In this document: piece after piece, positions 1-64,000 of the stretch | How positions within the stretch are numbered: position 1 is the first letter of the stretch | Layout of the letters: each line of letters opens with the position of its first letter | Assembly (NCBI RefSeq): GCF_014274465.1 | Contig: NZ_CP060394.1 | Span: 5,704,001-5,768,000 of the forward strand | Origin: Alloacidobacterium dinghuense | GTDB lineage: Bacteria; Acidobacteriota; Terriglobia; Terriglobales; Acidobacteriaceae | Direction of reading: 5' to 3' | DNA: 64,000 nucleotides | The notes under the pieces: model-generated | What the model was told of the DNA's origin: nothing | The model's input: only the letters and a program-made list of their open reading frames with translations | The model's database searches: none | Translations under genes and position numbers: made by a program

Positions 1-457
1 GAATATTCTGCCCATCCGGCGACCAGATCGCTCCATCCGCCTCGGTGCTGATGCTCGTCAGCTTATGCGCGTCGCCAATTGTGCCTGTGCCGGTATCAAA
101 TGGAGCGAGCCATGTCTGCTGTCCCACATCGCGCGCGCTCTGAAACAGAATCTGCTTCCCATCCGGTGAAAACCGCCCGCGGCTCTCGCCCGCCAAAGAA
201 GCAGTCAGCGGCTTCTCATCGCCGCCGGCTGTGGGCACAATCCATAGGTGCGAAGTGCGCGTGTTTTTTGCCAGATCCACGTCGGTCACACCAAACAGAA
301 CCCAATGGCCATCGGGAGAAACAGCGATATCGCCCAGCCGCCGCATCTTCATCATGTCTTCGAAGGTCATCGGCCGCTTGCTTTGTGCGACAGCGCACGC
401 GCTGGCTACAAAGAACAACAATGGTAAGCAGCACCGGAACAACGGACGTCTCTGCAT
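1..457 (-). CDS. S9-family peptidase, N-terminal part (truncated by window edge)
   Basis: Only the first 152 codons lie in the window. The reading frame opens with a signal peptide (MQRRPLFRCC, a hydrophobic run, then ACAVAQS) followed by KRPMTFEDMMKMRRLGDIAV and beta-propeller repeats of the SPDGxxxLF type at about residues 44 and 94 and again at the edge. This start and repeat pattern is typical of secreted prolyl-oligopeptidase-like (S9) peptidases, whose catalytic alpha/beta-hydrolase domain would lie outside the window. A GAGGAG ribosome site sits about 13 bases before the ATG. The catalytic domain is not visible, so a TolB-like propeller protein without peptidase activity cannot be excluded. 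Confidence 0.75.
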   Translation of the reverse strand, partial: MQRRPLFRCCLPLLFFVASACAVAQSKRPMTFEDMMKMRRLGDIAVSPDGHWVLFGVTDVDLAKNTRTSHLWIVPTAGGDEKPLTASLAGESRGRFSPDGKQILFQSARDVGQQTWLAPFDTGTGTIGDAHKLTSISTEADGAIWSPDGQNI

Positions 458-510
458 TCGGAAAATTGATCTCCTCAGGAAAAGCAACTCACTATAGTAG
501 CTGGAATGGA

Positions 511-2547
511 TCAGCGCGCGAGAGCTTCGTCACTCAATTCATCCTCGTGACGCCGTCTGGGAAGCGGCAACTGGATCACAAGCGCAGCGCCGTGCGGCTG
601 CAGGTTGTAAGCGGAGATTTCGCCTCCGTGATCGCGCGCGATGGCATAGCAGACGCTGAGGCCTTTGCCTGCGCCGGCTCGCGGCGACTTCGTCACAAAG
701 AAGGGATCGAACGCGCGATTCGGATCGAGAAAGCCCGGCCCGTTGTCTGAGATCAGCACCCGGACTCCATCCTCATCGTGGCTTGCCTCTACGCGAAGAG
801 CCTTAGCCTCTTCGCTGTTGCAGGCCCCAAACGCGTCGAGCGAATTGTTGATCAGGTGCAGGAACATCTGCTGCAGCTGGTTCTTGTTGCCGTCAACGTC
901 GGGCAGGCCTTTGGCCAGATGGAGCTGCAATTCAATCTGGTGGCGGTTGAAGTCCGCGCGGCGCAACTGGTAGATGTCTCTGAGAATTTCTGCGACCGAT
1001 ACCGCGACGTGCTCCACCGGAGAGGGTCTCCAGAAGCGCAGCATGCTTTCAATAATCTGCCGCATACGCTGCGCCTCACCGCGGATGAGCGACACACTTT
1101 CCAGAGCCGGATGATCCTCGAGCGTCTCTTCGAGTATCTGCGAGTAGCCGAGCACGACCGTCAACGGATTGTTCAGCTCATGCGCAACACCGGCCGCAAG
1201 TTGCCCAAGCCCTGCAAGTTTTTCCGAACGCGCAACACGCTGCATCAGCGCATTGTGTTCGCGCATGGCCGCGAGACGCGCTACCAGGAGCTCCACCGGA
1301 AGCAGATCATCGGCCTGCAACGGGCGTTCAGGCTGCTTCAACCCGCTCAGGAACAGGCATCCTTCCGCCACACCTTTTCGCGTTTCCAATGGAATCGCAT
1401 GCGTTTTGAAATATCCCAACTGCTCCAGGGGATCATCCGCGACGAAAAGCGGCCGCAGGTCCACCTGCAAGGTGTTGCCCATCTCGACGGCAATGCTCTC
1501 GCTTTGCCGGAAGCGTTCGACTTCCTCATGCGTAGCGCGCTTAATCATCGCGTTCAGCCCCGCGACAAGCGCCTCCTCCATGCCTGAGTGCGCCACTACC
1601 CTGAAATGCCCCTCCACATCCCGCAGGAGCAGCATCGCCTGGCTGAAGCGGCTCACCTCCACAATCACTTCGCATGCATGTTGATACGCGGCTTCCGCGT
1701 TTACATCGGAGAGCAACGAAAGATCGATCTCCGAATATCGCTCCATCTCTATACGCGCGCGGTGATCCCGCTCCTTGGCGGCCTTGTTCAGCGCGAGTTC
1801 ATCTTCCAGCACGATCAGAATCATGCCCACGGCGGTCATCACCTTAATGAGGTTCACGCCACGGCCAACCAGAACCATCACGGGACTAACCGGTTGCAGG
1901 AAGATGAAGTCGAGAAAAACAGGCGTGGTCCATAGCAGAAAGCCTGCCGAAGCGAATATCACCCCAGGGCTGAAGCGGCGAAAAGCCGACGCAAAGAGCA
2001 GGCCGGTCATCAGATTGGTGCTGGCTTGCGCCAGATAAACAACAAACATGTATTGGCCTTTGTAAGTCAGCCAAAGACCAGCGCAGCCAATCACGAGCGA
2101 GAAGGGGAGTGTGAACCACGACGGCAGCAGGTTTCTCCGCCCGTTCCACAATACCGCGACATAGACCACGGTAATCGTGCACAGCATCAGCGCAATGCGT
2201 ACTGGAAGGTTCGGGTGCGGATAGAGCGAAATGAGCACCGCGAAGATAACCGACGGAACCGCGAAGACATAGGCGTACAGGATCTTGGGCCAGCGCCTGA
2301 AGCCGAGCGGCGACATCGAGCCGAGAAACATCATTGGCGCCAGAACCAGGCCGGCATTCGAAAGCGCAAAGCCAACTCCTGGCGAGCGTTTTCCGGCGGT
2401 CTCCATGGCCAGGCGAAGCAATACCATGCTCCACCCGATCAGCCAGAGCAGCCTTCGCGTCGTTCGCGTCTGCAGATAGAGCAGCGCAAAGGCAACCAGC
2501 AACATGCTCAAGAGCACCAGGGCCGGTATGCGATAGAACTCGGTCAT
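511..2547 (-). CDS. Membrane sensor histidine kinase with GAF-like domain
   Basis: A 678-residue sensor kinase. Residues 1-250 hold about seven membrane segments, 265-430 resemble a GAF-type sensor region, the HisKA domain carries the phospho-acceptor in AAGVAHELNNPL (His about 456), and the C-terminal HATPase domain shows the N box (INNSLDAFG), the G1 box (SDNGPGF) and GAGKGLSV. It should autophosphorylate and pass phosphate to a response regulator, but no regulator gene is next to it, so it is an orphan in this window. It reads in the same direction as the S9 peptidase gene, 53 bases upstream of that gene's start. The signal sensed cannot be told from sequence. Confidence 0.9.
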   Translation of the reverse strand: MTEFYRIPALVLLSMLLVAFALLYLQTRTTRRLLWLIGWSMVLLRLAMETAGKRSPGVGFALSNAGLVLAPMMFLGSMSPLGFRRWPKILYAYVFAVPSVIFAVLISLYPHPNLPVRIALMLCTITVVYVAVLWNGRRNLLPSWFTLPFSLVIGCAGLWLTYKGQYMFVVYLAQASTNLMTGLLFASAFRRFSPGVIFASAGFLLWTTPVFLDFIFLQPVSPVMVLVGRGVNLIKVMTAVGMILIVLEDELALNKAAKERDHRARIEMERYSEIDLSLLSDVNAEAAYQHACEVIVEVSRFSQAMLLLRDVEGHFRVVAHSGMEEALVAGLNAMIKRATHEEVERFRQSESIAVEMGNTLQVDLRPLFVADDPLEQLGYFKTHAIPLETRKGVAEGCLFLSGLKQPERPLQADDLLPVELLVARLAAMREHNALMQRVARSEKLAGLGQLAAGVAHELNNPLTVVLGYSQILEETLEDHPALESVSLIRGEAQRMRQIIESMLRFWRPSPVEHVAVSVAEILRDIYQLRRADFNRHQIELQLHLAKGLPDVDGNKNQLQQMFLHLINNSLDAFGACNSEEAKALRVEASHDEDGVRVLISDNGPGFLDPNRAFDPFFVTKSPRAGAGKGLSVCYAIARDHGGEISAYNLQPHGAALVIQLPLPRRRHEDELSDEALAR

Positions 2548-2696
2548 GTCAGGAAGGTTTAGCCAAGTTTACGCTGCGGACGGCAATTCGGAAGCGAAAA
2601 TTTATTGGGATCGAGGTCGATTCCGTGTCTAACTCTCCCCTCCACGCGTCTATCCTGTTAGTGGAGTGGTTATCGGCTCTCCGGGAGCATACTTCA

Positions 2697-3593
2697 GTGA
2701 GTTACAAACGTCTGCGCGCCCCGCATCTTCTGCCAGTCATCTTGGTCACCTTAGCCGCTGCGCTTGCACCTGCACAAGTCTCCTATACCGCAATGCCGCT
2801 CGACCAGGGCTTCGGTAAGCTCGATACGTCCAGCCCATCCGTTCCCGCGCAGCAGATCATCGATAACTTTACGGCGAAGGAATCGGAGTTCCGCAGCGCG
2901 ATGGGAAACTACACCTATGAACGCAGCGTGAAGGTGGAGACGATCGATGACGACGGTAAGGTGGACGGCCAGTATTACCAGGTGACCGACATCACCTTCG
3001 ATCCAAGCGGCAGGCGATATGAAAAAGTCGTTTTCGCGCCGCAGAATTCTCTACAGCGCGTCTCGATGAGCCCGGCCGACTTTCAGGACATCGAGCAGCG
3101 CCTGCCTTTCGTGCTTACAAAGGAAGATGTCGGCCAGTATGACCTTATGTATCTTGGCAAGCAGCAGGTCGATGAAGTCGACACGTACGTTTTCGACGTA
3201 AAGCCGAAGGTCATGGAGAAGAACAAGCGCTATTTCCAGGGCCGCATCTGGGTCGATCAGAAAGACCTGCAGATCGTTGTAACCAATGGTAAGAATGTTC
3301 CCGATGACACGCGCAAGGGGCACGAAGACCTATCGCCGCCCTTCACCACCTATCGCGAGCAAATCGACGGTAAATACTGGTTTCCGGTTTATACGCGAGG
3401 CGAAGGCGTGCTCCACTTCATGGGCGGGAACGGATACCTGAGCCAGGATGTGCACATGCGCGAAACCCTGAAGTACGCCAAGTATAAGCGCTTCGGATCT
3501 ACAGTGAAAATCACCTTCGACGGTCAGGAGATCGGCCAGGGAACCGGAAATCAGGCACCGCCACCGCAACAGCAGCCGGCGAAGCCTCAGTAG
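2697..3593 (+). CDS. Secreted outer-membrane lipoprotein-sorting-like protein
   Basis: A 298-residue protein with a GTG start chosen because it gives a full signal peptide ([20 protein letters not shown], then APAQ) and follows a GGGAG ribosome site; the first in-frame ATG would fall after the signal. The body has alternating strands and the stretch [15 protein letters not shown], which resembles LolA/LppX-fold proteins common in Acidobacteria. The C-terminus is rich in Pro and Gln ([11 protein letters not shown]). The last codons overlap the end of the convergent HNH gene by 7 bases. Family assignment is by general resemblance; the exact role, possibly binding lipid or a lipoprotein in the periplasm, is unknown. 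Confidence 0.7.
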
Positions 3594-4189
3594 TAAAGAT
3601 ATTTCCGCCACTTCTGATCGCTGTGCCCGATCATCCGCATGATGTGCCGGCTCGTGTGCAGCGTGAAGGGGCGCGGCTCGCGCAGTAGCTTCATATCTTC
3701 AAGTTCGTGCAACAATTGATTTCCCTTGCGCCGGTTGCAGGAATGGCAGCAGGCGACAAGGTTCTCCCAGGTAGACAAGCCTCCGCGCGAACGCGGAATC
3801 ACGTGGTCGAGCGTCAGCTCACTGGCGGGCAGCACGACGCCGCAATATTGGCAGCTATTACGGTCGCGCAGCAGAATATTCTTGCGCGACAAGGCCCGGG
3901 TCTGGTGCGGAATGCGCCGGTATTCCAGCAGACGGATCACTGAGGGCATCGGCATGCGCACCCGTGCCGCATGCAGCATCGCACCCTGTTCCTCCTCGGT
4001 CTTGGCGATGCCTTTCAGCACCAGCACCAGCGCGCGGCGCGCTCCGCAAATGTTGATCGGCTCATAGGATGCATTTAATACCAGCACCGGTGATTGCATC
4101 GTGGAGCCAGAATGCACCCGCACCTCTTCGCGTGGAGCAGTGGCATGCTTCTGTTTGCGCGCGTGAATCATGGCTCTTCCCAGTGACAT
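3587..4189 (-). CDS. HNH endonuclease family protein
   Basis: A 200-residue protein with a clear HNH motif: CQYCG about residue 116, then [11 protein letters not shown], then [15 protein letters not shown], giving the zinc-binding CxxC pairs and the catalytic His of DHV. The N-terminal part ([20 protein letters not shown]) is the conserved opening of a widespread single-domain HNH family of unknown target, often called McrA-like. The start could be the first ATG, preceded by GGGGGA at short spacing, or the ATG six codons later; the conserved region begins at residue 31. It reads toward the preceding plus-strand gene. Nuclease activity is inferred from the motif. Confidence 0.88.
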
Positions 4190-4249
4190 CTTTCCCCCAA
4201 TGACTCGTCTCCAGCCCCGGATAAAGACCGTATAAACAGCCCTCAGCGC

Positions 4250-5110
4250 TTACACGCCGGGAGCCGCAGGAACAAACCCCGCATCCCAGAACGCTACATC
4301 CTCATGCATCGGCAATTCTTTTGCCGGCATCGCAGGCGGTTGAATCATCTCCTGCCGCTGCGCCCGCGCTACTGTGGCCACATGCACGCTTCTGGCTCCG
4401 GCGCGGCGCAGCGCCTGCGCGCATGCCCGGGCCGTTGCCCCCGTGGTGTAAATATCGTCAATCAGCAGCACAGCTGCGCCCTTCAATGCATTGGGCGAAG
4501 ATGCAAAAAAAGCGCCGCGCAAATTGGCGCGACGCTGATGCGGGGTAAGCCCCGCCTGAACTTGCGTGGAGCGGCGCCGCTCCAGTGCGCCAGTCGCCAC
4601 CGTCATTTGCAATTGGGGACGCGCCCGCCGGAGCGCCTTTACCGCAGCGCGCGCCAGCACTTCCGCCTGGTTGAATCCGCGCTGCCGTTGTTTCGCTTTG
4701 AAGAGCGGCACCGGAACCACCAGCGTCTTCTCGGGAATGCTTTCCATCCGCAGAATTTGCTGCGCGAGAAGTTGTCCCAACCGGTCCGCCACCGGCTCCA
4801 TTCCGTCATACTTCAAAAGATGGAGCAACGCCCGCAGCTTGTCCTGGTAAAGCCCATGCGCAACCGCCTGCGCAAACGGTGGGGACGCCATGCGGCACAT
4901 CCGGCACAGTAATCCTTCACCCGAGCCGAAGTCCTGCACACCAAGGGCCTCGCCGCAGGTCGTGCACAGGCAACCAGATTGTTCGGGAAGTTCTTTCCAG
5001 CAGGAATCGCAAACAGGAACGCGTGAAAAACACAGGAGAGATTCGCCGCAAAGACGGCATGGGGCAGGAAACAGGGCACAGCAGAGGCTGTCCACCGGAC
5101 TTCGCAGCAC
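4250..5110 (-). CDS. comF: ComF family phosphoribosyltransferase-like protein
   Basis: A 286-residue ComF/GntX-type protein, linked to DNA uptake in naturally competent bacteria. The N-terminal zinc-ribbon shows CRLCG, CDSCW, CTTCG and CRMC pairs, and the C-terminal phosphoribosyltransferase fold has the PRPP loop VLLIDDIYTTGATARAC. An upstream open frame extends well past this point, but the family normally begins at a segment like VLRSPVDSLCCALFP, so the GTG heading it is preferred; GGAGAG lies 11 bases upstream and there is no in-frame ATG nearby. It lies between the HNH gene and the beta-propeller gene on the same strand. Confidence 0.85.
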   Translation of the reverse strand: MLRSPVDSLCCALFPAPCRLCGESLLCFSRVPVCDSCWKELPEQSGCLCTTCGEALGVQDFGSGEGLLCRMCRMASPPFAQAVAHGLYQDKLRALLHLLKYDGMEPVADRLGQLLAQQILRMESIPEKTLVVPVPLFKAKQRQRGFNQAEVLARAAVKALRRARPQLQMTVATGALERRRSTQVQAGLTPHQRRANLRGAFFASSPNALKGAAVLLIDDIYTTGATARACAQALRRAGARSVHVATVARAQRQEMIQPPAMPAKELPMHEDVAFWDAGFVPAAPGV

Positions 5111-5282
5111 GCGAGCGACGGCTCTCCATGCTGAGGTACCGGCCTGTCTTACGTCGAGCGCGTTTGTATCACGCTGACTGCAGAAGATGCACCTCTCGTG
5201 GCGGACAAACCACCACTGCTGGAGAGTATACAGCGAAAATCTGCACAATTCCAAGTGCTGGAGATGGTGCACGCCATTGGAA

Positions 5283-6593
5283 CTAGTTCGTTGGAAGATG
5301 AAACCGCATGATGCGAGGTGCCGTAAATGCAGCGCCCGACAGCAATGCTCCGTGCTCATCGAGCTGGTTCCAGCCTGAATTCGCGATGTAGTAGAAGTAG
5401 TCACCAACCAAAACGCCGTGCGTCGGATCGCCCAGCGTCGGCGTTGCTCGTTCGATGAGTTCTTCAGAAACCACACGCCGAAGGGATGGATTGAGTTTCA
5501 GCCGTATTACACGTTCCGGCGACGTACCGTTCTGCACCAGGGTCAGCCATCCGTGGTCCAGATATAGGCCGTCCACACCAGTCAGCGCATAGGGTTTCGA
5601 GCCGCCTTGAGCTAGCCATGTCACTTCTTTACTCGCCAGATCCAGCACGCCGATCCCGCGTGTGTAATCAGGAATGAAGACGTGTTTCCCGTCAGGATGC
5701 ATCGCCGGAGTCTGCGGTGAGATGAACTCGCCGTGATCGAGCCTCTGCAAACTATCTCCCTGAAGGCGATACACTCCGCCTCCATCGCCATCGCTTACAA
5801 TCGGATCGCCCTCCCGCGTAAGCGTCATATCGCCGAGAGCGGACGGCTTTGGACCTTCGACGCGATGAAGCAACTTTCCGGATGAGAGATCGAAACACAG
5901 AACAGCCGAGCGTCCCCAGTCCGTTGGCCGAACCACCTTGAATCCATCAAGCGCAACTTCCGTAGCCCATACGCGACTCCGTTGCGCATCGACCTTGATC
6001 GCAAGCATTGGCCATCCACTCGGAGACAGCGCAAAATCCCTGGCCTTTCCATCAAGGCCAACCTGCACGATCTTCTTTTCAAGAACACTGGTAATCAGAA
6101 AAGATTTGGTCCGCGCATCGTAATCCACATCCTCCGCGAGCAGGCTGGAATCCGGTAAGACGAGCGCCGTCTCCGCGCGCGAAAGCGGCATTTCATTCGC
6201 AGCGAATCGCTTCAGCACCTGCTGATATGCAGGCTGCGCTGTGAGCCGCGAAAACTCCTTATCCTTGCCGTGCAGCAGATCGTCATCGCTCTGCCCCATG
6301 TCGGCAAACTCATTGAGAGCGGCGATGGCTTTGTCATCGTCGCCAGCCGCAGCGTAAGCCTGGGCCAGCGTCTCCACCGAAGCCGGAGAATTGTGCATCA
6401 GTCTCTGGATCTGCAGCACAATCTCAAGACGCTTCTTCTGATCTCCGACAACGATGGCCGCATGCGCCTGCTGTCGCAGATCCCGCAGCTGTTCAATAGC
6501 CGACGGCTGAGCGGACTGTGAAGCCACAACTCGCGCACAGAAAAGCAGAGCAATCAACAGGCCTGCTGACGCTGTCTTCGTGCGTATTCTCAT
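5283..6593 (-). CDS. Secreted NHL/SMP-30-like beta-propeller protein with N-terminal helical repeats
   Basis: A 436-residue exported protein. Residues 1-25 form a signal peptide ending near VVASQS. Residues 30-130 are helical and TPR-like (LAQAYAAAGDDDKAIAALNE). The remainder has six or so blades with repeated motifs such as PAMHPDGKHVFIPDY and GVLDLAS, typical of strictosidine-synthase/NHL-like propellers found as secreted proteins in Acidobacteria. No catalytic residues could be assigned. It lies 7 bases downstream of the EamA transporter gene on the same strand and is probably cotranscribed with it. Function unknown. Confidence 0.75.
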   Translation of the reverse strand: MRIRTKTASAGLLIALLFCARVVASQSAQPSAIEQLRDLRQQAHAAIVVGDQKKRLEIVLQIQRLMHNSPASVETLAQAYAAAGDDDKAIAALNEFADMGQSDDDLLHGKDKEFSRLTAQPAYQQVLKRFAANEMPLSRAETALVLPDSSLLAEDVDYDARTKSFLITSVLEKKIVQVGLDGKARDFALSPSGWPMLAIKVDAQRSRVWATEVALDGFKVVRPTDWGRSAVLCFDLSSGKLLHRVEGPKPSALGDMTLTREGDPIVSDGDGGGVYRLQGDSLQRLDHGEFISPQTPAMHPDGKHVFIPDYTRGIGVLDLASKEVTWLAQGGSKPYALTGVDGLYLDHGWLTLVQNGTSPERVIRLKLNPSLRRVVSEELIERATPTLGDPTHGVLVGDYFYYIANSGWNQLDEHGALLSGAAFTAPRIMRFHLPTN

Positions 6594-6600
6594 ACGATCT

Positions 6601-7515
6601 TTAGACCGTCACACTCTTCTTTACAGGAGCAACCTGTTTTCCCGTCAGCGTCGCGAAAACCCCGGCCAGCACCAGCAACACACCGATCAGCTGAAACGCT
6701 GAGAGCCGCTCCCCTGCCAGCACCGCCCCGGCAAGCAGCGCAATCACCGGATTCACATACGCGTAACTCGACACCCGCGTCACTGGTTCATGCGCAATCA
6801 GCCAGACATAACAGGTGAAAGACACAATCGAAGCCGCAAAAATGAGATAGGCCATGCTGAAAACCAGCGTCGGCCGCAGCAGGACAGAAAGTGGAGGCAG
6901 GCGGCGCATCTCTCCAGCTGCAGCCGATAGCAGAAGCAGCAGCGCACCGCCAATCGCCATCTGCCAGCCCGCATTCAGCGTCTGTGGCCTGGGCAGAGTC
7001 AACCTGCGCGACAACAGCGTCCCGCCCGACCAGCAAAGAGTGCCCCCTATCAACACCAGTACCGCAAGCGTCGACGTGCGTATGCCAGAAACAGGAGCTT
7101 GCCACGCAAGCACGACGACTCCGGCAAAACCCAAGACGATGCCCGCCACTGACAGCAGCGTCGCCCGCTGCGTGCGCAGAATTGCCAGCTCGCCTATAAA
7201 GATCCATACCGGAATCATTGCCGAGATCACGGCGGCAATGCCTGACGGCACGAGAATCTCTCCCCAGAAGAGCGCCGCATACATCAGGGTAAACATGATG
7301 AATCCGAGCGTGCTGGCGCCAACCAGCGATCCACGCGGCATTTCGGCCCTCCCGCGCAGGTGGCTGTAGCCCACCAGCAGCAATCCGGCCAGCGTAAAGC
7401 GAAACCCGGCAGCGAAGAACGGCGGGACTACAGCGACAAGCTCGCGAATCCCGAGAAACGAGCCGCCCCATAGAAAGTAGATCGCTCCATAAGCCAGCAG
7501 CCTGCGAATGGACAT
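6601..7515 (-). CDS. EamA-family (DMT superfamily) transporter
   Basis: A 304-residue inner-membrane protein with ten predicted helices in two EamA repeats. The first repeat opens with AIYFLWGGSFLGIRELV and the second with LVLIGGTLCWSGGTLLSRR; GERLSAFQLIGVLLVLAGV is the usual ending. Relatives export amino acids or other small metabolites (YedA/RhtA type), but the substrate cannot be read from sequence. The gene heads a two-gene unit with the beta-propeller gene. A decayed relative of this gene lies about 2.7 kb away on the same strand. Confidence 0.88.
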   Translation of the reverse strand: MSIRRLLAYGAIYFLWGGSFLGIRELVAVVPPFFAAGFRFTLAGLLLVGYSHLRGRAEMPRGSLVGASTLGFIMFTLMYAALFWGEILVPSGIAAVISAMIPVWIFIGELAILRTQRATLLSVAGIVLGFAGVVVLAWQAPVSGIRTSTLAVLVLIGGTLCWSGGTLLSRRLTLPRPQTLNAGWQMAIGGALLLLLSAAAGEMRRLPPLSVLLRPTLVFSMAYLIFAASIVSFTCYVWLIAHEPVTRVSSYAYVNPVIALLAGAVLAGERLSAFQLIGVLLVLAGVFATLTGKQVAPVKKSVTV

Positions 7516-7853
7516 GGTTTAGGATAGCGCCCCGGCAGCCATCATCCGGACCTCTCGTTTGGGTCAGGCAACCTGTTACCTATCTTTCAGCCACCCGGAA
7601 TTCTCCTGATCGTGCACGATGGCCAGGTACGCCTCACGCAGGAGCAAGTTCAGTATCTTACGAGCCTGCTGAAGCAGCGCATTTCGTCACGCTAGTGTTC
7701 TGTGCAATCCTTCACGGGTCCATTCGTGGGGCGCTCCGATCGGTATAACCCCAGTTTCCGGCTTCGATACGTGCCAGTTGCTATTTCATCCTTGGATAGA
7801 AGAAGCTGGCTACACGCATCTTTCATCCCAGCCAGAGGTTCGCTAATCCGGAT
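7516..7853. other. Intergenic region between divergent EamA and GH18 genes
   Basis: No convincing gene. A plus-strand frame without an ATG encodes a short, coding-like tail (GQVRLTQEQVQYLTSLLKQR, then a stop at 7693-7695), possibly the end of a lost small gene. The rest should hold the two divergent promoters. Confidence 0.4.
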
Positions 7854-9965
7854 ATGCCCACGAAGCTCATGCGCCCGATCTTTGCTCTTCTTTCTTTTAT
7901 CCTGCCGCTGCAGACAGCGATCGCTCAGGGTACCGTGCCCACATTCAAGTTGACCGTCAAGCAGACTTCCTACACCATCTTCGGAAGCGACCCTGCGCAG
8001 GGAACAACCACGACTGTTCCCACCGTCCTCGTTCCGATCGCACTCTCGTTTGAATCGAAGAAAGTGGACGGCAAGCCTTTAGTCATGGACGCGTCAGGCG
8101 AGGTCGCAGCCGTCCTCGCCTCGCCTGTCTTTACCAACTTTGCCTTCGCATCCGGCGGAACGACGCAGTACGCTGACGCCATGCAGCGCACGACTTTCCC
8201 CAACGCAAACGAGTGGCACACGCTGCTCGGCAAGCCCGAAGTAAAACCAGTCACCATCACCGTCCCTGCAGGCTATAGCTACGTTCTCACGTCGAAGAAG
8301 ACTGGCCAGTTCTTCGCCGTTGCCGACGTTGAATTTGTGCAGCGCGAGCTCTTCAAGCAAATTCCGAAGCAGGACGGCAAACTCGTCATCGCCGTCACCC
8401 GCAACACAACGTATTACGTTGAAGGGGACGCAACAGAGTGCTGCTCCTGGGGAACGCACGGCGTTGACACAGCCACCGGCAATTCCTTCGTGCTCGGTTC
8501 CTATCTGCACGACGCGCCGGCAGTCGTCGAAGACACGGATGTGCAGCCGCTCACGCAGCAGCTAGCCGAATTCATCAAAGATCCGCTGCACAATCCGCTG
8601 GTACACTTTGATACCAGGCCCTATCCCGGCAATGCCTTTCCCGCGTGGCTGCGCCTGCCATCTGTGCCTGCCGGAGATCAGGGCCGCTGTGGCGGCATTA
8701 CCGCCGCGACTGCGTACTTCCTGCTCGAACCGACCAACAACAACGAGAAAAACAATATCCCGTCGTCGAAGCCCTTCGCCGCGCGCACAGGCAGCGCAAC
8801 GTACCACTTGCAGAACGCAGCCACACTCTCCTGGTATTTGGGAGCAACAGAAAATCTCGGCACAAAGTACAGTTTTCCTGACGCGCAGGCGCTTCCCACC
8901 GCAGCGATGCCCTGTCCAGCGCGCGGTAGACGTACTGCGCCGCCCATGCCTACAGTTGCAGCTTTTCCTCAAACCGGGCAGCCGAACGGCCACCAGCTCA
9001 TCGGTTATTGGGAGGGCTACGGCGGACCGGGTTCCATCTTTCCGGCCCGCGAAATCTCGCCGCAATGGGACGTCGTCATCGTCGCCTTCGCAACGCCGGA
9101 TCACAGCGCGCCCGAGGGCACTATGCAGTTTCACACGCCTGCGGGACTCACTCCCGATCAGTTCAAAGCCGACATCGCATGGCTGAAAAACCACGGCCAC
9201 AAAGTGGTGATCTCGCTCGGCGGCGGCGGCGAGCACTTCACGCTGGTCGCCCCTCAGAGCGCGTCAGCCTTTGTCTCCACGGTGACGAATATCGTCAGCG
9301 AATACGGCTTCGACGGCATCGATATCGACTTTGAGAGCCCCTCGCTCTCCATCGACGCCGGCGACGCCGACTACCGTCACCCAACTACGCCGTCGATCGT
9401 CAACCTCATCTCGGCACTGCGCCAGCTTCACGATCACTTTGGCTCGAAGTTCATGATCAGCCTTGTGCCAGAGGGCACGCAGATTCCCTCGGGCTACCCA
9501 AGCTACGGCGGACAGTTCGGATCGTATCTGCCCATCGTATACGCCATCCGTGACATCCTGTCTTTTGTCGATGTGCAGGACTACAACACGCCGCCGCTCG
9601 AGGGGCTCGACGGCGAAATCTATCAGCCCGGATCCGTCGATTACCATGCCGCCATGACTGAACTCCTGCTCCACGGCTTCGACGTAGGAGGCGACCCACA
9701 ATACCACTTTGATCCCCTACCCGCAGAGAAGGTCGCCGTAGGCTTCCTCACGCCGGACACCACCCCCGCCATCGTCAGCAAGTCCATGGACTACATCATC
9801 GCGGGCAAAGCCCCGGCCGGAACAAAATACAAGCTACTTCAGCCCTCCGGCTACCCCGCCATGATCGGGGCCATGTTCTGGACAATTGACGACGATCGCC
9901 GCCACAACTACAACTACTCAAATACCGTAGGCCCACAACTGCATAGTTACCCAGCAGCTAAATAG
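7854..9965 (+). CDS. Secreted GH18-family glycoside hydrolase with long N-terminal domain
   Basis: A 703-residue protein with a signal peptide (RPIFALLSFILPLQTAIAQ). Residues about 380-690 are a GH18 TIM barrel: QLIGYWEGYGGPGS opens the barrel, KVVISLGGGG is strand 3, and DGIDIDFES (487-495) carries the DxxDxDxE catalytic signature with Glu494 as predicted proton donor. Residues 30-370 form a separate region, including GDQGRCGGITAATAYFLLEP, that I do not recognise. The expected activity is hydrolysis of chitin or related beta-1,4-GlcNAc polymers outside the cytoplasm. ATG codons at residues 1 and 6 are both possible starts. Confidence 0.88.
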   Translation: MPTKLMRPIFALLSFILPLQTAIAQGTVPTFKLTVKQTSYTIFGSDPAQGTTTTVPTVLVPIALSFESKKVDGKPLVMDASGEVAAVLASPVFTNFAFASGGTTQYADAMQRTTFPNANEWHTLLGKPEVKPVTITVPAGYSYVLTSKKTGQFFAVADVEFVQRELFKQIPKQDGKLVIAVTRNTTYYVEGDATECCSWGTHGVDTATGNSFVLGSYLHDAPAVVEDTDVQPLTQQLAEFIKDPLHNPLVHFDTRPYPGNAFPAWLRLPSVPAGDQGRCGGITAATAYFLLEPTNNNEKNNIPSSKPFAARTGSATYHLQNAATLSWYLGATENLGTKYSFPDAQALPTAAMPCPARGRRTAPPMPTVAAFPQTGQPNGHQLIGYWEGYGGPGSIFPAREISPQWDVVIVAFATPDHSAPEGTMQFHTPAGLTPDQFKADIAWLKNHGHKVVISLGGGGEHFTLVAPQSASAFVSTVTNIVSEYGFDGIDIDFESPSLSIDAGDADYRHPTTPSIVNLISALRQLHDHFGSKFMISLVPEGTQIPSGYPSYGGQFGSYLPIVYAIRDILSFVDVQDYNTPPLEGLDGEIYQPGSVDYHAAMTELLLHGFDVGGDPQYHFDPLPAEKVAVGFLTPDTTPAIVSKSMDYIIAGKAPAGTKYKLLQPSGYPAMIGAMFWTIDDDRRHNYNYSNTVGPQLHSYPAAK

Positions 9966-9999
9966 CGCATCAATCCTGGATCGCACATCGAGTCTTGTC

Positions 10000-10094
10000 G
10001 ATTCCAGAGCAATCCCCGACGGCACGCGCATCGCCCCAAAAGTGATGTATACATCAGAGTGAACACAATGAAGCCTAGCCTGCACCGCAATTAA
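10000..10094 (-). pseudogene. Decayed fragment of a second EamA-type transporter gene
   Basis: The minus strand here aligns base by base, with small gaps, to the interior of the intact EamA gene (about 7230-7315). Both contain the FTLMY codons (10049-10063 here, 7279-7293 in the intact gene), a preceding LGFI-like stretch, and the sequence encoding VPSGI with its gacggcac core. Here the frame is broken by a stop and indels, so it cannot be translated. It is a relic about 95 bases long. Similarity was judged by eye. Confidence 0.6.
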
Positions 10095-10126
10095 AATGGC
10101 ATTTGCTCAGAGTTACAGCAAAACGG

Positions 10127-11314
10127 ATGACTTTAGCAGAACTCGAAAAGCGCATTGCCCCTGCGAAACATCTGCTGGGTTACTTTGACCAGCAAGCTCT
10201 CGCTCCGTATCACAATGAACCCGAGAAGTATTTAATTGAGACGGATGCGTTCGAGGGAAGATTAACCGTCACAAGCTCTTACTATAAAGAGCTTGAAGAG
10301 GCTGATCGAACCGACGAATGGTTGGATCTTCGCTTTGGGTATCGCGCTCTTGCCAGCGGAGAGCTAGCAGTTGTTCTGTGGCTTCCTGACCTTCGGAAGG
10401 CCACCAAACATCAACAGCGCTGGCTTGGATTCCATCTTCAGGCTCCAATCTGGACGCTGGAATCCGACGAGAGATTTCTCAAATGGGTGATGCGGTACTT
10501 GGAAGGTTCGTGGGATATAGACAATGGCCCAAGGCATCATCTTTCAGAGACACTGAAGACGATCAACGGACTCACAAATGAGATGGTTGGAATACCGCTT
10601 TATAAGCACGTCATCGACGAATCTTTAGGTTTTCCCATCGCGGAGAACACGCATCGCTATCAAGATGCTCACAGGACGCTCTATGGCTACTTGATAGATG
10701 GAATTGATAAGGATTGTCTAGCGAGACTTGGCGCTTATGCGGGAACGCCGATTAACCTCGCCAGTGACAAAACAATTACAGCCGTCACAAAACTACTACC
10801 ACAACTAGGAAAGCCATCGAAATTCATCAAAGCGACATCTCTCGTTAGCACGCAACGCCGAATCGCGGCTCACGCCGTTCGACCGAAGGCGGAAAGGTTT
10901 CCCGCGTTCTCCGCCTTCACGGAAGATTTAGCTCTGTGCGTCGATGCGCTGAAGGAACTACTGGGAGCACTCGAGTCTCTATTACGAGTGAACGGGATCC
11001 TCGCACGGAATCGTAATGAAGCAAAGGCCAGATTACCGCGAATAGATAAGCAAGTGCACCACTTCGCTTCGATCCTTGAAGCATCGCAGATGGCGGGAAA
11101 AACCGTTCAGAAGGTCGAATCCGGTATACGAGAGGAGATTGCAGGGCTTCACGGCAGCGATGTTTTGTTGATTCACTTCACTGACGGCAGCATTTTGGGC
11201 ATAGATACGGGATCGAATGTCTTCAATATCACCTCCAACAGAAACGATCTTCGTCCCGAAGAGTTCCAAACGGACTTTCATTTAACTTGGGTTCCATCTC
11301 TGAGTCAAAAGTAG
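10127..11314 (+). CDS. Hypothetical protein, AT-richer than neighbours
   Basis: A 395-residue soluble protein with no signal peptide or membrane segment that I do not recognise. The start chosen is the ATG beginning MTLAELEKRI; a TTG eight codons upstream is possible, and neither has a strong ribosome site. The N-terminal half is rich in aromatic and charged residues (KHQQRWLGFHLQAPIW), the middle is helical, and the C-terminus ends in beta-strand-like VLLIHFTDGSILGIDTGSNV. Codon use is visibly more AT-rich than that of the flanking genes, which suggests acquisition. It stands alone between GH18 and OPT genes. Confidence 0.65.
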   Translation: MTLAELEKRIAPAKHLLGYFDQQALAPYHNEPEKYLIETDAFEGRLTVTSSYYKELEEADRTDEWLDLRFGYRALASGELAVVLWLPDLRKATKHQQRWLGFHLQAPIWTLESDERFLKWVMRYLEGSWDIDNGPRHHLSETLKTINGLTNEMVGIPLYKHVIDESLGFPIAENTHRYQDAHRTLYGYLIDGIDKDCLARLGAYAGTPINLASDKTITAVTKLLPQLGKPSKFIKATSLVSTQRRIAAHAVRPKAERFPAFSAFTEDLALCVDALKELLGALESLLRVNGILARNRNEAKARLPRIDKQVHHFASILEASQMAGKTVQKVESGIREEIAGLHGSDVLLIHFTDGSILGIDTGSNVFNITSNRNDLRPEEFQTDFHLTWVPSLSQK

Positions 11315-11438
11315 ACCATTTCTCTCACTGAGTCATTTCGATTAAGGATTGCTTGAATAGGCCAACGCTTGTATTGGCGCAGCACTACAGAATCCCCCCC
11401 AATCCTGATACACTCGTCGCTTCCTGGAGGAAGTCGAA

Positions 11439-13634
11439 GTGTCAACCACAACACAGGGTTTTGAACCCTTTGTATCTGCCAAGGAATCGCGCCGCGAGTT
11501 CTCCATCCGTGCCGTTTTGCTCGGCTGCGTCTTCGCCGTTCTCTTCGGAGCCGTCACCGTCTACGTCGGCCTGCGCGCCGGACTCACCGTCGCCGCCTCG
11601 ATCCCGATCTCGGTCCTCTCGATCAGCGTGCTGCGCGCCCTGGGCAAAGCCTCCATCCTCGAAAACAACATCGTCCAGACGACAGGCAACGCCGGCCAGT
11701 CGATCGCCGCCGGTGTCATCTTCACCCTTCCCGCGCTCATCTTCCTCGGCTTCGACCTCGAATACATCCGCATCTTCATGCTCGCCCTGCTCGGAGGCTG
11801 GCTCGGCGTGCTCTTCATGATCCCGCTGCGCCGCCAACTCATCGTCGAAGAGCACGGCAACCTCACCTACCCTGAAGGCACAGCCTGCGCCGACGTACTC
11901 ATCGCCGGAGAGCGCGGTGGTTCGTTCGCCAGCAGAGTCTTCTACGGCCTCGGATTCGGCGCGCTCTATACGCTCTTTCAGAATGAAAACCTTTTAGGCG
12001 CATGGCCCGGCACGCCGAACTACGAGCCAAAATGGCTCCCCGGAGCCGCCGTTCGCGCCGACGCAACACCAGAGTATCTAGGCGTTGGTTACATCATCGG
12101 CCCGCGCATCGCGGGAACGCTCTTCGCCGGAGGCATCATCAGCTGGCTCGTCATCATGCCCGCGATCCACTTCTTCGGCGCGCACTATCCCGGAGCGATC
12201 TATCCCGGCACCGTGCCCATCTCGCAGATGTCCCCCAGCGACCTCTGGCGCACCTATATCCGCCCCATGGGAGCGGGCGGCGTCGCCGCATCCGGCCTCA
12301 TCACGCTGCTGCGCACCATGCCCACCATCTTCAGCGCACTGCGCGCCGGCATGAAGACCATCGGCAAAAATGTCTCGAGCGGCGAAAATTCGCGCACCGA
12401 ACGTGACATCCCGATGAACATCGTTCTTCTCGGCAGCGGTCTGCTCGTCCTGATGATCTTCCTCTTCCTCACCTTCAAGCCCATCCCCGGCGCACAAACC
12501 GGATGGCTCGCCAACCTCGCCGCCGCTTTGCTCGTGATGATCTTCGGCTTTCTATTTGTAACCGTCAGCAGTCGTATTTGCGGACTCATCGGCAGCTCCG
12601 CCAACCCCGTCAGCGGCATGACCATCGCTACGCTCATGGCCGTCGCCGCCATCTTTCTTGTAAGCGGCTGGACCGCGCCCGCCTTCGGCGCACTCGCCAT
12701 CAGCATTGGAGGCATCGTCTGCATCGCGTCCTCAAACGCAGGTGACACCTCGCAGGACTTGAAGACCGGTTTCCTCATCGGCGCAACGCCGTGGAAGCAG
12801 CAGGTCGCCGTCATGGTCGGGGTCATCGTGTCGGTCTTCTCCATCGGCATTACACTCAACGCAATGAACAAGGGCCTCGAAACATTCACGCCGATGCAGC
12901 AACCCATTCCCTTCAACGTGAATGCACCCATCAACGGCGTACAAATCCAGCAGCAGCATTTCTCACGGCAACGCTTCCTGCTTACCAAACCCGACAAGTC
13001 GACGCAGTTCGTGGAAGGCGGCCAGTACATGCTCCTCAACGCGCTCGGCTCCACCACGCTGCCCGACGGCAAATATCTCTACAACCCGCAAACCGGCATG
13101 ATTGAAGTCCAGTGGATGCAGGGCATCGGAAGCGAAAAAGCGGCCGCACCGCAAGGCCGCCTCATGGCCACAGTCATCAACGGCATCCTCTCGCGCAAGC
13201 TTCCCTGGGGACTGGTCTTCCTCGGCGTCTTCCTCGTCCTCGCCGTTGAAGTCCTCGGCGTGCGCTCTTTGTCATTTGCCGTCGGAGCTTACCTGTCTAT
13301 TGGAACGACCTTAGCCATGTTCTGCGGAGGGATCATGCGCTGGATGGTCGATCGCGCCGTCGCCAAAGCCGGAGGCGGCGAAGACACGAGCAGCGAAATC
13401 TCTCCCGGCTCGCTCTACGCCAGCGGACTCATCGCCGCCGGAGGCGTCATGGGCCTCGCTGGCGTCGCGCTCAAGCTCTACGAAACCGCCACCGGCAACG
13501 AACTCCGTCTCTGGTTCCCGGCAGGCAGCGCCATCTACAACCTGCTCCAGCACCAATCGATTTCGATCATCGCCTTCGCCGCGCTTGCCTTCTCGCTGTA
13601 CTACTTCGCGCGCAAGCCGCTCAACAACAAGTAG
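11439..13634 (+). CDS. OPT-family oligopeptide transporter
   Basis: A 731-residue polytopic membrane protein of the oligopeptide/metal-chelate OPT family. It shows the typical N-terminal ESRREFSIRAVLLGCVFAV, the ENNIVQTTGNAGQSIA motif, NLTYPEGTACADVL, and SSNAGDTSQDLKTGFLIGAT in the second half, with about 14-16 helices overall. A soluble insert near residues 485-570 separates late helices. The GTG start follows GGAGG at 9 bases. The likely role is proton-coupled uptake of peptides or peptide-like compounds. It appears monocistronic. Confidence 0.93.
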   Translation: MSTTTQGFEPFVSAKESRREFSIRAVLLGCVFAVLFGAVTVYVGLRAGLTVAASIPISVLSISVLRALGKASILENNIVQTTGNAGQSIAAGVIFTLPALIFLGFDLEYIRIFMLALLGGWLGVLFMIPLRRQLIVEEHGNLTYPEGTACADVLIAGERGGSFASRVFYGLGFGALYTLFQNENLLGAWPGTPNYEPKWLPGAAVRADATPEYLGVGYIIGPRIAGTLFAGGIISWLVIMPAIHFFGAHYPGAIYPGTVPISQMSPSDLWRTYIRPMGAGGVAASGLITLLRTMPTIFSALRAGMKTIGKNVSSGENSRTERDIPMNIVLLGSGLLVLMIFLFLTFKPIPGAQTGWLANLAAALLVMIFGFLFVTVSSRICGLIGSSANPVSGMTIATLMAVAAIFLVSGWTAPAFGALAISIGGIVCIASSNAGDTSQDLKTGFLIGATPWKQQVAVMVGVIVSVFSIGITLNAMNKGLETFTPMQQPIPFNVNAPINGVQIQQQHFSRQRFLLTKPDKSTQFVEGGQYMLLNALGSTTLPDGKYLYNPQTGMIEVQWMQGIGSEKAAAPQGRLMATVINGILSRKLPWGLVFLGVFLVLAVEVLGVRSLSFAVGAYLSIGTTLAMFCGGIMRWMVDRAVAKAGGGEDTSSEISPGSLYASGLIAAGGVMGLAGVALKLYETATGNELRLWFPAGSAIYNLLQHQSISIIAFAALAFSLYYFARKPLNNK

Positions 13635-13714
13635 AAAACGGGAAGTAGGCAACAAAGACTCAACAAAACGCATCTCGGGGAAGCCTTGCATCCAAGTTCG
13701 CGGGAGGATTTGCA

Positions 13715-14311
13715 ATGCTTCATCCGAGGATGCGTTTATCACTAACCCTGTGCGGCCTCATCACACTCGCCACCGGCTGCAATAAAACCAGGCCGGATAC
13801 CACCAACTTCAAGACCGCCATAAACAACTACTATTCCGCGCATCCAAGCTGCGTCTGGCAAAGCCCGGTGAAATTCCCCGCACAGGCCGACGCGGACAAT
13901 GACACGCAAACGAAAGGCTTCGACGCGCTCACCGACGCCGGCCTGCTGACCCGCACCCCACAGGAGAAGAAGCGCTTCCTCATCGGCTCGAAGCAAGTCA
14001 ATGACTATGACGTCTCCGACAAAGGACGCACGCAGTGGACCTCCGACCAGTCCCAGCCCGGCTACGGTAACTTCTGCTACGGCCATCGCGACGTAACATC
14101 CATCGACAACGTCGCCATGAGCACGAATCAGAATGGAGCCAACACCGCCACCGTCACCTACCACTACGATCTGACCGGCGTGCCCGACTGGGCCAAGTCG
14201 CAGGAGACGCAAACAGCCTTCCCCAACGTGCAGGCCGATCTCTCCACACCGAAGTCGGCAACGGGAACGTTGGTGCAAACGCAGGACTCGTGGCAAGTTT
14301 CCGCTGACTAG
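13715..14311 (+). CDS. Small putative lipoprotein
   Basis: A 198-residue protein with a type II signal: RLSLTLCGLITLATGC, where Cys is the lipidation site after the LATG lipobox. The mature part includes NFKTAINNYYSAHPSCVW, QTKGFDALTDAGLL and YHYDLTGVPDWAKS, and two or three further Cys residues. No known domain was recognised. A GGGAGG ribosome site lies 7 bases before the ATG. It follows the OPT gene by 80 bases on the same strand and could be cotranscribed. Location is probably the periplasmic face of a membrane. Confidence 0.75.
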   Translation: MLHPRMRLSLTLCGLITLATGCNKTRPDTTNFKTAINNYYSAHPSCVWQSPVKFPAQADADNDTQTKGFDALTDAGLLTRTPQEKKRFLIGSKQVNDYDVSDKGRTQWTSDQSQPGYGNFCYGHRDVTSIDNVAMSTNQNGANTATVTYHYDLTGVPDWAKSQETQTAFPNVQADLSTPKSATGTLVQTQDSWQVSAD

Positions 14312-14369
14312 GAAAAGGCGGCCAAGAATCCCTTGCAAGAAGTGGATTGTTCGATACACTCATTTTGCT

Positions 14370-15221
14370 ATGCAGGAAGGCAATCCGAGCAAAACTGCGT
14401 TTGGCGTCGCCCGCCGCCGCGCCGCCCATCAAATCCTCGATCAGCAACCCTTGGTGTTGACCGATCCTATCGCTGTCCCCATCCTCGGACCGCAGACCGC
14501 GGCCAGCATTCGTGCGGAAGCGGAGAAGCACAACCATCCGTTTTCGCTTGCCATGCGAGCGTTCATGGTCGCGCGCAGCCGTTACGCGGAGGATCAACTT
14601 CGAACCGCCATCACAACAGGCGTACGGCAGTATGTGATTCTCGGCGCAGGACTCGATACCTTCGCGTATCGCAATTTAAATCACGAGTTGAAAGTCTTTG
14701 AGGTGGATCACCCCGCAACGCAGGAGTGGAAGCGCTATCTGCTCGCTCAGGCCGTCATTGAAGTTCCGCCGTCGCTGACTTTCGTCCCCGTCGACTTCGA
14801 AAAGCACACCCTGACCGACGGCCTTGCACAAGCCAGATTCGACTTTGCCAAGCCAGCTTTCTTCTCATGGCTTGGCGTTACGCCCTACCTCACGCTCGAA
14901 GCCTTCCGCGCTACGATCCATGCCATCGCGGCGATGCCGCAAGGCAGCGGTGTCACCTTCGAATACACAGTGGAACGTTCACTTCTGAGCTTCCGAGAAA
15001 AGATGGCCTTCGATGTGATCGCCGAGCGCGTAGCTAAAGCAGGCGAGCCCTTCCAGCTCTTCTTCTCGCCAGATGCGATGCAACAGGAACTCAGCAGCGC
15101 CGGCTTCACCCGCATCGAAGAACTCACTTCTGACGAAATCAACGAGCGCTACTTCAGAGACCGCCGCGACAGCCTCAAGCTCCAGGGAAACGTAGCGCGG
15201 CTCATCACAGCGTGGCGATAG
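14370..15221 (+). CDS. Class I SAM-dependent methyltransferase, LCMT/PPM family
   Basis: A 283-residue protein of the leucine-carboxyl-methyltransferase-like family (O-methyltransferases such as tetracenomycin-type enzymes). Key stretches are ARSRYAEDQL, the SAM-binding motif YVILGAGLDTFAYR at about residue 90, the acidic FEVDHPATQEWKR, and PAFFSWLGVTPYL with the family's WEGVxxYL-like motif. It ends in an Ala-Trp-Arg tail. The methyl acceptor is unknown. It is convergent with the large secreted protein gene that follows, with a 42-base gap. Confidence 0.9.
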   Translation: MQEGNPSKTAFGVARRRAAHQILDQQPLVLTDPIAVPILGPQTAASIRAEAEKHNHPFSLAMRAFMVARSRYAEDQLRTAITTGVRQYVILGAGLDTFAYRNLNHELKVFEVDHPATQEWKRYLLAQAVIEVPPSLTFVPVDFEKHTLTDGLAQARFDFAKPAFFSWLGVTPYLTLEAFRATIHAIAAMPQGSGVTFEYTVERSLLSFREKMAFDVIAERVAKAGEPFQLFFSPDAMQQELSSAGFTRIEELTSDEINERYFRDRRDSLKLQGNVARLITAWR

Positions 15222-15263
15222 ACTGTGAGCGCAGACAAGTGCCTTAGCTCTCGCGCTCAGAAC

Positions 15264-17870
15264 TTAGTGAGGCTGATCCGTCTGCGCAGGCGCCGTTGTC
15301 GTATTCGGTTGCGGGGCCGTTGTGGAATTGGTCTGCGAAGCAGGCGTCGCGTCCTGCTTCGCCGGGTCAGCAACAGGAGCAGTAGCTGGAGTAGGAGCAG
15401 GCGCGGTTGCCGGAGCCGACGGCATTGCCGTTGAAGCCTGCTGTGGCAGCGGCTTACGCGGCACCACGACCGTATTGATCGCCGAAGGATCATCGCGCAG
15501 CTTCACATACAGCGATCCACTCACCGGATGCGGCACCTGCAGCGCATTTCCGGCAAAGCCATCCGGAACCTGCATGCCCTGCGCAAATGACGGATCCGCT
15601 GACACCGAATCAATTAGAAAAAGATTCGAGCCCGTCAGCGTGCACGGCTGTCCCGCGCCATGTCCGCACTGCACTGCATCGAGCACCGGCAAACGCACCA
15701 GGTTTGCGAGCGGCTGCCAGTCGCCAGGCGTGTCGTTGGGGCCCACCGGGCGAAAGCGCAGAGGCCCAAAGGCCGACGGCCCGAAACTCTTCGCCGGATC
15801 GACGGTTGCCAGCGCCGTCTTCGAATCCTGCAGCGTCAAGCTGCCATCCGCCAGGCTCAACGTGTTATGGAAAACTCCATCCGCGGTCGCCACTTCAATC
15901 TTCTGGTCAGGAGAAAAAGTTTCCGGTGTAACTGCCTTGATAGAAAACACGAGCTTGCTGTTCAGCGGAACTTCATTCGTATCGCTTAGCGTGATGTGCG
16001 TGTCTTTGGTCGGATCCGATGGCTGCACGCTCTTGCTCAGCAACTGAACCTTAGGCCGTGCAGTCACCACGCTTGCCGGGACATCGAGCGTCCGCCCATC
16101 CTTCAGCTGCACATGCGCCGTCTCTTTGTCTCCGGCATGCAACTGAGCGGCTGCCTCGCCCTTGACGGCCATCATCGTCAGGGCATCACCGCTCGCTGTG
16201 TTCCTCAGCTTGTCGGAGCGGAATTGAATCCCTTTCACATCCAGGGTTGCCACTTCGTCCAGACGATTGCCCGCAAGCACGCCCTGCTCATCGCCCGCGT
16301 TCATGGTGAAGCTCACATACTTTCCTGCTTCCGACAGGCTGTGAAGCGCAATCTTCTCTGGCTCTTTCGCGCCCGCCTGATTGATCAGCAGTGTCAGCGC
16401 GCCCGGACTCTCATCCTTCAGTGGAACCTTCACTTCCAGCTGATCCGGCTGGTCCGCTTTCCACACTGTCTTGATTTCCTTGCCTGAGTCTGTCTTCGCC
16501 ATGATCGAGTCAACGCAGGTTGCGTTGCCCGAAGTGAAGTGGAGCGTATCTTCGCGGCCTACCACCAATGCGTGCGTGTCCGTCGCTGCCAGCTCCCACT
16601 TCGTAGTCTGTGCATTCTGCAGATGGAAGCTCGGCCCGGTGTATGGCTCAAATCCCCACATGCCATGCAGCGTGCCGGTCATGCTGCTGTTCAAATTTCC
16701 TGGGTTGGTTGCCTTGGTATCCACCACAAACCCGCCTTGCGTCGGATCGGGCTTCACCGGAATATCCAGGTCCTTGCCATTCTTGTCTTTCACGCGCAGC
16801 ACCATGTCATGCGCATATTGCGTGGCAAACGTCAGCGGCGCGCCCTCGACTGGCAACGCAAGCTTGTCTTTCGCGACGCAGAACTGCTGCTTCTCATCGA
16901 CTGGACGCAACGGCGGCTGGTGCCCGCCGTCGATCGCCGGTAGCGCCATCACAATCACCGATTTCGGATTGCGGAACGACGGCGGCGTATTCAGCTTCAG
17001 GTTTACCTCGTCGTTATGAAACGTGTTCAGAGCCGGAATGTACTGATACTGAGCCGTGTGGACCGTCTCCAGAATGTGCGCAATGTCGATCACCGAGGCA
17101 ACGTACGGGCTGAAGTAACCGGCCCCGGCGCGCGCGGTATAGCTCAGCTGCATCGCCAGGTCGCTCGTCGCGCCCGTCGTCAGCGCGTCGGTCACAGACA
17201 AGGTGTGCCCATCATCCATCACCAACTCATTTTGCTTCTGGACCAGGCACGATGCCTGCTCTTCGACAACTTTCTGCAGGCAATCCTGATCGAGCTTGAT
17301 GCTCAAGCTGCGCGCCAACAGCGGAGAAACATCTTTCAGCCTGTCCGGATTCGTCTCGTTAATCGCGCGCACCGCATCGAGATATGCATCGAGGCGCGCC
17401 TTGTCCAGGCTCAACTGGTTTAGGTCCTGCGAAGCGCGCACAAACGAGCCCGGCCGCGAATGCACCGCATCACGAATCGATCCGAAATCGCCGCCGGTTG
17501 ACGGCGCGAGAAACACAATTGCTTGCTGCGTGTCTTTGGGTACCGTTACAAAAATGCCCTCAGACACAACCTTCTTGTCCCACGTCTCGGCCTTGGTAAA
17601 CCAGTTTTCAGGCGGAGGATTGGTCGAGCCGCGCAGAAACGCCACCACCATCAGGTATTTGACCGACTGCCCCGGCGGCATCACCGGATGAATCCAGAGC
17701 CTGTCCCCCGCGACCAGGTTTGGAACCTTTGCAATCGGCAAAGTCTTTCCGTTGCGCGAGACACGCACTTCCACCTTCGGCCCTGCGAGGTCAAAAGGGG
17801 CTGGATCGGCAAAGGCAGACAACGTCATCGACAGCAGGAGAGCAGCAATCAGACGAGACGGTTTGAACAT
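15264..17870 (-). CDS. Large secreted protein with Ala/Pro/Thr-rich C-terminal tail
   Basis: An 868-residue exported protein. The ATG chosen gives a clear signal peptide (FKPSRLIAALLLSMTLSAFA then DPAP); a TTG six codons upstream is less likely. The body has strand-rich segments suggesting several Ig-like modules (for example NEVPLNSKLVFSIKAVTPE), paired cysteines near residues 198-215, and a final 60 residues of low complexity rich in Ala, Pro, Thr and Gln (PATAPAPTPATAPVADPAK). I do not recognise a family; it may be a cell-surface or periplasmic structural protein. It stands alone on its strand. Confidence 0.7.
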   Translation of the reverse strand: MFKPSRLIAALLLSMTLSAFADPAPFDLAGPKVEVRVSRNGKTLPIAKVPNLVAGDRLWIHPVMPPGQSVKYLMVVAFLRGSTNPPPENWFTKAETWDKKVVSEGIFVTVPKDTQQAIVFLAPSTGGDFGSIRDAVHSRPGSFVRASQDLNQLSLDKARLDAYLDAVRAINETNPDRLKDVSPLLARSLSIKLDQDCLQKVVEEQASCLVQKQNELVMDDGHTLSVTDALTTGATSDLAMQLSYTARAGAGYFSPYVASVIDIAHILETVHTAQYQYIPALNTFHNDEVNLKLNTPPSFRNPKSVIVMALPAIDGGHQPPLRPVDEKQQFCVAKDKLALPVEGAPLTFATQYAHDMVLRVKDKNGKDLDIPVKPDPTQGGFVVDTKATNPGNLNSSMTGTLHGMWGFEPYTGPSFHLQNAQTTKWELAATDTHALVVGREDTLHFTSGNATCVDSIMAKTDSGKEIKTVWKADQPDQLEVKVPLKDESPGALTLLINQAGAKEPEKIALHSLSEAGKYVSFTMNAGDEQGVLAGNRLDEVATLDVKGIQFRSDKLRNTASGDALTMMAVKGEAAAQLHAGDKETAHVQLKDGRTLDVPASVVTARPKVQLLSKSVQPSDPTKDTHITLSDTNEVPLNSKLVFSIKAVTPETFSPDQKIEVATADGVFHNTLSLADGSLTLQDSKTALATVDPAKSFGPSAFGPLRFRPVGPNDTPGDWQPLANLVRLPVLDAVQCGHGAGQPCTLTGSNLFLIDSVSADPSFAQGMQVPDGFAGNALQVPHPVSGSLYVKLRDDPSAINTVVVPRKPLPQQASTAMPSAPATAPAPTPATAPVADPAKQDATPASQTNSTTAPQPNTTTAPAQTDQPH

Positions 17871-18098
17871 AAGTTTCTTAACAGGCAATGAAGGTTTTCC
17901 GTTTGTATTTGGATGCGGGTTGAGCGCTCACACGCTGACTCTGAACAGAAGGTTTTCCGTCCAGTCGCGCCATATCAGAATCCCACTACTATTCTAGTCG
18001 CCTTTCCCTAGACACGGCACCCCTGAGGTAAGTTTCGCCCGTGTTCTGTACCGGATATGCAACCTCAATCGTGCCCGGTTTAATCAGGGTGCAGCCTT

Positions 18099-18977
18099 TT
18101 ATTTCAAAGACTTAACAGCCCTAGTGGGTGGAGGGACAGCTACTGCAAAGCGTCGCCGTCCGCGGTTGGGACTCATCAGCCGCATCGTGATCCAGAAGGC
18201 GGGAATGAGGAAGACGGTCGAGCCGAAGACCCACATAAACCCTCCCGCTGCCGCCTGATCGAACACCGGGTTCCAGCCCAGCGGATTCGTCTGCGCAGCA
18301 TAACTCGGATAGATCGGCCGCCCGGCAAAGCAGAGAATCGCCGAGAGTCCCGTGTTCACCAGATCCGATGTAAGAATGTAGGGAATCAGCATCCAGCGCA
18401 AAGCATGTCTGCGCGTAGGCCACGGTCGCATGATGGGCCACCAGAAAAGCACGCTGGTGAAGAAAAAGCAGGCATGCTCCAGGTTGTGCCAGTTTTCCGA
18501 ACGCAGCGCCAGTTCATATGCCTTCGGAATATGCCAGCCGATGTAGGCAAGGTTCATCGCCAGCCACGCTGGCCTCAGGCTCGTCAGAAACCGTCCCACC
18601 TTCCGCAGCCAGTGCATACGAAAGAGCGGTCCCAGCACGTGCCGCACAAACGGTCGCGGCAAGCCACGCAGCAGCGGAACCTGCGGCGCCCCCAGCAATA
18701 AAAGCGGCGGCGCAACCGACATGAAAATAAAATGCTGGCCCATGTGTGCCGCCAGCACTCGATCATCCAGCGTATCGAGAGGGGAAGCCACCGCCAGAAA
18801 GAGCGAGAACAATCCGCCAAGAAAGCAGGCCAACCGCCACTCCGGAAACTGCTCCGGACGCGTTTTGCCGATCAGCAGCCACCCGCGTAAATACACGAGC
18901 CCTGTGAGCAGCAGCGCCAGCGTTGTCAGCGGAGGAATATCCCAGTTGAGCAGAACGGATTGAAGCTCAGGCGACAT
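18099..18977 (-). CDS. ctaG: Cytochrome c oxidase assembly protein, CtaG/caa3 type
   Basis: A 292-residue membrane protein of the caa3_CtaG family (Bacillus CtaG type, distinct from the copper chaperone Cox11). About seven helices are visible with conserved motifs MGQHFIFMSVAPPLLLLGAP, WHNLEHACFFFTSVLFWWP and YILTSDLVNTGLSAILCF; the His-rich segments may bind copper during oxidase assembly. It is the last gene of the respiratory cluster on this strand, 88 bases after the cytochrome b/c gene, which fits a role in maturing the caa3 oxidase encoded upstream. Confidence 0.92.
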   Translation of the reverse strand: MSPELQSVLLNWDIPPLTTLALLLTGLVYLRGWLLIGKTRPEQFPEWRLACFLGGLFSLFLAVASPLDTLDDRVLAAHMGQHFIFMSVAPPLLLLGAPQVPLLRGLPRPFVRHVLGPLFRMHWLRKVGRFLTSLRPAWLAMNLAYIGWHIPKAYELALRSENWHNLEHACFFFTSVLFWWPIMRPWPTRRHALRWMLIPYILTSDLVNTGLSAILCFAGRPIYPSYAAQTNPLGWNPVFDQAAAGGFMWVFGSTVFLIPAFWITMRLMSPNRGRRRFAVAVPPPTRAVKSLK

Positions 18978-19065
18978 CTCTACCTTTTATTGATACACCT
19001 CAGAGCTGTCATCCTGAGCGCGGTGAAAAATCTGTTTCTTGCTTCGGTTGCCAGGGCAATCTGTC

Positions 19066-20535
19066 TCAAGGCTGCTGTGCCGACGCTTTCTGCTCCTGTT
19101 GCGACGCATCGACAGCCGGACGTTGACCCGTAGGCTTCAGCGTCTCTAGGAAGCGCACCAGCGCCGTGGTTTCCGGGGGACTCAGGTTCTTGCCGTAAGC
19201 AGGCATGTTGCCGCCCCCCTGCAGCACCTGCCGGATGAGCTGGTCTTCAGTCAGGCGCACCGCTACCTCATCGAGCGCTGGACCGCGCAGCCCGCCCGAA
19301 CCGCCGATCGAGTGACAATTGCGGCACTGCTTGGCCTGAAAGACGACCGCGCCCTGCCGTTCCAGCGGAGTCACGTCATGAACCATCTTCGGCGGTACTG
19401 GATCGCTGCTCCATGCATCCATGATCGGGCTCCATGGCGTAAACGTGCCCAGATGCGTAAAGATGCCCAACGAAACCGCGATTGTCACCAGCAACAGGAT
19501 CGCGACCGGACGCCGATGCCAGCTCTTCTCACCTTCTCCCGCTAGCAGCGGCAGCGCAAGTAGCGCGCAGATGGCGAGCACCGGAACGGTCAGTATGAAC
19601 GGTGTCTCAAGGCTCGGCGGCAGATAGGCAAGAACGGCATAAAGCCAGAGGAAGAAGAAGTCCGGCTTTGGAACCGTTTGAATGATCGTCGGGTCAGGCT
19701 GTCCACCAGGTCCTAAAGGGCCGAGGACAAAAGCGCACACCGCAACTGCCGCGAGCACGGCTGCGGAAAAGAACAGATCCTTCCACAAGGCATCGGGAAC
19801 AAACGGCACGCCATCTCTGTGGGCGAGTTCGTGATACTCCTGCAGATACGTGCTGCGCCGCACAATCCGCCCCGGCATCGGCCAGTCGTTGATGCCGAGC
19901 TTGATCACCATCCAGATATGCGTTGCGGTAAAGAGCAGCAGGATTCCGGGAATGACAAATACATGCAGCGCAAAGAACCGCGACAGCGTAGCGCCCGCAA
20001 TTATGGGACCGCCCAGCAGCAGATTCACCAGCGGGCCGCCGATCAGTGGTACGCGGCTCATGATCGATGCGCCGATGCCCAGTCCCCAGTAGGCGTCCTG
20101 ATCGAAACGCAGCACCTGGCCGGTAAAAGCCATGCCCAGCGTCATCAGCAGCATGAAGACGCCAAGAATCCAAGTCAGCTCGCGAGGAAATTTATACGCG
20201 CCGAAGGTAAACACCTGCACCATGTGGATCAGCACGACAGCGACCATGAAGTTCGATCCCCAGCCGTGCATCGCGCGCAGGAACCAGCCGAGGTAAAGGT
20301 GCTGATTCAACTCATTCAGACTGTTCCAAGCTTCAGCGCCGGAAGGCACATAGACAATGGCCAGGAGAATGCCGGTTACGACCTGCAGCATCAGCAGTGT
20401 CGTAGCAGCGCTGCCGAAGACATAGAACCAGCTCGCTGTATTCTTTGGAACCGGATGCAATGCAGCATCCTTGATCGGCCCTTCCAACTGCAGCCGCATC
20501 TCGAACCAGTTGTAGAGCTTCTTTATCCGAGACAT
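19066..20535 (-). CDS. qcrB: Cytochrome b / cytochrome c fusion subunit of a bc complex
   Basis: A 489-residue menaquinol:cytochrome c reductase subunit. Residues 1-220 are cytochrome b with haem-ligand histidines in LRAMHGWGSNFMVAVVLIHM and FFALHVFVIPGILLLFTATH; 250-380 is the C-terminal cytochrome b part with KPDFFFLWLYA at the PEWY position of the quinol site. A class I cytochrome c domain follows (CRNCHSIGG about residue 408, axial Met likely in NMPAYGKNL). The fusion delivers electrons within one chain. The first 13 bases overlap the end of the Rieske gene, indicating translational coupling. Confidence 0.92.
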   Translation of the reverse strand: MSRIKKLYNWFEMRLQLEGPIKDAALHPVPKNTASWFYVFGSAATTLLMLQVVTGILLAIVYVPSGAEAWNSLNELNQHLYLGWFLRAMHGWGSNFMVAVVLIHMVQVFTFGAYKFPRELTWILGVFMLLMTLGMAFTGQVLRFDQDAYWGLGIGASIMSRVPLIGGPLVNLLLGGPIIAGATLSRFFALHVFVIPGILLLFTATHIWMVIKLGINDWPMPGRIVRRSTYLQEYHELAHRDGVPFVPDALWKDLFFSAAVLAAVAVCAFVLGPLGPGGQPDPTIIQTVPKPDFFFLWLYAVLAYLPPSLETPFILTVPVLAICALLALPLLAGEGEKSWHRRPVAILLLVTIAVSLGIFTHLGTFTPWSPIMDAWSSDPVPPKMVHDVTPLERQGAVVFQAKQCRNCHSIGGSGGLRGPALDEVAVRLTEDQLIRQVLQGGGNMPAYGKNLSPPETTALVRFLETLKPTGQRPAVDASQQEQKASAQQP

Positions 20536-21074
20536 GGCGATTTCCCTTTCCCATCGATCACGACAAGTTTGGACTGATCCGCGAGCGTAGGCATCAGCCC
20601 CGCATTGATGTGCAGCTCACCCTTTTCAACCTTGTACTCATAGGTGAACAATCCGCGCTCCGGCGGCCCCGAAGCCCGCGCGCCATCGGCGTAATAGACG
20701 CCGCCATGGCAGGGACACATAAACAGCTCAGATTGCGGAAACCAGCGTACCGGGCATCCCAGGTGCGCGCAGTTGATGGCGAAGACCTGAAACTGATCCG
20801 TGCTGACACGCCGCACCCAGCAGGGCGTATTCGCCGTCTCGCCGTCCTGCGCGCGCTTAAATGGATTCACGAAGTCGGCGAGCCGCGTCTGCCCTTCAGG
20901 AAACTGATCCAGCTTTCCCAACGAAATCCACTGGTTGTAAGCGCTCTTCTTCTTGACCGGAGACAGCAGATACCCGATGACCGGCACAGCGATGGCCACG
21001 CCCACGATCGCGTTGAACGCAATCCCAATCCCCATCAGCAGTGATCGCCGTGTTACACCCTTTTCTTCACTCAT
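20523..21074 (-). CDS. qcrA: Rieske [2Fe-2S] subunit of the bc complex
   Basis: A 183-residue Rieske protein anchored by one N-terminal helix (residues 14-37) after a twin-arginine-like TRRSLLMG, as usual for Tat-inserted Rieske proteins. Cluster ligands are Cys102 and His104 in NCAHLGC and Cys120 and His123 in CPCHGG; Cys107 and Cys122 can form the stabilising disulphide. It lies between the dihaem cytochrome gene and the cytochrome b/c gene and overlaps the latter by 13 bases. Confidence 0.95.
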   Translation of the reverse strand: MSEEKGVTRRSLLMGIGIAFNAIVGVAIAVPVIGYLLSPVKKKSAYNQWISLGKLDQFPEGQTRLADFVNPFKRAQDGETANTPCWVRRVSTDQFQVFAINCAHLGCPVRWFPQSELFMCPCHGGVYYADGARASGPPERGLFTYEYKVEKGELHINAGLMPTLADQSKLVVIDGKGKSPCLG

Positions 21075-21096
21075 ACTCTCGTCCTCGTCTGCTGAC

Positions 21097-21813
21097 TCAC
21101 GGTTGCGATGGATACGGCTGTCCCGGCGTCTTCTGCCGCTGGCTTGCCATCCATGCCACTAGATCGGTGACATCCTGATCGCTCATGGGAGTGTTGCCCG
21201 AAGGCCCGCGCCAGTCCGGATGCCCAAGATCAGGCCGCCCGGCGATGATGATCGCGCGCAGCGACTGATCGCCGATCAGCGCCAGATAGGAGCCGTCTGT
21301 GACGGAACTTAATTTCGCGCCCTTCTGCTGTGTCCCGGTCGTATGACAGCTCGCGCAATGCGTCGCAAACACTTGCTGGCCGTGTGTAGCATCGCCCTGT
21401 TTGTTGGTCTGGTAGGGCGGAACGTCCAGGCCCTTCAGCGTATCGGGCTTATACCATTTTTCCCGAATCCCCATAACCAGTGCATTGATCTGGTCATCGG
21501 TGAGCATCCCGCCCGAACCCTGCGAGAAGGCGGGCATCAATGTTCCCTGCACGCCGTTCCCGATGGCATCGGCGATGACGCCCTCATCGGAAATCGCCTC
21601 GTATTCCGGATTGCCAAGCGGCATTGCAGCGCCATGCGTGCCATCCGCGCCATGGCAGCCAGAGCAGTTCTGCGAATAAAGCTTGTTGAAGTCCGTAACC
21701 TTATCGGGACGCAATGCCTCCGCGCCCTCGACAGGCTTGCCCGTGTGATCGCAGCCAACCGCAACCAGACTGCACAGAACGAGGATGCTGCCACAGAACC
21801 TGCGTGCGTTCAT
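21097..21813 (-). CDS. Dihaem cytochrome c lipoprotein
   Basis: A 238-residue protein with two class I cytochrome c domains, haem-binding CSGCH at about residue 50 and CASCH at about 154. The N-terminal signal ends in LVAVGC, a lipobox, so it is probably tethered to the membrane as an electron carrier between the bc complex and the caa3 oxidase. Its start codon overlaps the stop of the preceding membrane-protein gene by one base (TGATG). Possible axial methionines are in LMPAFSQGSGG and near NTPMSDQD. Confidence 0.9.
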   Translation of the reverse strand: MNARRFCGSILVLCSLVAVGCDHTGKPVEGAEALRPDKVTDFNKLYSQNCSGCHGADGTHGAAMPLGNPEYEAISDEGVIADAIGNGVQGTLMPAFSQGSGGMLTDDQINALVMGIREKWYKPDTLKGLDVPPYQTNKQGDATHGQQVFATHCASCHTTGTQQKGAKLSSVTDGSYLALIGDQSLRAIIIAGRPDLGHPDWRGPSGNTPMSDQDVTDLVAWMASQRQKTPGQPYPSQP

Positions 21814-22661
21814 CAGTGGCGATCCTCCTTATCCGAATACATACCCGATGCTTCGACTCCCATGCGCAGCACAAACGGCATCGATTGACCGGTCTTGATC
21901 TTGCCCTGCCGCACCACCACAAGTCCGGCAACCAGTCCGAACGCAACCTGCGAGACCACAAACCATGGCCAACTGATACGCGCGTCGAGCGCAGGATTGA
22001 TCACACCCAGCGATGAATGCATAACGCCGGTCCAGAGCAGCGGAGCGACAATGCCGCCCAGAACAATGGGATGGCGCGGGAACATCGGCAACATGGCTCC
22101 ATATAGAAGGCCGACAAGAACGCTTCCCAGGATATGAATGATGGTGGCGATGATCAGTGCTGACAGATGAAATGACGCGATCTCAGCCGTCGTGGGATTC
22201 GTCCAGTGCGCCACGCCCGCGCCGCCAAGCAGGTTCACCGGATACCAGATGCTGTGCTGGGTCACGAGCCCGTAAAGCATCGCTGGGAAAATCATGGCAA
22301 TGCCGCCGGCGATGCCTCCCTTAATCCCGGACAGAATCGGATAGGTCTCGACCGGAAGGTGCGCGCGGTGCTCGTCGCTGATTTCAATACGCGTAACGTG
22401 CGTTCGCGTTGAAGCAATGGTGATCTCCTCCGCTTCAACCGGAACATCTTCATGCGCCTCGTGCGGCAGCACCTGCCGGAACCAGCCGACGCAGCCGGAA
22501 ATCAACAGCACTGCGCCAAGAATACTGACGTAGCCGCTTGTCACTACCCCGGCGAGGATTAGCGTAGCGCCAAAGGCGAGCACAATAGGCCACGCAGTCG
22601 GCGCAGGCAGGTGGATCGCTCCACCATGTTGGCTTGAATGATTTGTCTCGTGCGTTTCCAT
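21813..22661 (-). CDS. Membrane protein with cytochrome oxidase subunit IV-like N-terminus
   Basis: A 282-residue protein starting at METHETNHSSQHGG; a longer open frame upstream runs into the ctaE coding region and is unlikely. Residues 20-60 form a two-helix unit (PIVLAFGATLILAGVVTSGY, GWFRQVLPHEAHEDVPVE) resembling small oxidase subunit IV/CtaF proteins. Residues 110-260 add about five helices (LSGIKGGIAGGIAMIFPAML, HILGSVLVGLLYGAMLPM). It sits between ctaE and the dihaem cytochrome gene, which implies an accessory subunit of the oxidase or supercomplex. The C-terminal module is not one I recognise. Confidence 0.75.
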   Translation of the reverse strand: METHETNHSSQHGGAIHLPAPTAWPIVLAFGATLILAGVVTSGYVSILGAVLLISGCVGWFRQVLPHEAHEDVPVEAEEITIASTRTHVTRIEISDEHRAHLPVETYPILSGIKGGIAGGIAMIFPAMLYGLVTQHSIWYPVNLLGGAGVAHWTNPTTAEIASFHLSALIIATIIHILGSVLVGLLYGAMLPMFPRHPIVLGGIVAPLLWTGVMHSSLGVINPALDARISWPWFVVSQVAFGLVAGLVVVRQGKIKTGQSMPFVLRMGVEASGMYSDKEDRH

Positions 22662-22671
22662 GTGTGTCTCT

Positions 22672-23268
22672 CTAACGACCAAGGATGTAGACCACGGTGA
22701 AAACAACGATCCAGACGGCGTCGACAAAGTGCCAGTACAAAGCCAGAACCTGAATACGTTCGGCATGCTCTTCGCGCACATGCCCGGTGATCGTGAATAA
22801 AAGCACGACCATCAGCATGCAAAGGCCGATAATCACGTGCGAGGCGTGCAACCCCACCAGCGAATAGAATGTCGTGCCGAAGAGATTCGTGCTGATCGTC
22901 AAACCGTCTTCGTAAATCAGCTTGTGCCATTCCACGCCCGTTCCAACCAGGAAGATCGCGCCAAGAATAAACGTTACCGCCCACCACAACCCGAAGTTCT
23001 TAACCTGGTTTCGCTCGATCGCGCGCTCTGCCAGCCAGATGGTCAGGCTGCTTGAGAGCAGGCAGATCGAGTTGAAGATTGGAACCTCCAGCACTTGCTG
23101 CGGCGTCGGCCCGTAGAGGCTTTTGCCGATGTTGTAGACATAGGCCACCACGAAAATCGTGAAGATGGCCGACTCGGCAATAATGAGGCAGAACATCGCG
23201 ACGCGCCCTTTGGAAGGCTGCACCCACGGCTGTTCCATTTCAGCTTGTGTCACTGCTACAGTGCTCAT
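22672..23268 (-). CDS. ctaE: Cytochrome c oxidase subunit III
   Basis: A 198-residue five-helix subunit III of a haem-copper oxidase. Diagnostic stretches are RVAMFCLIIAESAIFTIFVV, the helix with FNSICLLSSSLTIWLAERAI, TTFYSLVGLHASHVIIGLCM and the C-terminal VLALYWHFVDAVWIVVFTVV. It is the short five-helix form found in caa3-type oxidases. Twelve bases separate it from ctaD upstream and eleven from the subunit-IV-like gene downstream, so the group is an operon. Confidence 0.95.
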   Translation of the reverse strand: MSTVAVTQAEMEQPWVQPSKGRVAMFCLIIAESAIFTIFVVAYVYNIGKSLYGPTPQQVLEVPIFNSICLLSSSLTIWLAERAIERNQVKNFGLWWAVTFILGAIFLVGTGVEWHKLIYEDGLTISTNLFGTTFYSLVGLHASHVIIGLCMLMVVLLFTITGHVREEHAERIQVLALYWHFVDAVWIVVFTVVYILGR

Positions 23269-23280
23269 CTGGTCAAAGCC

Positions 23281-24972
23281 TCACTCATAGTGCCAATCCG
23301 GATCGTCCGGATGCTTCAAATCCCACAATGGACGGCGGCTTGTTACCACCGGATCGGTCGCAAAGTTGTAAACCGGCGGCGGCGATGGCGTAGACCACTC
23401 CAGCGTCCACGCATCCCACGGATCATTCCCTGCAATCTTGCCCTTGAAATAGGACGAAATAAGATTCCACGCGAAGATCAGAACCGCAATTGCCTGAATG
23501 ATTCCGCCAATAGAGACGATCATGTTCAGCGTTCCCCATCCGCGGTCCGCCTCATACGTGTAGATCGATCGAGGCATCCCCAGAATTCCAGGAATGTGCA
23601 TGACATCAAAGGTGATATGGAAACCAATCACGAAGAGCCAGAAATGCCACTTGCCCAGCTTCTCGCTGAGCATGCGTCCTGTGACCTTGGGATACCAGTA
23701 ATAGATCCCACCAAAAATACAGAAGGCGATAGCACCCACCAAAATATAGTGAAAATGCGCGATCACAAAGTAGGAGTTGTGCAGCTGCCAGTTCCAAGGC
23801 GCTATGGACAATATGATGCCGGTGAGGCCCGCAAGCAGGAACTGGATAACGAAAGCCGTGCAGAAAAGCATAGGCGTGGCAAAGCGGATCTTGCCGCCCC
23901 ACATGGTTGCCAGCCAGTTGAAAATTTTGATCGCTGTCGGGATGCCCACCAATTCGGTTGAGAGTACAAAGAAGGCATTGCCCACCGAGGTCATCCCTAT
24001 GGTGAACATGTGGTGGGCCCAGACGCCCAGGCTTACAAAAGCGATTGCGACCGAAGACGCGACCACGGCCGGGTATCCGAACATCGCTTTACGCGAGAAC
24101 ACGGGAATCACTTCATTCGCAATCGCAAAGGCAGGCAGCACGAGCACGTAGACTTCCGGGTGCCCGAAGATCCAGAAGAAATGCGCCCAGATCATAGCCG
24201 ATCCTCCCGCCTGCGTGTCGAAGAAATGTCCTCCGAGATAGCGGTCGATCAGCAGCATGACTTGCGCAGCGGTCAGCGGCGTAATCGTTATAAGAGCCAG
24301 GCCTGAGGCCACTGTCATCACCCAGACAAGGAGCGGCAGCCGCATCAGTGTCATGCCTTTGCAACGCATGCAGAAGGCTGTAGAAATCACATTGATGGAA
24401 GCGCCGATGGTGCCGAAGCCAGTGACGATCAGCGAGAGCGCCCAGTAATCAGGGGCGTGACCGGGTGAAAACGCGCGCTCCGTGAGAGGCGCATAGGCCC
24501 ACCACATCACATCTGGAGCATTGCCCGCTCCATAAAGTCCACCTCCACCGATAAAGCTGTAATAAAGCAGTATCCCGCCGAAAAATGTCAGCCAAAAGCT
24601 GAGGGCATTCAGGCGGGGAAACGCCATATCGCGCGCGCCGATCATCAGAGGAATCAGGTAATTCGCGAAACCGAAGATATAGGTCATGCCGAATAGAAAC
24701 ACCATCGTGGTCCCGTGCATCGTGAAGATGCGGTTGAAGACCTGTGGCGAGAGAAAGTGCATGTTGGGCTGAATGAGCTGAATCCGGATAGCGATCGCCT
24801 CTGCCCCGCCCACGAGCAGAAAGAAGATCGCATACACAATGTAGAGAATGCCCAGCTTCTTGTGATCGACCGTGGTCACCCAGCTATTCAGCCACTCAAG
24901 GACGGCGGCCTGTGACCAGCGCCGGGAAGGCGCTTCCACTGCGCCAGGAATCGGATAGGTTGAATCTGCCAT
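23281..24972 (-). CDS. ctaD: Cytochrome c oxidase subunit I
   Basis: The 563-residue catalytic subunit of an A-type haem-copper oxidase, with 12 helices. It shows the low-spin haem ligand region FTMHGTTMVFLFGMTYIFGF, the CuB/His-Tyr crosslink motif FGHPEVYVLVLPAF, the CuB histidine pair in GVWAHHMFTIGM, and the final haem ligands in FVIAHFHYILVGAI. The Glu of HPEV is the D-channel-less type seen in many caa3 enzymes only if a Tyr-Ser replaces it; this was not resolved by eye. It reduces O2 to water and pumps protons. Confidence 0.96.
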   Translation of the reverse strand: MADSTYPIPGAVEAPSRRWSQAAVLEWLNSWVTTVDHKKLGILYIVYAIFFLLVGGAEAIAIRIQLIQPNMHFLSPQVFNRIFTMHGTTMVFLFGMTYIFGFANYLIPLMIGARDMAFPRLNALSFWLTFFGGILLYYSFIGGGGLYGAGNAPDVMWWAYAPLTERAFSPGHAPDYWALSLIVTGFGTIGASINVISTAFCMRCKGMTLMRLPLLVWVMTVASGLALITITPLTAAQVMLLIDRYLGGHFFDTQAGGSAMIWAHFFWIFGHPEVYVLVLPAFAIANEVIPVFSRKAMFGYPAVVASSVAIAFVSLGVWAHHMFTIGMTSVGNAFFVLSTELVGIPTAIKIFNWLATMWGGKIRFATPMLFCTAFVIQFLLAGLTGIILSIAPWNWQLHNSYFVIAHFHYILVGAIAFCIFGGIYYWYPKVTGRMLSEKLGKWHFWLFVIGFHITFDVMHIPGILGMPRSIYTYEADRGWGTLNMIVSIGGIIQAIAVLIFAWNLISSYFKGKIAGNDPWDAWTLEWSTPSPPPVYNFATDPVVTSRRPLWDLKHPDDPDWHYE

Positions 24973-24996
24973 AAATCCCTTGTGCTCCTGCGAAAT

Positions 24997-26046
24997 TCAG
25001 CGAAGAGTTGCCAAATACGCCGTTATCTGGTCGAGTTGCTGGTCGTTTAACTGCATTGCGGGCATCAGCGCCCCCTCCTTAAAGGTGTCGGGGTGTCTGA
25101 TCCACTCGCGCAGATTCTCCTTGGTATTTGCCATCGCGCCGGAAGCCAGAGTGTCGCGGCTCATCAGGTGCGTCAGGTCCGGCCCGAAGCGGCCAGTCGC
25201 CGCAGTTCCCTTGATTGTGTGGCAGTTCATGCAGGCCTGCGTTTCGAACACATGCCGTCCCACTGCCACGCTGTCATCAGCCACAGCAGGCTGCTGCTGG
25301 TTCTTCACCCAGGCGGCGAACTGATCCGGCGTATCGACATACACGCGCAGCAGCATCTTCGCGTGCTGCACGCCACAGAACTGCGCGCACTGTCCCACGT
25401 ACATACCGGGATGCAGCGGATCTACCCACAATTCGTTCACGTTGTTCGGAAGCAGATCAGTCTTGCCCGCTAGCTGTGGCACCCAGAAACTGTGGATCAC
25501 GTCTGCGGAGAGAAGCTTCAAAAACGTTGGCGTAGGCGATTGTTGGTTGCTCAGCGGCACATGCAGTTCATTCACCGCGTGAATCCCGAGGTTTGGATAA
25601 TTGAACTCCCACCAGAATTGATGACCCACCACCGTTACATCCAGAGCGGCTTTCGGCTTCGGAGCATCCTGAATGGCAAAGATCATGCGCGCCGTCGTCA
25701 GGAAGAGAACTACCACGATCAGCACAGGAATGACCGTCCATGCCAGCTCCACCTGCGTTGACCCATAGATCTGCGCCGGCTCGGTCGTGTCATCTTCGCC
25801 GCGTTGCCGGAAGCGAAAGACCACGAAGGCAAGCAGGCCGCCGACAGTGACAAAAATAGCGCCGGTTATGGTGAGGACAAAGAGGGAGAGATGGTAGATC
25901 TCGTCAGCAGGCGTGGAAGAGGGCGCGAAAATGCTGGGAGTTGCCTGTGGGCCTTCTGCAAAGGCTGCTCCACAAATCAGGAATGCAAATAGCAGCCACC
26001 AGCTCTTTGCACGGAACAAAACGTACTGCACACTCTTTTCGAGCAT
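24997..26046 (-). CDS. ctaC: Cytochrome c oxidase subunit II with fused cytochrome c (caa3 type)
   Basis: A 349-residue subunit II. A signal peptide (LLFAFLICGAAFA) precedes two helices, then the cupredoxin domain with CuA ligands His in DVIHSFWVPQL and CAQFCGVQHAKM. The last 100 residues are a cytochrome c domain with ACMNCHTIKG at about residue 264 and a probable Met ligand in ALMPAMQL. This fusion defines a caa3 oxidase that takes electrons from small cytochromes. It is the first gene of the eight-gene respiratory cluster, and the promoter should be in the 262 bases upstream, where no other gene was found. Confidence 0.95.
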   Translation of the reverse strand: MLEKSVQYVLFRAKSWWLLFAFLICGAAFAEGPQATPSIFAPSSTPADEIYHLSLFVLTITGAIFVTVGGLLAFVVFRFRQRGEDDTTEPAQIYGSTQVELAWTVIPVLIVVVLFLTTARMIFAIQDAPKPKAALDVTVVGHQFWWEFNYPNLGIHAVNELHVPLSNQQSPTPTFLKLLSADVIHSFWVPQLAGKTDLLPNNVNELWVDPLHPGMYVGQCAQFCGVQHAKMLLRVYVDTPDQFAAWVKNQQQPAVADDSVAVGRHVFETQACMNCHTIKGTAATGRFGPDLTHLMSRDTLASGAMANTKENLREWIRHPDTFKEGALMPAMQLNDQQLDQITAYLATLR

Positions 26047-26308
26047 CGATCCAGACTTCCTTCACCGCGCCAGGACGGAATTTAGGCAAACACAGCGAAT
26101 GACAAAGCTGAAACTTTCGGATGCACCAGAAGCGAGATTCTAGCACAGGACGCAAAACACTAAACAAATGCGTACAACTGAACGAAACTGGGGCCGCTAC
26201 AAGCAGTTTTGCAACAGCAGAGGAACTTGATGTCCCTATGTTAGCAGCAGTTGCGGGCGAGTGCAGTCCCTCAAAGGAGGTATTGTCGAAAAACATCTTC
26301 GATCGTTT

Positions 26309-27412
26309 CTACGCCCTCGACAAAACCCGCCGCGCCGTTTCTACAAGCGGAGACAGATCAAGCCCGTCCGCATAGCCTTTGAGAATGGCGCTCCGCAGCA
26401 ACGGAGTTTTCATAGCACGAAATCCGCGCTGGGGATTGGCGTAAAAAGAACCCGCAATCCGTTCGGCGATCTGAAGATTCTTTCGCAGACTTGCCGTGAG
26501 CTGAACAAAGGTCTCTTTCGCAGCTGCATTTCTTTCAAGCTCGGCAACAATTGCAGCAGCCGCAGCCTGCCCGCTGACCACCGCTCCATAGATTCCCTCG
26601 CCGGTAAGAAGATCGACAAAGCCGCCCGCATCGCCGATTAAAAAGACGCGGTTTTTCTCTACGCGGTGCTGCGCCGCCCCGAATCCCGCATGTTGCCCCA
26701 CGAAGTTCTCTGCCTTCGCGTCATTTCCAAAACGCTGCGCAATGTAGGCAGACAAGCGGCTGCGGTTGAGTTTTTCATCCTTATCCATGCTGTAGAGGCC
26801 GACATTGATGTGATCGCGTTTCGGAAAGACCCACCCATAGCCTGCCAGGACCGGCGCAAAGTCGAAGACGAGATCCTCTTTGTGACTATCTCGCTTTACA
26901 TTTGCTTCAATCGCAAATGCAGTGCGAAACCACCCGGCATCGCTGGTCATACGCCGAACCTGGCTGTTGACGCCATCCGCGCCCACCAGAAACCGCCCCC
27001 GTATCACTTCGTCCTGCGTCGTGACGGCAACCACATTGCCTTCTTCATCGATCTTGTCAATCCCGCGAACACGCTGGGAGACCGCGCCCGCTTCGATGGT
27101 CTTCGCCACGCAAAAGGCGTCCAACTCAGACCGCTCGGTCATCACGCAGATCGACTTCTTCTTTCTCACCGGAATGCGTGACGAATCCCGCTCCTCAAGC
27201 ACCATCCGCTCAATCGTCTGCCGCACCACCGGTGCAACCGAGTAGCGCAGCGCGCGCACCGTCTTCATCGTCAGGCCGCCCGCGCACGCCTTCATGCGTG
27301 GAAATTCGGCCTTATCCAGAAGCAGCACGGACTTGCCGGCGGCAGCCAGATCATAGGCACACGCACAACCCGCCGGCCCGGCGCCAACTACGATTGCGTC
27401 CCAAACTTTCAT
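26309..27412 (-). CDS. FAD-dependent oxidoreductase, geranylgeranyl reductase family
   Basis: A 367-residue flavoprotein. The N-terminal dinucleotide-binding motif is VVGAGPAGCACAYDLAAAG, the conserved CAGGLTMKTV follows, GRFLVGADGVNSQVRR is the second FAD motif, and VFLIGDAGGFVDLLTGEGIY is the third, as in geranylgeranyl reductase and digeranylgeranylglycerophospholipid reductase. Such enzymes saturate isoprenoid double bonds, for example in menaquinone side chains or lipids. The menaquinone-linked respiratory cluster next to it makes quinone side-chain reduction plausible, but the substrate is not shown. It lies 12 bases downstream of the GntR gene on the same strand. Confidence 0.85.
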   Translation of the reverse strand: MKVWDAIVVGAGPAGCACAYDLAAAGKSVLLLDKAEFPRMKACAGGLTMKTVRALRYSVAPVVRQTIERMVLEERDSSRIPVRKKKSICVMTERSELDAFCVAKTIEAGAVSQRVRGIDKIDEEGNVVAVTTQDEVIRGRFLVGADGVNSQVRRMTSDAGWFRTAFAIEANVKRDSHKEDLVFDFAPVLAGYGWVFPKRDHINVGLYSMDKDEKLNRSRLSAYIAQRFGNDAKAENFVGQHAGFGAAQHRVEKNRVFLIGDAGGFVDLLTGEGIYGAVVSGQAAAAAIVAELERNAAAKETFVQLTASLRKNLQIAERIAGSFYANPQRGFRAMKTPLLRSAILKGYADGLDLSPLVETARRVLSRA

Positions 27413-27424
27413 CTGAATTTGAGT

Positions 27425-28207
27425 CTATTCGATTGCTGTCATCGGAACGCGAATTGACGCGCGATAACGGTCCGACCGGTAGCGTGAGCACGCCGCTTCT
27501 ACGGGCGTTTCCTGCGTCGTCATGATCACGCGCATAATTGAGAGCACACTCGACTTCCGCGGAATCGTCAACAACTCCGACTCTTCTTTCGTCGCTAGTA
27601 GAGCTTCGATGATTTCGTCTGCATACCCCACGCGCACGCCGTAGCGCTCGCGCAGAGTCTGGTACAGCGAGTGCTTGGCAAAATCAATCCGATCCAACCC
27701 GGGAAATTGCTTCAGCGGAATATGCGAATCCTCAATTGCCATCGGAATCCCATCCGCCAGGCGAAGCCGGCGCAGATGCACAACCTTATCGCTGGCATCG
27801 AGTTTCAGCCGCTGCGCCAGGTCCTCATCCGGCGTCCGCACTGTCTGCTCCAGCAGCTTCGAACTAGGCTTCATGCCGCGCTGCCGCATCTCCTCGGTAA
27901 AGCCCTGCAGGTGCATGATGTTTTTTTCAAGTTTTGGACGAGTTACAAATGTGCCGCGCCCTTTTTCGCTGAAAGCATAGCCGCTCGTCTTCAACCCATG
28001 AAGCGCCTGCCGCGCCGTCATGCGGCTCACCTGGTAGTACCGCGACAACTCCTCTTCCGAGGCCAGAGGATCGCCTTCGGAAAGCTCTCCCGACTGAATC
28101 TTCTCCATCAGAGCGCGCTGAATCTGGAAGTAAAGGGGAATAAATCCGTTCTTGTCTAACGGATGGAACGTGGACTCGTTGGTTGTGCGGCTCTTAGGCA
28201 CCTTCAC
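27425..28207 (-). CDS. GntR-family regulator with UTRA domain (HutC/NagR type)
   Basis: A 260-residue transcription factor. Residues 20-90 are the winged helix (PLYFQIQRALMEKIQSGELS and YYQVSRMTARQALHGLKTSG), and 110-250 the UTRA effector domain (LRRLRLADGIPMAIEDSHIP, IMRVIMTTQETPVEAA). NagR/YvoA relatives bind amino-sugar phosphates and regulate GlcNAc catabolism. It is divergent from nanE with a 131-base gap and lies near the SIS-domain gene, so it probably controls these. Two similar TTGTnnATACAG sites in this neighbourhood are candidate operators. Confidence 0.92.
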   Translation of the reverse strand: MKVPKSRTTNESTFHPLDKNGFIPLYFQIQRALMEKIQSGELSEGDPLASEEELSRYYQVSRMTARQALHGLKTSGYAFSEKGRGTFVTRPKLEKNIMHLQGFTEEMRQRGMKPSSKLLEQTVRTPDEDLAQRLKLDASDKVVHLRRLRLADGIPMAIEDSHIPLKQFPGLDRIDFAKHSLYQTLRERYGVRVGYADEIIEALLATKEESELLTIPRKSSVLSIMRVIMTTQETPVEAACSRYRSDRYRASIRVPMTAIE

Positions 28208-28338
28208 TCCTCAGATCTTGCAACTACTACAATCTCAAACCTACAACAGCTTAAGAATCTGTATAACGATTACCCGATGCGTCTTCGACCGATCACATCA
28301 CTCTGGTTTAACATGCTGCCAAAACCTGGCAGATCTAT

Positions 28339-29025
28339 ATGACAACACCCGAGAATTTCCCGGCCACTCTTAAAAACAAGCTGATCGTATCCTGCCAGGC
28401 GCTTCCCGGCGATCCGCTTGACCACCTTGAAACTCTCCGCCGTATGGCGATCTCTGTTCTTCGCGGGGGCGCCGGGGGTCTACGTGCAAACGGAGCCGAT
28501 GCCATCGCAGCCATGCGGCGCGAAACCACACTCCCCATCATCGGCATCTCCAAGCGCTTCGACGACGGCAAACCGGACATCACCCCTGACTTCGCTTCAG
28601 CAAAATCCATCTCCGATGCCGGAGCCGATATCGTCGGCCTCGACTGCAGCGCTGGCCGCTTTCCAACCTCTGAACCTTGGCGTCCACTGCTCACCCGCAT
28701 CCGGCAGGAACTGCGCCGCCCCGTTCTTGCCGATATTGCCACTCTCGAAGAAGCCCTCGCCGCCGAGCAGGCAGGAGCCGATGCCGTCGCCACAACCATG
28801 TTCGGATACACGCCGGAAACCGCAGGGCAGCGATCAATTAACTGGACGCTGGTAGAGAATCTGGTCAAGTCTCTGCATCTCCCCGTCATCGTTGAAGGCC
28901 ACGTCCGCCAGCCGGATGAAGTCCGTCGCAGTTTCGATCTCGGCGCTTACGCCGTGGTCGTGGGCGCAGCCATCACCCAGCCGGAAGCCATCACCGCAAG
29001 ATTCATCGCCGGCATGCAAAGCTGA
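28339..29025 (+). CDS. nanE: N-acetylmannosamine-6-phosphate 2-epimerase
   Basis: A 228-residue TIM-barrel enzyme of the NanE family, converting ManNAc-6-phosphate to GlcNAc-6-phosphate in sialic acid and ManNAc catabolism. Diagnostic motifs are KLIVSCQALPGDPL, GGAGGLRANG, PIIGISKR, GADIVGLDCSAGR, DIATLEEALAAEQAGAD, TTMFGYTPET and VIVEGHVRQPDE. Length is normal for the family. It is divergent from the GntR regulator and is followed by a GC-rich palindrome directly after its stop. No nanA or nanK is visible in the window, so the source of substrate is not shown. Confidence 0.93.
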   Translation: MTTPENFPATLKNKLIVSCQALPGDPLDHLETLRRMAISVLRGGAGGLRANGADAIAAMRRETTLPIIGISKRFDDGKPDITPDFASAKSISDAGADIVGLDCSAGRFPTSEPWRPLLTRIRQELRRPVLADIATLEEALAAEQAGADAVATTMFGYTPETAGQRSINWTLVENLVKSLHLPVIVEGHVRQPDEVRRSFDLGAYAVVVGAAITQPEAITARFIAGMQS

Positions 29026-29028
29026 TCC

Positions 29029-29040
29029 GGGCCGCGGCCC
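29029..29040. repeat. 12-bp perfect GC palindrome after nanE
   Basis: GGGCCGCGGCCC starts three bases after the nanE stop. It could fold as a short hairpin and weakly terminate, but no T-run follows, so a terminator role is unproven. Confidence 0.3.
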
Positions 29041-29081
29041 AATGGCTACCGCGTACTTCCTAGTGGACGCACCCAGTACAG

Positions 29082-29093
29082 TTGTCTATACAG
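29082..29093. promoter_or_regulatory. Candidate GntR/UTRA operator, site 1
   Basis: TTGTCTATACAG, a near-palindrome resembling the TGTnTAnACA sites of HutC-subfamily GntR regulators. With its flank (AG) it matches the second site upstream of the SIS gene at 12 of 14 positions. It lies 160 bases before the start of the membrane protein gene. Confidence 0.45.
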
Positions 29094-29253
29094 TATGCGA
29101 AATCCGGTGTCCAGTCTATTTCAAAATGAGATCAGCCTTAAGGTAAGCCAGGGATTTACGTCGCTTAGGCCATCGATTACCCTTTGTGGTACCTGAGCGG
29201 TCTTCGATGGACCTGATATTGTGCGAAGCGCTGCGGGGCGGAGAGAAATCCCT

Positions 29254-30162
29254 GTGAATTCGCAGGCAGTCATAGCTCTCGTCTTAATTCCCAGCCAGGT
29301 GATCTGGTCCTATTCTGTCGCTGGGGTCGTTGCCGCATTCTGGCTGGTCACAATTCTTCTTCGCGGAAGTTGGCACAAGGCACGAGGACTCGACAAGCTG
29401 ATTCTCTTCGGGCCTCTTTTCTACGCGGCCCCGGTCGCGGCCTTCGGCACCGAACATTTCACGTTGACAAAGATCATCGCGTCGATCATGCCGGCGTGGA
29501 TTCCGTGGCACCAGTTTTGGGTGTACTTCGTAGGCGCTTGCTTTATCGCAGGCGCGCTGAGCCTGGTGACGGGAATTCAATCGCGGCTCGCGGCGAGCCT
29601 GCTCGCCCTGACATTTTTCGTTTTCGTCGCGCTCATGCATCTCCCGGCTTGGGCGCATCAGCCTCAAAATCGCATTGCGCTGGCTATTGTGTTGCGGGAA
29701 ACATCCTTCAGCGGCGGAGCTCTCGCGCTGGCAGCTCACCTCACCGAGCAGCAGAACCGGCGCGCCGCGCACATCATGGCGACGATCGCGCGATACTTTG
29801 TTGCCATTCCCGTGCTTTTTTTCAGCCTCGAGCAATTTCTGCACGGCGATCACGTCCCCGGCGTTCCGTTGGCACGTTTGACGCCCATGTATGTGTTCGG
29901 ACATGCCATTTGGACATACGTGGCGGCCGTGGCTTACGCGGTCACGGGCGCCTTGCTGCTTGTTGGCAAGAAAACACGCACCGCAGCGACCTGGCTGGGC
30001 TTGACCGTACTGTTCGTGGAGTTGGTCGTTTACGTTCCGATCGGAGTTGTGGAACGCGCCAGCCTCGACAACGGCCTGAATTACGTGTTCGATACGCTGA
30101 TGTTTTGCGGCGCCGTTCTTCTTCTCGCAGACGCCATGCCGCAATCTCGTCGGAGCTCCTAA
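29254..30162 (+). CDS. Polytopic membrane protein, DoxX-like
   Basis: A 302-residue protein with about eight hydrophobic helices. The GTG at NSQAVIALV was chosen because GGAGAG lies 8 bases upstream; a farther upstream GTG gives an extra polar lead. Segments such as FWVYFVGACFIAGALSLVTG and VTGALLLVGKKTRTAATWLG resemble DoxX/DoxD-type membrane proteins, common in Acidobacteria. It sits between nanE and the SIS-domain gene and may belong to the amino-sugar set by location only. No transport or catalytic motif was recognised. Confidence 0.75.
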   Translation: MNSQAVIALVLIPSQVIWSYSVAGVVAAFWLVTILLRGSWHKARGLDKLILFGPLFYAAPVAAFGTEHFTLTKIIASIMPAWIPWHQFWVYFVGACFIAGALSLVTGIQSRLAASLLALTFFVFVALMHLPAWAHQPQNRIALAIVLRETSFSGGALALAAHLTEQQNRRAAHIMATIARYFVAIPVLFFSLEQFLHGDHVPGVPLARLTPMYVFGHAIWTYVAAVAYAVTGALLLVGKKTRTAATWLGLTVLFVELVVYVPIGVVERASLDNGLNYVFDTLMFCGAVLLLADAMPQSRRSS

Positions 30163-30196
30163 ACCGGAACCGTCGTTTCTCGGAAGACCTCTCTAG

Positions 30197-30208
30197 TTGT
30201 ACATACAG
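30197..30208. promoter_or_regulatory. Candidate GntR/UTRA operator, site 2
   Basis: TTGTACATACAG, preceded by AG as at site 1 and differing from it at two central positions. It lies 57 bases before the preferred ATG of the SIS-domain gene, a position suited to repression. Confidence 0.45.
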
Positions 30209-30265
30209 GTTCGAGTGCGAGAAAATAAGCTGCAACACATCACTCTTGGAATCCAGAGGATGGCC

Positions 30266-31399
30266 ATGCCGCAATCGCTTGCTACTCGCAATTTCGCCCA
30301 CGCCATGCTGCGTGAGATCTATGAGCAGCCCGAAGCTCTTGCTGCCTCGATTCGCAACTACGTCACCGATGGTTCGCTCAAGCCGGAAGCCTTTGCCGCC
30401 GTTGCCGAGGCGCTGCGTGGCCACCAGCGTGTCGTGATCGCAGCCAGCGGATCGAGCCGCCACGCCGGGCTCGCCGGCGAAATCATGCTCGAAGACCTGG
30501 CCGGTCTCACCGTCGACGTTGAGTACGCGAGCGAATACTGCTACCGCTCCACGCACACTCTGCAGGACCCGGGCGTCATCGTCATCTCCCAATCTGGAGA
30601 AACCGCCGACACGCTCGCCGCTCTGCGCGAAGGCAAATCGCGCGGCCTCAAAACCGTCGCCATCACCAACAACGCCGCCTCCACCATGGCGCGCGAAGCC
30701 GACGCATCTCTTCCGACCGTCGCCGGAAAAGAAAAAGCGATTCCCGCGACGAAAAGCTTCACCACGCAGCTTGCGGTCCTCTATCTGCTCACGCTCTCGA
30801 TGGCCCGGCTGCGCGGCAGAATGACGGCCCATTCCGTCTCCAGCCTGATTACTCAACTGGAAGAGCTGCCAAACCTGCTCGAGTCCTGGCTCGAAGCCTG
30901 GGAGAAGCAGTTGCACTCCGTCGCCGAGCATACGCGCAACGCTCGTGGCTTCCTCTATCTCGGACGCGGCATCCACTACGCCATCGCCCGCGAAGGCGCG
31001 CTCAAGCTGAAAGAATCGGCCTACGTGCAGGCCGAAGGCTATCCTGCCGGCGAACTCAAGCACGGCCCAAACGCCCTCGTCAGCAAGGACGCCCCCCTGG
31101 TGATGATTGCGACCCGCGACGAAAACGATCCCGACTCCGTCCTGCGCTATGAAAAAACGGTGCAGCTGATGAAAGACATGCAGGCGCAGGGAGCCGAGAT
31201 CATTGCTCTTGCCTCAGAAGGCGACGCCGAAGTGCCTAAGCTCGCGCACTTCACTATCCCCATCCCCCGTGCCAGCGAATACCTTCTGACCATCCTCGAA
31301 GTAGTCCCGCTCCAGCTGATGGCGTACTTCACGGCAGTCCTGCACGGCATCGACGTGGACAGACCGCGAAATCTCGTGAAAGCAGTCGTGCACGAATAG
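30266..31399 (+). CDS. SIS-domain amino-sugar isomerase/deaminase, GlmS-like without glutaminase domain
   Basis: A 377-residue protein with two SIS domains related to the isomerase half of GlmS. Motifs are IAASGSSRHAGLAGEIMLED, VIVISQSGETADTLAALREG, FLYLGRGIHYAIAREGALKL and the conserved ESAYVQAEGYPAGELKHGP. The glutamine amidotransferase domain is absent, as in NagB-II/GlmD/AgaS-type enzymes that deaminate glucosamine-6-phosphate or related sugars. The second ATG of a close pair is used because CAGAGG then lies 6-7 bases upstream. Neighbouring nanE and the NagR-like regulator support amino-sugar catabolism. Confidence 0.88.
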   Translation: MPQSLATRNFAHAMLREIYEQPEALAASIRNYVTDGSLKPEAFAAVAEALRGHQRVVIAASGSSRHAGLAGEIMLEDLAGLTVDVEYASEYCYRSTHTLQDPGVIVISQSGETADTLAALREGKSRGLKTVAITNNAASTMAREADASLPTVAGKEKAIPATKSFTTQLAVLYLLTLSMARLRGRMTAHSVSSLITQLEELPNLLESWLEAWEKQLHSVAEHTRNARGFLYLGRGIHYAIAREGALKLKESAYVQAEGYPAGELKHGPNALVSKDAPLVMIATRDENDPDSVLRYEKTVQLMKDMQAQGAEIIALASEGDAEVPKLAHFTIPIPRASEYLLTILEVVPLQLMAYFTAVLHGIDVDRPRNLVKAVVHE

Positions 31400-31634
31400 C
31401 GCAGTAGAACGAATATCCAGACGATCTAGGGCGGATTAAATCGATATATACCTGCTTTTTCCTTCAAAAGCAGTAGGCCACTAAGCACGCACTTGAAGCC
31501 ATCAAATCCCTTTAAGGATGTCGTGCTAATTTCATTGCATCTTCTTTTTCACGGCCATCGTCTTAAAGAGGTCAGACCACTGCATCGCATCAAACAGACG
31601 GCCACCGAACAGACAACTCAAGGATTGTTTACCA

Positions 31635-32315
31635 ATGCGAAAGTCGCGTGACACAGAGCTTCTGGAAAAGAACGAGGAAGCATCCGCCTCCGACCAATCA
31701 AACGAGCGACCGCTTTTCGGCAGATTTTCGCGGCGCTCCTTCCTGTCACAACTGGGCGCAGCCAGCATTGCGGCCACAACTGCACCGCTGGCCCACGCTG
31801 CCGCCGCCGCTCCGGTCGCAGCGGAGGCGACGGAGAAAGCAGCGGTACCGGGATCGGTTCCCGTAACCCTGCGGATCAATGGGCAAACGCATCAGCTTAT
31901 GCTCGAGCCGCGCGTAACGCTTCTCGACGCGTTGCGCGAGAACCTCCAACTGCCCGGCACAAAGAAGGGTTGCGATCACGGCCAGTGTGGAGCCTGCACG
32001 GTGCACGTCAATGGCCGGCGCGTGAATTCCTGCCTGAGCTTTGCCGTCATGCATCAGGACGACGAGATCACGACGATCGAAGGGCTGGCGCTGAATGGTG
32101 AACTGCATCCGGTGCAGGCGGCGTTCATCGAGCACGATGGATTCCAGTGCGGCTACTGCACGCCGGGACAGATCATGTCCGCCTCCGCGCTGCTGAAGGA
32201 GCCCATCGGCAAGGAAGATGCGGACGTCCGCGAAGCGATGGCAGGAAATATCTGCCGTTGTGGCGCCTATAACAACATTGTGGCTGCCGTGCAGCAAGTT
32301 CGGCGTGCGGTCTAA
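31635..32315 (+). CDS. paoA: Tat-exported [2Fe-2S] subunit of a PaoABC-like aldehyde dehydrogenase
   Basis: A 226-residue iron-sulphur subunit of the xanthine oxidase family. The twin-arginine signal is RFSRRSFLSQLGAASIAA. The plant-type cluster is CDHGQCGACTVHVNGRRVNSC (Cys at 117-137 region, as pairs only), the second cluster CGYCTPGQ and CRCGAYNN. It is the first of five tightly spaced genes (15-16 bases to the next). The exported three-subunit architecture matches E. coli PaoABC, a periplasmic molybdenum enzyme oxidising aromatic aldehydes; the substrate here is unknown. Confidence 0.92.
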   Translation: MRKSRDTELLEKNEEASASDQSNERPLFGRFSRRSFLSQLGAASIAATTAPLAHAAAAAPVAAEATEKAAVPGSVPVTLRINGQTHQLMLEPRVTLLDALRENLQLPGTKKGCDHGQCGACTVHVNGRRVNSCLSFAVMHQDDEITTIEGLALNGELHPVQAAFIEHDGFQCGYCTPGQIMSASALLKEPIGKEDADVREAMAGNICRCGAYNNIVAAVQQVRRAV

Positions 32316-32330
32316 AGGGAGACGGACAAG

Positions 32331-33302
32331 ATGCAGACATTCCGCTATATCCAGGCGAAATCGATCGACGCAGCAGTAGACGCGAGCGGCAAATTTATTG
32401 CCGGAGGTACGACGCTGGTCGACCTGATGAAGCTCAACGTTGAGAAGCCAGCTGCATTGGTCGACATCAACGGGCTTCCCCTTGACCGCATTGAGCCAAC
32501 TCCCGACGGCGGCCTCAAGGTTGGCGCCCTCGTGCGTAACAGCGATCTCGCGTGGAACGCTGACGTCAGGCAGCGCTACACAGTGCTCTCTGAGGCATTG
32601 CTCGCCGGCGCTTCCGCGCAACTGCGTAACATGGCAACCACCGGAGGCAATCTGCTGCAGCGCACCCGCTGCTACTACTTCCGCGACACGAACTACAAGT
32701 GCAACAAGCGCGAATCCGGATCCGGCTGCGCGGCCCTCGATGGCTTTCACCGCATCCACGCCGTTCTTGGCACAAGCGAACACTGCATCGCCACGCATCC
32801 ATCGGATATGGCCGTGGCCATGATGGCTCTTGAAGCCACCGTACACACGCGCGGCTCCAAAGGCGAGCGCAGCATTCCACTCTTCGATTTCTACCTGGTT
32901 CCGGGCACTACTCCTGACAAGGAGAACGCGCTGGAGCCCGGCGAACTCATCACTCATGTCACGCTTCCTGCTCTGCCGCAGGGCACGCGATCGCACTATC
33001 TTAAGCTGCGCGACCGCGCCTCGTACGAGTTCGATCTGGCCTCGGCGGCAGTTGTAGTGCAACTCTCGGGTGGCCGCATTCAGCACGCCCGGGTGGCCAT
33101 GGGCGGTGTTGGTACCAAGCCGTGGCGATCGAAAGAAGCCGAGCAGGCACTACAGGGCCGCGAAGCAAACGAGCACACACTCCGCTCGGCAGCAGAAGCG
33201 GCATTGAAGCCTGCAAAACCCTTGCGTGACAACGCATTCAAGGTTGAATTGGCCAAGCGGGCGATTGTCCGCGCTTTGCAAGTGACAACACAAACAGCCT
33301 GA
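32331..33302 (+). CDS. paoB: FAD-binding subunit of the PaoABC-like dehydrogenase
   Basis: A 323-residue FAD subunit. FIAGGTTLVDLMKLNVEKP is the FAD pyrophosphate-binding motif, and NMATTGGNLLQRTRCYYFRD followed by YKCNKRESGSGC holds the Cys set that binds an extra 4Fe-4S cluster in PaoB. The C-terminal CO dehydrogenase flavoprotein domain begins near residue 215. It has no signal peptide and would be carried across the membrane by its Tat-bearing partner, as in E. coli. Confidence 0.92.
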   Translation: MQTFRYIQAKSIDAAVDASGKFIAGGTTLVDLMKLNVEKPAALVDINGLPLDRIEPTPDGGLKVGALVRNSDLAWNADVRQRYTVLSEALLAGASAQLRNMATTGGNLLQRTRCYYFRDTNYKCNKRESGSGCAALDGFHRIHAVLGTSEHCIATHPSDMAVAMMALEATVHTRGSKGERSIPLFDFYLVPGTTPDKENALEPGELITHVTLPALPQGTRSHYLKLRDRASYEFDLASAAVVVQLSGGRIQHARVAMGGVGTKPWRSKEAEQALQGREANEHTLRSAAEAALKPAKPLRDNAFKVELAKRAIVRALQVTTQTA

Positions 33303-33318
33303 GAGGTATTTGGCAACC

Positions 33319-35523
33319 ATGAGCTCATCAGTCATTGGAGCAGCAGTGTCGCGTGTCGACGGCAAGCTCAAAGTCACTGGCGCAGCATGTTATGCAGTGG
33401 ATCACCCAATGGATCGCCTTGCCTATGGCGTTGGCGTTCCAAGCACGATCGCAAATGGAAAAATCACGCGCATCGATTCCTCAATAGCCGAGCGAATGCC
33501 GGGAGTCATAACCATTCTCCATCATGGCAATGCCGATCCTCTGTTTCGTCCTGCGAACGCGTTCGAGCGCGACAGCCGCGCCGGCGAAAGCCGTCCGCCA
33601 CTTGAAGATGAGACCGTCTACTACTACGGACAATTTGTAGCTCTCGTTGTGGCAAATACCTTCGAGCAAGCGCAGGATGCCGCCGCGCTTGTAAAGGTTG
33701 AATACGCGGAGAACAAGCCGGCTGTTCACATCAGCGAAGTGCCTGCGCCCGCCGAACCTCCCATGCGCCATTACTGCAGAGGCGATGCCGAAGCCAGCTT
33801 CAAGAGCGCGCCGGTACAACTGGACGTGACCTATACGACGCCCGCCGAAACGCACAACCCGATGGAAATGCACGGCACCATCGCGCTGTGGAATGGCGAC
33901 AAGGTCACGCTCTATGAAACGACACAGGGCGTCGTGAACCACCAGCACGTGATGTCGGAAATGATTGGCGTTCCTCTCGAAGATGTGCACGTCGTCTCTC
34001 CGTTTTGCGGATCGGGTTTCGGTGGCAAGCTGTTCCCCTGGCCGCACTCCATGCTGGCAGCCATGGCCGCGCGCAGGGTCAAGCGCCCCGTTAAGGTTTC
34101 TGTCCCGCGCACGATGATGTTCACAACCGTCGGGCACCGTCCATTTACGCAACAGCGCGTTCGCATTGGTGCAACGCAGGACGGCAAGCTCCTCTCATTG
34201 CGGCATGATGTCATTACGCCGAGCTCCATCATCGACGACTACGCCGAAAACTGCACCGAACCCACGCCGCTGCTCTACAGCTGCGCCAACGTAACCTCGC
34301 AGCAACAACTTGTCCATCTGAATATCGGAACGCCCACGCCCATGCGCGGACCGGGAACCGCTCCGGGGCTCTTCGCCATTGAATCTGCCATGGACGAGTT
34401 GGCCATCAAGCTCAATCTTGATCCGTTGGATCTGCGTCTGCGCAACTATGCCGAGACCGACGAGAGCACGAACAAGGCCTTCTCCAGCAAGCATCTGCGC
34501 GAGGCCTATCTGAAAGGCGCCGAGCAGTTTGGATGGAGCAGGCGCAATCCCAAGGTTGGCTCCATGCGCGACGGTAACCTGATCCTGGGTTGGGGGATGG
34601 CGACCTGCACCTGGCCCGCGGGCCGGGGAGCGGCAGAGGTTCGTGTTCGACTCAACGCCGACGGCACAGCGCGTGCCTCAAGTGCCACGCAGGATATCGG
34701 AACCGGAACCTACACCGTCTTTGCACAAGTGGTGTCAGAGAAGACGGGAATTTCTGTCGAAAAAGTTGATGTGGTTTTAGGAGACAGCTCACTTCCTCCG
34801 GGGCCGACGTCAGGCGGTTCCACCGGAAACGCATCGGTGCTGCCTGCAATTGCAAAAGCAACACAAATGGCAGTCGACACGCTCATGCAAGTTGCCGTCA
34901 AAACGGAATGCTCGCCATTTCACAATGCCGACCCAAGCACGCTCAAGATGACAGCCGGTCGCCTCCACGCGCAGGACAAGGCGCCGGAAAGCGGTGTCCC
35001 CTTCGGCGATATTCTCAAGATGCGCCGCCTCGCCAGCATCGACGGACAGGCTAGAACGGCTCCTGATGAGAGTTCGCGGAAGCTCTCCAGTCATACCTTC
35101 GGCGCCCAGTTCTGCGAAGTTACCTGGGACCCGGGAATTGCGCGTCTGCGTGTCTCGCGCTGGCTGACAATCATGGACGCCGGACGTATCATTAATCAGA
35201 AGACCGCGCGCAACCAGGTTCTTGGCGGCGTGGTGATGGGCATCGGCATGGCTCTCTTCGAAGAGACGATCTACGACCGGCGAAACGGCAAGCCGCTCAA
35301 CAATAACTTCGCCGACTATATCGTTTCGACAAACGCGGACATTCCGGACATGGATTGTATCTTTGTCGAATATCCGGACTTGAACCTCAATGAGTACGGG
35401 GCTCGCGGAGTCGGCGCGATCGGGCTCACAGGTGTAGCGTCTGCGCTGGCCATGGCCGTACATCACGCAACCGGAGTGCGTGTTCGCGATCTGCCCATTC
35501 GTATCGAGCAGTTGCTGGCGTAA
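33319..35523 (+). CDS. paoC: Molybdenum cofactor-binding subunit of the PaoABC-like dehydrogenase
   Basis: A 734-residue catalytic subunit. The ATG beginning MSSSVIGAAVSRVDGK is used; a TTG three codons earlier is less likely given spacing to GAGAGG. Motifs include VSRVDGKLKVTGAACYAVD, PFCGSGFGGKLFPWPHS, MRGPGTAPGLFAIESAMDEL, the molybdopterin-binding SATQDIGTGTYTVFAQ, and the active-site Glu region NEYGARGVGAIGLTGVASAL near the end (Glu of the GxGExG-like loop is not in canonical form and should be checked by alignment). Four bases separate it from xdhC. Confidence 0.92.
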   Translation: MSSSVIGAAVSRVDGKLKVTGAACYAVDHPMDRLAYGVGVPSTIANGKITRIDSSIAERMPGVITILHHGNADPLFRPANAFERDSRAGESRPPLEDETVYYYGQFVALVVANTFEQAQDAAALVKVEYAENKPAVHISEVPAPAEPPMRHYCRGDAEASFKSAPVQLDVTYTTPAETHNPMEMHGTIALWNGDKVTLYETTQGVVNHQHVMSEMIGVPLEDVHVVSPFCGSGFGGKLFPWPHSMLAAMAARRVKRPVKVSVPRTMMFTTVGHRPFTQQRVRIGATQDGKLLSLRHDVITPSSIIDDYAENCTEPTPLLYSCANVTSQQQLVHLNIGTPTPMRGPGTAPGLFAIESAMDELAIKLNLDPLDLRLRNYAETDESTNKAFSSKHLREAYLKGAEQFGWSRRNPKVGSMRDGNLILGWGMATCTWPAGRGAAEVRVRLNADGTARASSATQDIGTGTYTVFAQVVSEKTGISVEKVDVVLGDSSLPPGPTSGGSTGNASVLPAIAKATQMAVDTLMQVAVKTECSPFHNADPSTLKMTAGRLHAQDKAPESGVPFGDILKMRRLASIDGQARTAPDESSRKLSSHTFGAQFCEVTWDPGIARLRVSRWLTIMDAGRIINQKTARNQVLGGVVMGIGMALFEETIYDRRNGKPLNNNFADYIVSTNADIPDMDCIFVEYPDLNLNEYGARGVGAIGLTGVASALAMAVHHATGVRVRDLPIRIEQLLA

Positions 35524-35526
35524 TCC

Positions 35527-36645
35527 ATGTCTGAACTGCAACAAATCGTAGCGCTATGGCGGGCGGCGAAAGCGAGACAGGAAGAAGTTTGCCTTGCAAC
35601 CGTTGTGCGCGTCGAAGGCTCGTCGTATCGAAAGCCTGGGGCGCGCATGCTGCTCACACAAGATGGCCAGCGCGCAGGAACGATCAGCGGTGGCTGCCTT
35701 GAAGCCGAGGTCGCAAAGAAGGCGTGGTGGCTTACCAGAAATGGCTCAACAATCCAGCGCTACAGCAGCTTCTTTGACGACGATTCTCCTGCTCCGTATG
35801 GATTGGGTTGCGGTGGTACGGTGCATGTCCATCTGGATCGCAGCAACGCGGCGCATGCGGTACTCAACGCACTGGACGCGAATCTCAATAAGCGGATCCC
35901 ATTTGTGATTGTCACAGATACAGATAGAGCGAAGACCGTACTGGTGCAACAGATCGGCGGGGAGACTTTGTTTGTATCTCCCGCAGAGCCGTCCCTGGCC
36001 GGAATCACTAGCCTGGCACAGCGAGCGGCCAGTGAGCGACGTTCCTTTTATGCGGTGCTCCCGTCGGCTTCTGGTCATACCAGCGAGCTCTTTGTTGAAT
36101 ACGTGGCACCGAGCCCGGCATTAACGATCTTCGGCGCTGGAGACGATGCGAAGCCGCTGGCCGACTTTGCGAAGCGTCTGGGATGGTATATCACGATCGC
36201 GGATGGCCGTTCCCACCTCGCTTCGGCTGCCCGTTTTCCGCAGGTGGATCGCGTCATCGTTCTCGACTTTGAAGCGACTTCACCGCTGCGAGAGCTGTCC
36301 GTGAGCGCAGACGACGCCTTCGTGCTGCTCACGCACAGCTATGAGCAGGACCGCGCAATCCTGCGGCAGGTGCTTCCTTATAGGCCGAAGTATCTCGGCA
36401 TGCTGGGTCCACGGCAGCGCACAGAGCGCCTGGTCGGTGAAATTGCCTCGCTAATAGGTATTTCGTCTGCCGAGTGCATGGCAGCACTGCATGCTCCCGT
36501 GGGATTTGACATCGGAGCCCACACACCCGAAAGCATCGCCCTTTCGATCATCGCGGAAATCGTCGCGGTCATCAATGGACGTGAGGGAACATCATTGAAA
36601 AAGCAGGCGCGCAAGCACATTCACCCCACGCTCAACTATGTCTGA
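35527..36645 (+). CDS. xdhC: XdhC/CoxF-family molybdenum cofactor maturation protein
   Basis: A 372-residue protein with the XdhC N-terminal domain (VEGSSYRKPGARMLLTQDGQ, GTISGGCLEAEV) and the Rossmann-like C-terminal domain (ALTIFGAGDDAKPLADFAKR, YLGMLGPRQRTERLV, APVGFDIGAHTPESIALSII). XdhC proteins bind sulphurated molybdenum cofactor and insert it into their cognate enzyme. Its position directly after the catalytic subunit and its 8-base overlap with the MobA-like gene support this. Confidence 0.93.
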   Translation: MSELQQIVALWRAAKARQEEVCLATVVRVEGSSYRKPGARMLLTQDGQRAGTISGGCLEAEVAKKAWWLTRNGSTIQRYSSFFDDDSPAPYGLGCGGTVHVHLDRSNAAHAVLNALDANLNKRIPFVIVTDTDRAKTVLVQQIGGETLFVSPAEPSLAGITSLAQRAASERRSFYAVLPSASGHTSELFVEYVAPSPALTIFGAGDDAKPLADFAKRLGWYITIADGRSHLASAARFPQVDRVIVLDFEATSPLRELSVSADDAFVLLTHSYEQDRAILRQVLPYRPKYLGMLGPRQRTERLVGEIASLIGISSAECMAALHAPVGFDIGAHTPESIALSIIAEIVAVINGREGTSLKKQARKHIHPTLNYV

Positions 36646-37249
36646 TTGTGAGCAAAAAGCACGCTGCGCAGCCATCGTTCTCGCCGCAGGTGCTTCCACA
36701 CGGTTAGGCCAACCGAAACAACTGCTCAGGCTGGATGGCGAAAGTCTCCTTCGCCGCACCGTGAGACTCGCGTTCGAAGCTGGCTGCTCGCCGGTCTTTG
36801 CTGTCCTTGGGTTCAATGCGCAACGTATGCAGCAGGAACTCTTAGTGTCTGGGGCGAAAGTCGTGGTGAATCCCAACTGGCGGTCAGGGATGGGTTCATC
36901 GTTGCGTTGCGGAATCTCTGCCTTGATGGCGGAAGATCCAGTGCCGCCAAAAACGATGCTTCTTGTCTGCGATCAGGCAAGACTGTCGGGGGAGAGTCTT
37001 TCGGAATTAATTCGGGTGAACGCGCAAGGCAGATCTCTGATTACAGCATCGCGTTACGCCAGCAGATTAGGCGTCCCAGCCATCTTCGACAAACAGCTAT
37101 ACGCCGATCTGTTGAAAGTCGAAGGCGATCAGGGCGCTCGCTCCGTAATCCAGCGCTACCTCGACCAAACCACTACAGTCGAATTCCACGACGGCATCAT
37201 CGACATTGACACCCCGGACGACCTAATAGACCTAGGCGTAAACAGCTAG
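36638..37249 (+). CDS. MobA/MocA-like nucleotidyltransferase for molybdenum cofactor
   Basis: A 203-residue NTP-transferase. The N-terminal AAIVLAAGASTRLGQPKQLL is the nucleotide-binding loop, and MLLVCDQARLSG holds the metal-binding Asp. GDQGARSVIQRY is typical of MocA proteins, which attach CMP to molybdopterin for xanthine-oxidase-family enzymes. The last gene of the molybdenum operon, it overlaps xdhC by 8 bases. CTP rather than GTP preference is inferred from its partners. Confidence 0.9.
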   Translation: MSDCEQKARCAAIVLAAGASTRLGQPKQLLRLDGESLLRRTVRLAFEAGCSPVFAVLGFNAQRMQQELLVSGAKVVVNPNWRSGMGSSLRCGISALMAEDPVPPKTMLLVCDQARLSGESLSELIRVNAQGRSLITASRYASRLGVPAIFDKQLYADLLKVEGDQGARSVIQRYLDQTTTVEFHDGIIDIDTPDDLIDLGVNS

Positions 37250-37305
37250 CGTTCCCACCCAGATTCACAGGCCAGAACTTGGAGATATTACTGTGTTTTT
37301 GGACA

Positions 37306-37334
37306 TTGACTCAAACGGCCTAGCCTACAATATT
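37306..37334 (+). promoter_or_regulatory. Possible promoter before the ORFan membrane protein
   Basis: TTGACT, then 17 bases, then AATATT gives a sigma-70-like arrangement; an overlapping TACAAT would have only a 14-base spacer. It lies 39 bases before the first ATG. Confidence 0.3.
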
Positions 37335-37372
37335 GGCGAAGTTCAGAGAGTACACGGACTGAGGCCGTAAGC

Positions 37373-38530
37373 ATGCTAGGGAGTATGTCATTACTTCTGT
37401 TTGTGCAGGCAGTCCCGGCGGCTCCCGCACAAACGGGCAAATGGTTCACGGCACCTGCCGTGGCCGCAGCAGTGATCACGTCGATATTAACTATCGGGGG
37501 AATCGTCCTCAAGGACTATCTCCTTAAATTGTTAGAGGAGCGGCGATCAGAGGAGAAAGCTCAAAGCGCGATATATGAACGGTATTCACACCCTCTTGTG
37601 AGTTCGGCAGTTTCCCTAATGAATCGTTTACATGAAATCTTGTACCAGCAGCATAGGCCCGTATATCTCTTGGGAGAGGGCCTCTCCACGGGGTCAAGTC
37701 CAGGAAGTATATACCGCTCCTATAAGAAGCTGAGTACCATTTACAGACTGGCTGCAATGTTAGGTTGGATCCGCGCTTGTCGTAGGGAGTTCTCCTATCT
37801 TCGAGTTGCAGACATCGGAAAAGCTGGAGGGATTCACAGAGCAATCGATGATTTTGAAAACTCTCTCGCTGACGGAAATTGGGTTGAATGGCAGCGGATT
37901 ACAAGATTATGTGACCTGTGGCTGTTGTGTAAGCCAGGTGATCTCAGAAAAACACCAGATACCAGTGCACTCGCCGCACAAGTCGACAATTTGATTTGGA
38001 ACTGCCTCGAAAATGAAAACGTCGAAGACGTCTCTCTACTGCCTGACTCAGCAAAGCGTGCTTTGTGTCGAACGGTAGCTGATTGTCTTTCTTCGCATCT
38101 TCGAACCAATGAAGTTGCAGAAGCCTCTATGCAGCGCTCTTGGCCGGATGCTTTCGCAATCATAGGTATGCGGGAAGCTTGGATATACCGAGACTGGCAA
38201 AGCGGTATTGGAGATATGATGATTCGGCCGACAGAAACAGAAGAACGCAGATTTGAAGTGATTGGGTTCGGCGACTTCGAGCATCTCGCACTAAATAGTA
38301 ATGAACAACAACCTTTGTCACTAAACCGACTGTTCGAACTGTTTGACAATCTCAATCTGAGCATTGAAGATCGCTTCGATGCCCGGCCTACACAGCTCAA
38401 GAGCGTGGCTACCGCAACGGCGCGACTCATTTTGGAAATTGACAAAATCCAAGGCAAGCAATCGATAGTTTCTGAAAATTCTAGAGAGAGAGCCGACGAG
38501 ATTCTCAGAAAGCTCGACTCACAAAAGTAA
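37373..38530 (+). CDS. Hypothetical membrane-anchored protein, low-GC codon use
   Basis: A 385-residue protein. Residues 28-50 form a single membrane helix (TAPAVAAAVITSILTIGGIV) followed by a basic, charged stretch (KLLEERRSEEKAQ) and a large mostly helical cytoplasmic domain with many aromatic residues (WIYRDWQSGIGDMMIRP). I do not recognise the family. Two ATGs four codons apart are possible starts. Codon use is more AT-rich than in the molybdenum operon before it and ndk after it, a sign of recent transfer. Single-helix anchored ORFans of this form occur in genomic islands, but no defence domain can be seen. Confidence 0.7.
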   Translation: MLGSMSLLLFVQAVPAAPAQTGKWFTAPAVAAAVITSILTIGGIVLKDYLLKLLEERRSEEKAQSAIYERYSHPLVSSAVSLMNRLHEILYQQHRPVYLLGEGLSTGSSPGSIYRSYKKLSTIYRLAAMLGWIRACRREFSYLRVADIGKAGGIHRAIDDFENSLADGNWVEWQRITRLCDLWLLCKPGDLRKTPDTSALAAQVDNLIWNCLENENVEDVSLLPDSAKRALCRTVADCLSSHLRTNEVAEASMQRSWPDAFAIIGMREAWIYRDWQSGIGDMMIRPTETEERRFEVIGFGDFEHLALNSNEQQPLSLNRLFELFDNLNLSIEDRFDARPTQLKSVATATARLILEIDKIQGKQSIVSENSRERADEILRKLDSQK

Positions 38531-38672
38531 CCGGAACTGAGAATAGTGCCAGCCTCGACGTGACTGATGAAAGTGGAATGTCAATTCGATCCTTTCATGC
38601 TAACCCCCGCCTGACGCCCCTCAAAGAGCTCATTTACACTGGAAATAACCCATATTTTGCAAGGAGAACCAG

Positions 38673-39089
38673 GTGTCAGAACGCACCTTCAGCATCATCA
38701 AACCAGACGCCGTCCGCAAGGGCTACACCGGAGCGATCCTCGCTGAAATCGAGAAGGCCGGTTTTAAGATTGTCGCCATTAAGAAGGCGTCTATTTCCAA
38801 GGCTCAGGCCGAAGGATTCTATTACGTGCACAAAGAGCGCCCCTTCTTCGGCTCACTCACCGACTTCATGTCCTCCGGCTCCATCTTCCCGATGGTGCTC
38901 GAGAAGGAGAACGCAATCGCCGACCTTCGTAAGCTGATGGGCGCCACCAACCCGGCTAACGCCGAGGAAGGCACGATCCGAAAGAAGTATGCCGGCTCCA
39001 TTGAGGAGAACGCCATCCACGGCTCCGACGGAGAAGACACGGCAAAGTTCGAAATCGGTTATTTCTTCGCAGGATACGAACTTCTCTGA
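38673..39089 (+). CDS. ndk: Nucleoside diphosphate kinase
   Basis: A 138-residue enzyme that transfers phosphate from ATP to nucleoside diphosphates through a phosphohistidine. The family motifs are complete: [13 protein letters not shown] at the start, [11 protein letters not shown], and the active site [16 protein letters not shown] with the catalytic His. The GTG start follows AAGGAGAA at 6-7 bases. A strong terminator follows its stop. Confidence 0.97.
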
Positions 39090-39096
39090 CCTTTAG

Positions 39097-39129
39097 TCCC
39101 TGGCCTTTTCCCAAAAGGCCAGGGATTTT
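39097..39129 (+). terminator. Rho-independent terminator after ndk
   Basis: A perfect 13-bp stem (TCCCTGGCCTTTT with AAAAGGCCAGGGA) with a CCC loop is followed by TTTT. It starts 7 bases after the ndk stop. Confidence 0.88.
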
Positions 39130-39187
39130 CGAAAAATCAACGGAACTAATGCTTCTCCCGTAGCGTAAGCCGTCACAGGAGAAAGCT

Positions 39188-40081
39188 ATGCCTTCCGCAA
39201 GATCCCTTCTTCGGTATTCCATCTCAACCATCGCCGTCTGCGCCATGTCTTTTGCCGCGCTTCCCGGACACGCCCAAAGCGCCGACCACGATTGGGAAAA
39301 GACTTATTCAGTCGCTGAGAAACCAACCTTAACGATTGAGACATCAGATAGCAGCCTGAACATTCGATCCTGCGGAGACTGCAAAACGATTCACATCAAG
39401 GTTCATTCAGGCCTCAAGTTGAGTGAATATCGTCTGGAGGAAAGCCAGTCCGGCGATCACGTTAACTTCACTCTGAAAGAGAAGCCCCATATGGGCGTCC
39501 ACATCACCTGGAACAATCATGAGCACACCACGGTCGATGTTGAGACGCCGGGAACGCTCAACCTTGATGCGAAGACCTCCGATGGCAATTTAAATGCTCG
39601 CGATTTGCAAGGAGATCTGCAATTGCACACCGGTGATGGCAACGTCGATCTCAACAATCTTCATGGAAGTCTGCGGTTGACCTCAAGCGACGGCAATCTC
39701 ACGATTCAAAATGCAACCGGAACGATCGAAGCCCGCTCCTCCGACGGCCACATGAAAGTGGACGGAAACTTCTCCGCCGTGCAACTGCATACCAGCGATG
39801 GAGAACTCGATTTCGCATTGGCCCAAGGCGCGCAGCTGACTGCCGCTTCACGCATTGAAAGCTCGGATGGGCGCGTCACAATCCGCGTCCCGCACGATCT
39901 CGCCGCCGATCTCGACATCTCAACCAGCGACGGCCGCATCGACTGCTCGCTGCCGATCACCATGGATCACTATGACAGCCGTGGAGACTCAGGGCATCAT
40001 ATACGCGGAAAGCTGAACGCAGGGAGTGTCCCGTTGACCATCCACACCTCAGACGGCAACGTCACAATCTCCCCGCTATAA
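39188..40081 (+). CDS. Secreted DUF4097-type beta-repeat protein
   Basis: A 297-residue exported protein with a signal peptide ending near ALPGHAQS. The mature part is built of short strand repeats, each with TSDG, SSDG or GDGN turns (KTSDGNLNARDLQGDL, TSSDGNLTIQNATG, TSDGRIDCSL), at least eight copies, typical of the DUF4097 putative adhesin/beta-helix family. A CGDC pair near residue 58 may be a disulphide. Role unknown; probably periplasmic or surface. It is convergent with the TIM-barrel protein gene, 12 bases away. Confidence 0.82.
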   Translation: MPSARSLLRYSISTIAVCAMSFAALPGHAQSADHDWEKTYSVAEKPTLTIETSDSSLNIRSCGDCKTIHIKVHSGLKLSEYRLEESQSGDHVNFTLKEKPHMGVHITWNNHEHTTVDVETPGTLNLDAKTSDGNLNARDLQGDLQLHTGDGNVDLNNLHGSLRLTSSDGNLTIQNATGTIEARSSDGHMKVDGNFSAVQLHTSDGELDFALAQGAQLTAASRIESSDGRVTIRVPHDLAADLDISTSDGRIDCSLPITMDHYDSRGDSGHHIRGKLNAGSVPLTIHTSDGNVTISPL

Positions 40082-40093
40082 CATTCCTCAGAC

Positions 40094-41002
40094 TTACATC
40101 GTATGCAGGTACTGATAATCAGCTGTCAGTTCCTGCATGATGTCACCGTCGAATTCTTCCTGCTCCACAAAGTAGTGCTTGATCCCAGCCTTTTTGGCGG
40201 CCGCGAAGATCGGCTTGTAGTCAATCGTGCCCTTACCCAGAACGGTTGAGACGCGTTCTCCCGGCAATTTTCCCGGCACTGCTGGTTTCAGGTCTTTAAT
40301 GTGGAGCATGGAGATACGCCCCGGATATTGCCTTAGATACGCGATCGGATTTTTTCCTGCAGCAGAAACCCATCCGCAATCCATCTCAAGAGTCACATAG
40401 GCAGGGTCTGTATCCTTCAATAGAACGTCGAGGCCATTCATGCCACCCACATCGCGAAATTCCGTGGTGTGGTTGTGATACCCGAATTGAATGCCTTCCG
40501 CCTTGAATTTCTTCCCGATCTGGTTAAATTGCTCCGCATTCCAGCGCCAGTCATCCGCAGTCATTCCATCGCGGAAGTACTTGCCTGCTCCACCCGAATA
40601 ACTCGCCAGCTTCGTCGGATCAGAAACGGAAGGCGTAGAGCAAATCACGTAAGAGAGTCCCAGCGCTTTTGCATACTTTAGAGTTCCGTCCGCATCTTTC
40701 TGCAGGTCGGCCATCGGATAGTGCGCGCTCACACATCGCAGTCCTGCGCCGGCCATGGCTGCCTTGACGTCCTCGGCGCTGTGTCCGAAGAAGCCTGCAG
40801 CTTCCACTTCGCGATAGCCGATCGCGCCCAGCTGTTTCAGCGTTCCCGCGTAATTGTTCGGCAGCAGCTTTCGTACGCTATAAAGCTGCAATCCGACTGG
40901 CAAGCCCAATGGATCCGCCATTAGCCGGCGTTGATTGAGGCTCCATGCTGCCGCGACCGTTGCGCTTGTTTTCAGAAACGTCCGTCTCGTGATTTGCTTC
41001 AC
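40094..41002 (-). CDS. Tat-exported sugar phosphate isomerase/epimerase-like TIM-barrel protein
   Basis: A 302-residue protein of the xylose-isomerase-like TIM-barrel family. The GTG start was chosen because AGGAGGGG precedes it and it places the twin-arginine signal ITRRTFLKTSATVAAA at the N-terminus. Conserved parts are LPVGLQLYSVRKLL, YREVEAAGFFG, QFGYHNHTTEF (metal-binding His), YVTLEMDCGWV (metal-binding Glu/Asp) and HYFVEQEEFDG. Exported members are abundant in Acidobacteria and Bacteroidetes and act on unknown sugars. It appears monocistronic. Confidence 0.88.
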   Translation of the reverse strand: MKQITRRTFLKTSATVAAAWSLNQRRLMADPLGLPVGLQLYSVRKLLPNNYAGTLKQLGAIGYREVEAAGFFGHSAEDVKAAMAGAGLRCVSAHYPMADLQKDADGTLKYAKALGLSYVICSTPSVSDPTKLASYSGGAGKYFRDGMTADDWRWNAEQFNQIGKKFKAEGIQFGYHNHTTEFRDVGGMNGLDVLLKDTDPAYVTLEMDCGWVSAAGKNPIAYLRQYPGRISMLHIKDLKPAVPGKLPGERVSTVLGKGTIDYKPIFAAAKKAGIKHYFVEQEEFDGDIMQELTADYQYLHTM

Positions 41003-41113
41003 GTATATCACCCCTCCTGTCAAACGTTTACCAGAATACAGGGGTTTCAAATCTTCAGGGCAGGATGCTCGCAGAGACGGAAGCTTTGAGGCGGGAAGGC
41101 TAACTTAAAGGAC

Positions 41114-41155
41114 AAAAAAATAGAGCCTGTATCGGAGCATGAAGATACAGGCTCT
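41114..41155 (-). terminator. Rho-independent terminator after the small secreted protein gene
   Basis: Read on the minus strand, a perfect 12-bp stem (AGAGCCTGTATC with GATACAGGCTCT) and 10-base loop is followed by TATTTTTTT. It lies 22 bases past the stop of the gene to its right. Confidence 0.88.
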
Positions 41156-41176
41156 TCCTGGAAGGGGTGGTTGCTA

Positions 41177-41569
41177 CTACCGGCCGCCCGTGATCGACAC
41201 TTCGCGCTGGGCGGTGTGTCTTTCGCGTACGTCCAGTACCGGTGTGGTCCGCGTGGCTAGGCGAATGCTGTGCAGTTCATGAGTGCCATCTGCCTCGTCG
41301 TCGAACTTCAGCGACGCCGCCGGCGTGTTCGGACCAAAGTCTGCAGGGGATGCCGCCCACATGATCGATTGGCTCGGATGATCGTGGTTGGTCAGCGTCA
41401 GGACGTTCTCGCTCAGATCGAGTCGCACGTCGTACCTTCCTGCCTGATATGTCTTGCCATGAGATTCAAAGTTGAAGGGAACGTTGACCGTTACCTTGCT
41501 CAGCGCGAAAGCGGCACTCGAGCTTGCCAGTGCTGCTGCAAAAACGAACATCCTTGTCATCGGTCGCAT
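41177..41569 (-). CDS. Small secreted protein of unknown function
   Basis: A 130-residue exported protein with a signal peptide (TRMFVFAAALASSSAAFA). The mature part is strand-rich: KVTVNVPFNFESHGKTYQAG, YDVRLDLSENVLTLTNHDHP. Proteins with the VNVPFxFxxxGKxxPAGxY pattern are a common Acidobacteria family of unknown role. The ATG follows GGGAGG at 7 bases. It forms a single-gene unit with its own terminator. Confidence 0.78.
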   Translation of the reverse strand: MRPMTRMFVFAAALASSSAAFALSKVTVNVPFNFESHGKTYQAGRYDVRLDLSENVLTLTNHDHPSQSIMWAASPADFGPNTPAASLKFDDEADGTHELHSIRLATRTTPVLDVRERHTAQREVSITGGR

Positions 41570-42262
41570 CGTGTTTCCTCCCTACGCAAATCACACTACG
41601 AATTTCCGGCAAGACCTGTCGTCAAGCGGCCGTCTAGTTCTTGTCAAATTTGAAAAAGTGTTCTTGACGCATCAAAACGGAAAGGGTGTCCCGATTTGGA
41701 ACTGTCGCATGTGACCTCATCGAGGTCGCTTCTCGCGTTATGTCTGTAAATAGACGTAATCGTGCGGATGACCGCCTAGACACCGGAAGACATTCTGGCG
41801 CGGACCAGCGCCGCCCAACCGACAGATTCTAAAGAACCAGCAAGCGCCGAAGAGTGGCTATCAGTTTGCGTCATCCATTGCCGGGGAGAAACTGTGTGCT
41901 GCGCCATCAGAATTACGCGCCAGCAGGCTGACCGGTCGGGGGTCCGAAGATACTTTATGTTTGATCGTTGTCGCGCTAGGGTCGCGACCCGTCTCCATGC
42001 TCATCTTGATGAAAGCTGACAATGCTTCGCGATTGTTCCGAGTCAGCCATCAACCTTCAGCATGATCTTGGCTTATAGACGCCCTCAATTTCTAGCAGTA
42101 GTGGTAGTTGCGGCCTTGATCGATCCCACTGTAGGTAATTCGGTGGCGCAGGGTATCGGACACAGATTAGACGGTTGGGCTGACCGCGACTTGGATGTGG
42201 GGAGCATCGTTGCGCTCGCGCGCGCGATCCACAGTACATACCGGCAATAGACCATACATTCT
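41570..42262. other. Long intergenic region without a convincing gene
   Basis: Several open frames of about 60 codons exist on both strands near 42057-42294 but none has a ribosome site, a recognisable motif or coding-like composition. The right part of the promoter for the small secreted protein gene should be at its left end. Nothing else recognised. Confidence 0.4.
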
Positions 42263-44152
42263 TTACTCTCGTGGATCGTCGGAGGTCGATCCATTGCGAA
42301 AATCTGATCCCTCTGTCAGCGGGATCTTGCGTTCTTTCGCCTGGCGTCCGAAGGGCATGCGAATCCGCAGCACTCTTTCGCGGGCGCGCTCGTCTTCAAG
42401 GTTCCTGGTTCTGGCGTGCAGCAGATCGTTGAGTGCCACCATGCCGACGATCTTCCCGTCACCACGCGGGTCGAGGACAGGAAAGCGCGTGAAGCCCGAC
42501 TCAGCCATTCGATTGACGACCGTGCGGAGAGGTTCGTCCGAGAAGGCCACCTGGGGATTCTTCGTCGCAATTTCGGAAAGCCTGACTCGGGCAGCCCGGT
42601 CCGGCATGCGTTGGTAGCGCTGGACCAACTGGTTCCGGGTCACCACACCTGCTAACTCATTGCCGGAACCGAGGACGGGGAAGAGATGCTGTCCCTTTGG
42701 ATTTTCAGTGGAATGGATGAGCTGATACGCCTCTTCCAGCGTTCCATCACTTGGCAGAACAACAACATTCGTCCTCATGACCTCTCGCACAAAGAGGATT
42801 TCGAGCGGATCCAGTGCGTATTCACGACTCAAGTGGTAACCGCGACGCGAAATTTTCTCGGTGAGTATGGAGCGCTTGAGTGTGAGCACCGTGAATGAAT
42901 GGGCGAGGAAGCATGCCACCAGAAGCGGCAGAAGCATGTTGAAGTCATGCGTCAACTCCAGGGCGAAGACAATGCCGGTAAAGGGAGAACGCATCGTCCC
43001 GCCAAGTATGGCGCCCATGCTGACAAGCGGCCAAAATCCGAGACCGAAGTGCGGAAGAAAGATACTCTCGACACCGCCCAGGGCAGCGCCCATCATCAAT
43101 AACGGTGCGAGTACGCCGCCAGAGGTGCCGGAACCGAGAGAAATCATCCAGATGGCCGACTTCACCAGAAGGACTCCAGCAAAGAGCGTCAGTGGAGCGT
43201 TTCCCTCCAGCAGCGTCCTGATCGTGTCGTATCCAACGCCGAGTGCCTGCGGAAAAATGAGACCTCCGATACCTACGAACACGCCGCCAATAGCGGGCCA
43301 CCACATCCAGTGAATAGGCACCTTCTGAAACAGATCTTCGGCAGCATAGACTCCGAGGGTCAGCAGGGCTGATAGCGCACCAGCGGCGAGGCCGGCGACG
43401 ACGCAACCGGCGAGTCCGTAGAGTCCGATGAAGGCCGGGTGCGAAGGAACGGGAAAAAGCGGCCCGAGTCCCAACAGGTAGCGCCTAGCCACACAGGCGG
43501 TAGCACTCGCCAACGCAACAGGAATCGCACTGCGGGGCTTCCATTCGAATAAGAGCAGTTCTACGCCAATCAGTACCGAGGAGAGCGGCGCCGCAAATGT
43601 GGCCGCCATGCCAGCGCATGCGCCTGCCACCAGCAACGTGCGGCGTTCCACACTCGTGAGGTGAAAGAACTGGCCAATCATCGATCCGAAGGCCCCGCCC
43701 GTCATGATGATGGGACCTTCGGCGCCAAATGGCCCGCCTGTCCCGATGGAGATCGCTGCTGATAGCGGTTTAAGTATGGCCAACCGTGGGTGGACGCGGC
43801 TACCGTTCATCAAGATAGATTCGATGGCTTCCGGGATACCGTGTCCGCGGATACGCTCCGACCCATATCGCGCCATCAGTCCGACAATGAGCGAGCCGAC
43901 GACGGGCACCGCAATCGCATAAACGCCGAGCCGGTTTCCTGTCGGTGAAACGAACGAGGTGTCGAACCGATGAAAGTAAGCGAGATTTGTAAAAAAGCCG
44001 ATCAGCTTTAGCAGAAACCACGCGACAAACGTGCTGATGACGCCGATCGCGATCGCAAGCAGCGAAATGGGAATAACTCGTGCAGTAGTCGTGAAATCGC
44101 CGAGTTCTTCGAGGCTGGGCTTGCGCTGTTGCCCCGCGGAATGAGAGGTCAT
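42263..44152 (-). CDS. ClC-family chloride channel/antiporter with CBS domains
   Basis: A 629-residue protein. Residues 1-430 are the ClC core: RGHGIPEAIESI at the selectivity position, GTGGPFGAEGPIIMTGGAFG with the gating Glu, and SGTSGGVLAPLLMMGAALGG. Two CBS domains follow (about 460-590: REVMRTNVVVLPSDGTLEEA and AFSDEPLRTVVNRMAESGFT), which usually bind adenine nucleotides. The start was set at MTSHSAGQQ because AGGAG lies 7 bases upstream and it overlaps the MarR stop by 4 bases (ATGA); a longer frame extends into the MarR gene. Confidence 0.92.
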   Translation of the reverse strand: MTSHSAGQQRKPSLEELGDFTTTARVIPISLLAIAIGVISTFVAWFLLKLIGFFTNLAYFHRFDTSFVSPTGNRLGVYAIAVPVVGSLIVGLMARYGSERIRGHGIPEAIESILMNGSRVHPRLAILKPLSAAISIGTGGPFGAEGPIIMTGGAFGSMIGQFFHLTSVERRTLLVAGACAGMAATFAAPLSSVLIGVELLLFEWKPRSAIPVALASATACVARRYLLGLGPLFPVPSHPAFIGLYGLAGCVVAGLAAGALSALLTLGVYAAEDLFQKVPIHWMWWPAIGGVFVGIGGLIFPQALGVGYDTIRTLLEGNAPLTLFAGVLLVKSAIWMISLGSGTSGGVLAPLLMMGAALGGVESIFLPHFGLGFWPLVSMGAILGGTMRSPFTGIVFALELTHDFNMLLPLLVACFLAHSFTVLTLKRSILTEKISRRGYHLSREYALDPLEILFVREVMRTNVVVLPSDGTLEEAYQLIHSTENPKGQHLFPVLGSGNELAGVVTRNQLVQRYQRMPDRAARVRLSEIATKNPQVAFSDEPLRTVVNRMAESGFTRFPVLDPRGDGKIVGMVALNDLLHARTRNLEDERARERVLRIRMPFGRQAKERKIPLTEGSDFRNGSTSDDPRE

Positions 44153-44625
44153 GCCGGTCTCCTGGAACCCCGGCCAGAATGGTGCACCACTGCCCAAAGA
44201 GATTTGGAAAGAGCAGGACCGGAAACTCGCAGTTCCTCGCGATGCAAGACTGAAAGTCGATGCAACAAGGTCTCGCCGTGCGCCGTAAGCTCCACCAACA
44301 CTTCACGATGATCGTGGTCCCCAGGCCGACGTCTTATGGCGCCCTGGTCAACAAGACGATTTACAAGTTCTACAGTACTGTGATGGCGAATGCAGAGTTG
44401 CTGAGAAAGTGCGGTAACCGTGGGACGAGTGCCCTTGGGCAAGCCCTTGAGTGCCAGGAGAAGTTGATGCTGATGGGGTTCGATACCCTTGGAACGGGCC
44501 GCTTCCTCGCTAAAGCGCAGGAATTGCCGGATGCGATGCCGAAACTCAGCAAGCTGGCGAAAGCCTGCTTCTGAAAGGTCCGGCTCGAGTGCTTCCGCAC
44601 GATGGTTATCCTCGCCGGGAACCAT
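44149..44625 (-). CDS. MarR-family transcriptional regulator
   Basis: A 158-residue winged-helix protein. HQHQLLLALKGLPKGTRPTV and ALSQQLCIRHHSTVELVNRL form the helix-turn-helix, and RPGDHDHREVLVELTAHGET is the wing. It overlaps the ClC gene by 4 bases, so it likely regulates its own unit in response to an unknown ligand. A CAACTTAGTTG palindrome 33 bases upstream could be its operator. Confidence 0.9.
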   Translation of the reverse strand: MVPGEDNHRAEALEPDLSEAGFRQLAEFRHRIRQFLRFSEEAARSKGIEPHQHQLLLALKGLPKGTRPTVTALSQQLCIRHHSTVELVNRLVDQGAIRRRPGDHDHREVLVELTAHGETLLHRLSVLHREELRVSGPALSKSLWAVVHHSGRGSRRPA

Positions 44626-44950
44626 GGAGAAGACCTACTATCTAAAGCGTATCACTGCAACTTAGTTGTTTGCCGCCAACTTGTAATATTGTCTCCCCAT
44701 CTGGGCCAGTCGGAAAATCACAGGAATAGTCTGTGCTACACGCAACTATCTAGGTCAAGCGTTGCGAAATCTCTAGGGTGCCGAATTCGACGACGTGAAG
44801 TACCGCCGCAATTGTGATCGCGCGGCAGCATGGTAATTCGGAATCACATGTTCATCATCAAGGCCATCGCTAGACGCCTACCGGTCGGCGAATATCTCTA
44901 ACGCCGATGGTGAACCACCTGGAGATAATTAGACAATCGCCAACTGCACA
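44626..44950. other. Intergenic region upstream of MarR-ClC
   Basis: No gene seen. Contains the palindrome CAACTTAGTTG at 44658-44668 and an AT-rich stretch beside it, which suit a promoter-operator for the MarR gene. The right end follows the narK stop. Confidence 0.4.
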
Positions 44951-46204
44951 CTACTGATATGTGAGTGCGTTGGAAGCCGTTCTTTCTGAATCTTCAGTTG
45001 CGAGGGCACGGCCGCCTGCGCCAACCCAGGTGCACGTCCACCGTCTTGCAACCAGTCGCATCATGATGAGAACCAGAAGAGCCAAAGCGGTATAGACAGT
45101 AAAGCCGATCGCATAGGAGCCGGTCTGCTGTTTCGATTGCCCAAGCAAGTTAGGAAGAATGGAGCCACCGAGCGCGCCGATCTCTCCGATCATGCTTCCG
45201 GCTACAGCAGTGGTAGCAGGCCAGCGCAGTGGAACAAGCTGAAAGGTTGCGCCATTGCCCGCGCCTAGGGCGGCGAAACAAAGCATAAATAAGAGAGTTG
45301 TGATGACGAGTGTCGGTGATGTCATGAGCCCGCAGAGTCCTGCGATGGCAATGAGAAAGACGGCGGTGAGAGTTGCGATGCCGCCAAAACAATCGGCGAG
45401 CCAGCCGCCGAGAACACGGGTAACGCTGCCGGTAAGAGTGGCGAGCACCGTAAGGCTTCCTGCCTCGATCTTCGAGACGTGAAACTGCCTGAAGTAAAAC
45501 GACGGCAGGAAAGTAGCAAGGCCTAGGAACCCTCCGAAGGTGATGATGTAGATGAAGTTGAAGGCCCAGCCATCTTTCTCCCAGAGACAGCTCAGATGTT
45601 CGGCGAGTTTCTGATGCTCCATGTCCGGCGGCTCCTGCGCGAGGAAGATCATCACGCATAGCGGCAGAAGCATGAAGAGGGCCGCGAATCCGTAGACATG
45701 TTGCCACCCAAAGTGCTGTGCGAGCCTTGGAGCAAGGAGCGCTGCAACGGCGGTCCCGCTGTTGCCTGCACCGGCGATGCCCATTGCGAGTCCTTTGTAC
45801 TGCCTGGGGAACCAGCCCGCGCCGAGCGAGAGCGCCACACCGAAGCTCGCTCCGGCAATTCCGAGCAGGACGCCCATGGCAAGCACATCGTGATAGTTCT
45901 TCACGAAGAGAAAGCCATAGAGCAGTGCGATTATGATGGCGGACATTTCCACGATGGCCGCATTCTTTCTGCCGATATACTGGGCGAGCACGCCGAGTGG
46001 AAAGCGCATAAAGGCTCCGGCGAGCGTGGGGATGGAGACCATGAGGCCGGTCTGTCCCTGGGTGAGATGAAACTGCTCCGAGATGAACGGCCCCATTGCT
46101 CCGTTCAGAACCCAGACCGCAAAGCTGAAATCGAAATACAGAAATGCTGCAAATAGCGTTGGGATATGCCCCGATTGGCGAAATGCCTTATAGTTTGCCA
46201 TCAT
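44951..46204 (-). CDS. narK: NarK/NasA-family nitrate/nitrite transporter (MFS)
   Basis: A 417-residue 12-helix major facilitator. The nitrate-signature-like stretches are GIAGASFGVALSLGAGWFPR and AGAGNSGTAVAALLAPRLA in the first half and GAGNGATFQLVPLRWP in the second; RFPLGVLAQYIGRKNAAIVE is the MFS loop 2-3 motif. It is the last gene of the nitrate cluster, 127 bases after the nitrate reductase gene, and should import nitrate or exchange it for nitrite. Confidence 0.9.
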   Translation of the reverse strand: MMANYKAFRQSGHIPTLFAAFLYFDFSFAVWVLNGAMGPFISEQFHLTQGQTGLMVSIPTLAGAFMRFPLGVLAQYIGRKNAAIVEMSAIIIALLYGFLFVKNYHDVLAMGVLLGIAGASFGVALSLGAGWFPRQYKGLAMGIAGAGNSGTAVAALLAPRLAQHFGWQHVYGFAALFMLLPLCVMIFLAQEPPDMEHQKLAEHLSCLWEKDGWAFNFIYIITFGGFLGLATFLPSFYFRQFHVSKIEAGSLTVLATLTGSVTRVLGGWLADCFGGIATLTAVFLIAIAGLCGLMTSPTLVITTLLFMLCFAALGAGNGATFQLVPLRWPATTAVAGSMIGEIGALGGSILPNLLGQSKQQTGSYAIGFTVYTALALLVLIMMRLVARRWTCTWVGAGGRALATEDSERTASNALTYQ

Positions 46205-46331
46205 TCGTCTCCAAGAAAGTATCTCGTGCTGCTGATATTCGAGGGCATAAACCTCGGGGTTCAGCTTTCCAGCGGCGGGGCCAGTGTATTCAGTTATTTA
46301 TGAAACTCTGCCAAGCTCTTCGGCTGCTGAT

Positions 46332-48497
46332 CTAATTCCGCGCGGAGCGTTCCACGCGTACGGCGCATTGCTTGAAATTTGGCTCACGCGAGATGGGATC
46401 ATAGGCCCCAAGCGTGACCATGTTTGAGTTTGACTCGGCAAAGTGGAACGGCATAAAGACCTGGCCGGGGGCGACGATACCGGTGATTCGCAGCTCGACA
46501 TTCTTAACGCTGCTGCGACGCGAGAAGACGGTCACGCGATCGTGCGGTCTTAATTGAAGCTGCGCCGCATCCGCGGGATTCATCTCCAGCCACGCGTTCG
46601 GCACCATATTATGCAGGAGGGCAACCTGCGCAGTCTTGGTGCGTGTATGCCAGTGCTCGACAGTGCGGCCTGTGTTCAAAATGAACGGGTACTCGTCATT
46701 GGGCTGCTCGATGAACGGCTCGCAGGGAACGGAATGAAGGCGCGCTTTGCCATCAGGGTGCTGGAAGATTCCGTCCTGATAGAGACGCGAGCCGCCCCAC
46801 TGGACTCCGCCGCGTTCTTCGATCTCCTGCCATGAGAAATTGCTGTAGTCACAGAGCCGTCCGTGAGAGATACGCTGCCATTCCGTGTATGCGTCCTCGG
46901 GCATCGTCCAGCCCGGGTAGAGTTCGTCGCGCACGCCAAGCCGTCCTGCAAGATCCAGGAAGATATTGAAATCTGGACGCGCTTCACCGGGAGGTGCAAC
47001 GATACGGTTGACTTTGCTGACGCGGCGTTCTGAGTTGGTGAAGGTGCCCTCCTTTTCCCCCCAGATGGCTGCAGGGAGAACGAGGTCAGCAAATTCGCTG
47101 GTTGGCGTGGGATGAAATCCATCCTGCACGACAAGAAAATCAAGGCTGCGCAAGGCCTGTTCGAGCACCGAATGATTGGGAAACGATACAACGGGATTCG
47201 TCGCGATGATCCAGAGCGCTTTGATTTTGCCGGAGACCGCGGCTTCGATGATGTCGGGGTACGCCAGGCCGCGCGCGGTCGGGATGCGATCAACGCTAAT
47301 GTTCCATAGCTTTGCCAGATCTTCACGATCTTCAACTTTCTCGAATTTGCGATAGCCCGGCAGGCTGGAAGCGAAGCCGCTCTCTCGCGTGCCCATCGCA
47401 TTGCATTGGCCGGTAATGGAAAAGGGCGAGGCTCCGACGCGGCCAATGTTTCCGGTAATGAGGGCGAGATTATTGATGGCCGCGACGGTGACCGCTCCTT
47501 GCGTGGAGTGATTCACTCCCATTGTCCAGCCAATGAAAGCGGCTCTGGCGCGTCCGTAAAGCAGCGCAGTGCGAATGAGGGTTTCTTCACTTAGGCCAGT
47601 GATTGCGGCAACGCGTTCAGGAGTGTATTCGGAGATGTATGCGGCGAACTCTTCGTAGCCTACGGTGTGTTGCGCGATGTAATTTTCGTCGATAAGTCTT
47701 TCGCGGATCAAGATGTGGGCGATGCCGTTCAGCAGGGCGATATCACTGCGCGGCTTGATGGGCAGATGCAGATCCGCCATCATCGCGGTCTTGGTCACGC
47801 GCGGGTCAACAACGATGAGGGTTCGCTTCTTGTTGCGATCGAGGCGCTGGCAAAGGATAGGATGATTGTCCGCAATGTTGGCGCCGATCAGCAAAATCAC
47901 GTCGGCATGTTCGAGATCGGCATATGCGCCGGGAGGCCCATCGCTGCCGAAAGAAAGTTTGTAGCCACTTACGGCGCTTGCCATGCAGAGAGTTGTGTTT
48001 CCATCGTAGTTGCGTGTGCGGAAACCGAGCTGTACCAGCTTGCCCAGTGTGTAAAACTCTTCTGTCACAAGCTGTCCGGTGCTGATGACGCCCAGAGCAT
48101 CGCTTCCATGTTTTTCCTGCAAAGCACCGATCTTCTCAATCATGGTGTCGAGCGCTTCGTCCCAGGAGACAGCTGTCAGCGCGCGATTCTTGCGCAGAAG
48201 CGGCGTCCTAGCTCTCCCTGGAGCGGTGAGGATGTAGTGTTCGCTTAATCCCTTGGGGCACAGCTTGCCGGCATTTACCGGATGCTCTGGGTTTCCGCGC
48301 ACGGTGACGGCCTTGCGTCCTTTGACGCCGACGAGCATGCCGCAACCGACCGAGCAATAGCCGCAGGTGGTTTTTACCCACGTATCAGCGACGCGTGAAG
48401 CTGAGATGAGACCGACCTCCACGTCGTAGCCGTAGGAGTATTTGCCTCGGCGTATGTCGATGCCCAGGGCGCGGCGAATATGTGTGAGAGCTTTCAC
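46332..48497 (-). CDS. Molybdenum nitrate reductase catalytic subunit, Nas/NarB type
   Basis: A 721-residue molybdopterin oxidoreductase. The N-terminal 4Fe-4S site is Cys45, Cys48, Cys52 (TTCGYCSVGCG) and Cys80. Cys171 in NTTLCMASAV is the predicted molybdenum ligand, as in Nas/Nap enzymes. The C-terminal MGD-binding domain starts near residue 600 (GRTVEHWHTRTKT). There is no Tat signal, so the enzyme should be cytoplasmic and reduce nitrate to nitrite for assimilation. Its start overlaps the stop of the DmsBC-like gene by 4 bases, which implies the two products work together. Confidence 0.9.
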   Translation of the reverse strand: MKALTHIRRALGIDIRRGKYSYGYDVEVGLISASRVADTWVKTTCGYCSVGCGMLVGVKGRKAVTVRGNPEHPVNAGKLCPKGLSEHYILTAPGRARTPLLRKNRALTAVSWDEALDTMIEKIGALQEKHGSDALGVISTGQLVTEEFYTLGKLVQLGFRTRNYDGNTTLCMASAVSGYKLSFGSDGPPGAYADLEHADVILLIGANIADNHPILCQRLDRNKKRTLIVVDPRVTKTAMMADLHLPIKPRSDIALLNGIAHILIRERLIDENYIAQHTVGYEEFAAYISEYTPERVAAITGLSEETLIRTALLYGRARAAFIGWTMGVNHSTQGAVTVAAINNLALITGNIGRVGASPFSITGQCNAMGTRESGFASSLPGYRKFEKVEDREDLAKLWNISVDRIPTARGLAYPDIIEAAVSGKIKALWIIATNPVVSFPNHSVLEQALRSLDFLVVQDGFHPTPTSEFADLVLPAAIWGEKEGTFTNSERRVSKVNRIVAPPGEARPDFNIFLDLAGRLGVRDELYPGWTMPEDAYTEWQRISHGRLCDYSNFSWQEIEERGGVQWGGSRLYQDGIFQHPDGKARLHSVPCEPFIEQPNDEYPFILNTGRTVEHWHTRTKTAQVALLHNMVPNAWLEMNPADAAQLQLRPHDRVTVFSRRSSVKNVELRITGIVAPGQVFMPFHFAESNSNMVTLGAYDPISREPNFKQCAVRVERSARN

Positions 48498-50071
48498 ATC
48501 TCACCTCCTCGCACGAACGTCAATGCCATATTGAGCGGAACGACCGAGACAAAAAAGAGATAGCGCGCGAGCAATACGCCTCCGAAAGCTGCGCCACAAG
48601 CAAGGCCGTACTGGTTGTTGAAAGCGAAAACACTGGATACCGCGACGAGCGTGAGGGAGGTGATCAGAAGAGCGCGCAGTTTCGGCGTGCTAAGAAGCGA
48701 GGCTGTTGCACGCTTTTCAAAAAACTTTGTGCGATGAAGACGTAGCAGGCGAGTTCCCTGATTTGTCAGCCAAAAGGTGGCAGCGCATGCCGCAGGCCAT
48801 GCAGAGAAGTCTGCAGCTGCGTGTGAAAGAGGAAATTGTTGCAGCAGAGAAAGTGTTGCCATCCAGGATGGGACTCTGCTCAGCAAAGGCGCACATGTGG
48901 AACCAACAACTGCTGCGCTCAATAGAAAATCGAGTGGCGTATGCGCCATATTCCACGAGGGCCGCGCGGGAACAAGATAGATGAAGGCGCTGGCGAGAAC
49001 ACCCGCGATACCAAGGATTGCAGCAACCCATGCGACTGCATCGAGCGCAGCCGGGGATACCGGAAGCACCTTAAACACTCGCAGCCATGAGACCGCTGTG
49101 ATCGACGCGAGCGCTCCGAAGAAGAGGCCGAAGAGTAGCACTTCGCGGCTGAGCCACGAGCGCCGCCACATCTTAACCGCACGCCATGCGTAGGCAGGCC
49201 TTCCGAGGTGAAAGATAGAGATGTTGAGCGTGGAGGCTGTCGCGACGAGCAGCAGCGTGAGCACCAGAGCGCCGGCTGCGCGATTGGCGAGCGAAACGAT
49301 AAGCGACCCTGCGACTGCCTGAATGAGCGTCGTCATGAAGACGAGCGATAGATGGGCGTGCTCAGGACGAATGCGGTCCATGTCGACGCGTTCGAGCACA
49401 GCCACCGAGCTTTCCGGAAGGGTGATGCGTGTCGTGGAGATTGTTTGCCTCGCTGCAGGCATGCCGGGTGATTCGGCCATGGAGTAATCAGCGCGCCACG
49501 CATCGACATTGACGATCTCGATCGAAATAGCGCCGTCTGGGCAGGCATTGACGCAAGCTGGCTCACGGCCATCGCTGAGCCTGCCATGACACATGTCGCA
49601 CTTTCCTACGACACCGCGCTCCGGGTTGAATTGCGGCACGCTGTAGGGGCAGTTCCAGACGCAGTACTGGCAACCGATGCACGCGTCCGCGGAGTGCAGC
49701 ACAATTCCCGTGAGTGGATCTTTTGTGTATGCGTTGACTGGGCAGCCCCGCAGGCAATCCGGATCGAGACAATGGTTGCAGCCCATTGAGAGGTAGTGGC
49801 GGCGGGTGTCAGGGTAGATGCCGCCTTCGATTTCCCCAATACGTCGCCAATGAAGGTCTGCTGGGTTGCCATTCTGCTCATTGCATGCGACCTCGCAGGA
49901 ACGGCAGCCGATGCACTTCGTCATATCGAAGTGGAAGCGGTATTGTTCACCGCGCGCGAGCGGACGGTCCGGAATCAGCGCGGGGGCCGTCACTACCTCA
50001 TCGAGTGGAGCGACGGTGACTCGCACGAGGCCATCGCCGACACCTATGCGCTCATGTAGCGGTAATGACAC
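48494..50071 (-). CDS. Fused DmsB-like ferredoxin and DmsC-like membrane anchor subunit
   Basis: A 525-residue two-part protein. Residues 45-190 hold four 4Fe-4S sites (CIGCRSCEVAC, CNHCLDPDCLRGCP, CIGCQYCVWNCP, CDMC with CVNACP). Residues 240-520 have about eight membrane helices as in DmsC/NrfD-type quinol-oxidising anchors. In E. coli DmsB and DmsC are separate chains. Placed between diflavin reductase and nitrate reductase genes, it probably feeds quinol electrons to the nitrate reductase on the cytoplasmic side. No signal peptide was seen. Confidence 0.88.
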   Translation of the reverse strand: MSLPLHERIGVGDGLVRVTVAPLDEVVTAPALIPDRPLARGEQYRFHFDMTKCIGCRSCEVACNEQNGNPADLHWRRIGEIEGGIYPDTRRHYLSMGCNHCLDPDCLRGCPVNAYTKDPLTGIVLHSADACIGCQYCVWNCPYSVPQFNPERGVVGKCDMCHGRLSDGREPACVNACPDGAISIEIVNVDAWRADYSMAESPGMPAARQTISTTRITLPESSVAVLERVDMDRIRPEHAHLSLVFMTTLIQAVAGSLIVSLANRAAGALVLTLLLVATASTLNISIFHLGRPAYAWRAVKMWRRSWLSREVLLFGLFFGALASITAVSWLRVFKVLPVSPAALDAVAWVAAILGIAGVLASAFIYLVPARPSWNMAHTPLDFLLSAAVVGSTCAPLLSRVPSWMATLSLLQQFPLSHAAADFSAWPAACAATFWLTNQGTRLLRLHRTKFFEKRATASLLSTPKLRALLITSLTLVAVSSVFAFNNQYGLACGAAFGGVLLARYLFFVSVVPLNMALTFVRGGEM

Positions 50072-50109
50072 TCCAGGCTTCCTCTCAGTTCAGCAATTCA
50101 AATGTGTGA

Positions 50110-51933
50110 TCAATAAACGTCACGGTGATAGCGATGTTCGTCCTTCAAGTTGCGGACGTATTCCTTAGCGCTTTCATGACTCATGCCACCCTGCTTCTCG
50201 ATAATCGCGTGCAGCGTGGTGTCCACGTCTTTCGCCATGCGCGATGCGTCGCCGCAAACATAAATGCCTGCGCCATCCTGCAGCCATGCCCAGAACTGCG
50301 GGGCTTGTTCGAGCATTCTGTCCTGTACATAGACTTTGTGCTGCTGGTCTCGAGAGAATGCCGTGTCGAGACGTGTGAGGTGGCCGTCGGCAAGCATGCC
50401 TTCGAGCTCGTCGCGATAAAGATAATCGTTCGCCGAATTGCGCTCGCCAAAGAAGAGCCAGTTACGCCCTTTGGCCCCTATGACGCGACGCTCATGCAGA
50501 AATGCACGGAAGGGAGCGATGCCAGTACCAGGACCGATCATGATCACTGGTGTATCGGGGTTTTGGGGAAGGCGAAATTTCTTGTTTGGCTGAATATAGA
50601 TCGGAACGCGTTCGCCCACGGGGACACGATCAGCAACCAATGTTGAACATACGCCGCCACGTTCGCGATTGAGCGAACGGTAGCGCACAACTGCGATGGT
50701 TGTATGAACTTCTCCCAGATGCGTCGAGGGGCTTGAAGAAATGGAGTAAAGCCTGGGCGTCAGCTTGGGCAGAATGGCGACAAGATCCGCCGCATCGTGA
50801 ATGACGCCGGGGCACTCTTCAAGAAGATCGACGAGACCGCGCTCATAAACATACTTCTCCAGATGCTCTTGCTGCTCCGTGGCGAGCAGGCTCAGGAGGG
50901 TTTTGCACCGGCCGGTAGTGGCGTAGCGCTCGATCATCTTCCGGCTGAGTTTGGTAACGACGAGATGATGACGAAGTGCCACCTTGAGAGGAAGCGTCCC
51001 TGCTTTCGGAATCTCTACCGGCTCCTCGCCACTGAAATGAAGCGCGCGCAGAATGTCTTCGACCAACGCTGGATCATTATGCGGGATAATGCCGCAAGCA
51101 TCTCCTGCATCGTACCTAATACCGGAGTCCGCAATTGACCATGTTAGGTGCAATGTCGACTTGCTCGATCCGTTCCGCGTAAGCGAGCGTTTTTCAACCA
51201 GCGTCGAAAAGAATGGATTGTCGCGTGAAGGGGATGCGGAGGCAGTTGGAGTCGGGGTGGCAGCTGGTGCTGTGACTTCAGCGGGAGCACGAGTCGAAGC
51301 TGAAGCTACCTGATCGAGATTCAGAGCAGGCACATTGCTCTCAGTCACAGGCGCTGCCGCGATAGCCTCGAAGCGCTTGAATAACTCTTGCCTCCAACGC
51401 GCAAAAGGCGCATCGATGTCGACATCGCACTCAACTCTCTCGCAGATGCGATTCGCGCCGAGCGTGGCGAGTTTGTTGTCGAGGTCGATGCCGAACTTGC
51501 AGAAAGTCTCGTAGTGCCTGTCGCCGAGTGCGAAGACTGCGTACTGGAGATTTTCATAGCGAGGGAAATGTTCGACGCAAACTTGCTCATAAAAAGGTTG
51601 CACTGCGTCGGGAGCGTCTCCCTGGCCGTAGGTGCTCACGATGAAGATCGCGTATCTCTCGTCGGCGAGAGCAGCAGATGTATAGGCTTCGAGCGAAATG
51701 GCGGAAGCGCTGTACCCCTTGAGCTTGAGCTCTTTTGTCAGCTTGCGCGCCAGGCCTTCTGCGGTTCCAGTCTGTGAAGCGTAGAAGACGGCAATCTTCA
51801 GCGGCTCGGCCTTTACGGCAACAGCAGGAGCAGGGGCGCTCGAGAAAACGCCGGCAAGGAAGCCGTTCAGCCATGCACGCTGTTCTTTTGAGAACGGGGC
51901 ATCATTTGGTACAAATGGGACTATCTGCGGCAT
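50110..51933 (-). CDS. CysJ-like NADPH diflavin reductase
   Basis: A 607-residue flavoprotein with a flavodoxin FMN domain (IAVFYASQTGTAEGLARKLT, about residues 45-190) and a ferredoxin-NADP reductase-like half (LYSISSSPSTHLGEVHTTIA for FAD, VIMIGPGTGIAPFRAFLHER and YVCGDASRMAKDVDTTL for NADPH), ending in HRYHRDVY as CysJ does. The ATG at MPQIVPF is used; the upstream TTG would overlap the nirA end. It lies 5 bases after nirA, so it most likely supplies electrons to that siroheme enzyme. Residues 13-29 resemble the nirA N-terminus. Confidence 0.9.
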   Translation of the reverse strand: MPQIVPFVPNDAPFSKEQRAWLNGFLAGVFSSAPAPAVAVKAEPLKIAVFYASQTGTAEGLARKLTKELKLKGYSASAISLEAYTSAALADERYAIFIVSTYGQGDAPDAVQPFYEQVCVEHFPRYENLQYAVFALGDRHYETFCKFGIDLDNKLATLGANRICERVECDVDIDAPFARWRQELFKRFEAIAAAPVTESNVPALNLDQVASASTRAPAEVTAPAATPTPTASASPSRDNPFFSTLVEKRSLTRNGSSKSTLHLTWSIADSGIRYDAGDACGIIPHNDPALVEDILRALHFSGEEPVEIPKAGTLPLKVALRHHLVVTKLSRKMIERYATTGRCKTLLSLLATEQQEHLEKYVYERGLVDLLEECPGVIHDAADLVAILPKLTPRLYSISSSPSTHLGEVHTTIAVVRYRSLNRERGGVCSTLVADRVPVGERVPIYIQPNKKFRLPQNPDTPVIMIGPGTGIAPFRAFLHERRVIGAKGRNWLFFGERNSANDYLYRDELEGMLADGHLTRLDTAFSRDQQHKVYVQDRMLEQAPQFWAWLQDGAGIYVCGDASRMAKDVDTTLHAIIEKQGGMSHESAKEYVRNLKDEHRYHRDVY

Positions 51934-51938
51934 TCCTG

Positions 51939-53717
51939 CTAACTCACTTTCTCTTCGCAAAATGACTTAAGGGACGCGATGTCATGTCGGCGGCTGAAGG
52001 ATAGAAATGACTCCTCGGGCGCACGGAGGCTCAAATAGGCGGTGAAGAGCCGCTCTATGACCGGAGTCAGATCGGTAAACTTGATGGCGGAGATCAATTC
52101 GCGGGCCAGCCCTTGATCCTTGTCTGAACCGCCGCCAATGACGACCTGATATCCTTCCTCGCCTTCTACTTTTGTGCCCAGCAAGCCTATGTCGCCGATG
52201 TAATGTTGTGCGCAGGAGTGTGGGCACCCTGTGACGTGCAGATTAACTGGCTGAACGATGGGGAAGCGCTCATCGAGCGTCATAGCCAGTTCAATGGCAT
52301 GCTTCTTGGTATCAGTGGCGGAGTAGCGGCAACCTTTGTTGCCTGTGCAGGCAACAGTGCCGGACGTGACTGTACCGGGAGTGATTTTCAGCCCGACGGC
52401 AAGAAGCGATTCTGTGGCTGCTTCGAGGTTTTGCGTAGGCACGTTGGGAATGATGAGGTTCTGCCAGACGGTAAGACGCATTTCGCCTGTACCAAAACGC
52501 TCGGCTATGTCGGCAAGCGCGATCATTTGGCTCACTGGCAGACGGCCAACGGGTACGGCCACTCCAATGTAGTGCAGACCTGGCTGCCGCTGCGGATGGA
52601 TGCCTATGTGTCCGGAGCGGTTTATCGGCTTGCGCGGCTCGCATTTTTCCGCGGAGAAGTGGAGCAGAGGAAACGCAAGCCGCTTTTCTGTTTCTTCCAC
52701 AAACTTTGCGATGCCCCAGCGATCTATGAGATATTTCAGGCGCGCTTTCTTGCGGTCGGTGCGATCTCCATTCTCGGAGAAGACGCGAGTCATCGCGGCG
52801 GCCACTGCGACAGTCTGGCTCGGGTCGAGCAGAAGGCCGCAGTCTGCGGCGAACTGCCCGTGTCCGGTAATGCCGCGGAGCAGCACGCGAAAATAAACGC
52901 CCCCGGGGATGTCGTGTTCTTCGCCAACCCTCACGGGAACAAAGCCGATGTCGTTCGTGTCGGCAAGCGTACTGATCGAGCCGCCGTTGTCGAATGCGAT
53001 GTTGAATTTGCGCGGGAGGCCGTACAGATCGCATGAATTGAGGATGTAGTAGTGCATCCCCTCTGCGAGCGGTGTTACGTCATAGAGTTCCTCGGGATCG
53101 ATTCCGGTAATCGGCGATGCAGTGATGTTGCGGATGTTGTCCGCGCCTGCGCCGCGCGAGGTCATGCCGATAAAGTCGAGCTTTGTAAGAACGCGAACGA
53201 TGTCTTTTGGCTGAAGCTCACGAATTTGCAGATTGCCGCGTGTCGTAATATCGGCGCGGCCCGATCCCCAGTCGGACGCCATCTGCGCAAGGCCGCGCAT
53301 CTGGTGCGCCGTGAGAATGCACCCGGGCACGCGCAGCCTGAGCATGAACGAATCCTGCGCCGGAGCAACATAAAAGAGTCCATGAAATTTGAATCGGAAA
53401 ATGTCTTCGGCAACGGGCGCGCGGTTTTCATTTGCGTGCGCGAGGAGTTTGTCCCAGATAGCAAGCGGGTTCTCTTCGCGCTTCCAGCGCTCTTCCTTGC
53501 ACAAATCAGAGATCGGCGTTCCGAAGTATGTCTCCTCAGGTAGTTGCGCGGCCTGATTCGCAACTCCAGATACAGGGTCACTGGTAATCAATCCGGATGT
53601 GGTATCGCCAGCGAAAGGAACGCTGCCGCGCTGCGCGATACCAGCAAAGAATCCCTGCAGGTAGTGCTTCTGCTCCTCCGTGAAATCCACCGCGTTTGTG
53701 AATAGTTCTGCTGCCAT
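51939..53717 (-). CDS. nirA: Siroheme ferredoxin-type nitrite (or sulfite) reductase
   Basis: A 592-residue siroheme/4Fe-4S reductase. Cluster and siroheme ligands are Cys457, Cys463, Cys498 and Cys502 (ACTGNKGC and TGCPHSC); GLHYIGVAVPVGRLP and MRLTVWQNLIIPNVP are typical of NirA. The ATG beginning MAAELFTNAV was chosen because GAAGGA lies 9 bases upstream; the frame extends upstream without support. It catalyses six-electron reduction of nitrite to ammonium, or sulfite to sulfide. The nitrate genes that follow favour nitrite. First gene of the leftward cluster. Confidence 0.9.
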   Translation of the reverse strand: MAAELFTNAVDFTEEQKHYLQGFFAGIAQRGSVPFAGDTTSGLITSDPVSGVANQAAQLPEETYFGTPISDLCKEERWKREENPLAIWDKLLAHANENRAPVAEDIFRFKFHGLFYVAPAQDSFMLRLRVPGCILTAHQMRGLAQMASDWGSGRADITTRGNLQIRELQPKDIVRVLTKLDFIGMTSRGAGADNIRNITASPITGIDPEELYDVTPLAEGMHYYILNSCDLYGLPRKFNIAFDNGGSISTLADTNDIGFVPVRVGEEHDIPGGVYFRVLLRGITGHGQFAADCGLLLDPSQTVAVAAAMTRVFSENGDRTDRKKARLKYLIDRWGIAKFVEETEKRLAFPLLHFSAEKCEPRKPINRSGHIGIHPQRQPGLHYIGVAVPVGRLPVSQMIALADIAERFGTGEMRLTVWQNLIIPNVPTQNLEAATESLLAVGLKITPGTVTSGTVACTGNKGCRYSATDTKKHAIELAMTLDERFPIVQPVNLHVTGCPHSCAQHYIGDIGLLGTKVEGEEGYQVVIGGGSDKDQGLARELISAIKFTDLTPVIERLFTAYLSLRAPEESFLSFSRRHDIASLKSFCEEKVS

Positions 53718-53944
53718 GACAGAAGATCCTTCGTATGTCGTTGCTTCGCTCGCGAAATTGCGATTGTTGCGTGCAGATGCGTGACTGCGATCAAACACCG
53801 CAGACTGCGGCGGATGCAAAGCTCTTCGCGGAGCGTGACGATTGTTAGGAGTTTTCTGCCATGACACGGCGTGGTGTCATGATTGCTGGCTGCGAGGTCC
53901 GCTTCCAGTTGAAGCGATAGTACCTTGGATCGACTCACTATCGC
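53718..53944 (-). promoter_or_regulatory. Structured leader region before nirA
   Basis: In the nirA direction five inverted repeats occur: GCGATAGT/ACTATCGC with a 15-base loop (53944-53914); CGCTTC/GAAGCG with a 5-base loop (53916-53900), overlapping the first by 3 bases so only one can form fully; ATGACAC/GTGTCAT with 6-base loop CACGCC (53880-53861); GCTC/GAGC with 6-base loop CGCGAA (53834-53821); CCGCA/TGCGG with 3-base loop (53810-53798). A small GAAG-GAT-CTTC hairpin covers the ribosome site. No U-run terminator is seen. ANTAR-RNA control is plausible because an ANTAR gene is divergent. Confidence 0.45.
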
Positions 53945-53991
53945 AACGTGGAAATGCGTTATGAGCGCAATTTTTCGCTTGCAGACAGGGA

Positions 53992-54014
53992 TTGTTTATC
54001 GCATGTATAAACAA
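53992..54014. promoter_or_regulatory. Inverted repeat in the nirA-hemD-ANTAR divergent promoter
   Basis: TTGTTTAT and ATAAACAA, a perfect 8-bp inverted repeat with a 7-base spacer, in the AT-rich centre between the divergent genes. A candidate operator for an unknown regulator; no known consensus was matched. Confidence 0.4.
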
Positions 54015-54169
54015 AATCAATTGCGACACTCCACCGATTATTTCGTGCAAAGATATTAATTGAAAGCCCAAACAGGCGGCGCAGACAGCTGTAGTGCGTG
54101 TTTCGCGACATGCAAATATCTTGCGAGAGAGTCGCGCTCCAAAAGCAAAGCCCGTTATGGAGGATTGCG

Positions 54170-55855
54170 ATGGCGCACGCAAGTTTTAATGGTTTGCGGG
54201 TCCTGTCGCTTGAGTCTCGCCGCGCGATCGAGGTTGCCAAACTAATTCGCACATACGACGGTGAGCCGCTGATAGTATCTGCCATGCGCGAGGTGCCGGC
54301 TTCGTCTCATAAGCAGGTCTTCGAGTTTGCGAACGGCCTTATGCACTCGGACTTTGACCTGGTTGTTTTTCTTACCGGCGTGGGCGTGCGCACGCTGTTG
54401 AACGTCGTCGAAACGAAATACGATCGTGAAGCGTTTCTCACTGCACTGCGCTCGGTTAAGGTAGCATGCCGTGGTCCGAAGCCATCGAGTGTCTTGAGAG
54501 AGCTGAATGTGCCAATCGTCGTTTCTGCGCCTGAGCCGTGTACCTGGCGCGAGATGTTGTCATGTCTTGATACTGAATTTGGCGACTCGTTAGGCCAATT
54601 CCGCGTAGCGGTGCAGGAATACGGCGCTTCTAATCCTGAGCTGCTCTCTGCTCTCACAGAAAGAAGCAAGGAAGTCATAAAAGTCCCTGTATATCAGTGG
54701 GCGCTACCCGATGATCTGCAGCCACTGCGTGAATGCGTGCTCGGGATTGCAAATGGAAGTGTCGATGTCGTGCTGTTTATGACGGCTGTCCAGGTGATTC
54801 ACCTCTTCCAGGTAGCCGAGCAGATGAATTATGTCAACGAGCTACGTCAGGGACTTGAGGCTGTTGCTGTGCTCTCAATCGGACCAACGACCACAGAAGA
54901 GTTGCGACACTATGGCGTTACGCCTGATTTCGAGCCCTCACGCCCTAAGATGGGCTTCCTGGTAAATGAGGCAGCGCAATATGCAGGCCGCTTGCTGGAT
55001 GAGAAGCGCAGCAAAATGCTGAACCTCGGTCCGCGCGGGGGCGTAGCGGCGGCCACAACAGCGCGCGATGTTGAAGAGCAACCTGCGCCAGTTAAACGTG
55101 TAGCGCCATCCACGCCGGCCATGGCGGGCTTTCGCGACGGTCTTGCAGCCTTCGACTTTCTCCATGAAATCAGTAGCCGCTTTGCTTCCGCGGATTCTTT
55201 TCACGTTGTCCTGAACCGTATCGTCGACTTTGTCTCAACTCTCATTCCTTGCGATTCATGTTTTATCTATGTTCTGGAACAGGACAAGTTACTGCTACGC
55301 GCCTCCAAAAATCCGCATGCGGATGTGGTCGATCATCTGGGAGTAAAGATCGGCCAGGGCATCACCGGCTGGGTGGCACAGCACCGTGAACCCGTTGCTA
55401 TTGCTTCCAACGCAGCGAACGACCCGCGTTTCCAGGTGTTCCGCAACCTGCCCGAGGATCATTTTGAGGCGATTCTCTGTGTTCCGATACTCTGTGCGAG
55501 CAAAATTGTCGGTGTTATCACGCTGCAACATCGCAAGCCTTATGATCACAAGCAGCAAGAGGTCAGGCTGCTTTCCATGATTGGCTTTCTCGTTGGAGCA
55601 GAAATAGAGCGCGCACGGCTTGAAGATAAGAATGTGGAGCTTTCTGACCGGCTTGAAACCCGCATCGCTGTAGACAGAGCGAAAGGCATTTTGCAACGCG
55701 ATCTTGCGATTGATGAGAGCGAAGCATACCGCATGATGCAAAGAGAAAGCCGGCAACGCCGCAAATCAATGCGTGAAATCGCGGAAGCCGTCCTGCTCAG
55801 CGATGAGCTTAAGACCGTGCGCGGGACCATTGAACAAAAGCAGCATAAGGGTTAG
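54170..55855 (+). CDS. HemD-like domain fused to GAF and ANTAR domains (probable RNA-binding regulator)
   Basis: A 561-residue fusion. Residues 1-280 resemble uroporphyrinogen-III synthase (LRVLSLESRRAIEVAKLIRT, DLVVFLTGVGVRTLL, VACRGPKPSSVLRELNV, VDVVLFMTAVQVIHL). Residues 328-480 are a GAF domain (SFHVVLNRIVDFVSTLIP, GITGWVAQHREPVAIASNA). Residues 490-550 are an ANTAR domain (RIAVDRAKGILQRDLAIDES, EAYRMMQRESRQRRKSMREI). ANTAR domains bind paired hairpins in leader RNAs and antiterminate, as NasR does in nitrate operons. The ATG follows GGAGG at 6 bases. Divergent from nirA, it is likely a nitrate-cluster regulator, not a housekeeping HemD. Confidence 0.88.
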   Translation: MAHASFNGLRVLSLESRRAIEVAKLIRTYDGEPLIVSAMREVPASSHKQVFEFANGLMHSDFDLVVFLTGVGVRTLLNVVETKYDREAFLTALRSVKVACRGPKPSSVLRELNVPIVVSAPEPCTWREMLSCLDTEFGDSLGQFRVAVQEYGASNPELLSALTERSKEVIKVPVYQWALPDDLQPLRECVLGIANGSVDVVLFMTAVQVIHLFQVAEQMNYVNELRQGLEAVAVLSIGPTTTEELRHYGVTPDFEPSRPKMGFLVNEAAQYAGRLLDEKRSKMLNLGPRGGVAAATTARDVEEQPAPVKRVAPSTPAMAGFRDGLAAFDFLHEISSRFASADSFHVVLNRIVDFVSTLIPCDSCFIYVLEQDKLLLRASKNPHADVVDHLGVKIGQGITGWVAQHREPVAIASNAANDPRFQVFRNLPEDHFEAILCVPILCASKIVGVITLQHRKPYDHKQQEVRLLSMIGFLVGAEIERARLEDKNVELSDRLETRIAVDRAKGILQRDLAIDESEAYRMMQRESRQRRKSMREIAEAVLLSDELKTVRGTIEQKQHKG

Positions 55856-56488
55856 AAAACAGTGGCATCTATCCCCCCTAAAATTCATTAGATCCAACAA
55901 AGAAACCCGCACTGACGGCATCTGCTTTAGCTCAAGCTTAGCTCGGATTTAGTTCACTGAGGCAAGTTCGGGATTGCCGGTCGTCCCAATCGACTTCAGA
56001 CTCTCGACAGGAAGAGCAATTTGCCTATTTTTTGAGTGGACGGTTGAACATCACAACAGAAGAGTGTTTTTCATGTGGCGTACGACCCGATTCCAAGACG
56101 TCGCGGATGATTGCTTCTCCATTGAGTTGAGACGAGAACCCTCAGCCTGCATATCTTATGCTTTCCTTGCCTACAGAGCAGGTCGCGACTATATCCGGTC
56201 TCCTGAACGAGTGGCGGCTACTCGGGGAGTAGCGATGTGCCTGCAGTCAGGTGTTGCAAATCGCCGATGCTCATTTCGCGCAGAGTCAGGCTTGGGAACG
56301 TGCTTTGGCTGATCGCGGCAGTAGGCGGGGTCAGACGGTCAGGGCAAGTGTATCGGCCACCCTCGCACTCATTCGCGCGTTTCACTCGTGCATTGACGAC
56401 TAGAGGTCCCTTTGTGTCTGATCGAGTTAGGATAGGCGCATCGGCTGGGTGTTCCTTCACATAAAACAAGTACCTATTGGGGAATCCC
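55856..56488. other. Intergenic region, no convincing gene
   Basis: A plus-strand frame at about 56158-56403 reads coding-like (MLSLPTEQVATISGLLNEW, then a stop, then VLQIADAHFAQSQAWERALA) and could be a decayed gene; I cannot assign it. A 112-codon open frame in another phase at 55974-56312 has no ribosome site or motif. The region before 56489 should hold the promoter of the next gene. Confidence 0.35.
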
Positions 56489-56528
56489 ATGCGGAAGAAT
56501 CGTTTCAAACTCATCGCTTTGGTCTTTC

Positions 56529-57200
56529 TTGTTCAGCTTGGCCTGCCTGGGGCAACCGGCAGCGGCGCAGGCAGAGAAGGCTCCGTATCCGGCCATGGCT
56601 CCTGTAGATGAGTATTTGATTGCCGACGAGAATACTGAAATCGCGCTGGCCCGCAGTGCTGCTCCGGCATCCATTTCAAACGGAGCCGAGGTGATGGTCC
56701 TGGGACGGAAGGGATTCACGACCGCAGTAAAAGGCACGAATGGCTTTCTCTGCGTAGTGGAGCGGTCATGGGGCGCCACCACCGACGCTCCGGAATTCTG
56801 GAATCCCAAAATCCGCTCCCCCATTTGCTTTAATCCGCAGGCCGCACGAACGTTTGCGCGCATCTTCCTGATGAAGACCAAACTGGTGCTGGAAGGAAAA
56901 TCGAAAGCGGAGATCGTGGCGGCGACCGCTTCGGCACTGGATAAGAAGGAACTGCCCGCGCTGGAGCCCGGAGCGATGTGCTACATGATGTCGAAGCAGC
57001 AGTACTTAAACGACCAGGGCGTGAGTTGGCACCCTCATTTGATATTTTTTGTCTCGGGCGACGCGGCGAAAAGCTGGGGAGCCGATCTGCCGGGTTCGCC
57101 GATTATGGCTGCGGATGACCCTCAGGAACGGACCACGATCCTCATGGTCTGGGTCGGCAAGTGGTCCGATGGGTCGCCTGCTCCGCCGATGGAACACTAA
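56529..57200 (+). CDS. Small exported protein with a likely frameshift in the signal peptide
   Basis: The conserved body begins EKAPYPAMAPVDEYLIADEN and includes LCVVERSWGATTDAPEFWNP, MCYMMSKQQYLNDQGVSWHP and GADLPGSPIMAADDPQERTT, a family of unknown function seen in Acidobacteria. In this frame the only start is a TTG giving a very short leader (FSLACLGQPAAAQA). A well-placed ATG at 56489 with GGGGAA upstream encodes a proper signal N-region (RKNRFKLIALVFL) in another frame and then stops at about 56612. A single-base indel near 56525-56560 would join the two, so this is a recent mutation or a sequence error. Confidence 0.65.
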   Translation: MFSLACLGQPAAAQAEKAPYPAMAPVDEYLIADENTEIALARSAAPASISNGAEVMVLGRKGFTTAVKGTNGFLCVVERSWGATTDAPEFWNPKIRSPICFNPQAARTFARIFLMKTKLVLEGKSKAEIVAATASALDKKELPALEPGAMCYMMSKQQYLNDQGVSWHPHLIFFVSGDAAKSWGADLPGSPIMAADDPQERTTILMVWVGKWSDGSPAPPMEH

Positions 57201-57279
57201 CGCCGCGTCAATCATTGACGAGGGCGGCGCACATCTGGCCCGCTAAAGCTTACGGGCCGGTGTCAATGAGCGCATCGCT

Positions 57280-57528
57280 ATGTTAGCAACAATTGAGGGT
57301 TCAAGTTGCGGAAGGTCCCTGGACCCTAACCCGATTGCTCGCAGAGACGTGCTGGGCGAGTTAATGGCGGTGCTGGCAGATGAGGAACGCACGGTGCTTT
57401 TCTGGTCGCACAACACGCTTGAGGTCGAACAGATTTCCGTTCAGATCACGTTTATTGATCGGGGGCGAATCCTGGAGTTATCCCAGGAACAAAGTATTTT
57501 ACCGATATCAGGCCGCCGACGTATCTAG
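57280..57528 (+). pseudogene. Fragment of an ABC transporter ATP-binding subunit
   Basis: The stretch LDPNPIARRDVLGELMAVLA, EERTVLFWSHNTLEVEQISV, FIDRGRIL matches the region after Walker B of ABC-2-type ATPases, with the D-loop (LDP) and H-loop (SH). Walker A, signature motif and Walker B are missing upstream, so it is a remnant of about a quarter of the gene. No partner permease is near. Confidence 0.7.
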
Positions 57529-57697
57529 CAACTGAGGGGTCGAGGACTGTCGAGTCCATAAACGAGAAATCGTCGGAGCAGGCAAGCTGTATAACCGGCG
57601 ACGCCGGGAAATCGGTTGACGGCTAGCCGCGTACTTGACTGGCGAACTGATAGAAGCTTATTTCCTAATCTGACGAGTGGGCCTGGAAGCCATATAG

Positions 57698-58092
57698 ACA
57701 CGCGCGTGGCAGCACAAGGGCAGATTCGAATTTTGGGATCTCCGGAAGCTCCCGGACAGCTGGCATTGGCGTCTCGGTGTCGGCCTTTCCACCGAGATCG
57801 GTTACCAGCGTCCTCATTACTCGACCGACACCTGGACGTGGGAGATCCGTCCTATCGTGGACAAGACAATAGGACGCTGGTACTTCGCCGTGAACCCTGC
57901 GCTGGAACGATCGTTTCACGGGCAGAGCGTCAATCGAGGCGTGGGATTCGGGCCGAATGCCACTGGGAGATCAACTTCGGTGTCGGCGTAGGACCGATCT
58001 CAGCCACCGATCATCTGATCGTAGAGGGCATTGTGGGCAGACGCTTCGACTGGACGCATCATCGTGCGGGCAGTCCCGAGATCACACAGTGA
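57698..58092 (+). pseudogene. Remnant of an outer-membrane-type protein gene with internal deletion
   Basis: One frame (57698 to about 57960) reads [60 protein letters not shown]. It then changes frame, and the other frame (to 58092) gives [31 protein letters not shown] and ends before mbfA. Both parts look like one conserved barrel-type protein missing its middle. An internal deletion with frameshift is the simplest reading. Family identity is from memory and would need a search. Confidence 0.6.
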
Positions 58093-58103
58093 AAGGGAGC
58101 ACC

Positions 58104-59060
58104 ATGAAGAATTTCAATGAGTTGTCGGAACGCGAGATTCTCGCGCTGGCCATTTCTTTGGAAGAAGAGGACGAGCGCGTGTATGCAGACTTCTTCGAAG
58201 GGCTGCGCGAGAATTATGCCGGATCCGCTGCCGTCTTCGACAGCATGCGACATGAAGAGTCGGAGCATCGCCGTCGTCTGATCGAACTCTATCGGCAGAA
58301 GTTTGGCGAGCACATCCCGCTGATTCGCCGCCAGGACGTGAAAGGATTCGTCCAGCGCACGCCGGTGTGGCTGGTGCGTCCGTTGGGGTTGGACACGGTT
58401 CGCAAGCAGGCAAGCGCTATCGAAGTCGAAACGCGCAGGTTCTATGAACGGGCTGCGGCCCGAGCCCAGGATGCCAGCATCCGCCAGCTTCTCGATGATC
58501 TCGCGCAGGAGGAGCGCACGCATGAAGATCGCGCCCAGGAGCTAACGGAAGAAAAGCTGCGTCCAGACGTGAAAGAAGATGAGGACAAGGCACGCCGACG
58601 GCTGTTTGTGCTGCAAATCGTGCAGCCCGGCCTGGCTGGACTGATGGATGGCTCCGTTTCGACTTTGGCCCCGGTCTTTGCGGCGGCCTTGGCCACGAAG
58701 AACAGCTGGGATGCCTTCCTGGTCGGGCTGGCTGCATCGCTGGGAGCAGGCATCAGCATGGGCTTTGCGGAGGCGTTGTCCGATGACGGAAGTCTTACCG
58801 GACGCGGACACCCGTGGGTACGCGGGCTAATTTGCGGTGCCATGACAACGCTGGGGGGCATCGGTCACACCCTCCCGTTCCTTGTCCCGGAGTTTCGGAT
58901 CGCCTTGGGGATTGCAATGGCCGTCGTGCTCGTCGAACTCGGGGTCATCACATGGGTGCGACACCGATTCATGGATACTCCGGTGTTTTCGGCAGCTCTG
59001 CAGGTGGGACTCGGCGGAGCGCTTGTGTTCATCACGGGCATCCTTATAGGAAGGTCGTAG
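58104..59060 (+). CDS. mbfA: Membrane-bound ferritin, rubrerythrin-VIT1 fusion
   Basis: A 318-residue MbfA-type protein. Residues 1-145 are a ferritin-like di-iron domain with repeated Glu and ExxH sites ([48 protein letters not shown]). Residues 160-318 are a VIT1/CCC1-like domain with five helices ([37 protein letters not shown]). MbfA exports iron and protects against peroxide stress. The ATG at [10 protein letters not shown] has AAAGGGAG upstream; the longer frame runs into the pseudogene. Followed by metal-transport genes. Confidence 0.93.
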
Positions 59061-59087
59061 AGTGTCATAGGAAGGTCGTAGAGTGTC
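59046..59087. repeat. Perfect 21-bp tandem duplication at the end of mbfA
   Basis: ATAGGAAGGTCGTAGAGTGTC occurs twice head to tail without mismatch. The stop codon of mbfA is in the first copy, so the protein is unaffected. Confidence 0.95.
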
Positions 59088-59253
59088 GAATCAAGAATGC
59101 TGTTCGCCTGTTGATAAAACTTCTGATCCAGGGCTGAAGTCGAGTAATTTTGCCACGAGCCGGGAACGTTTGCGTCGATCTGTCCCCGAATGCGTTTTAT
59201 ACGATCAACCAGCTTTTGCTTTCGTTATCCGGATGCGCCTGATTCTCCTTGAC

Positions 59254-59270
59254 TATACCCTAGGGGGATA
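59254..59270. promoter_or_regulatory. CsoR/RcnR-like imperfect palindrome
   Basis: TATACCCTAGGGGGATA, with C- and G-tracts around a central TAG and AT ends, resembles operators of the CsoR/RcnR/FrmR repressor family. It overlaps a possible TTGACT -35 element (59249). No CsoR-family gene is in the window. Confidence 0.35.
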
Positions 59271-59558
59271 TGGTACAAAAAGAGAGGCGGGGATTGCGAT
59301 CCGCGCCGGAGAAGCAAAAAACAACTTTATGAGCAAAGAATCCGCACAAGAACCTCCAAGTACTGGAAGCTCTTCCTTGTGTTGCGATGAGCGCTCAGAA
59401 AGCCGCCCCTAGCCTCGCTTTGGACGATTCTCTCTCGCTCATCACAGCATGCGACCTGTGATTTGAGCGCGTGAGCCAGCGGTCACTAGAACCCAGGCTC
59501 ACCCCTCCCGAACCGATGATTCGTGCTGCCGTTCCGTTCCGCGCCACTGGCGTCGGAC

Positions 59559-59581
59559 GCGGTCGCGCCTGCACGGACCGC
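59559..59581 (+). promoter_or_regulatory. Leader hairpin next to the small-gene ribosome site
   Basis: GCGGTC and GACCGC form a 6-bp stem with an 11-base loop ending 3 bases before AAAGGAGG. A GCGCC/GGCGT hairpin (59541-59553) precedes it. Could influence translation start of the metal-module genes; no known riboswitch was recognised. Confidence 0.3.
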
Positions 59582-59594
59582 CAAAGGAGGAACC

Positions 59595-59774
59595 ATGAAT
59601 AACATCCTTTTGACGAGCCGGAAGACCGCTCGTATGACTTGTGCCTGGGTACCAACGGGCGATCCGAAGATGCCTCTTGCTTGCGTCTGGACAGATGCAG
59701 AGCCTTCACTAGTGACCTCTACAGCGCAGTCCTCCCAAACTGATGAAGCAGGGGGATTGCGTCTGTGCGCATAG
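59595..59774 (+). CDS. 59-residue small protein coupled to the Nramp-like gene
   Basis: MNNILLTSRKTARMTCAWVP leads into TGDPKMPLACVWTDAEP and ends GGLRLCA. Three Cys and a conserved-looking TGDPKMPLACVW segment suggest a metal-related or regulatory peptide. It has the best ribosome site in the region (AAAGGAGG, 4 bases) and its end overlaps the start of the transporter by 10 bases, so its translation may control the transporter. No family known to me with certainty; the strong start and overlap support it as real. Confidence 0.6.
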   Translation: MNNILLTSRKTARMTCAWVPTGDPKMPLACVWTDAEPSLVTSTAQSSQTDEAGGLRLCA

Positions 59775-61078
59775 AGGAAGCAGACCTCGAAGTTGCGGCG
59801 AGGCCACCAGCCCGTGGCCTCGTCGTTCCTCGTAGCTGGCAGAAACATCTGCTCTCGTTCCTAATGGTCTTTGGACCGGGCCTGATCGTGATGGAAGCGG
59901 ACAACGACGCGGGAGCTGTTTCCACTTATATGCAGGCGGGCGGCCAGTATGGTTTGCACCTACTCTGGCTGCTTGTGGTGTTGCTGCCCATCTGCTACTT
60001 CGTACAGGAAATGGTGGCCCGGTTAGGAATCGCAACCGGCAAGGGCCACGCCGCCATGATCTATGAGCGCTTTGGCACGTGGTGGGGACGCTTCTCGCTC
60101 ATCGATCTGCTGGTAGTCAACTTCCTAACGCTGATCACCGAGTTTGCGGCGATCTCCCTGGCACTCAGCGCGCTGGGAATCAACCCATACATATCGGTGC
60201 CGGTGTCGGCGTTGGGACTCACACTCATGGTCGTCACCGGAAGCTATCTTCGCTGGGAACGTATCGTCATAGCACTCTGTCTGATGGATCTAACCTGGTT
60301 CGCGCTGGCCTATGTCGTGCATCCCGACTGGTCAGCAGTTTCCCGCTCGATTGTGAACCCCGGAATTCCCACAGGTGGAATTACCAGCAGCCTCGTCTTT
60401 CTTGTAATTGCGATTGTGGGTACGACCATCGCACCATGGCAACTCTTCTTCCAGCAAAGTTGCGTGGCGGAAAAGCGGCTGCGCTTCGCAGACTTGAAGT
60501 TGGCGCGGCTCGATACACTCATCGGCGCAACCTTCACCGTGTTTGTGGCAGGCGCCATGATGCTGGTCGGCAACTATGGCTTTCAGCACAAAGTTGTCTT
60601 TCAAGACCCTGCTCAGCTTGCTCTCGCACTCGGTCCGCTTGCAGGAAAGTTCGTGCGTAACGGGGTGCTGTTGCTGATGGTCAATGCTGCCGTGCTGGGA
60701 ACGACGGCCATCTCTCTGGCCAGCGCGTGGGCATACGGCGAAGTGAAGGGCTGGGAACACTCTCTTCACAAGAAACTGTGGGAAGCGCCTGGCTTCTACG
60801 CAACGTATATCGCCTGCGTCGGTGCGGCTGCGGCAATTGTCTTGATTCCGCATGTACCGCTGCAACTGGTCATTATCAGCGTGCAGGTTTTCGCGGGACT
60901 GATTCTTCCCTCCGCCATTATTTTTCTTCAGCTCCTGCTCAATGATCACGCGTTGCTCGGTGATCGCTGGGTCAACCGCCCCTGGAACAACTGGATCAAC
61001 TGGACGATCATCGCTGTCCTCTTTGCTCTGTCGCTGCTGCTGGCTGCACAGGTAATGCTTCCCAACCTATTCAAGTAA
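59765..61078 (+). CDS. Nramp-related divalent metal transporter with non-canonical metal site
   Basis: A 437-residue, about 11-helix protein of the Nramp/SLC11 superfamily. Helix 1 reads FGPGLIVMEADNDAGAVSTY; the usual DPGN is replaced so that Asp48 is kept but Pro and Asn are lost. Helix 6 reads IVGTTIAPWQLFFQQS where MPHN is usual, so the metal-binding Met and His are lost. This resembles Nramp-related carriers that can move Mg2+ or other ions, so Mn2+/Fe2+ specificity should not be assumed. The GTG start has GGGGGA 9 bases upstream and overlaps the small gene. Confidence 0.88.
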   Translation: MRIEEADLEVAARPPARGLVVPRSWQKHLLSFLMVFGPGLIVMEADNDAGAVSTYMQAGGQYGLHLLWLLVVLLPICYFVQEMVARLGIATGKGHAAMIYERFGTWWGRFSLIDLLVVNFLTLITEFAAISLALSALGINPYISVPVSALGLTLMVVTGSYLRWERIVIALCLMDLTWFALAYVVHPDWSAVSRSIVNPGIPTGGITSSLVFLVIAIVGTTIAPWQLFFQQSCVAEKRLRFADLKLARLDTLIGATFTVFVAGAMMLVGNYGFQHKVVFQDPAQLALALGPLAGKFVRNGVLLLMVNAAVLGTTAISLASAWAYGEVKGWEHSLHKKLWEAPGFYATYIACVGAAAAIVLIPHVPLQLVIISVQVFAGLILPSAIIFLQLLLNDHALLGDRWVNRPWNNWINWTIIAVLFALSLLLAAQVMLPNLFK

Positions 61079-61094
61079 GTGCGAGAGGTGATTG

Positions 61095-61322
61095 ATGACA
61101 ACCATGCAGAGTTCGTATAAACCGCAGCGCTACAACGTTGTCCACCCACTCCAAGACGTGCCCGAGCAGAAGTGTTCAAGCGAAGGTCTTGGCCAGATTG
61201 CGATAACGCCAAGCGTTCGCCTGTCCCTCAGGGTTCTGCGCGGCTACCTGATGCTGATGACCGTAATGTTGCTCTATCACGTGCTTGATCTCGCTGGCGC
61301 GCTCAAGCACTTCAAGCTCTAA
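61095..61322 (+). CDS. 75-residue single-helix membrane peptide
   Basis: MTTMQSSYKPQRYNVVHPLQ is a polar lead, followed by RLSLRVLRGYLMLMTVMLLY as a membrane helix near residues 45-68, ending ALKHFKL. It starts 16 bases after the transporter stop with GAGAGG upstream, and is probably cotranscribed. It may be a small accessory subunit of the transporter, by position only. Confidence 0.6.
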   Translation: MTTMQSSYKPQRYNVVHPLQDVPEQKCSSEGLGQIAITPSVRLSLRVLRGYLMLMTVMLLYHVLDLAGALKHFKL

Positions 61323-61360
61323 GAAACGAGGCACTCGATGGAAGAACCCGAAATAAACGA

Positions 61361-61379
61361 GCCTCCGCGAGCCGGAGGC
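61361..61379 (+). terminator. Hairpin downstream of the metal module
   Basis: GCCTCCG, loop CGAGC, CGGAGGC: a perfect 7-bp stem 38 bases after the small membrane gene. No T-run follows, so terminator function is uncertain. Confidence 0.3.
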
Positions 61380-61594
61380 AATCTCCGGTAGACCACGCCA
61401 GCTCAGGCAACTCTGTCTCCGGGAGAACCACAGCACAAGAGCGAGCTCATTTCTGTAACGAGCTCCCAGCAATAGACAGCATTCGCAACTCACGGCGAAT
61501 GCACGAGTCCACTGGCGGACCATATGAGAGGTCTGCCCAGAACACTCGTGGTGTGTCCGCTCAACCGACCAGACACGCTACATCGGAGACGACC

Positions 61595-64000
61595 ATGAAC
61601 CACCGGAACTTGATCAACGATGCCTGGGTATATTCCTCGAACGCGCGCGCCGAAGACGGTCTCGAACCACCTCGCGGGTGGAGGGCGCTGCGAGACACAG
61701 TGCTGATCCCACTTGGCGTATTTGTTGTGCTTCTCGTGCTCGCGCTATTCATGAGTCACACCGCTCTCGCCCAGACTGGGAGCGGAAGAATTGCAGGATC
61801 AGTGAAGGATGCAACGGGCGCTGTTATTTCGGGAAGTAGCGTTACCTTAACCAGCACAGCAACGAGCGTGACCCAAACTACTACGAGCAATGAGGAGGGT
61901 ATCTTCAACTTTCCCGTTGTATCGATTGGGCAATACGAACTCGACGTCACCGCGAGTGGATTCACGCCATATAAGCAAACCCGCGAAATCAAGATCGATG
62001 TGAACACATCGCTGACCATCGACGTGACGCTTCAAGTGGCGCAGGATTCGCAAACTGTCACGGTGACGGAGGGCAACGCCGAGGTCCATACCACGGACAC
62101 ACAGATTGGCCAGACAATCGAGAGCAAGCAGATAGTCGACATTCCTCTTAACGGCCGCAGCTACACGGATCTGCTGGCCGTACAGGCGGGCGTCACACCG
62201 GTGACGACGAGCGGCGCAGGCAACAGCAGTTCCGGAGGCGGCTTTGGCACCGTGCCAGCGGCGGGTCAGGCCAACACGGGGCAGTTCTCCATCCATGGAC
62301 AACGCGAATCTGACAACGCCTACTACCTGAATGGCGCTAGCGTTGAGGAAACCATCGGCCAGCAGGCGGGCATCATCCCTAACCTCGACTCTATTGCCGA
62401 GTTCCGGATTCTCTCCAGTAACGTTGACGCTGAATACGGAAGTTTCACCGGCGGCATCATCAACGTGGTCACAAAATCTGGCACCAATGCCTTTCATGGC
62501 AATCTCTTTGAGTTCTTCCGCAACACTAACCTCGACGCACGGAACTATTTCTCTCCTGAGCGCGCGGTCTTCCATCAAAACCAATATGGTGGCACCTTTG
62601 GGGGCCCAATCCACAAGGACAAAATATTCTTCTTCGCGGACTACCAGGGGCAGCGTTACATCCAGGGTATCGAGACAGGCTTCGTTACAGTGCCTTCTCT
62701 GCTGAACCGAAGCGGCAACTTCGGCGCGGGATCTGCGTTTACCGGAACAGTCAACGGGATATATCTTGCACAAACTCTGACTCAGCGACTCGGCTACCAG
62801 GTCACGCAGGGCGAACCGTTTTCACAGGTGTTTCCCAGCGGCGTGATTCCCCAACGCGCATGGGGAACCGCGTCACAGCGCATGCTGCAGTACATTCCCG
62901 AACCGAACATCGGCTTGAATACGTTCTCAAGCGGAGCGTATGACAGCCGCATCAATGACAACAAGACAGCTGGCCGCGTGGACTTCAACTCCAACCGCTT
63001 CGGCACTTCATCGATCTACTACTTCAACGATCTCTACAACCTGGACAACCCCTATCCCAGCGGTCTTGGCGGCGCCACACTTCCCGGTAATGGCTTCGCT
63101 TATGATGCGACATCCAGTGGCGGCGACCAGGTGTTGATCTTCAGCAACATCCATACGTTTGGAGCGAGCACCGTGAACGAGGCGCGCTTCGGCATGACAC
63201 GTCTCGACAACAAGATTGGTGAGCCAAAAGGTGGCGTTGGCGTCACTTTACAGGACCAGGGCATCCAGGCCGGTGGCGAAGGAATTGTCCAGGGTTTTCC
63301 TGCACAGGCGGGCCTCGAGGAACTCTATTTCAACGGCTTTTCGGTTGGAACAAATCCCTTCTCCCTTGCTCAAGTCAATGACACATACGATTTGGGCGAT
63401 AGTGTTTCGCGCACCATAGGCAACCACACCCTCAAGGTTGGCGGGAGATACATCTGGTATAAAGTCAAACAGGATCCGAACCTCGTTGCCAACGGCACAT
63501 TCTCATTCTTTGGTTCGGGAAACCAGACGACTGGCAATGGCTTCGCAGACTTCCTGCTCGGACTCCCTGATTTCTATTCTCAACAATCCTCTCCAACCTT
63601 TTACGAATCGGCCGCAGATGGCGACCTCTTTGCGCAGGACAGTTTCCGTGTACGTCCCAGCCTTACTTTGAACTACGGCCTACGCTGGGACTACGTCACA
63701 CCATGGGCAGAGAAGTATCACCAGACGACTACGTTTGTGCAGGGAGTGCAGTCCACGACCTTCCCGGGCGCGCCTCTCGGCTACCTGGTCCCCGGGGATC
63801 CTCTCCCTGGTGGCGGACACATTCCAGCTGGCATTGCGCCCACACCACTCAACAACTTCTCTCCCCGCTTTGGCCTGGCCTACTCACCTTCTGTATCGGA
63901 TGGCTTTATCAGCAAGCTCACGGGCGGCCCAGGAAAGACCAGCATCCGTTTGGGCGGAGGACGCTTTTTCACTTCGCCCCAGGGTCTCACGGTTGCGTAT
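61595..64000 (+). CDS. TonB-dependent receptor with N-terminal carboxypeptidase-like domain (truncated by window edge)
   Basis: The first 802 codons of an Oar-like receptor typical of Acidobacteria. Residues 1-60 are a polar lead of about 35 residues and a membrane signal (DTVLIPLGVFVVLLVLALFM) ending near ALAQT. Residues 65-150 are the carboxypeptidase regulatory-like domain (GRIAGSVKDATGAVISGSSV). The plug follows (IVDIPLNGRSYTDLLAVQAG, SAEYG-like NVDAEYGSFTGGIINVVTKS), then barrel strands (GLRWDYVTPW). It should import large nutrients through the outer membrane. GGAGACG precedes the ATG. No stop is reached. Confidence 0.92.
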   Translation, partial: MNHRNLINDAWVYSSNARAEDGLEPPRGWRALRDTVLIPLGVFVVLLVLALFMSHTALAQTGSGRIAGSVKDATGAVISGSSVTLTSTATSVTQTTTSNEEGIFNFPVVSIGQYELDVTASGFTPYKQTREIKIDVNTSLTIDVTLQVAQDSQTVTVTEGNAEVHTTDTQIGQTIESKQIVDIPLNGRSYTDLLAVQAGVTPVTTSGAGNSSSGGGFGTVPAAGQANTGQFSIHGQRESDNAYYLNGASVEETIGQQAGIIPNLDSIAEFRILSSNVDAEYGSFTGGIINVVTKSGTNAFHGNLFEFFRNTNLDARNYFSPERAVFHQNQYGGTFGGPIHKDKIFFFADYQGQRYIQGIETGFVTVPSLLNRSGNFGAGSAFTGTVNGIYLAQTLTQRLGYQVTQGEPFSQVFPSGVIPQRAWGTASQRMLQYIPEPNIGLNTFSSGAYDSRINDNKTAGRVDFNSNRFGTSSIYYFNDLYNLDNPYPSGLGGATLPGNGFAYDATSSGGDQVLIFSNIHTFGASTVNEARFGMTRLDNKIGEPKGGVGVTLQDQGIQAGGEGIVQGFPAQAGLEELYFNGFSVGTNPFSLAQVNDTYDLGDSVSRTIGNHTLKVGGRYIWYKVKQDPNLVANGTFSFFGSGNQTTGNGFADFLLGLPDFYSQQSSPTFYESAADGDLFAQDSFRVRPSLTLNYGLRWDYVTPWAEKYHQTTTFVQGVQSTTFPGAPLGYLVPGDPLPGGGHIPAGIAPTPLNNFSPRFGLAYSPSVSDGFISKLTGGPGKTSIRLGGGRFFTSPQGLTVAY

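Follow-up and report, generated by a model that had tools for sequence, protein, structure and literature searches.

We analyzed a 64,000-nucleotide stretch of the Alloacidobacterium dinghuense genome (hereafter, the window). On its plus strand, positions 54170–55855 encode a 561-residue regulator that joins a HEM4 (uroporphyrinogen-III-synthase-like) domain (54233–54964, contig 5758233–5758964; PF02602, residues 22–265, E = 4e-33), a GAF domain with a CDSC motif (C361 and C364; 55202–55606; PF01590, residues 345–479, E = 8e-16), and an ANTAR domain (55640–55795; PF03861, residues 491–542, E = 2e-15; 56.8 bits against a Pfam cut-off of 27.3). All three domains scored above the Pfam cut-offs, which agrees with the single-chain architecture described in an earlier note on this DNA, and the assignment also draws on relatives and on an AlphaFold2 model. 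An alternative in-frame start (GTG at 54098) lies upstream and would give a longer ORF; the ATG at 54170 has GGAGG just 5′ of it, and the alignments of relatives begin there too. A frame of at least 500 residues was open in 54 further fetched fusion loci, several of which are repeats of one genomic place. The AlphaFold2 model had a mean pLDDT of 83.5 and a pTM of 0.51, with pLDDT below 50 at residues 289–304 and 312–342, and its Foldseek matches were the uroporphyrinogen III synthase of Thermus thermophilus and GAF domains. In this model, a single long helix of the coiled-coil type (residues 462–512) leads into the ANTAR domain. Both cysteines of the CDSC motif were kept in 38 of 38 fusions, and each was kept in 17 of 18 standalone GAF-ANTAR proteins.

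Divergent from the fusion gene, the minus strand carries nirA for a siroheme nitrite reductase of the NirA family (51942–53717; NF007126, 808 bits against a cut-off of 523), followed by genes for a CysJ-like flavoprotein reductase (50110–51960; Pfam/NCBIfam), a NasB-like Fe-S protein fused to a DmsC-like membrane anchor (48494–50071; Pfam), a nasA-like molybdopterin oxidoreductase (46332–48497; Pfam/NCBIfam), and a probable nitrate/nitrite transporter (44951–46204), which we read from its ORF as a putative narK. Matches to Pfam and NCBIfam thus confirmed that the fusion faces a nitrate assimilation cluster, as the earlier note had proposed. An ORF homologous to the putative narK stands downstream of nasA in relatives too. 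A sigma-70-like nirA promoter, TTGCGA-18-TACTAT (53917–53946, minus strand), was recognized by eye in an alignment of 15 leaders and is conserved in most rows. An Rfam search of positions 44000–57000 returned three snoRNA matches, all under their gathering scores, which we regard as chance.

The linkage of the fusion to nitrate/nitrite genes, which was likewise anticipated, is conserved. Among 18 fusion loci fetched from a phylum sample, 14 had the fusion divergent from nirA and four did not have it by nirA (L043, L044, and the second copies L046 and L047), and 61 of the 80 named fusion loci, 24 of which repeat an earlier locus, had nirA, nirB, or other nas/cysJ genes nearby. At some loci, nirB replaces nirA beside the fusion. 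The computed co-occurrence points the same way: full-length NirA (E ≤ 1e-150) was present in 22 of 200 family genomes, every one of which carried the fusion. None of the 167 fusion-less genomes had NirA at that threshold, and 11 of the 33 fusion genomes were also without it. In a search of the A. dinghuense genome, the only ANTAR gene found was that of the fusion.

Leaders of nirA carry two hairpins, P1 and P2, with GCUC[CNNGAN]GAGC as the typical form. In the window, leader comparison placed P1 at 53859–53882 (minus strand), with a 9-bp stem and the hexaloop CACGCC (Y1/G4), and P2 at 53821–53834 (minus strand), where it reads GCUC[CGCGAA]GAGC (C1/G4), the same pattern as in all 15 aligned leaders; in that alignment, the promoter-like sequence precedes both hairpins. 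Loop position 4 was G in P1 and P2 in 21 of 21 rows, as in ANTAR targets, whereas loop position 1, canonically A in ANTAR targets, was C in 21 of 21 rows for P2 and C (19 of 21) or T/U (2 of 21) for P1. The P1 loop had six bases in 15 of the 21 rows and seven to eight in the other six; the P2 loop is asymmetric, with C1, G4, and mostly A5 constrained and positions 3 and 6 free. Of 32 leaders at the heads of nirA/nasB operons, 13 had paired Y1/G4 hexaloops (0.45 expected from shuffling) and none had canonical A1/G4 hairpin pairs. P1 was missing or imperfect in several leaders (e.g., L034, L040–L042, L045, L048–L051, and L101). Measured from the end of the complete 9-bp P1 stem, the P1–P2 linker of the window is 24 nt long; with stems cut at 6 bp, it was 23–31 nt in 10 pairs (more than 25 nt in 8 of the 10), and it was 17 nt in two variant pairs; a linker of 2–25 nt is given for ANTAR-target RNA in an excerpt of PMC8164766.

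The dual-hairpin leader is conserved, with a covarying P1. For 21 sequences, RNAalifold returned P1 and P2 and no other hairpin, and the covariation score was 0.152 versus 0.097 in shuffles (reached by 0 of 500). In an independent check with 24 named-locus sites, none of them repeating earlier loci, the score was 0.145 versus 0.080 (0 of 500), with RNAalifold recovering P2 only and not P1. Further pair types did not stand out (169 of 500 shuffles in the first set and 71 of 500 in the independent set); in the independent set, pairs changed on both sides were not distinctive (77 of 500 shuffles), and a control slid by +2 gave more doubly changed cells than the true register (15 versus 11). Rows L040 and L041, with 8-base loops, were left out of alignment A2, and the RNA model does not include the porin, FNT, and c7 sites, whose 7-base P2 loops were misaligned when added.

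With the RNA model, P1–P2 was the single strong match in the A. dinghuense genome (57.1 bits, next 20.3), this site being part of the training set. Nine weak matches elsewhere in the genome (13–20 bits) were dismissed as chance; the four best, which we inspected, lay inside or antisense to open frames. The 80 named loci gave 54 matches at E ≤ 0.05: 36 before nirA, nine before nasB, four before porin genes, two before c7, one before nirB, and two unassigned. Besides nirA, the hairpin pair stands ahead of nasB and nirB, with weaker cases ahead of transporter and porin genes. It goes with operons that have been rearranged (L105, L106, L108, and L111) and with nirB (L107). Nine R1 matches in eight fusion-less genomes (22.7–29.5 bits) were also attributed to chance; seven were inside open frames, and those at L162 and L169 were not.

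On the protein side, R498, K505, E516, and Y520 of the fusion match the G4-contact residues R142, K149, E160, and Y164 of EutV (alignment to chain 6wsh; the numbering offset is ours); the EutV data were taken from excerpts of PMC8934654. Met172 is described there as essential for EutV, and its position is Arg in 38 of 38 fusions (R528 in the window). At the positions of EutV Lys143, Arg168, Asn173, and Arg177, the window has I (I499), Q, Q, and S, respectively; across fusions, the Arg168 position is Q/H and the Arg177 position S/T/P. An Arg in the stretch after Met172 was considered as a loop determinant and rejected because basic residues there are common to EutV, AmiR, and Rv1626.

The position of the fusion beside nitrate genes, together with the matching leader hairpin pairs, makes it probable that a regulator combining two known kinds acts through RNA to switch nitrate use in these soil Acidobacteria. 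We assign a probability of roughly 0.7 to the reading that the fusion is a one-component RNA-binding regulator, in which the HEM4 and GAF domains control an ANTAR dimer acting on the P1–P2 leader of the nirA operon. HEM4 would probably serve as a sensor, its ligand being a tetrapyrrole from which siroheme is made; such sensing is plausible. HEM4 and GAF would control a coiled-coil ANTAR dimer, which would grip P1 and then P2 in the nascent leader, the loop guanine G4 being flipped out on binding, as EutV does, and binding would permit expression of nirA-cysJ-nasB-nasA-(narK). The regulator may do likewise in relatives, where its targets would be the leaders of genes for nasB, nirB, porin, nitrite transporter, and narK-like proteins. 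Of this scheme, hairpin binding by ANTAR, its dimerization, activation as the direction of control, and the ligand are inferred. The suggestion that the ANTAR part controls the nirA leader RNA finds good comparative support in the conserved dual-hairpin leader, but the loops are not A1/G4 and intrinsic terminators after P2 were not enriched (3 of 26 leaders versus 2.84 expected). To our knowledge, overlap of P2 with a terminator is not general even in known ANTAR-target sets. A more specific version is possible, with the odds against it: HEM4 would read hydroxymethylbilane or uroporphyrinogen III, the ANTAR dimer, with the invariant Arg528 in place of the methionine plug, would select a new Y1/G4 dual-hexaloop RNA class, and the whole acidobacterial regulon for nitrate uptake and reduction would be set to siroheme supply.

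The hairpins could also act in translation, with P1 and the nirA ribosome-binding site being mutually exclusive and ANTAR binding freeing the start codon. P1 was indeed complementary to the ribosome site and start in the window (z = −4.2) and in L092, L095, and L036 (z = −4.7, −6.3, and −3.8). However, z was below −2 in only 6 of 22 leaders (mean −1.1), and in several rows the scored hairpin was not P1. Among the six, L105 was scored at a non-P1 hairpin and L045 has no clear P1. Moreover, forcing P1 and P2 to form freed the ribosome site of the window only slightly (0.14 to 0.24). We reject such a switch as a general mechanism and regard it as rather unlikely overall, although it may operate in the window and its close relatives.

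A different division of labor would make the fusion a trigger enzyme, in which HEM4 is an active uroporphyrinogen III synthase feeding siroheme to nitrite reductase while the chain also regulates the operon via ANTAR. The fusion HEM4 has the fold of this synthase (Pfam, and Foldseek on the AlphaFold2 model), the nearest relative of known structure is the synthase of T. thermophilus, in which the TGxG and RGxK signatures of the fusion-HEM4 clade also occur, and Tyr175 is kept in every HEM4 group (fusions 15/15, standalone 22/22, and canonical 18/18). SUMT-type genes adjoin the fusion in 7 of the 80 named loci, which fits this reading as well as the favored one. Conversely, a second HEM4 gene of the canonical clade was present in 18 of 18 checked genomes with the fusion type. 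The copy in A. dinghuense (C1:2116361–2117053, 210.6 bits) is a canonical hemD, which answers the question, raised in the earlier note, of a separate hemD. In the HEM4 tree, 18 canonical HemD rows fell on one side of a branch supported at 100/100 and the other 44 rows on the opposite side, with the fusion HEM4 and the NnaR-type HEM4 both outside the canonical clade. In S. coelicolor NnaR, the related HemD is inactive according to excerpts of PMC6277429 and PMC11162112, which cite other work for this. We consider a trigger enzyme unlikely.

The hairpins are also inverted repeats, and covariation of their arms would fit DNA operators of an unrelated transcription factor, with the fusion acting elsewhere; this is improbable, as the P2 loop is asymmetric, the hairpins stand 3′ of the promoter-like sequence, each of the 26 pattern sites used is on the same strand as its gene, and the genome has a single ANTAR. 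We give little credence to the linkage being the inheritance of one island only, with the fusion as a general nitrogen or redox regulator: this would accommodate the four loci away from nirA, and L096 and L099, which lie by ORFs read as larE-larC-larB (with a LarB-type AIRC domain in L096), but the hairpin motif tracks rearranged operons and nirB stands in for nirA at some loci.

The RNA-binding regulator that we favor has parts in several known systems, and searches of one open-access library turned up no publication that describes a HemD-ANTAR fusion. HemD-wHTH regulators are nitrate/nitrite regulators according to excerpts of PMC6277429 and PMC11162112, and so the Rv0260c parallel drawn in the earlier note holds. 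In these sources, NnaR (SCO2958, MSMEG_0432, Rv0260c, and MAB_3520c) resembles the fusion in its HemD-like N-terminal domain, one-component design, and role in nitrate/nitrite assimilation. NnaR has nirB and a SirB-type chelatase nearby (L173 and L203 were called NnaR by length and neighbors), and its output is a DNA-binding OmpR-type winged helix, whereas the fusion has GAF-ANTAR, without a winged helix, and a predicted leader-RNA target. Klebsiella NasR (NIT-ANTAR) is, like the fusion, an ANTAR protein, and regulates assimilatory nitrate genes via leader hairpins (excerpts of PMC7496416 and PMC3369931), but it has a nitrate-sensing NIT domain instead of HEM4-GAF, A1/G4 loops, and a leader terminator. 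Enterococcus EutV (REC-ANTAR) shares the G4-contact residues and differs in Met172, A1 loops, and two-component input. T. thermophilus HemD (3d8n and 1wcw), similar to the fusion HEM4 in fold, TGxG, and RGxK, is deposited as a synthase and has no regulator domains.

An excerpt of PMC11162112 describes the function of NnaR's HemD domain as unclear; an NnaR-related sensor-like domain with an RNA-binding output in another phylum would offer a second system to test what HemD reads. Similarly, a defined RNA family with a natural swap (loop A1 to Y1, and protein Met172 to Arg) would allow a test of ANTAR target choice, and the results predict a nitrate regulon in bacteria that are common in soil. 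HEM4 relatives also come after nirB-nirD in Deinococcus, and at L122 and L127 they lie by an FNT-like ORF, recognized by eye, and a nitrite/sulfite-reductase-like match.

We found that all three domains, HEM4 (uroporphyrinogen-III-synthase-like), GAF and ANTAR, scored above the Pfam cut-offs in the chain encoded at 54170-55855 on the forward strand, which bears out the HemD-GAF-ANTAR architecture that the earlier note had described opposite nirA. Besides nirA, the divergent cluster on the opposite strand encodes a flavoprotein resembling CysJ, a NasB-like protein and a NasA-like molybdoenzyme, and it includes an ORF that we read as narK. The fusion is not the sole hemD of the genome (6.27 Mb, one contig): one further HEM4 gene scored as a canonical hemD (210.6 bits vs 117.4 for the fusion). 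No other ANTAR gene was found in the whole genome. About 8 kb from narK (35527-37249), two ORFs resemble XdhC/CoxI and a MobA-type nucleotidyltransferase by eye.

The linkage between the fusion and nitrate genes proved to be conserved. A sample of 297 genomes of the phylum yielded 18 full-length fusion loci besides that of the window (20 kb fetched each). In 14 of them nirA and its operon were divergent from the fusion; the exceptions were L043 and L044, together with two second copies, L046 and L047. When 200 genomes of the same family, including that of the window, were searched for both proteins, the fusion was detected at E <= 1e-150 in 33 and NirA at the same threshold in 22, all among the 33 carriers and none among the 167 fusion-less genomes, although these were not 200 independent trials because the genomes are related and 54 of them miss the 90% completeness or 5% contamination standard. 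The fusion was spread over two frames in two carriers (G309 and G383), and the nirA cluster was broken or partial in 2 of the 11 carriers without NirA at the threshold (L110 in G330 and L109 in G427). For the best 80 of 198 named GTDB relatives, the neighbors of the fusion were nirA (48 loci), nirB (7) or other nas/cysJ genes (6), and the other 19 loci contained none of these within the stretch; 24 of the 80 had already been fetched, and the remaining 56 divided into 33, 3, 5 and 15, respectively. The nearest carriers among these 80 were Acidobacteriaceae, and named carriers with nirA included Acidipila rosea, Granulicella rosea, G. mallensis, Terriglobus roseus, T. albidus, Acidicapsa dinghuensis and Paracidobacterium acidisoli. 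A tetrapyrrole methylase adjoins the fusion in L244, L245, L269, L276, L281, L284 and L286 (Pfam assigns TP_methylase in L097 and L098; the SUMT type is our reading), and a siroheme-synthase-like dehydrogenase lies approximately 2 kb from it in L103.

Some loci departed from this arrangement. The second full-length fusions in L046 (G195) and L047 (G036) lie away from nitrate genes, both beside protein family c39, which has no Pfam match. In L096 and L099, from genomes without NirA at E <= 1e-150, the fusion adjoins ORFs read as larE-larC-larB. In L053 (G233), a truncated HEM4 match neighbors narK, itself matched in two frames, and this island looks as if it were decaying.

In an alignment of 15 nirA leaders, inspected by eye, most conserved a promoter-like sequence (TTGC separated by about 17 bases from TACTATC or TATACTC), followed on its 3' side by two predicted hairpins, P1 (window 53859-53882, reverse strand) and P2 (53821-53834, reverse strand). 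P1 typically reads GGCAC or GACAC, loop, GTGCC or GTGTC, and P2 reads GCTC[CNNGAN]GAGC in 15/15; both loops carry G4 together with C1, the latter sometimes replaced by T/U. The published ANTAR target consists of two stem-loops with hexanucleotide loops bearing A1 and G4 (PMC8164766, PMC3369931); P1-P2 lacks A1 and is thus not a canonical target. Paired Y1/G4 hexaloops occurred in 13 of 32 nirA/nasB operon-head leaders vs 0.45 expected from dinucleotide shuffles (10 P1-P2, 2 of a variant pair and 1 of P2 with another hairpin), a comparison that is not fully blind because the Y1 rule came from part of the same data. Pairs of C1/G4 alone were found in 10/32 leaders (0.21 expected), those of G1/G4 in 1/32 (0.11 expected) and those of A1/G4 in 0/32 (0.09 expected). 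Farther 5' of the promoter-like sequence in the window, an inverted repeat, TTGTTTAT-N7-ATAAACAA (53992-54014), is a putative operator at which a DNA-binding regulator could act.

RNAalifold predicted P1 (5 pairs) and P2 (4 pairs), and no other structure, from an alignment of 21 leader sequences, four of which (L104, L111 twice and the nasB leader of L105) were chosen by inspection. In this alignment, the P1 loop was a hexaloop in 15 rows and spanned 7-8 bases in the other 6, with C1 in 19/21, T1 in 2/21 and G4 in 21/21, and the P2 loop had C1 and G4 in 21/21. The 12 pairs that we named were formed in 86.3% of cells vs 22-49% when slid, and the covariation score was 0.152 vs 0.097 in shuffles (0/500 as high), whereas further pair types were not above chance (169/500). 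The covariation was confined to P1; with its nearly invariant stem, P2 says little on its own. Twenty-four independent sites, matched at E <= 0.05 among 33 nirA leaders from named loci not repeating earlier ones, likewise gave a score of 0.145 vs 0.080 (0/500 as high), but neither doubly changed pairs (77/500) nor pair types (71/500) exceeded chance, and a +2 slide gave more doubly changed cells (15 vs 11). RNAalifold recovered P2 only from this set, in which several P1 rows were misaligned. Six of the nine unmatched leaders have CTC-N6-GAG with C1 and G4 (L220, L226, L229, L232, L260 and L279), and a GAGAC/GTCTC-type hairpin with T1 and G4 is present in L255, L260, L265, L267 and L279, accompanied in the last three by GCAC[CATGCC]GTGC, the variant pair first found in L106 and L108.

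Across 1.54 Mb of fetched loci, the pattern GCTCCNNGANGAGC was matched 38 times, where base composition predicts 1.6; 7 of these matches repeated the same places. The leaders of nirA, nasB and nirB accounted for 26 of the 31 distinct places, and 5 fell outside them. In L105, L106, L108 and L111, whose nasB-nasA genes have a promoter to themselves, the motif precedes nasB, and in L107 it precedes nirB; the leader site moves with its genes across rearranged loci. An RNA model trained on nirA, nasB and nirB leaders also matched, mostly weakly (E 0.005 to 2.2) and on the strand of the genes, leaders of kinds absent from its training: those of a porin (L105, L092 and L034), a formate/nitrite transporter (L095), a narK-like ORF (L105) and protein family c7 (L036-L041), which has no Pfam match. 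By eye, the c7 protein resembles an outer-membrane protein. Both hairpins were clear in L105, L092 and L095, with P2 as GCTC[TCCGYT]GAGC; the P2 loop had 7 bases in L036 and L037 and A at position 1 in L110, and P1 alone was clear in the remainder. The one outstanding match in the genome of the window was the nirA leader (57.1 bits), which had been used in training; the four matches that ranked next (17-20 bits) were rejected as sites, being inside or antisense to open frames. Matches of at least 30 bits were obtained in 20 of the 200 family genomes, all fusion carriers, of which 16 had supplied training sequences. Among the best 80 of 198 named loci, some repeating training genomes, 54 matches (E <= 0.05) fell on nirA (36), nasB (9), porin (4), c7 (2), nirB (1) and unassigned leaders (2).

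In the EutV-RNA structure, Tyr164 is the stacking partner of G4, which is also contacted by Arg142, Lys149 and Glu160; A1 is left without contact, and Met172 is an essential plug of the loop (PMC8934654). By our own residue mapping, with an offset of two in chain numbering, the G4-contact residues are kept in the fusion as R498, K505, E516 and Y520 (Y in 37/38 fusions). In contrast, Met172 corresponds to R528 in 38/38 fusions and 16/18 standalone GAF-ANTAR proteins, Lys143 to I in the window, though K in 36/38 fusions, and Arg168, Asn173 and Arg177 to Q, Q and S. The constant base is thus kept together with its contact residues, and the changed loop goes with a changed loop-side residue, suggesting that the base-specific contact is retained. 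We hypothesize from these sequences that R528 may set specificity for the changed loop; the loss of the essential Met172 also counts against simple ANTAR membership. The standalone proteins occur in many related genomes (L052, L055, L058, L060, L061, L063, L070-L072, L113-L117, L119, L121, L130 and L131), with each CDSC cysteine kept in 17/18. A weak hairpin pair lies near the gene in L121, and L113 and L114 show a split form of the fusion, with HEM4 and GAF-ANTAR as two genes about 2 kb apart on the same strand.

Several comparative tests support the earlier proposal that the ANTAR part controls the nirA leader RNA, and the fusion probably works like an ANTAR/leader-RNA system, albeit on a noncanonical RNA. 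ANTAR proteins classically act by antitermination. Intrinsic terminators 3' of P2 were not in excess (3/26 leaders vs 2.84 expected). In the window and the leaders of its closest relatives, P1 showed strong complementarity to the ribosome-binding site (z = -4.2, -4.7 and -6.3), but z was below -2 in only 6/22 leaders, and for two of these six (L105 and L045) the score does not refer to a clear P1. The output may run through Rho attenuation or through translational control.

When 62 HEM4 domains were placed in a tree, a branch (100/100) separated the 18 canonical ones from the rest. The 15 fusion domains grouped together (94/95) amid standalone relatives from Acidobacteria, and the Deinococcus proteins fell into that part of the tree as well. 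Rows of the type of NnaR, a HemD-wHTH nitrate/nitrite regulator (L173, L203 and L206, the last unannotated and labeled by tree place), also fell outside the canonical clade. T69, G70, G72, R101 and K104 occur in all fusion, standalone, Deinococcus and NnaR-type rows but are not majority residues of canonical domains, whereas Tyr175 is common to all groups. The Thermus thermophilus synthase, the closest to the fusion domain by sequence and fold, likewise carries TGxG and RGxK, and the clade therefore cannot be called inactive from sequence. A stand-alone HEM4 relative comes after nirB-nirD in Deinococcus, and in L122 and L127 one is located 3' of a nirA-like match and of an ORF resembling FNT; the link of this HEM4 type to nitrite reductase thus exists with wHTH (NnaR, published), with ANTAR and without an output domain. 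Tetrapyrrole sensing by the fusion domain would fit the proposal made for NnaR (PMC11162112). The input half of the fusion is of the NnaR kind and its output half of the NasR kind; the fusion unites two kinds that are already known. HEM4 domains of this clade also lie in open frames of about 600-720 residues in L069, whose longest ORF (possibly in a wrong frame) had no Pfam domain, and in other f18 genomes.
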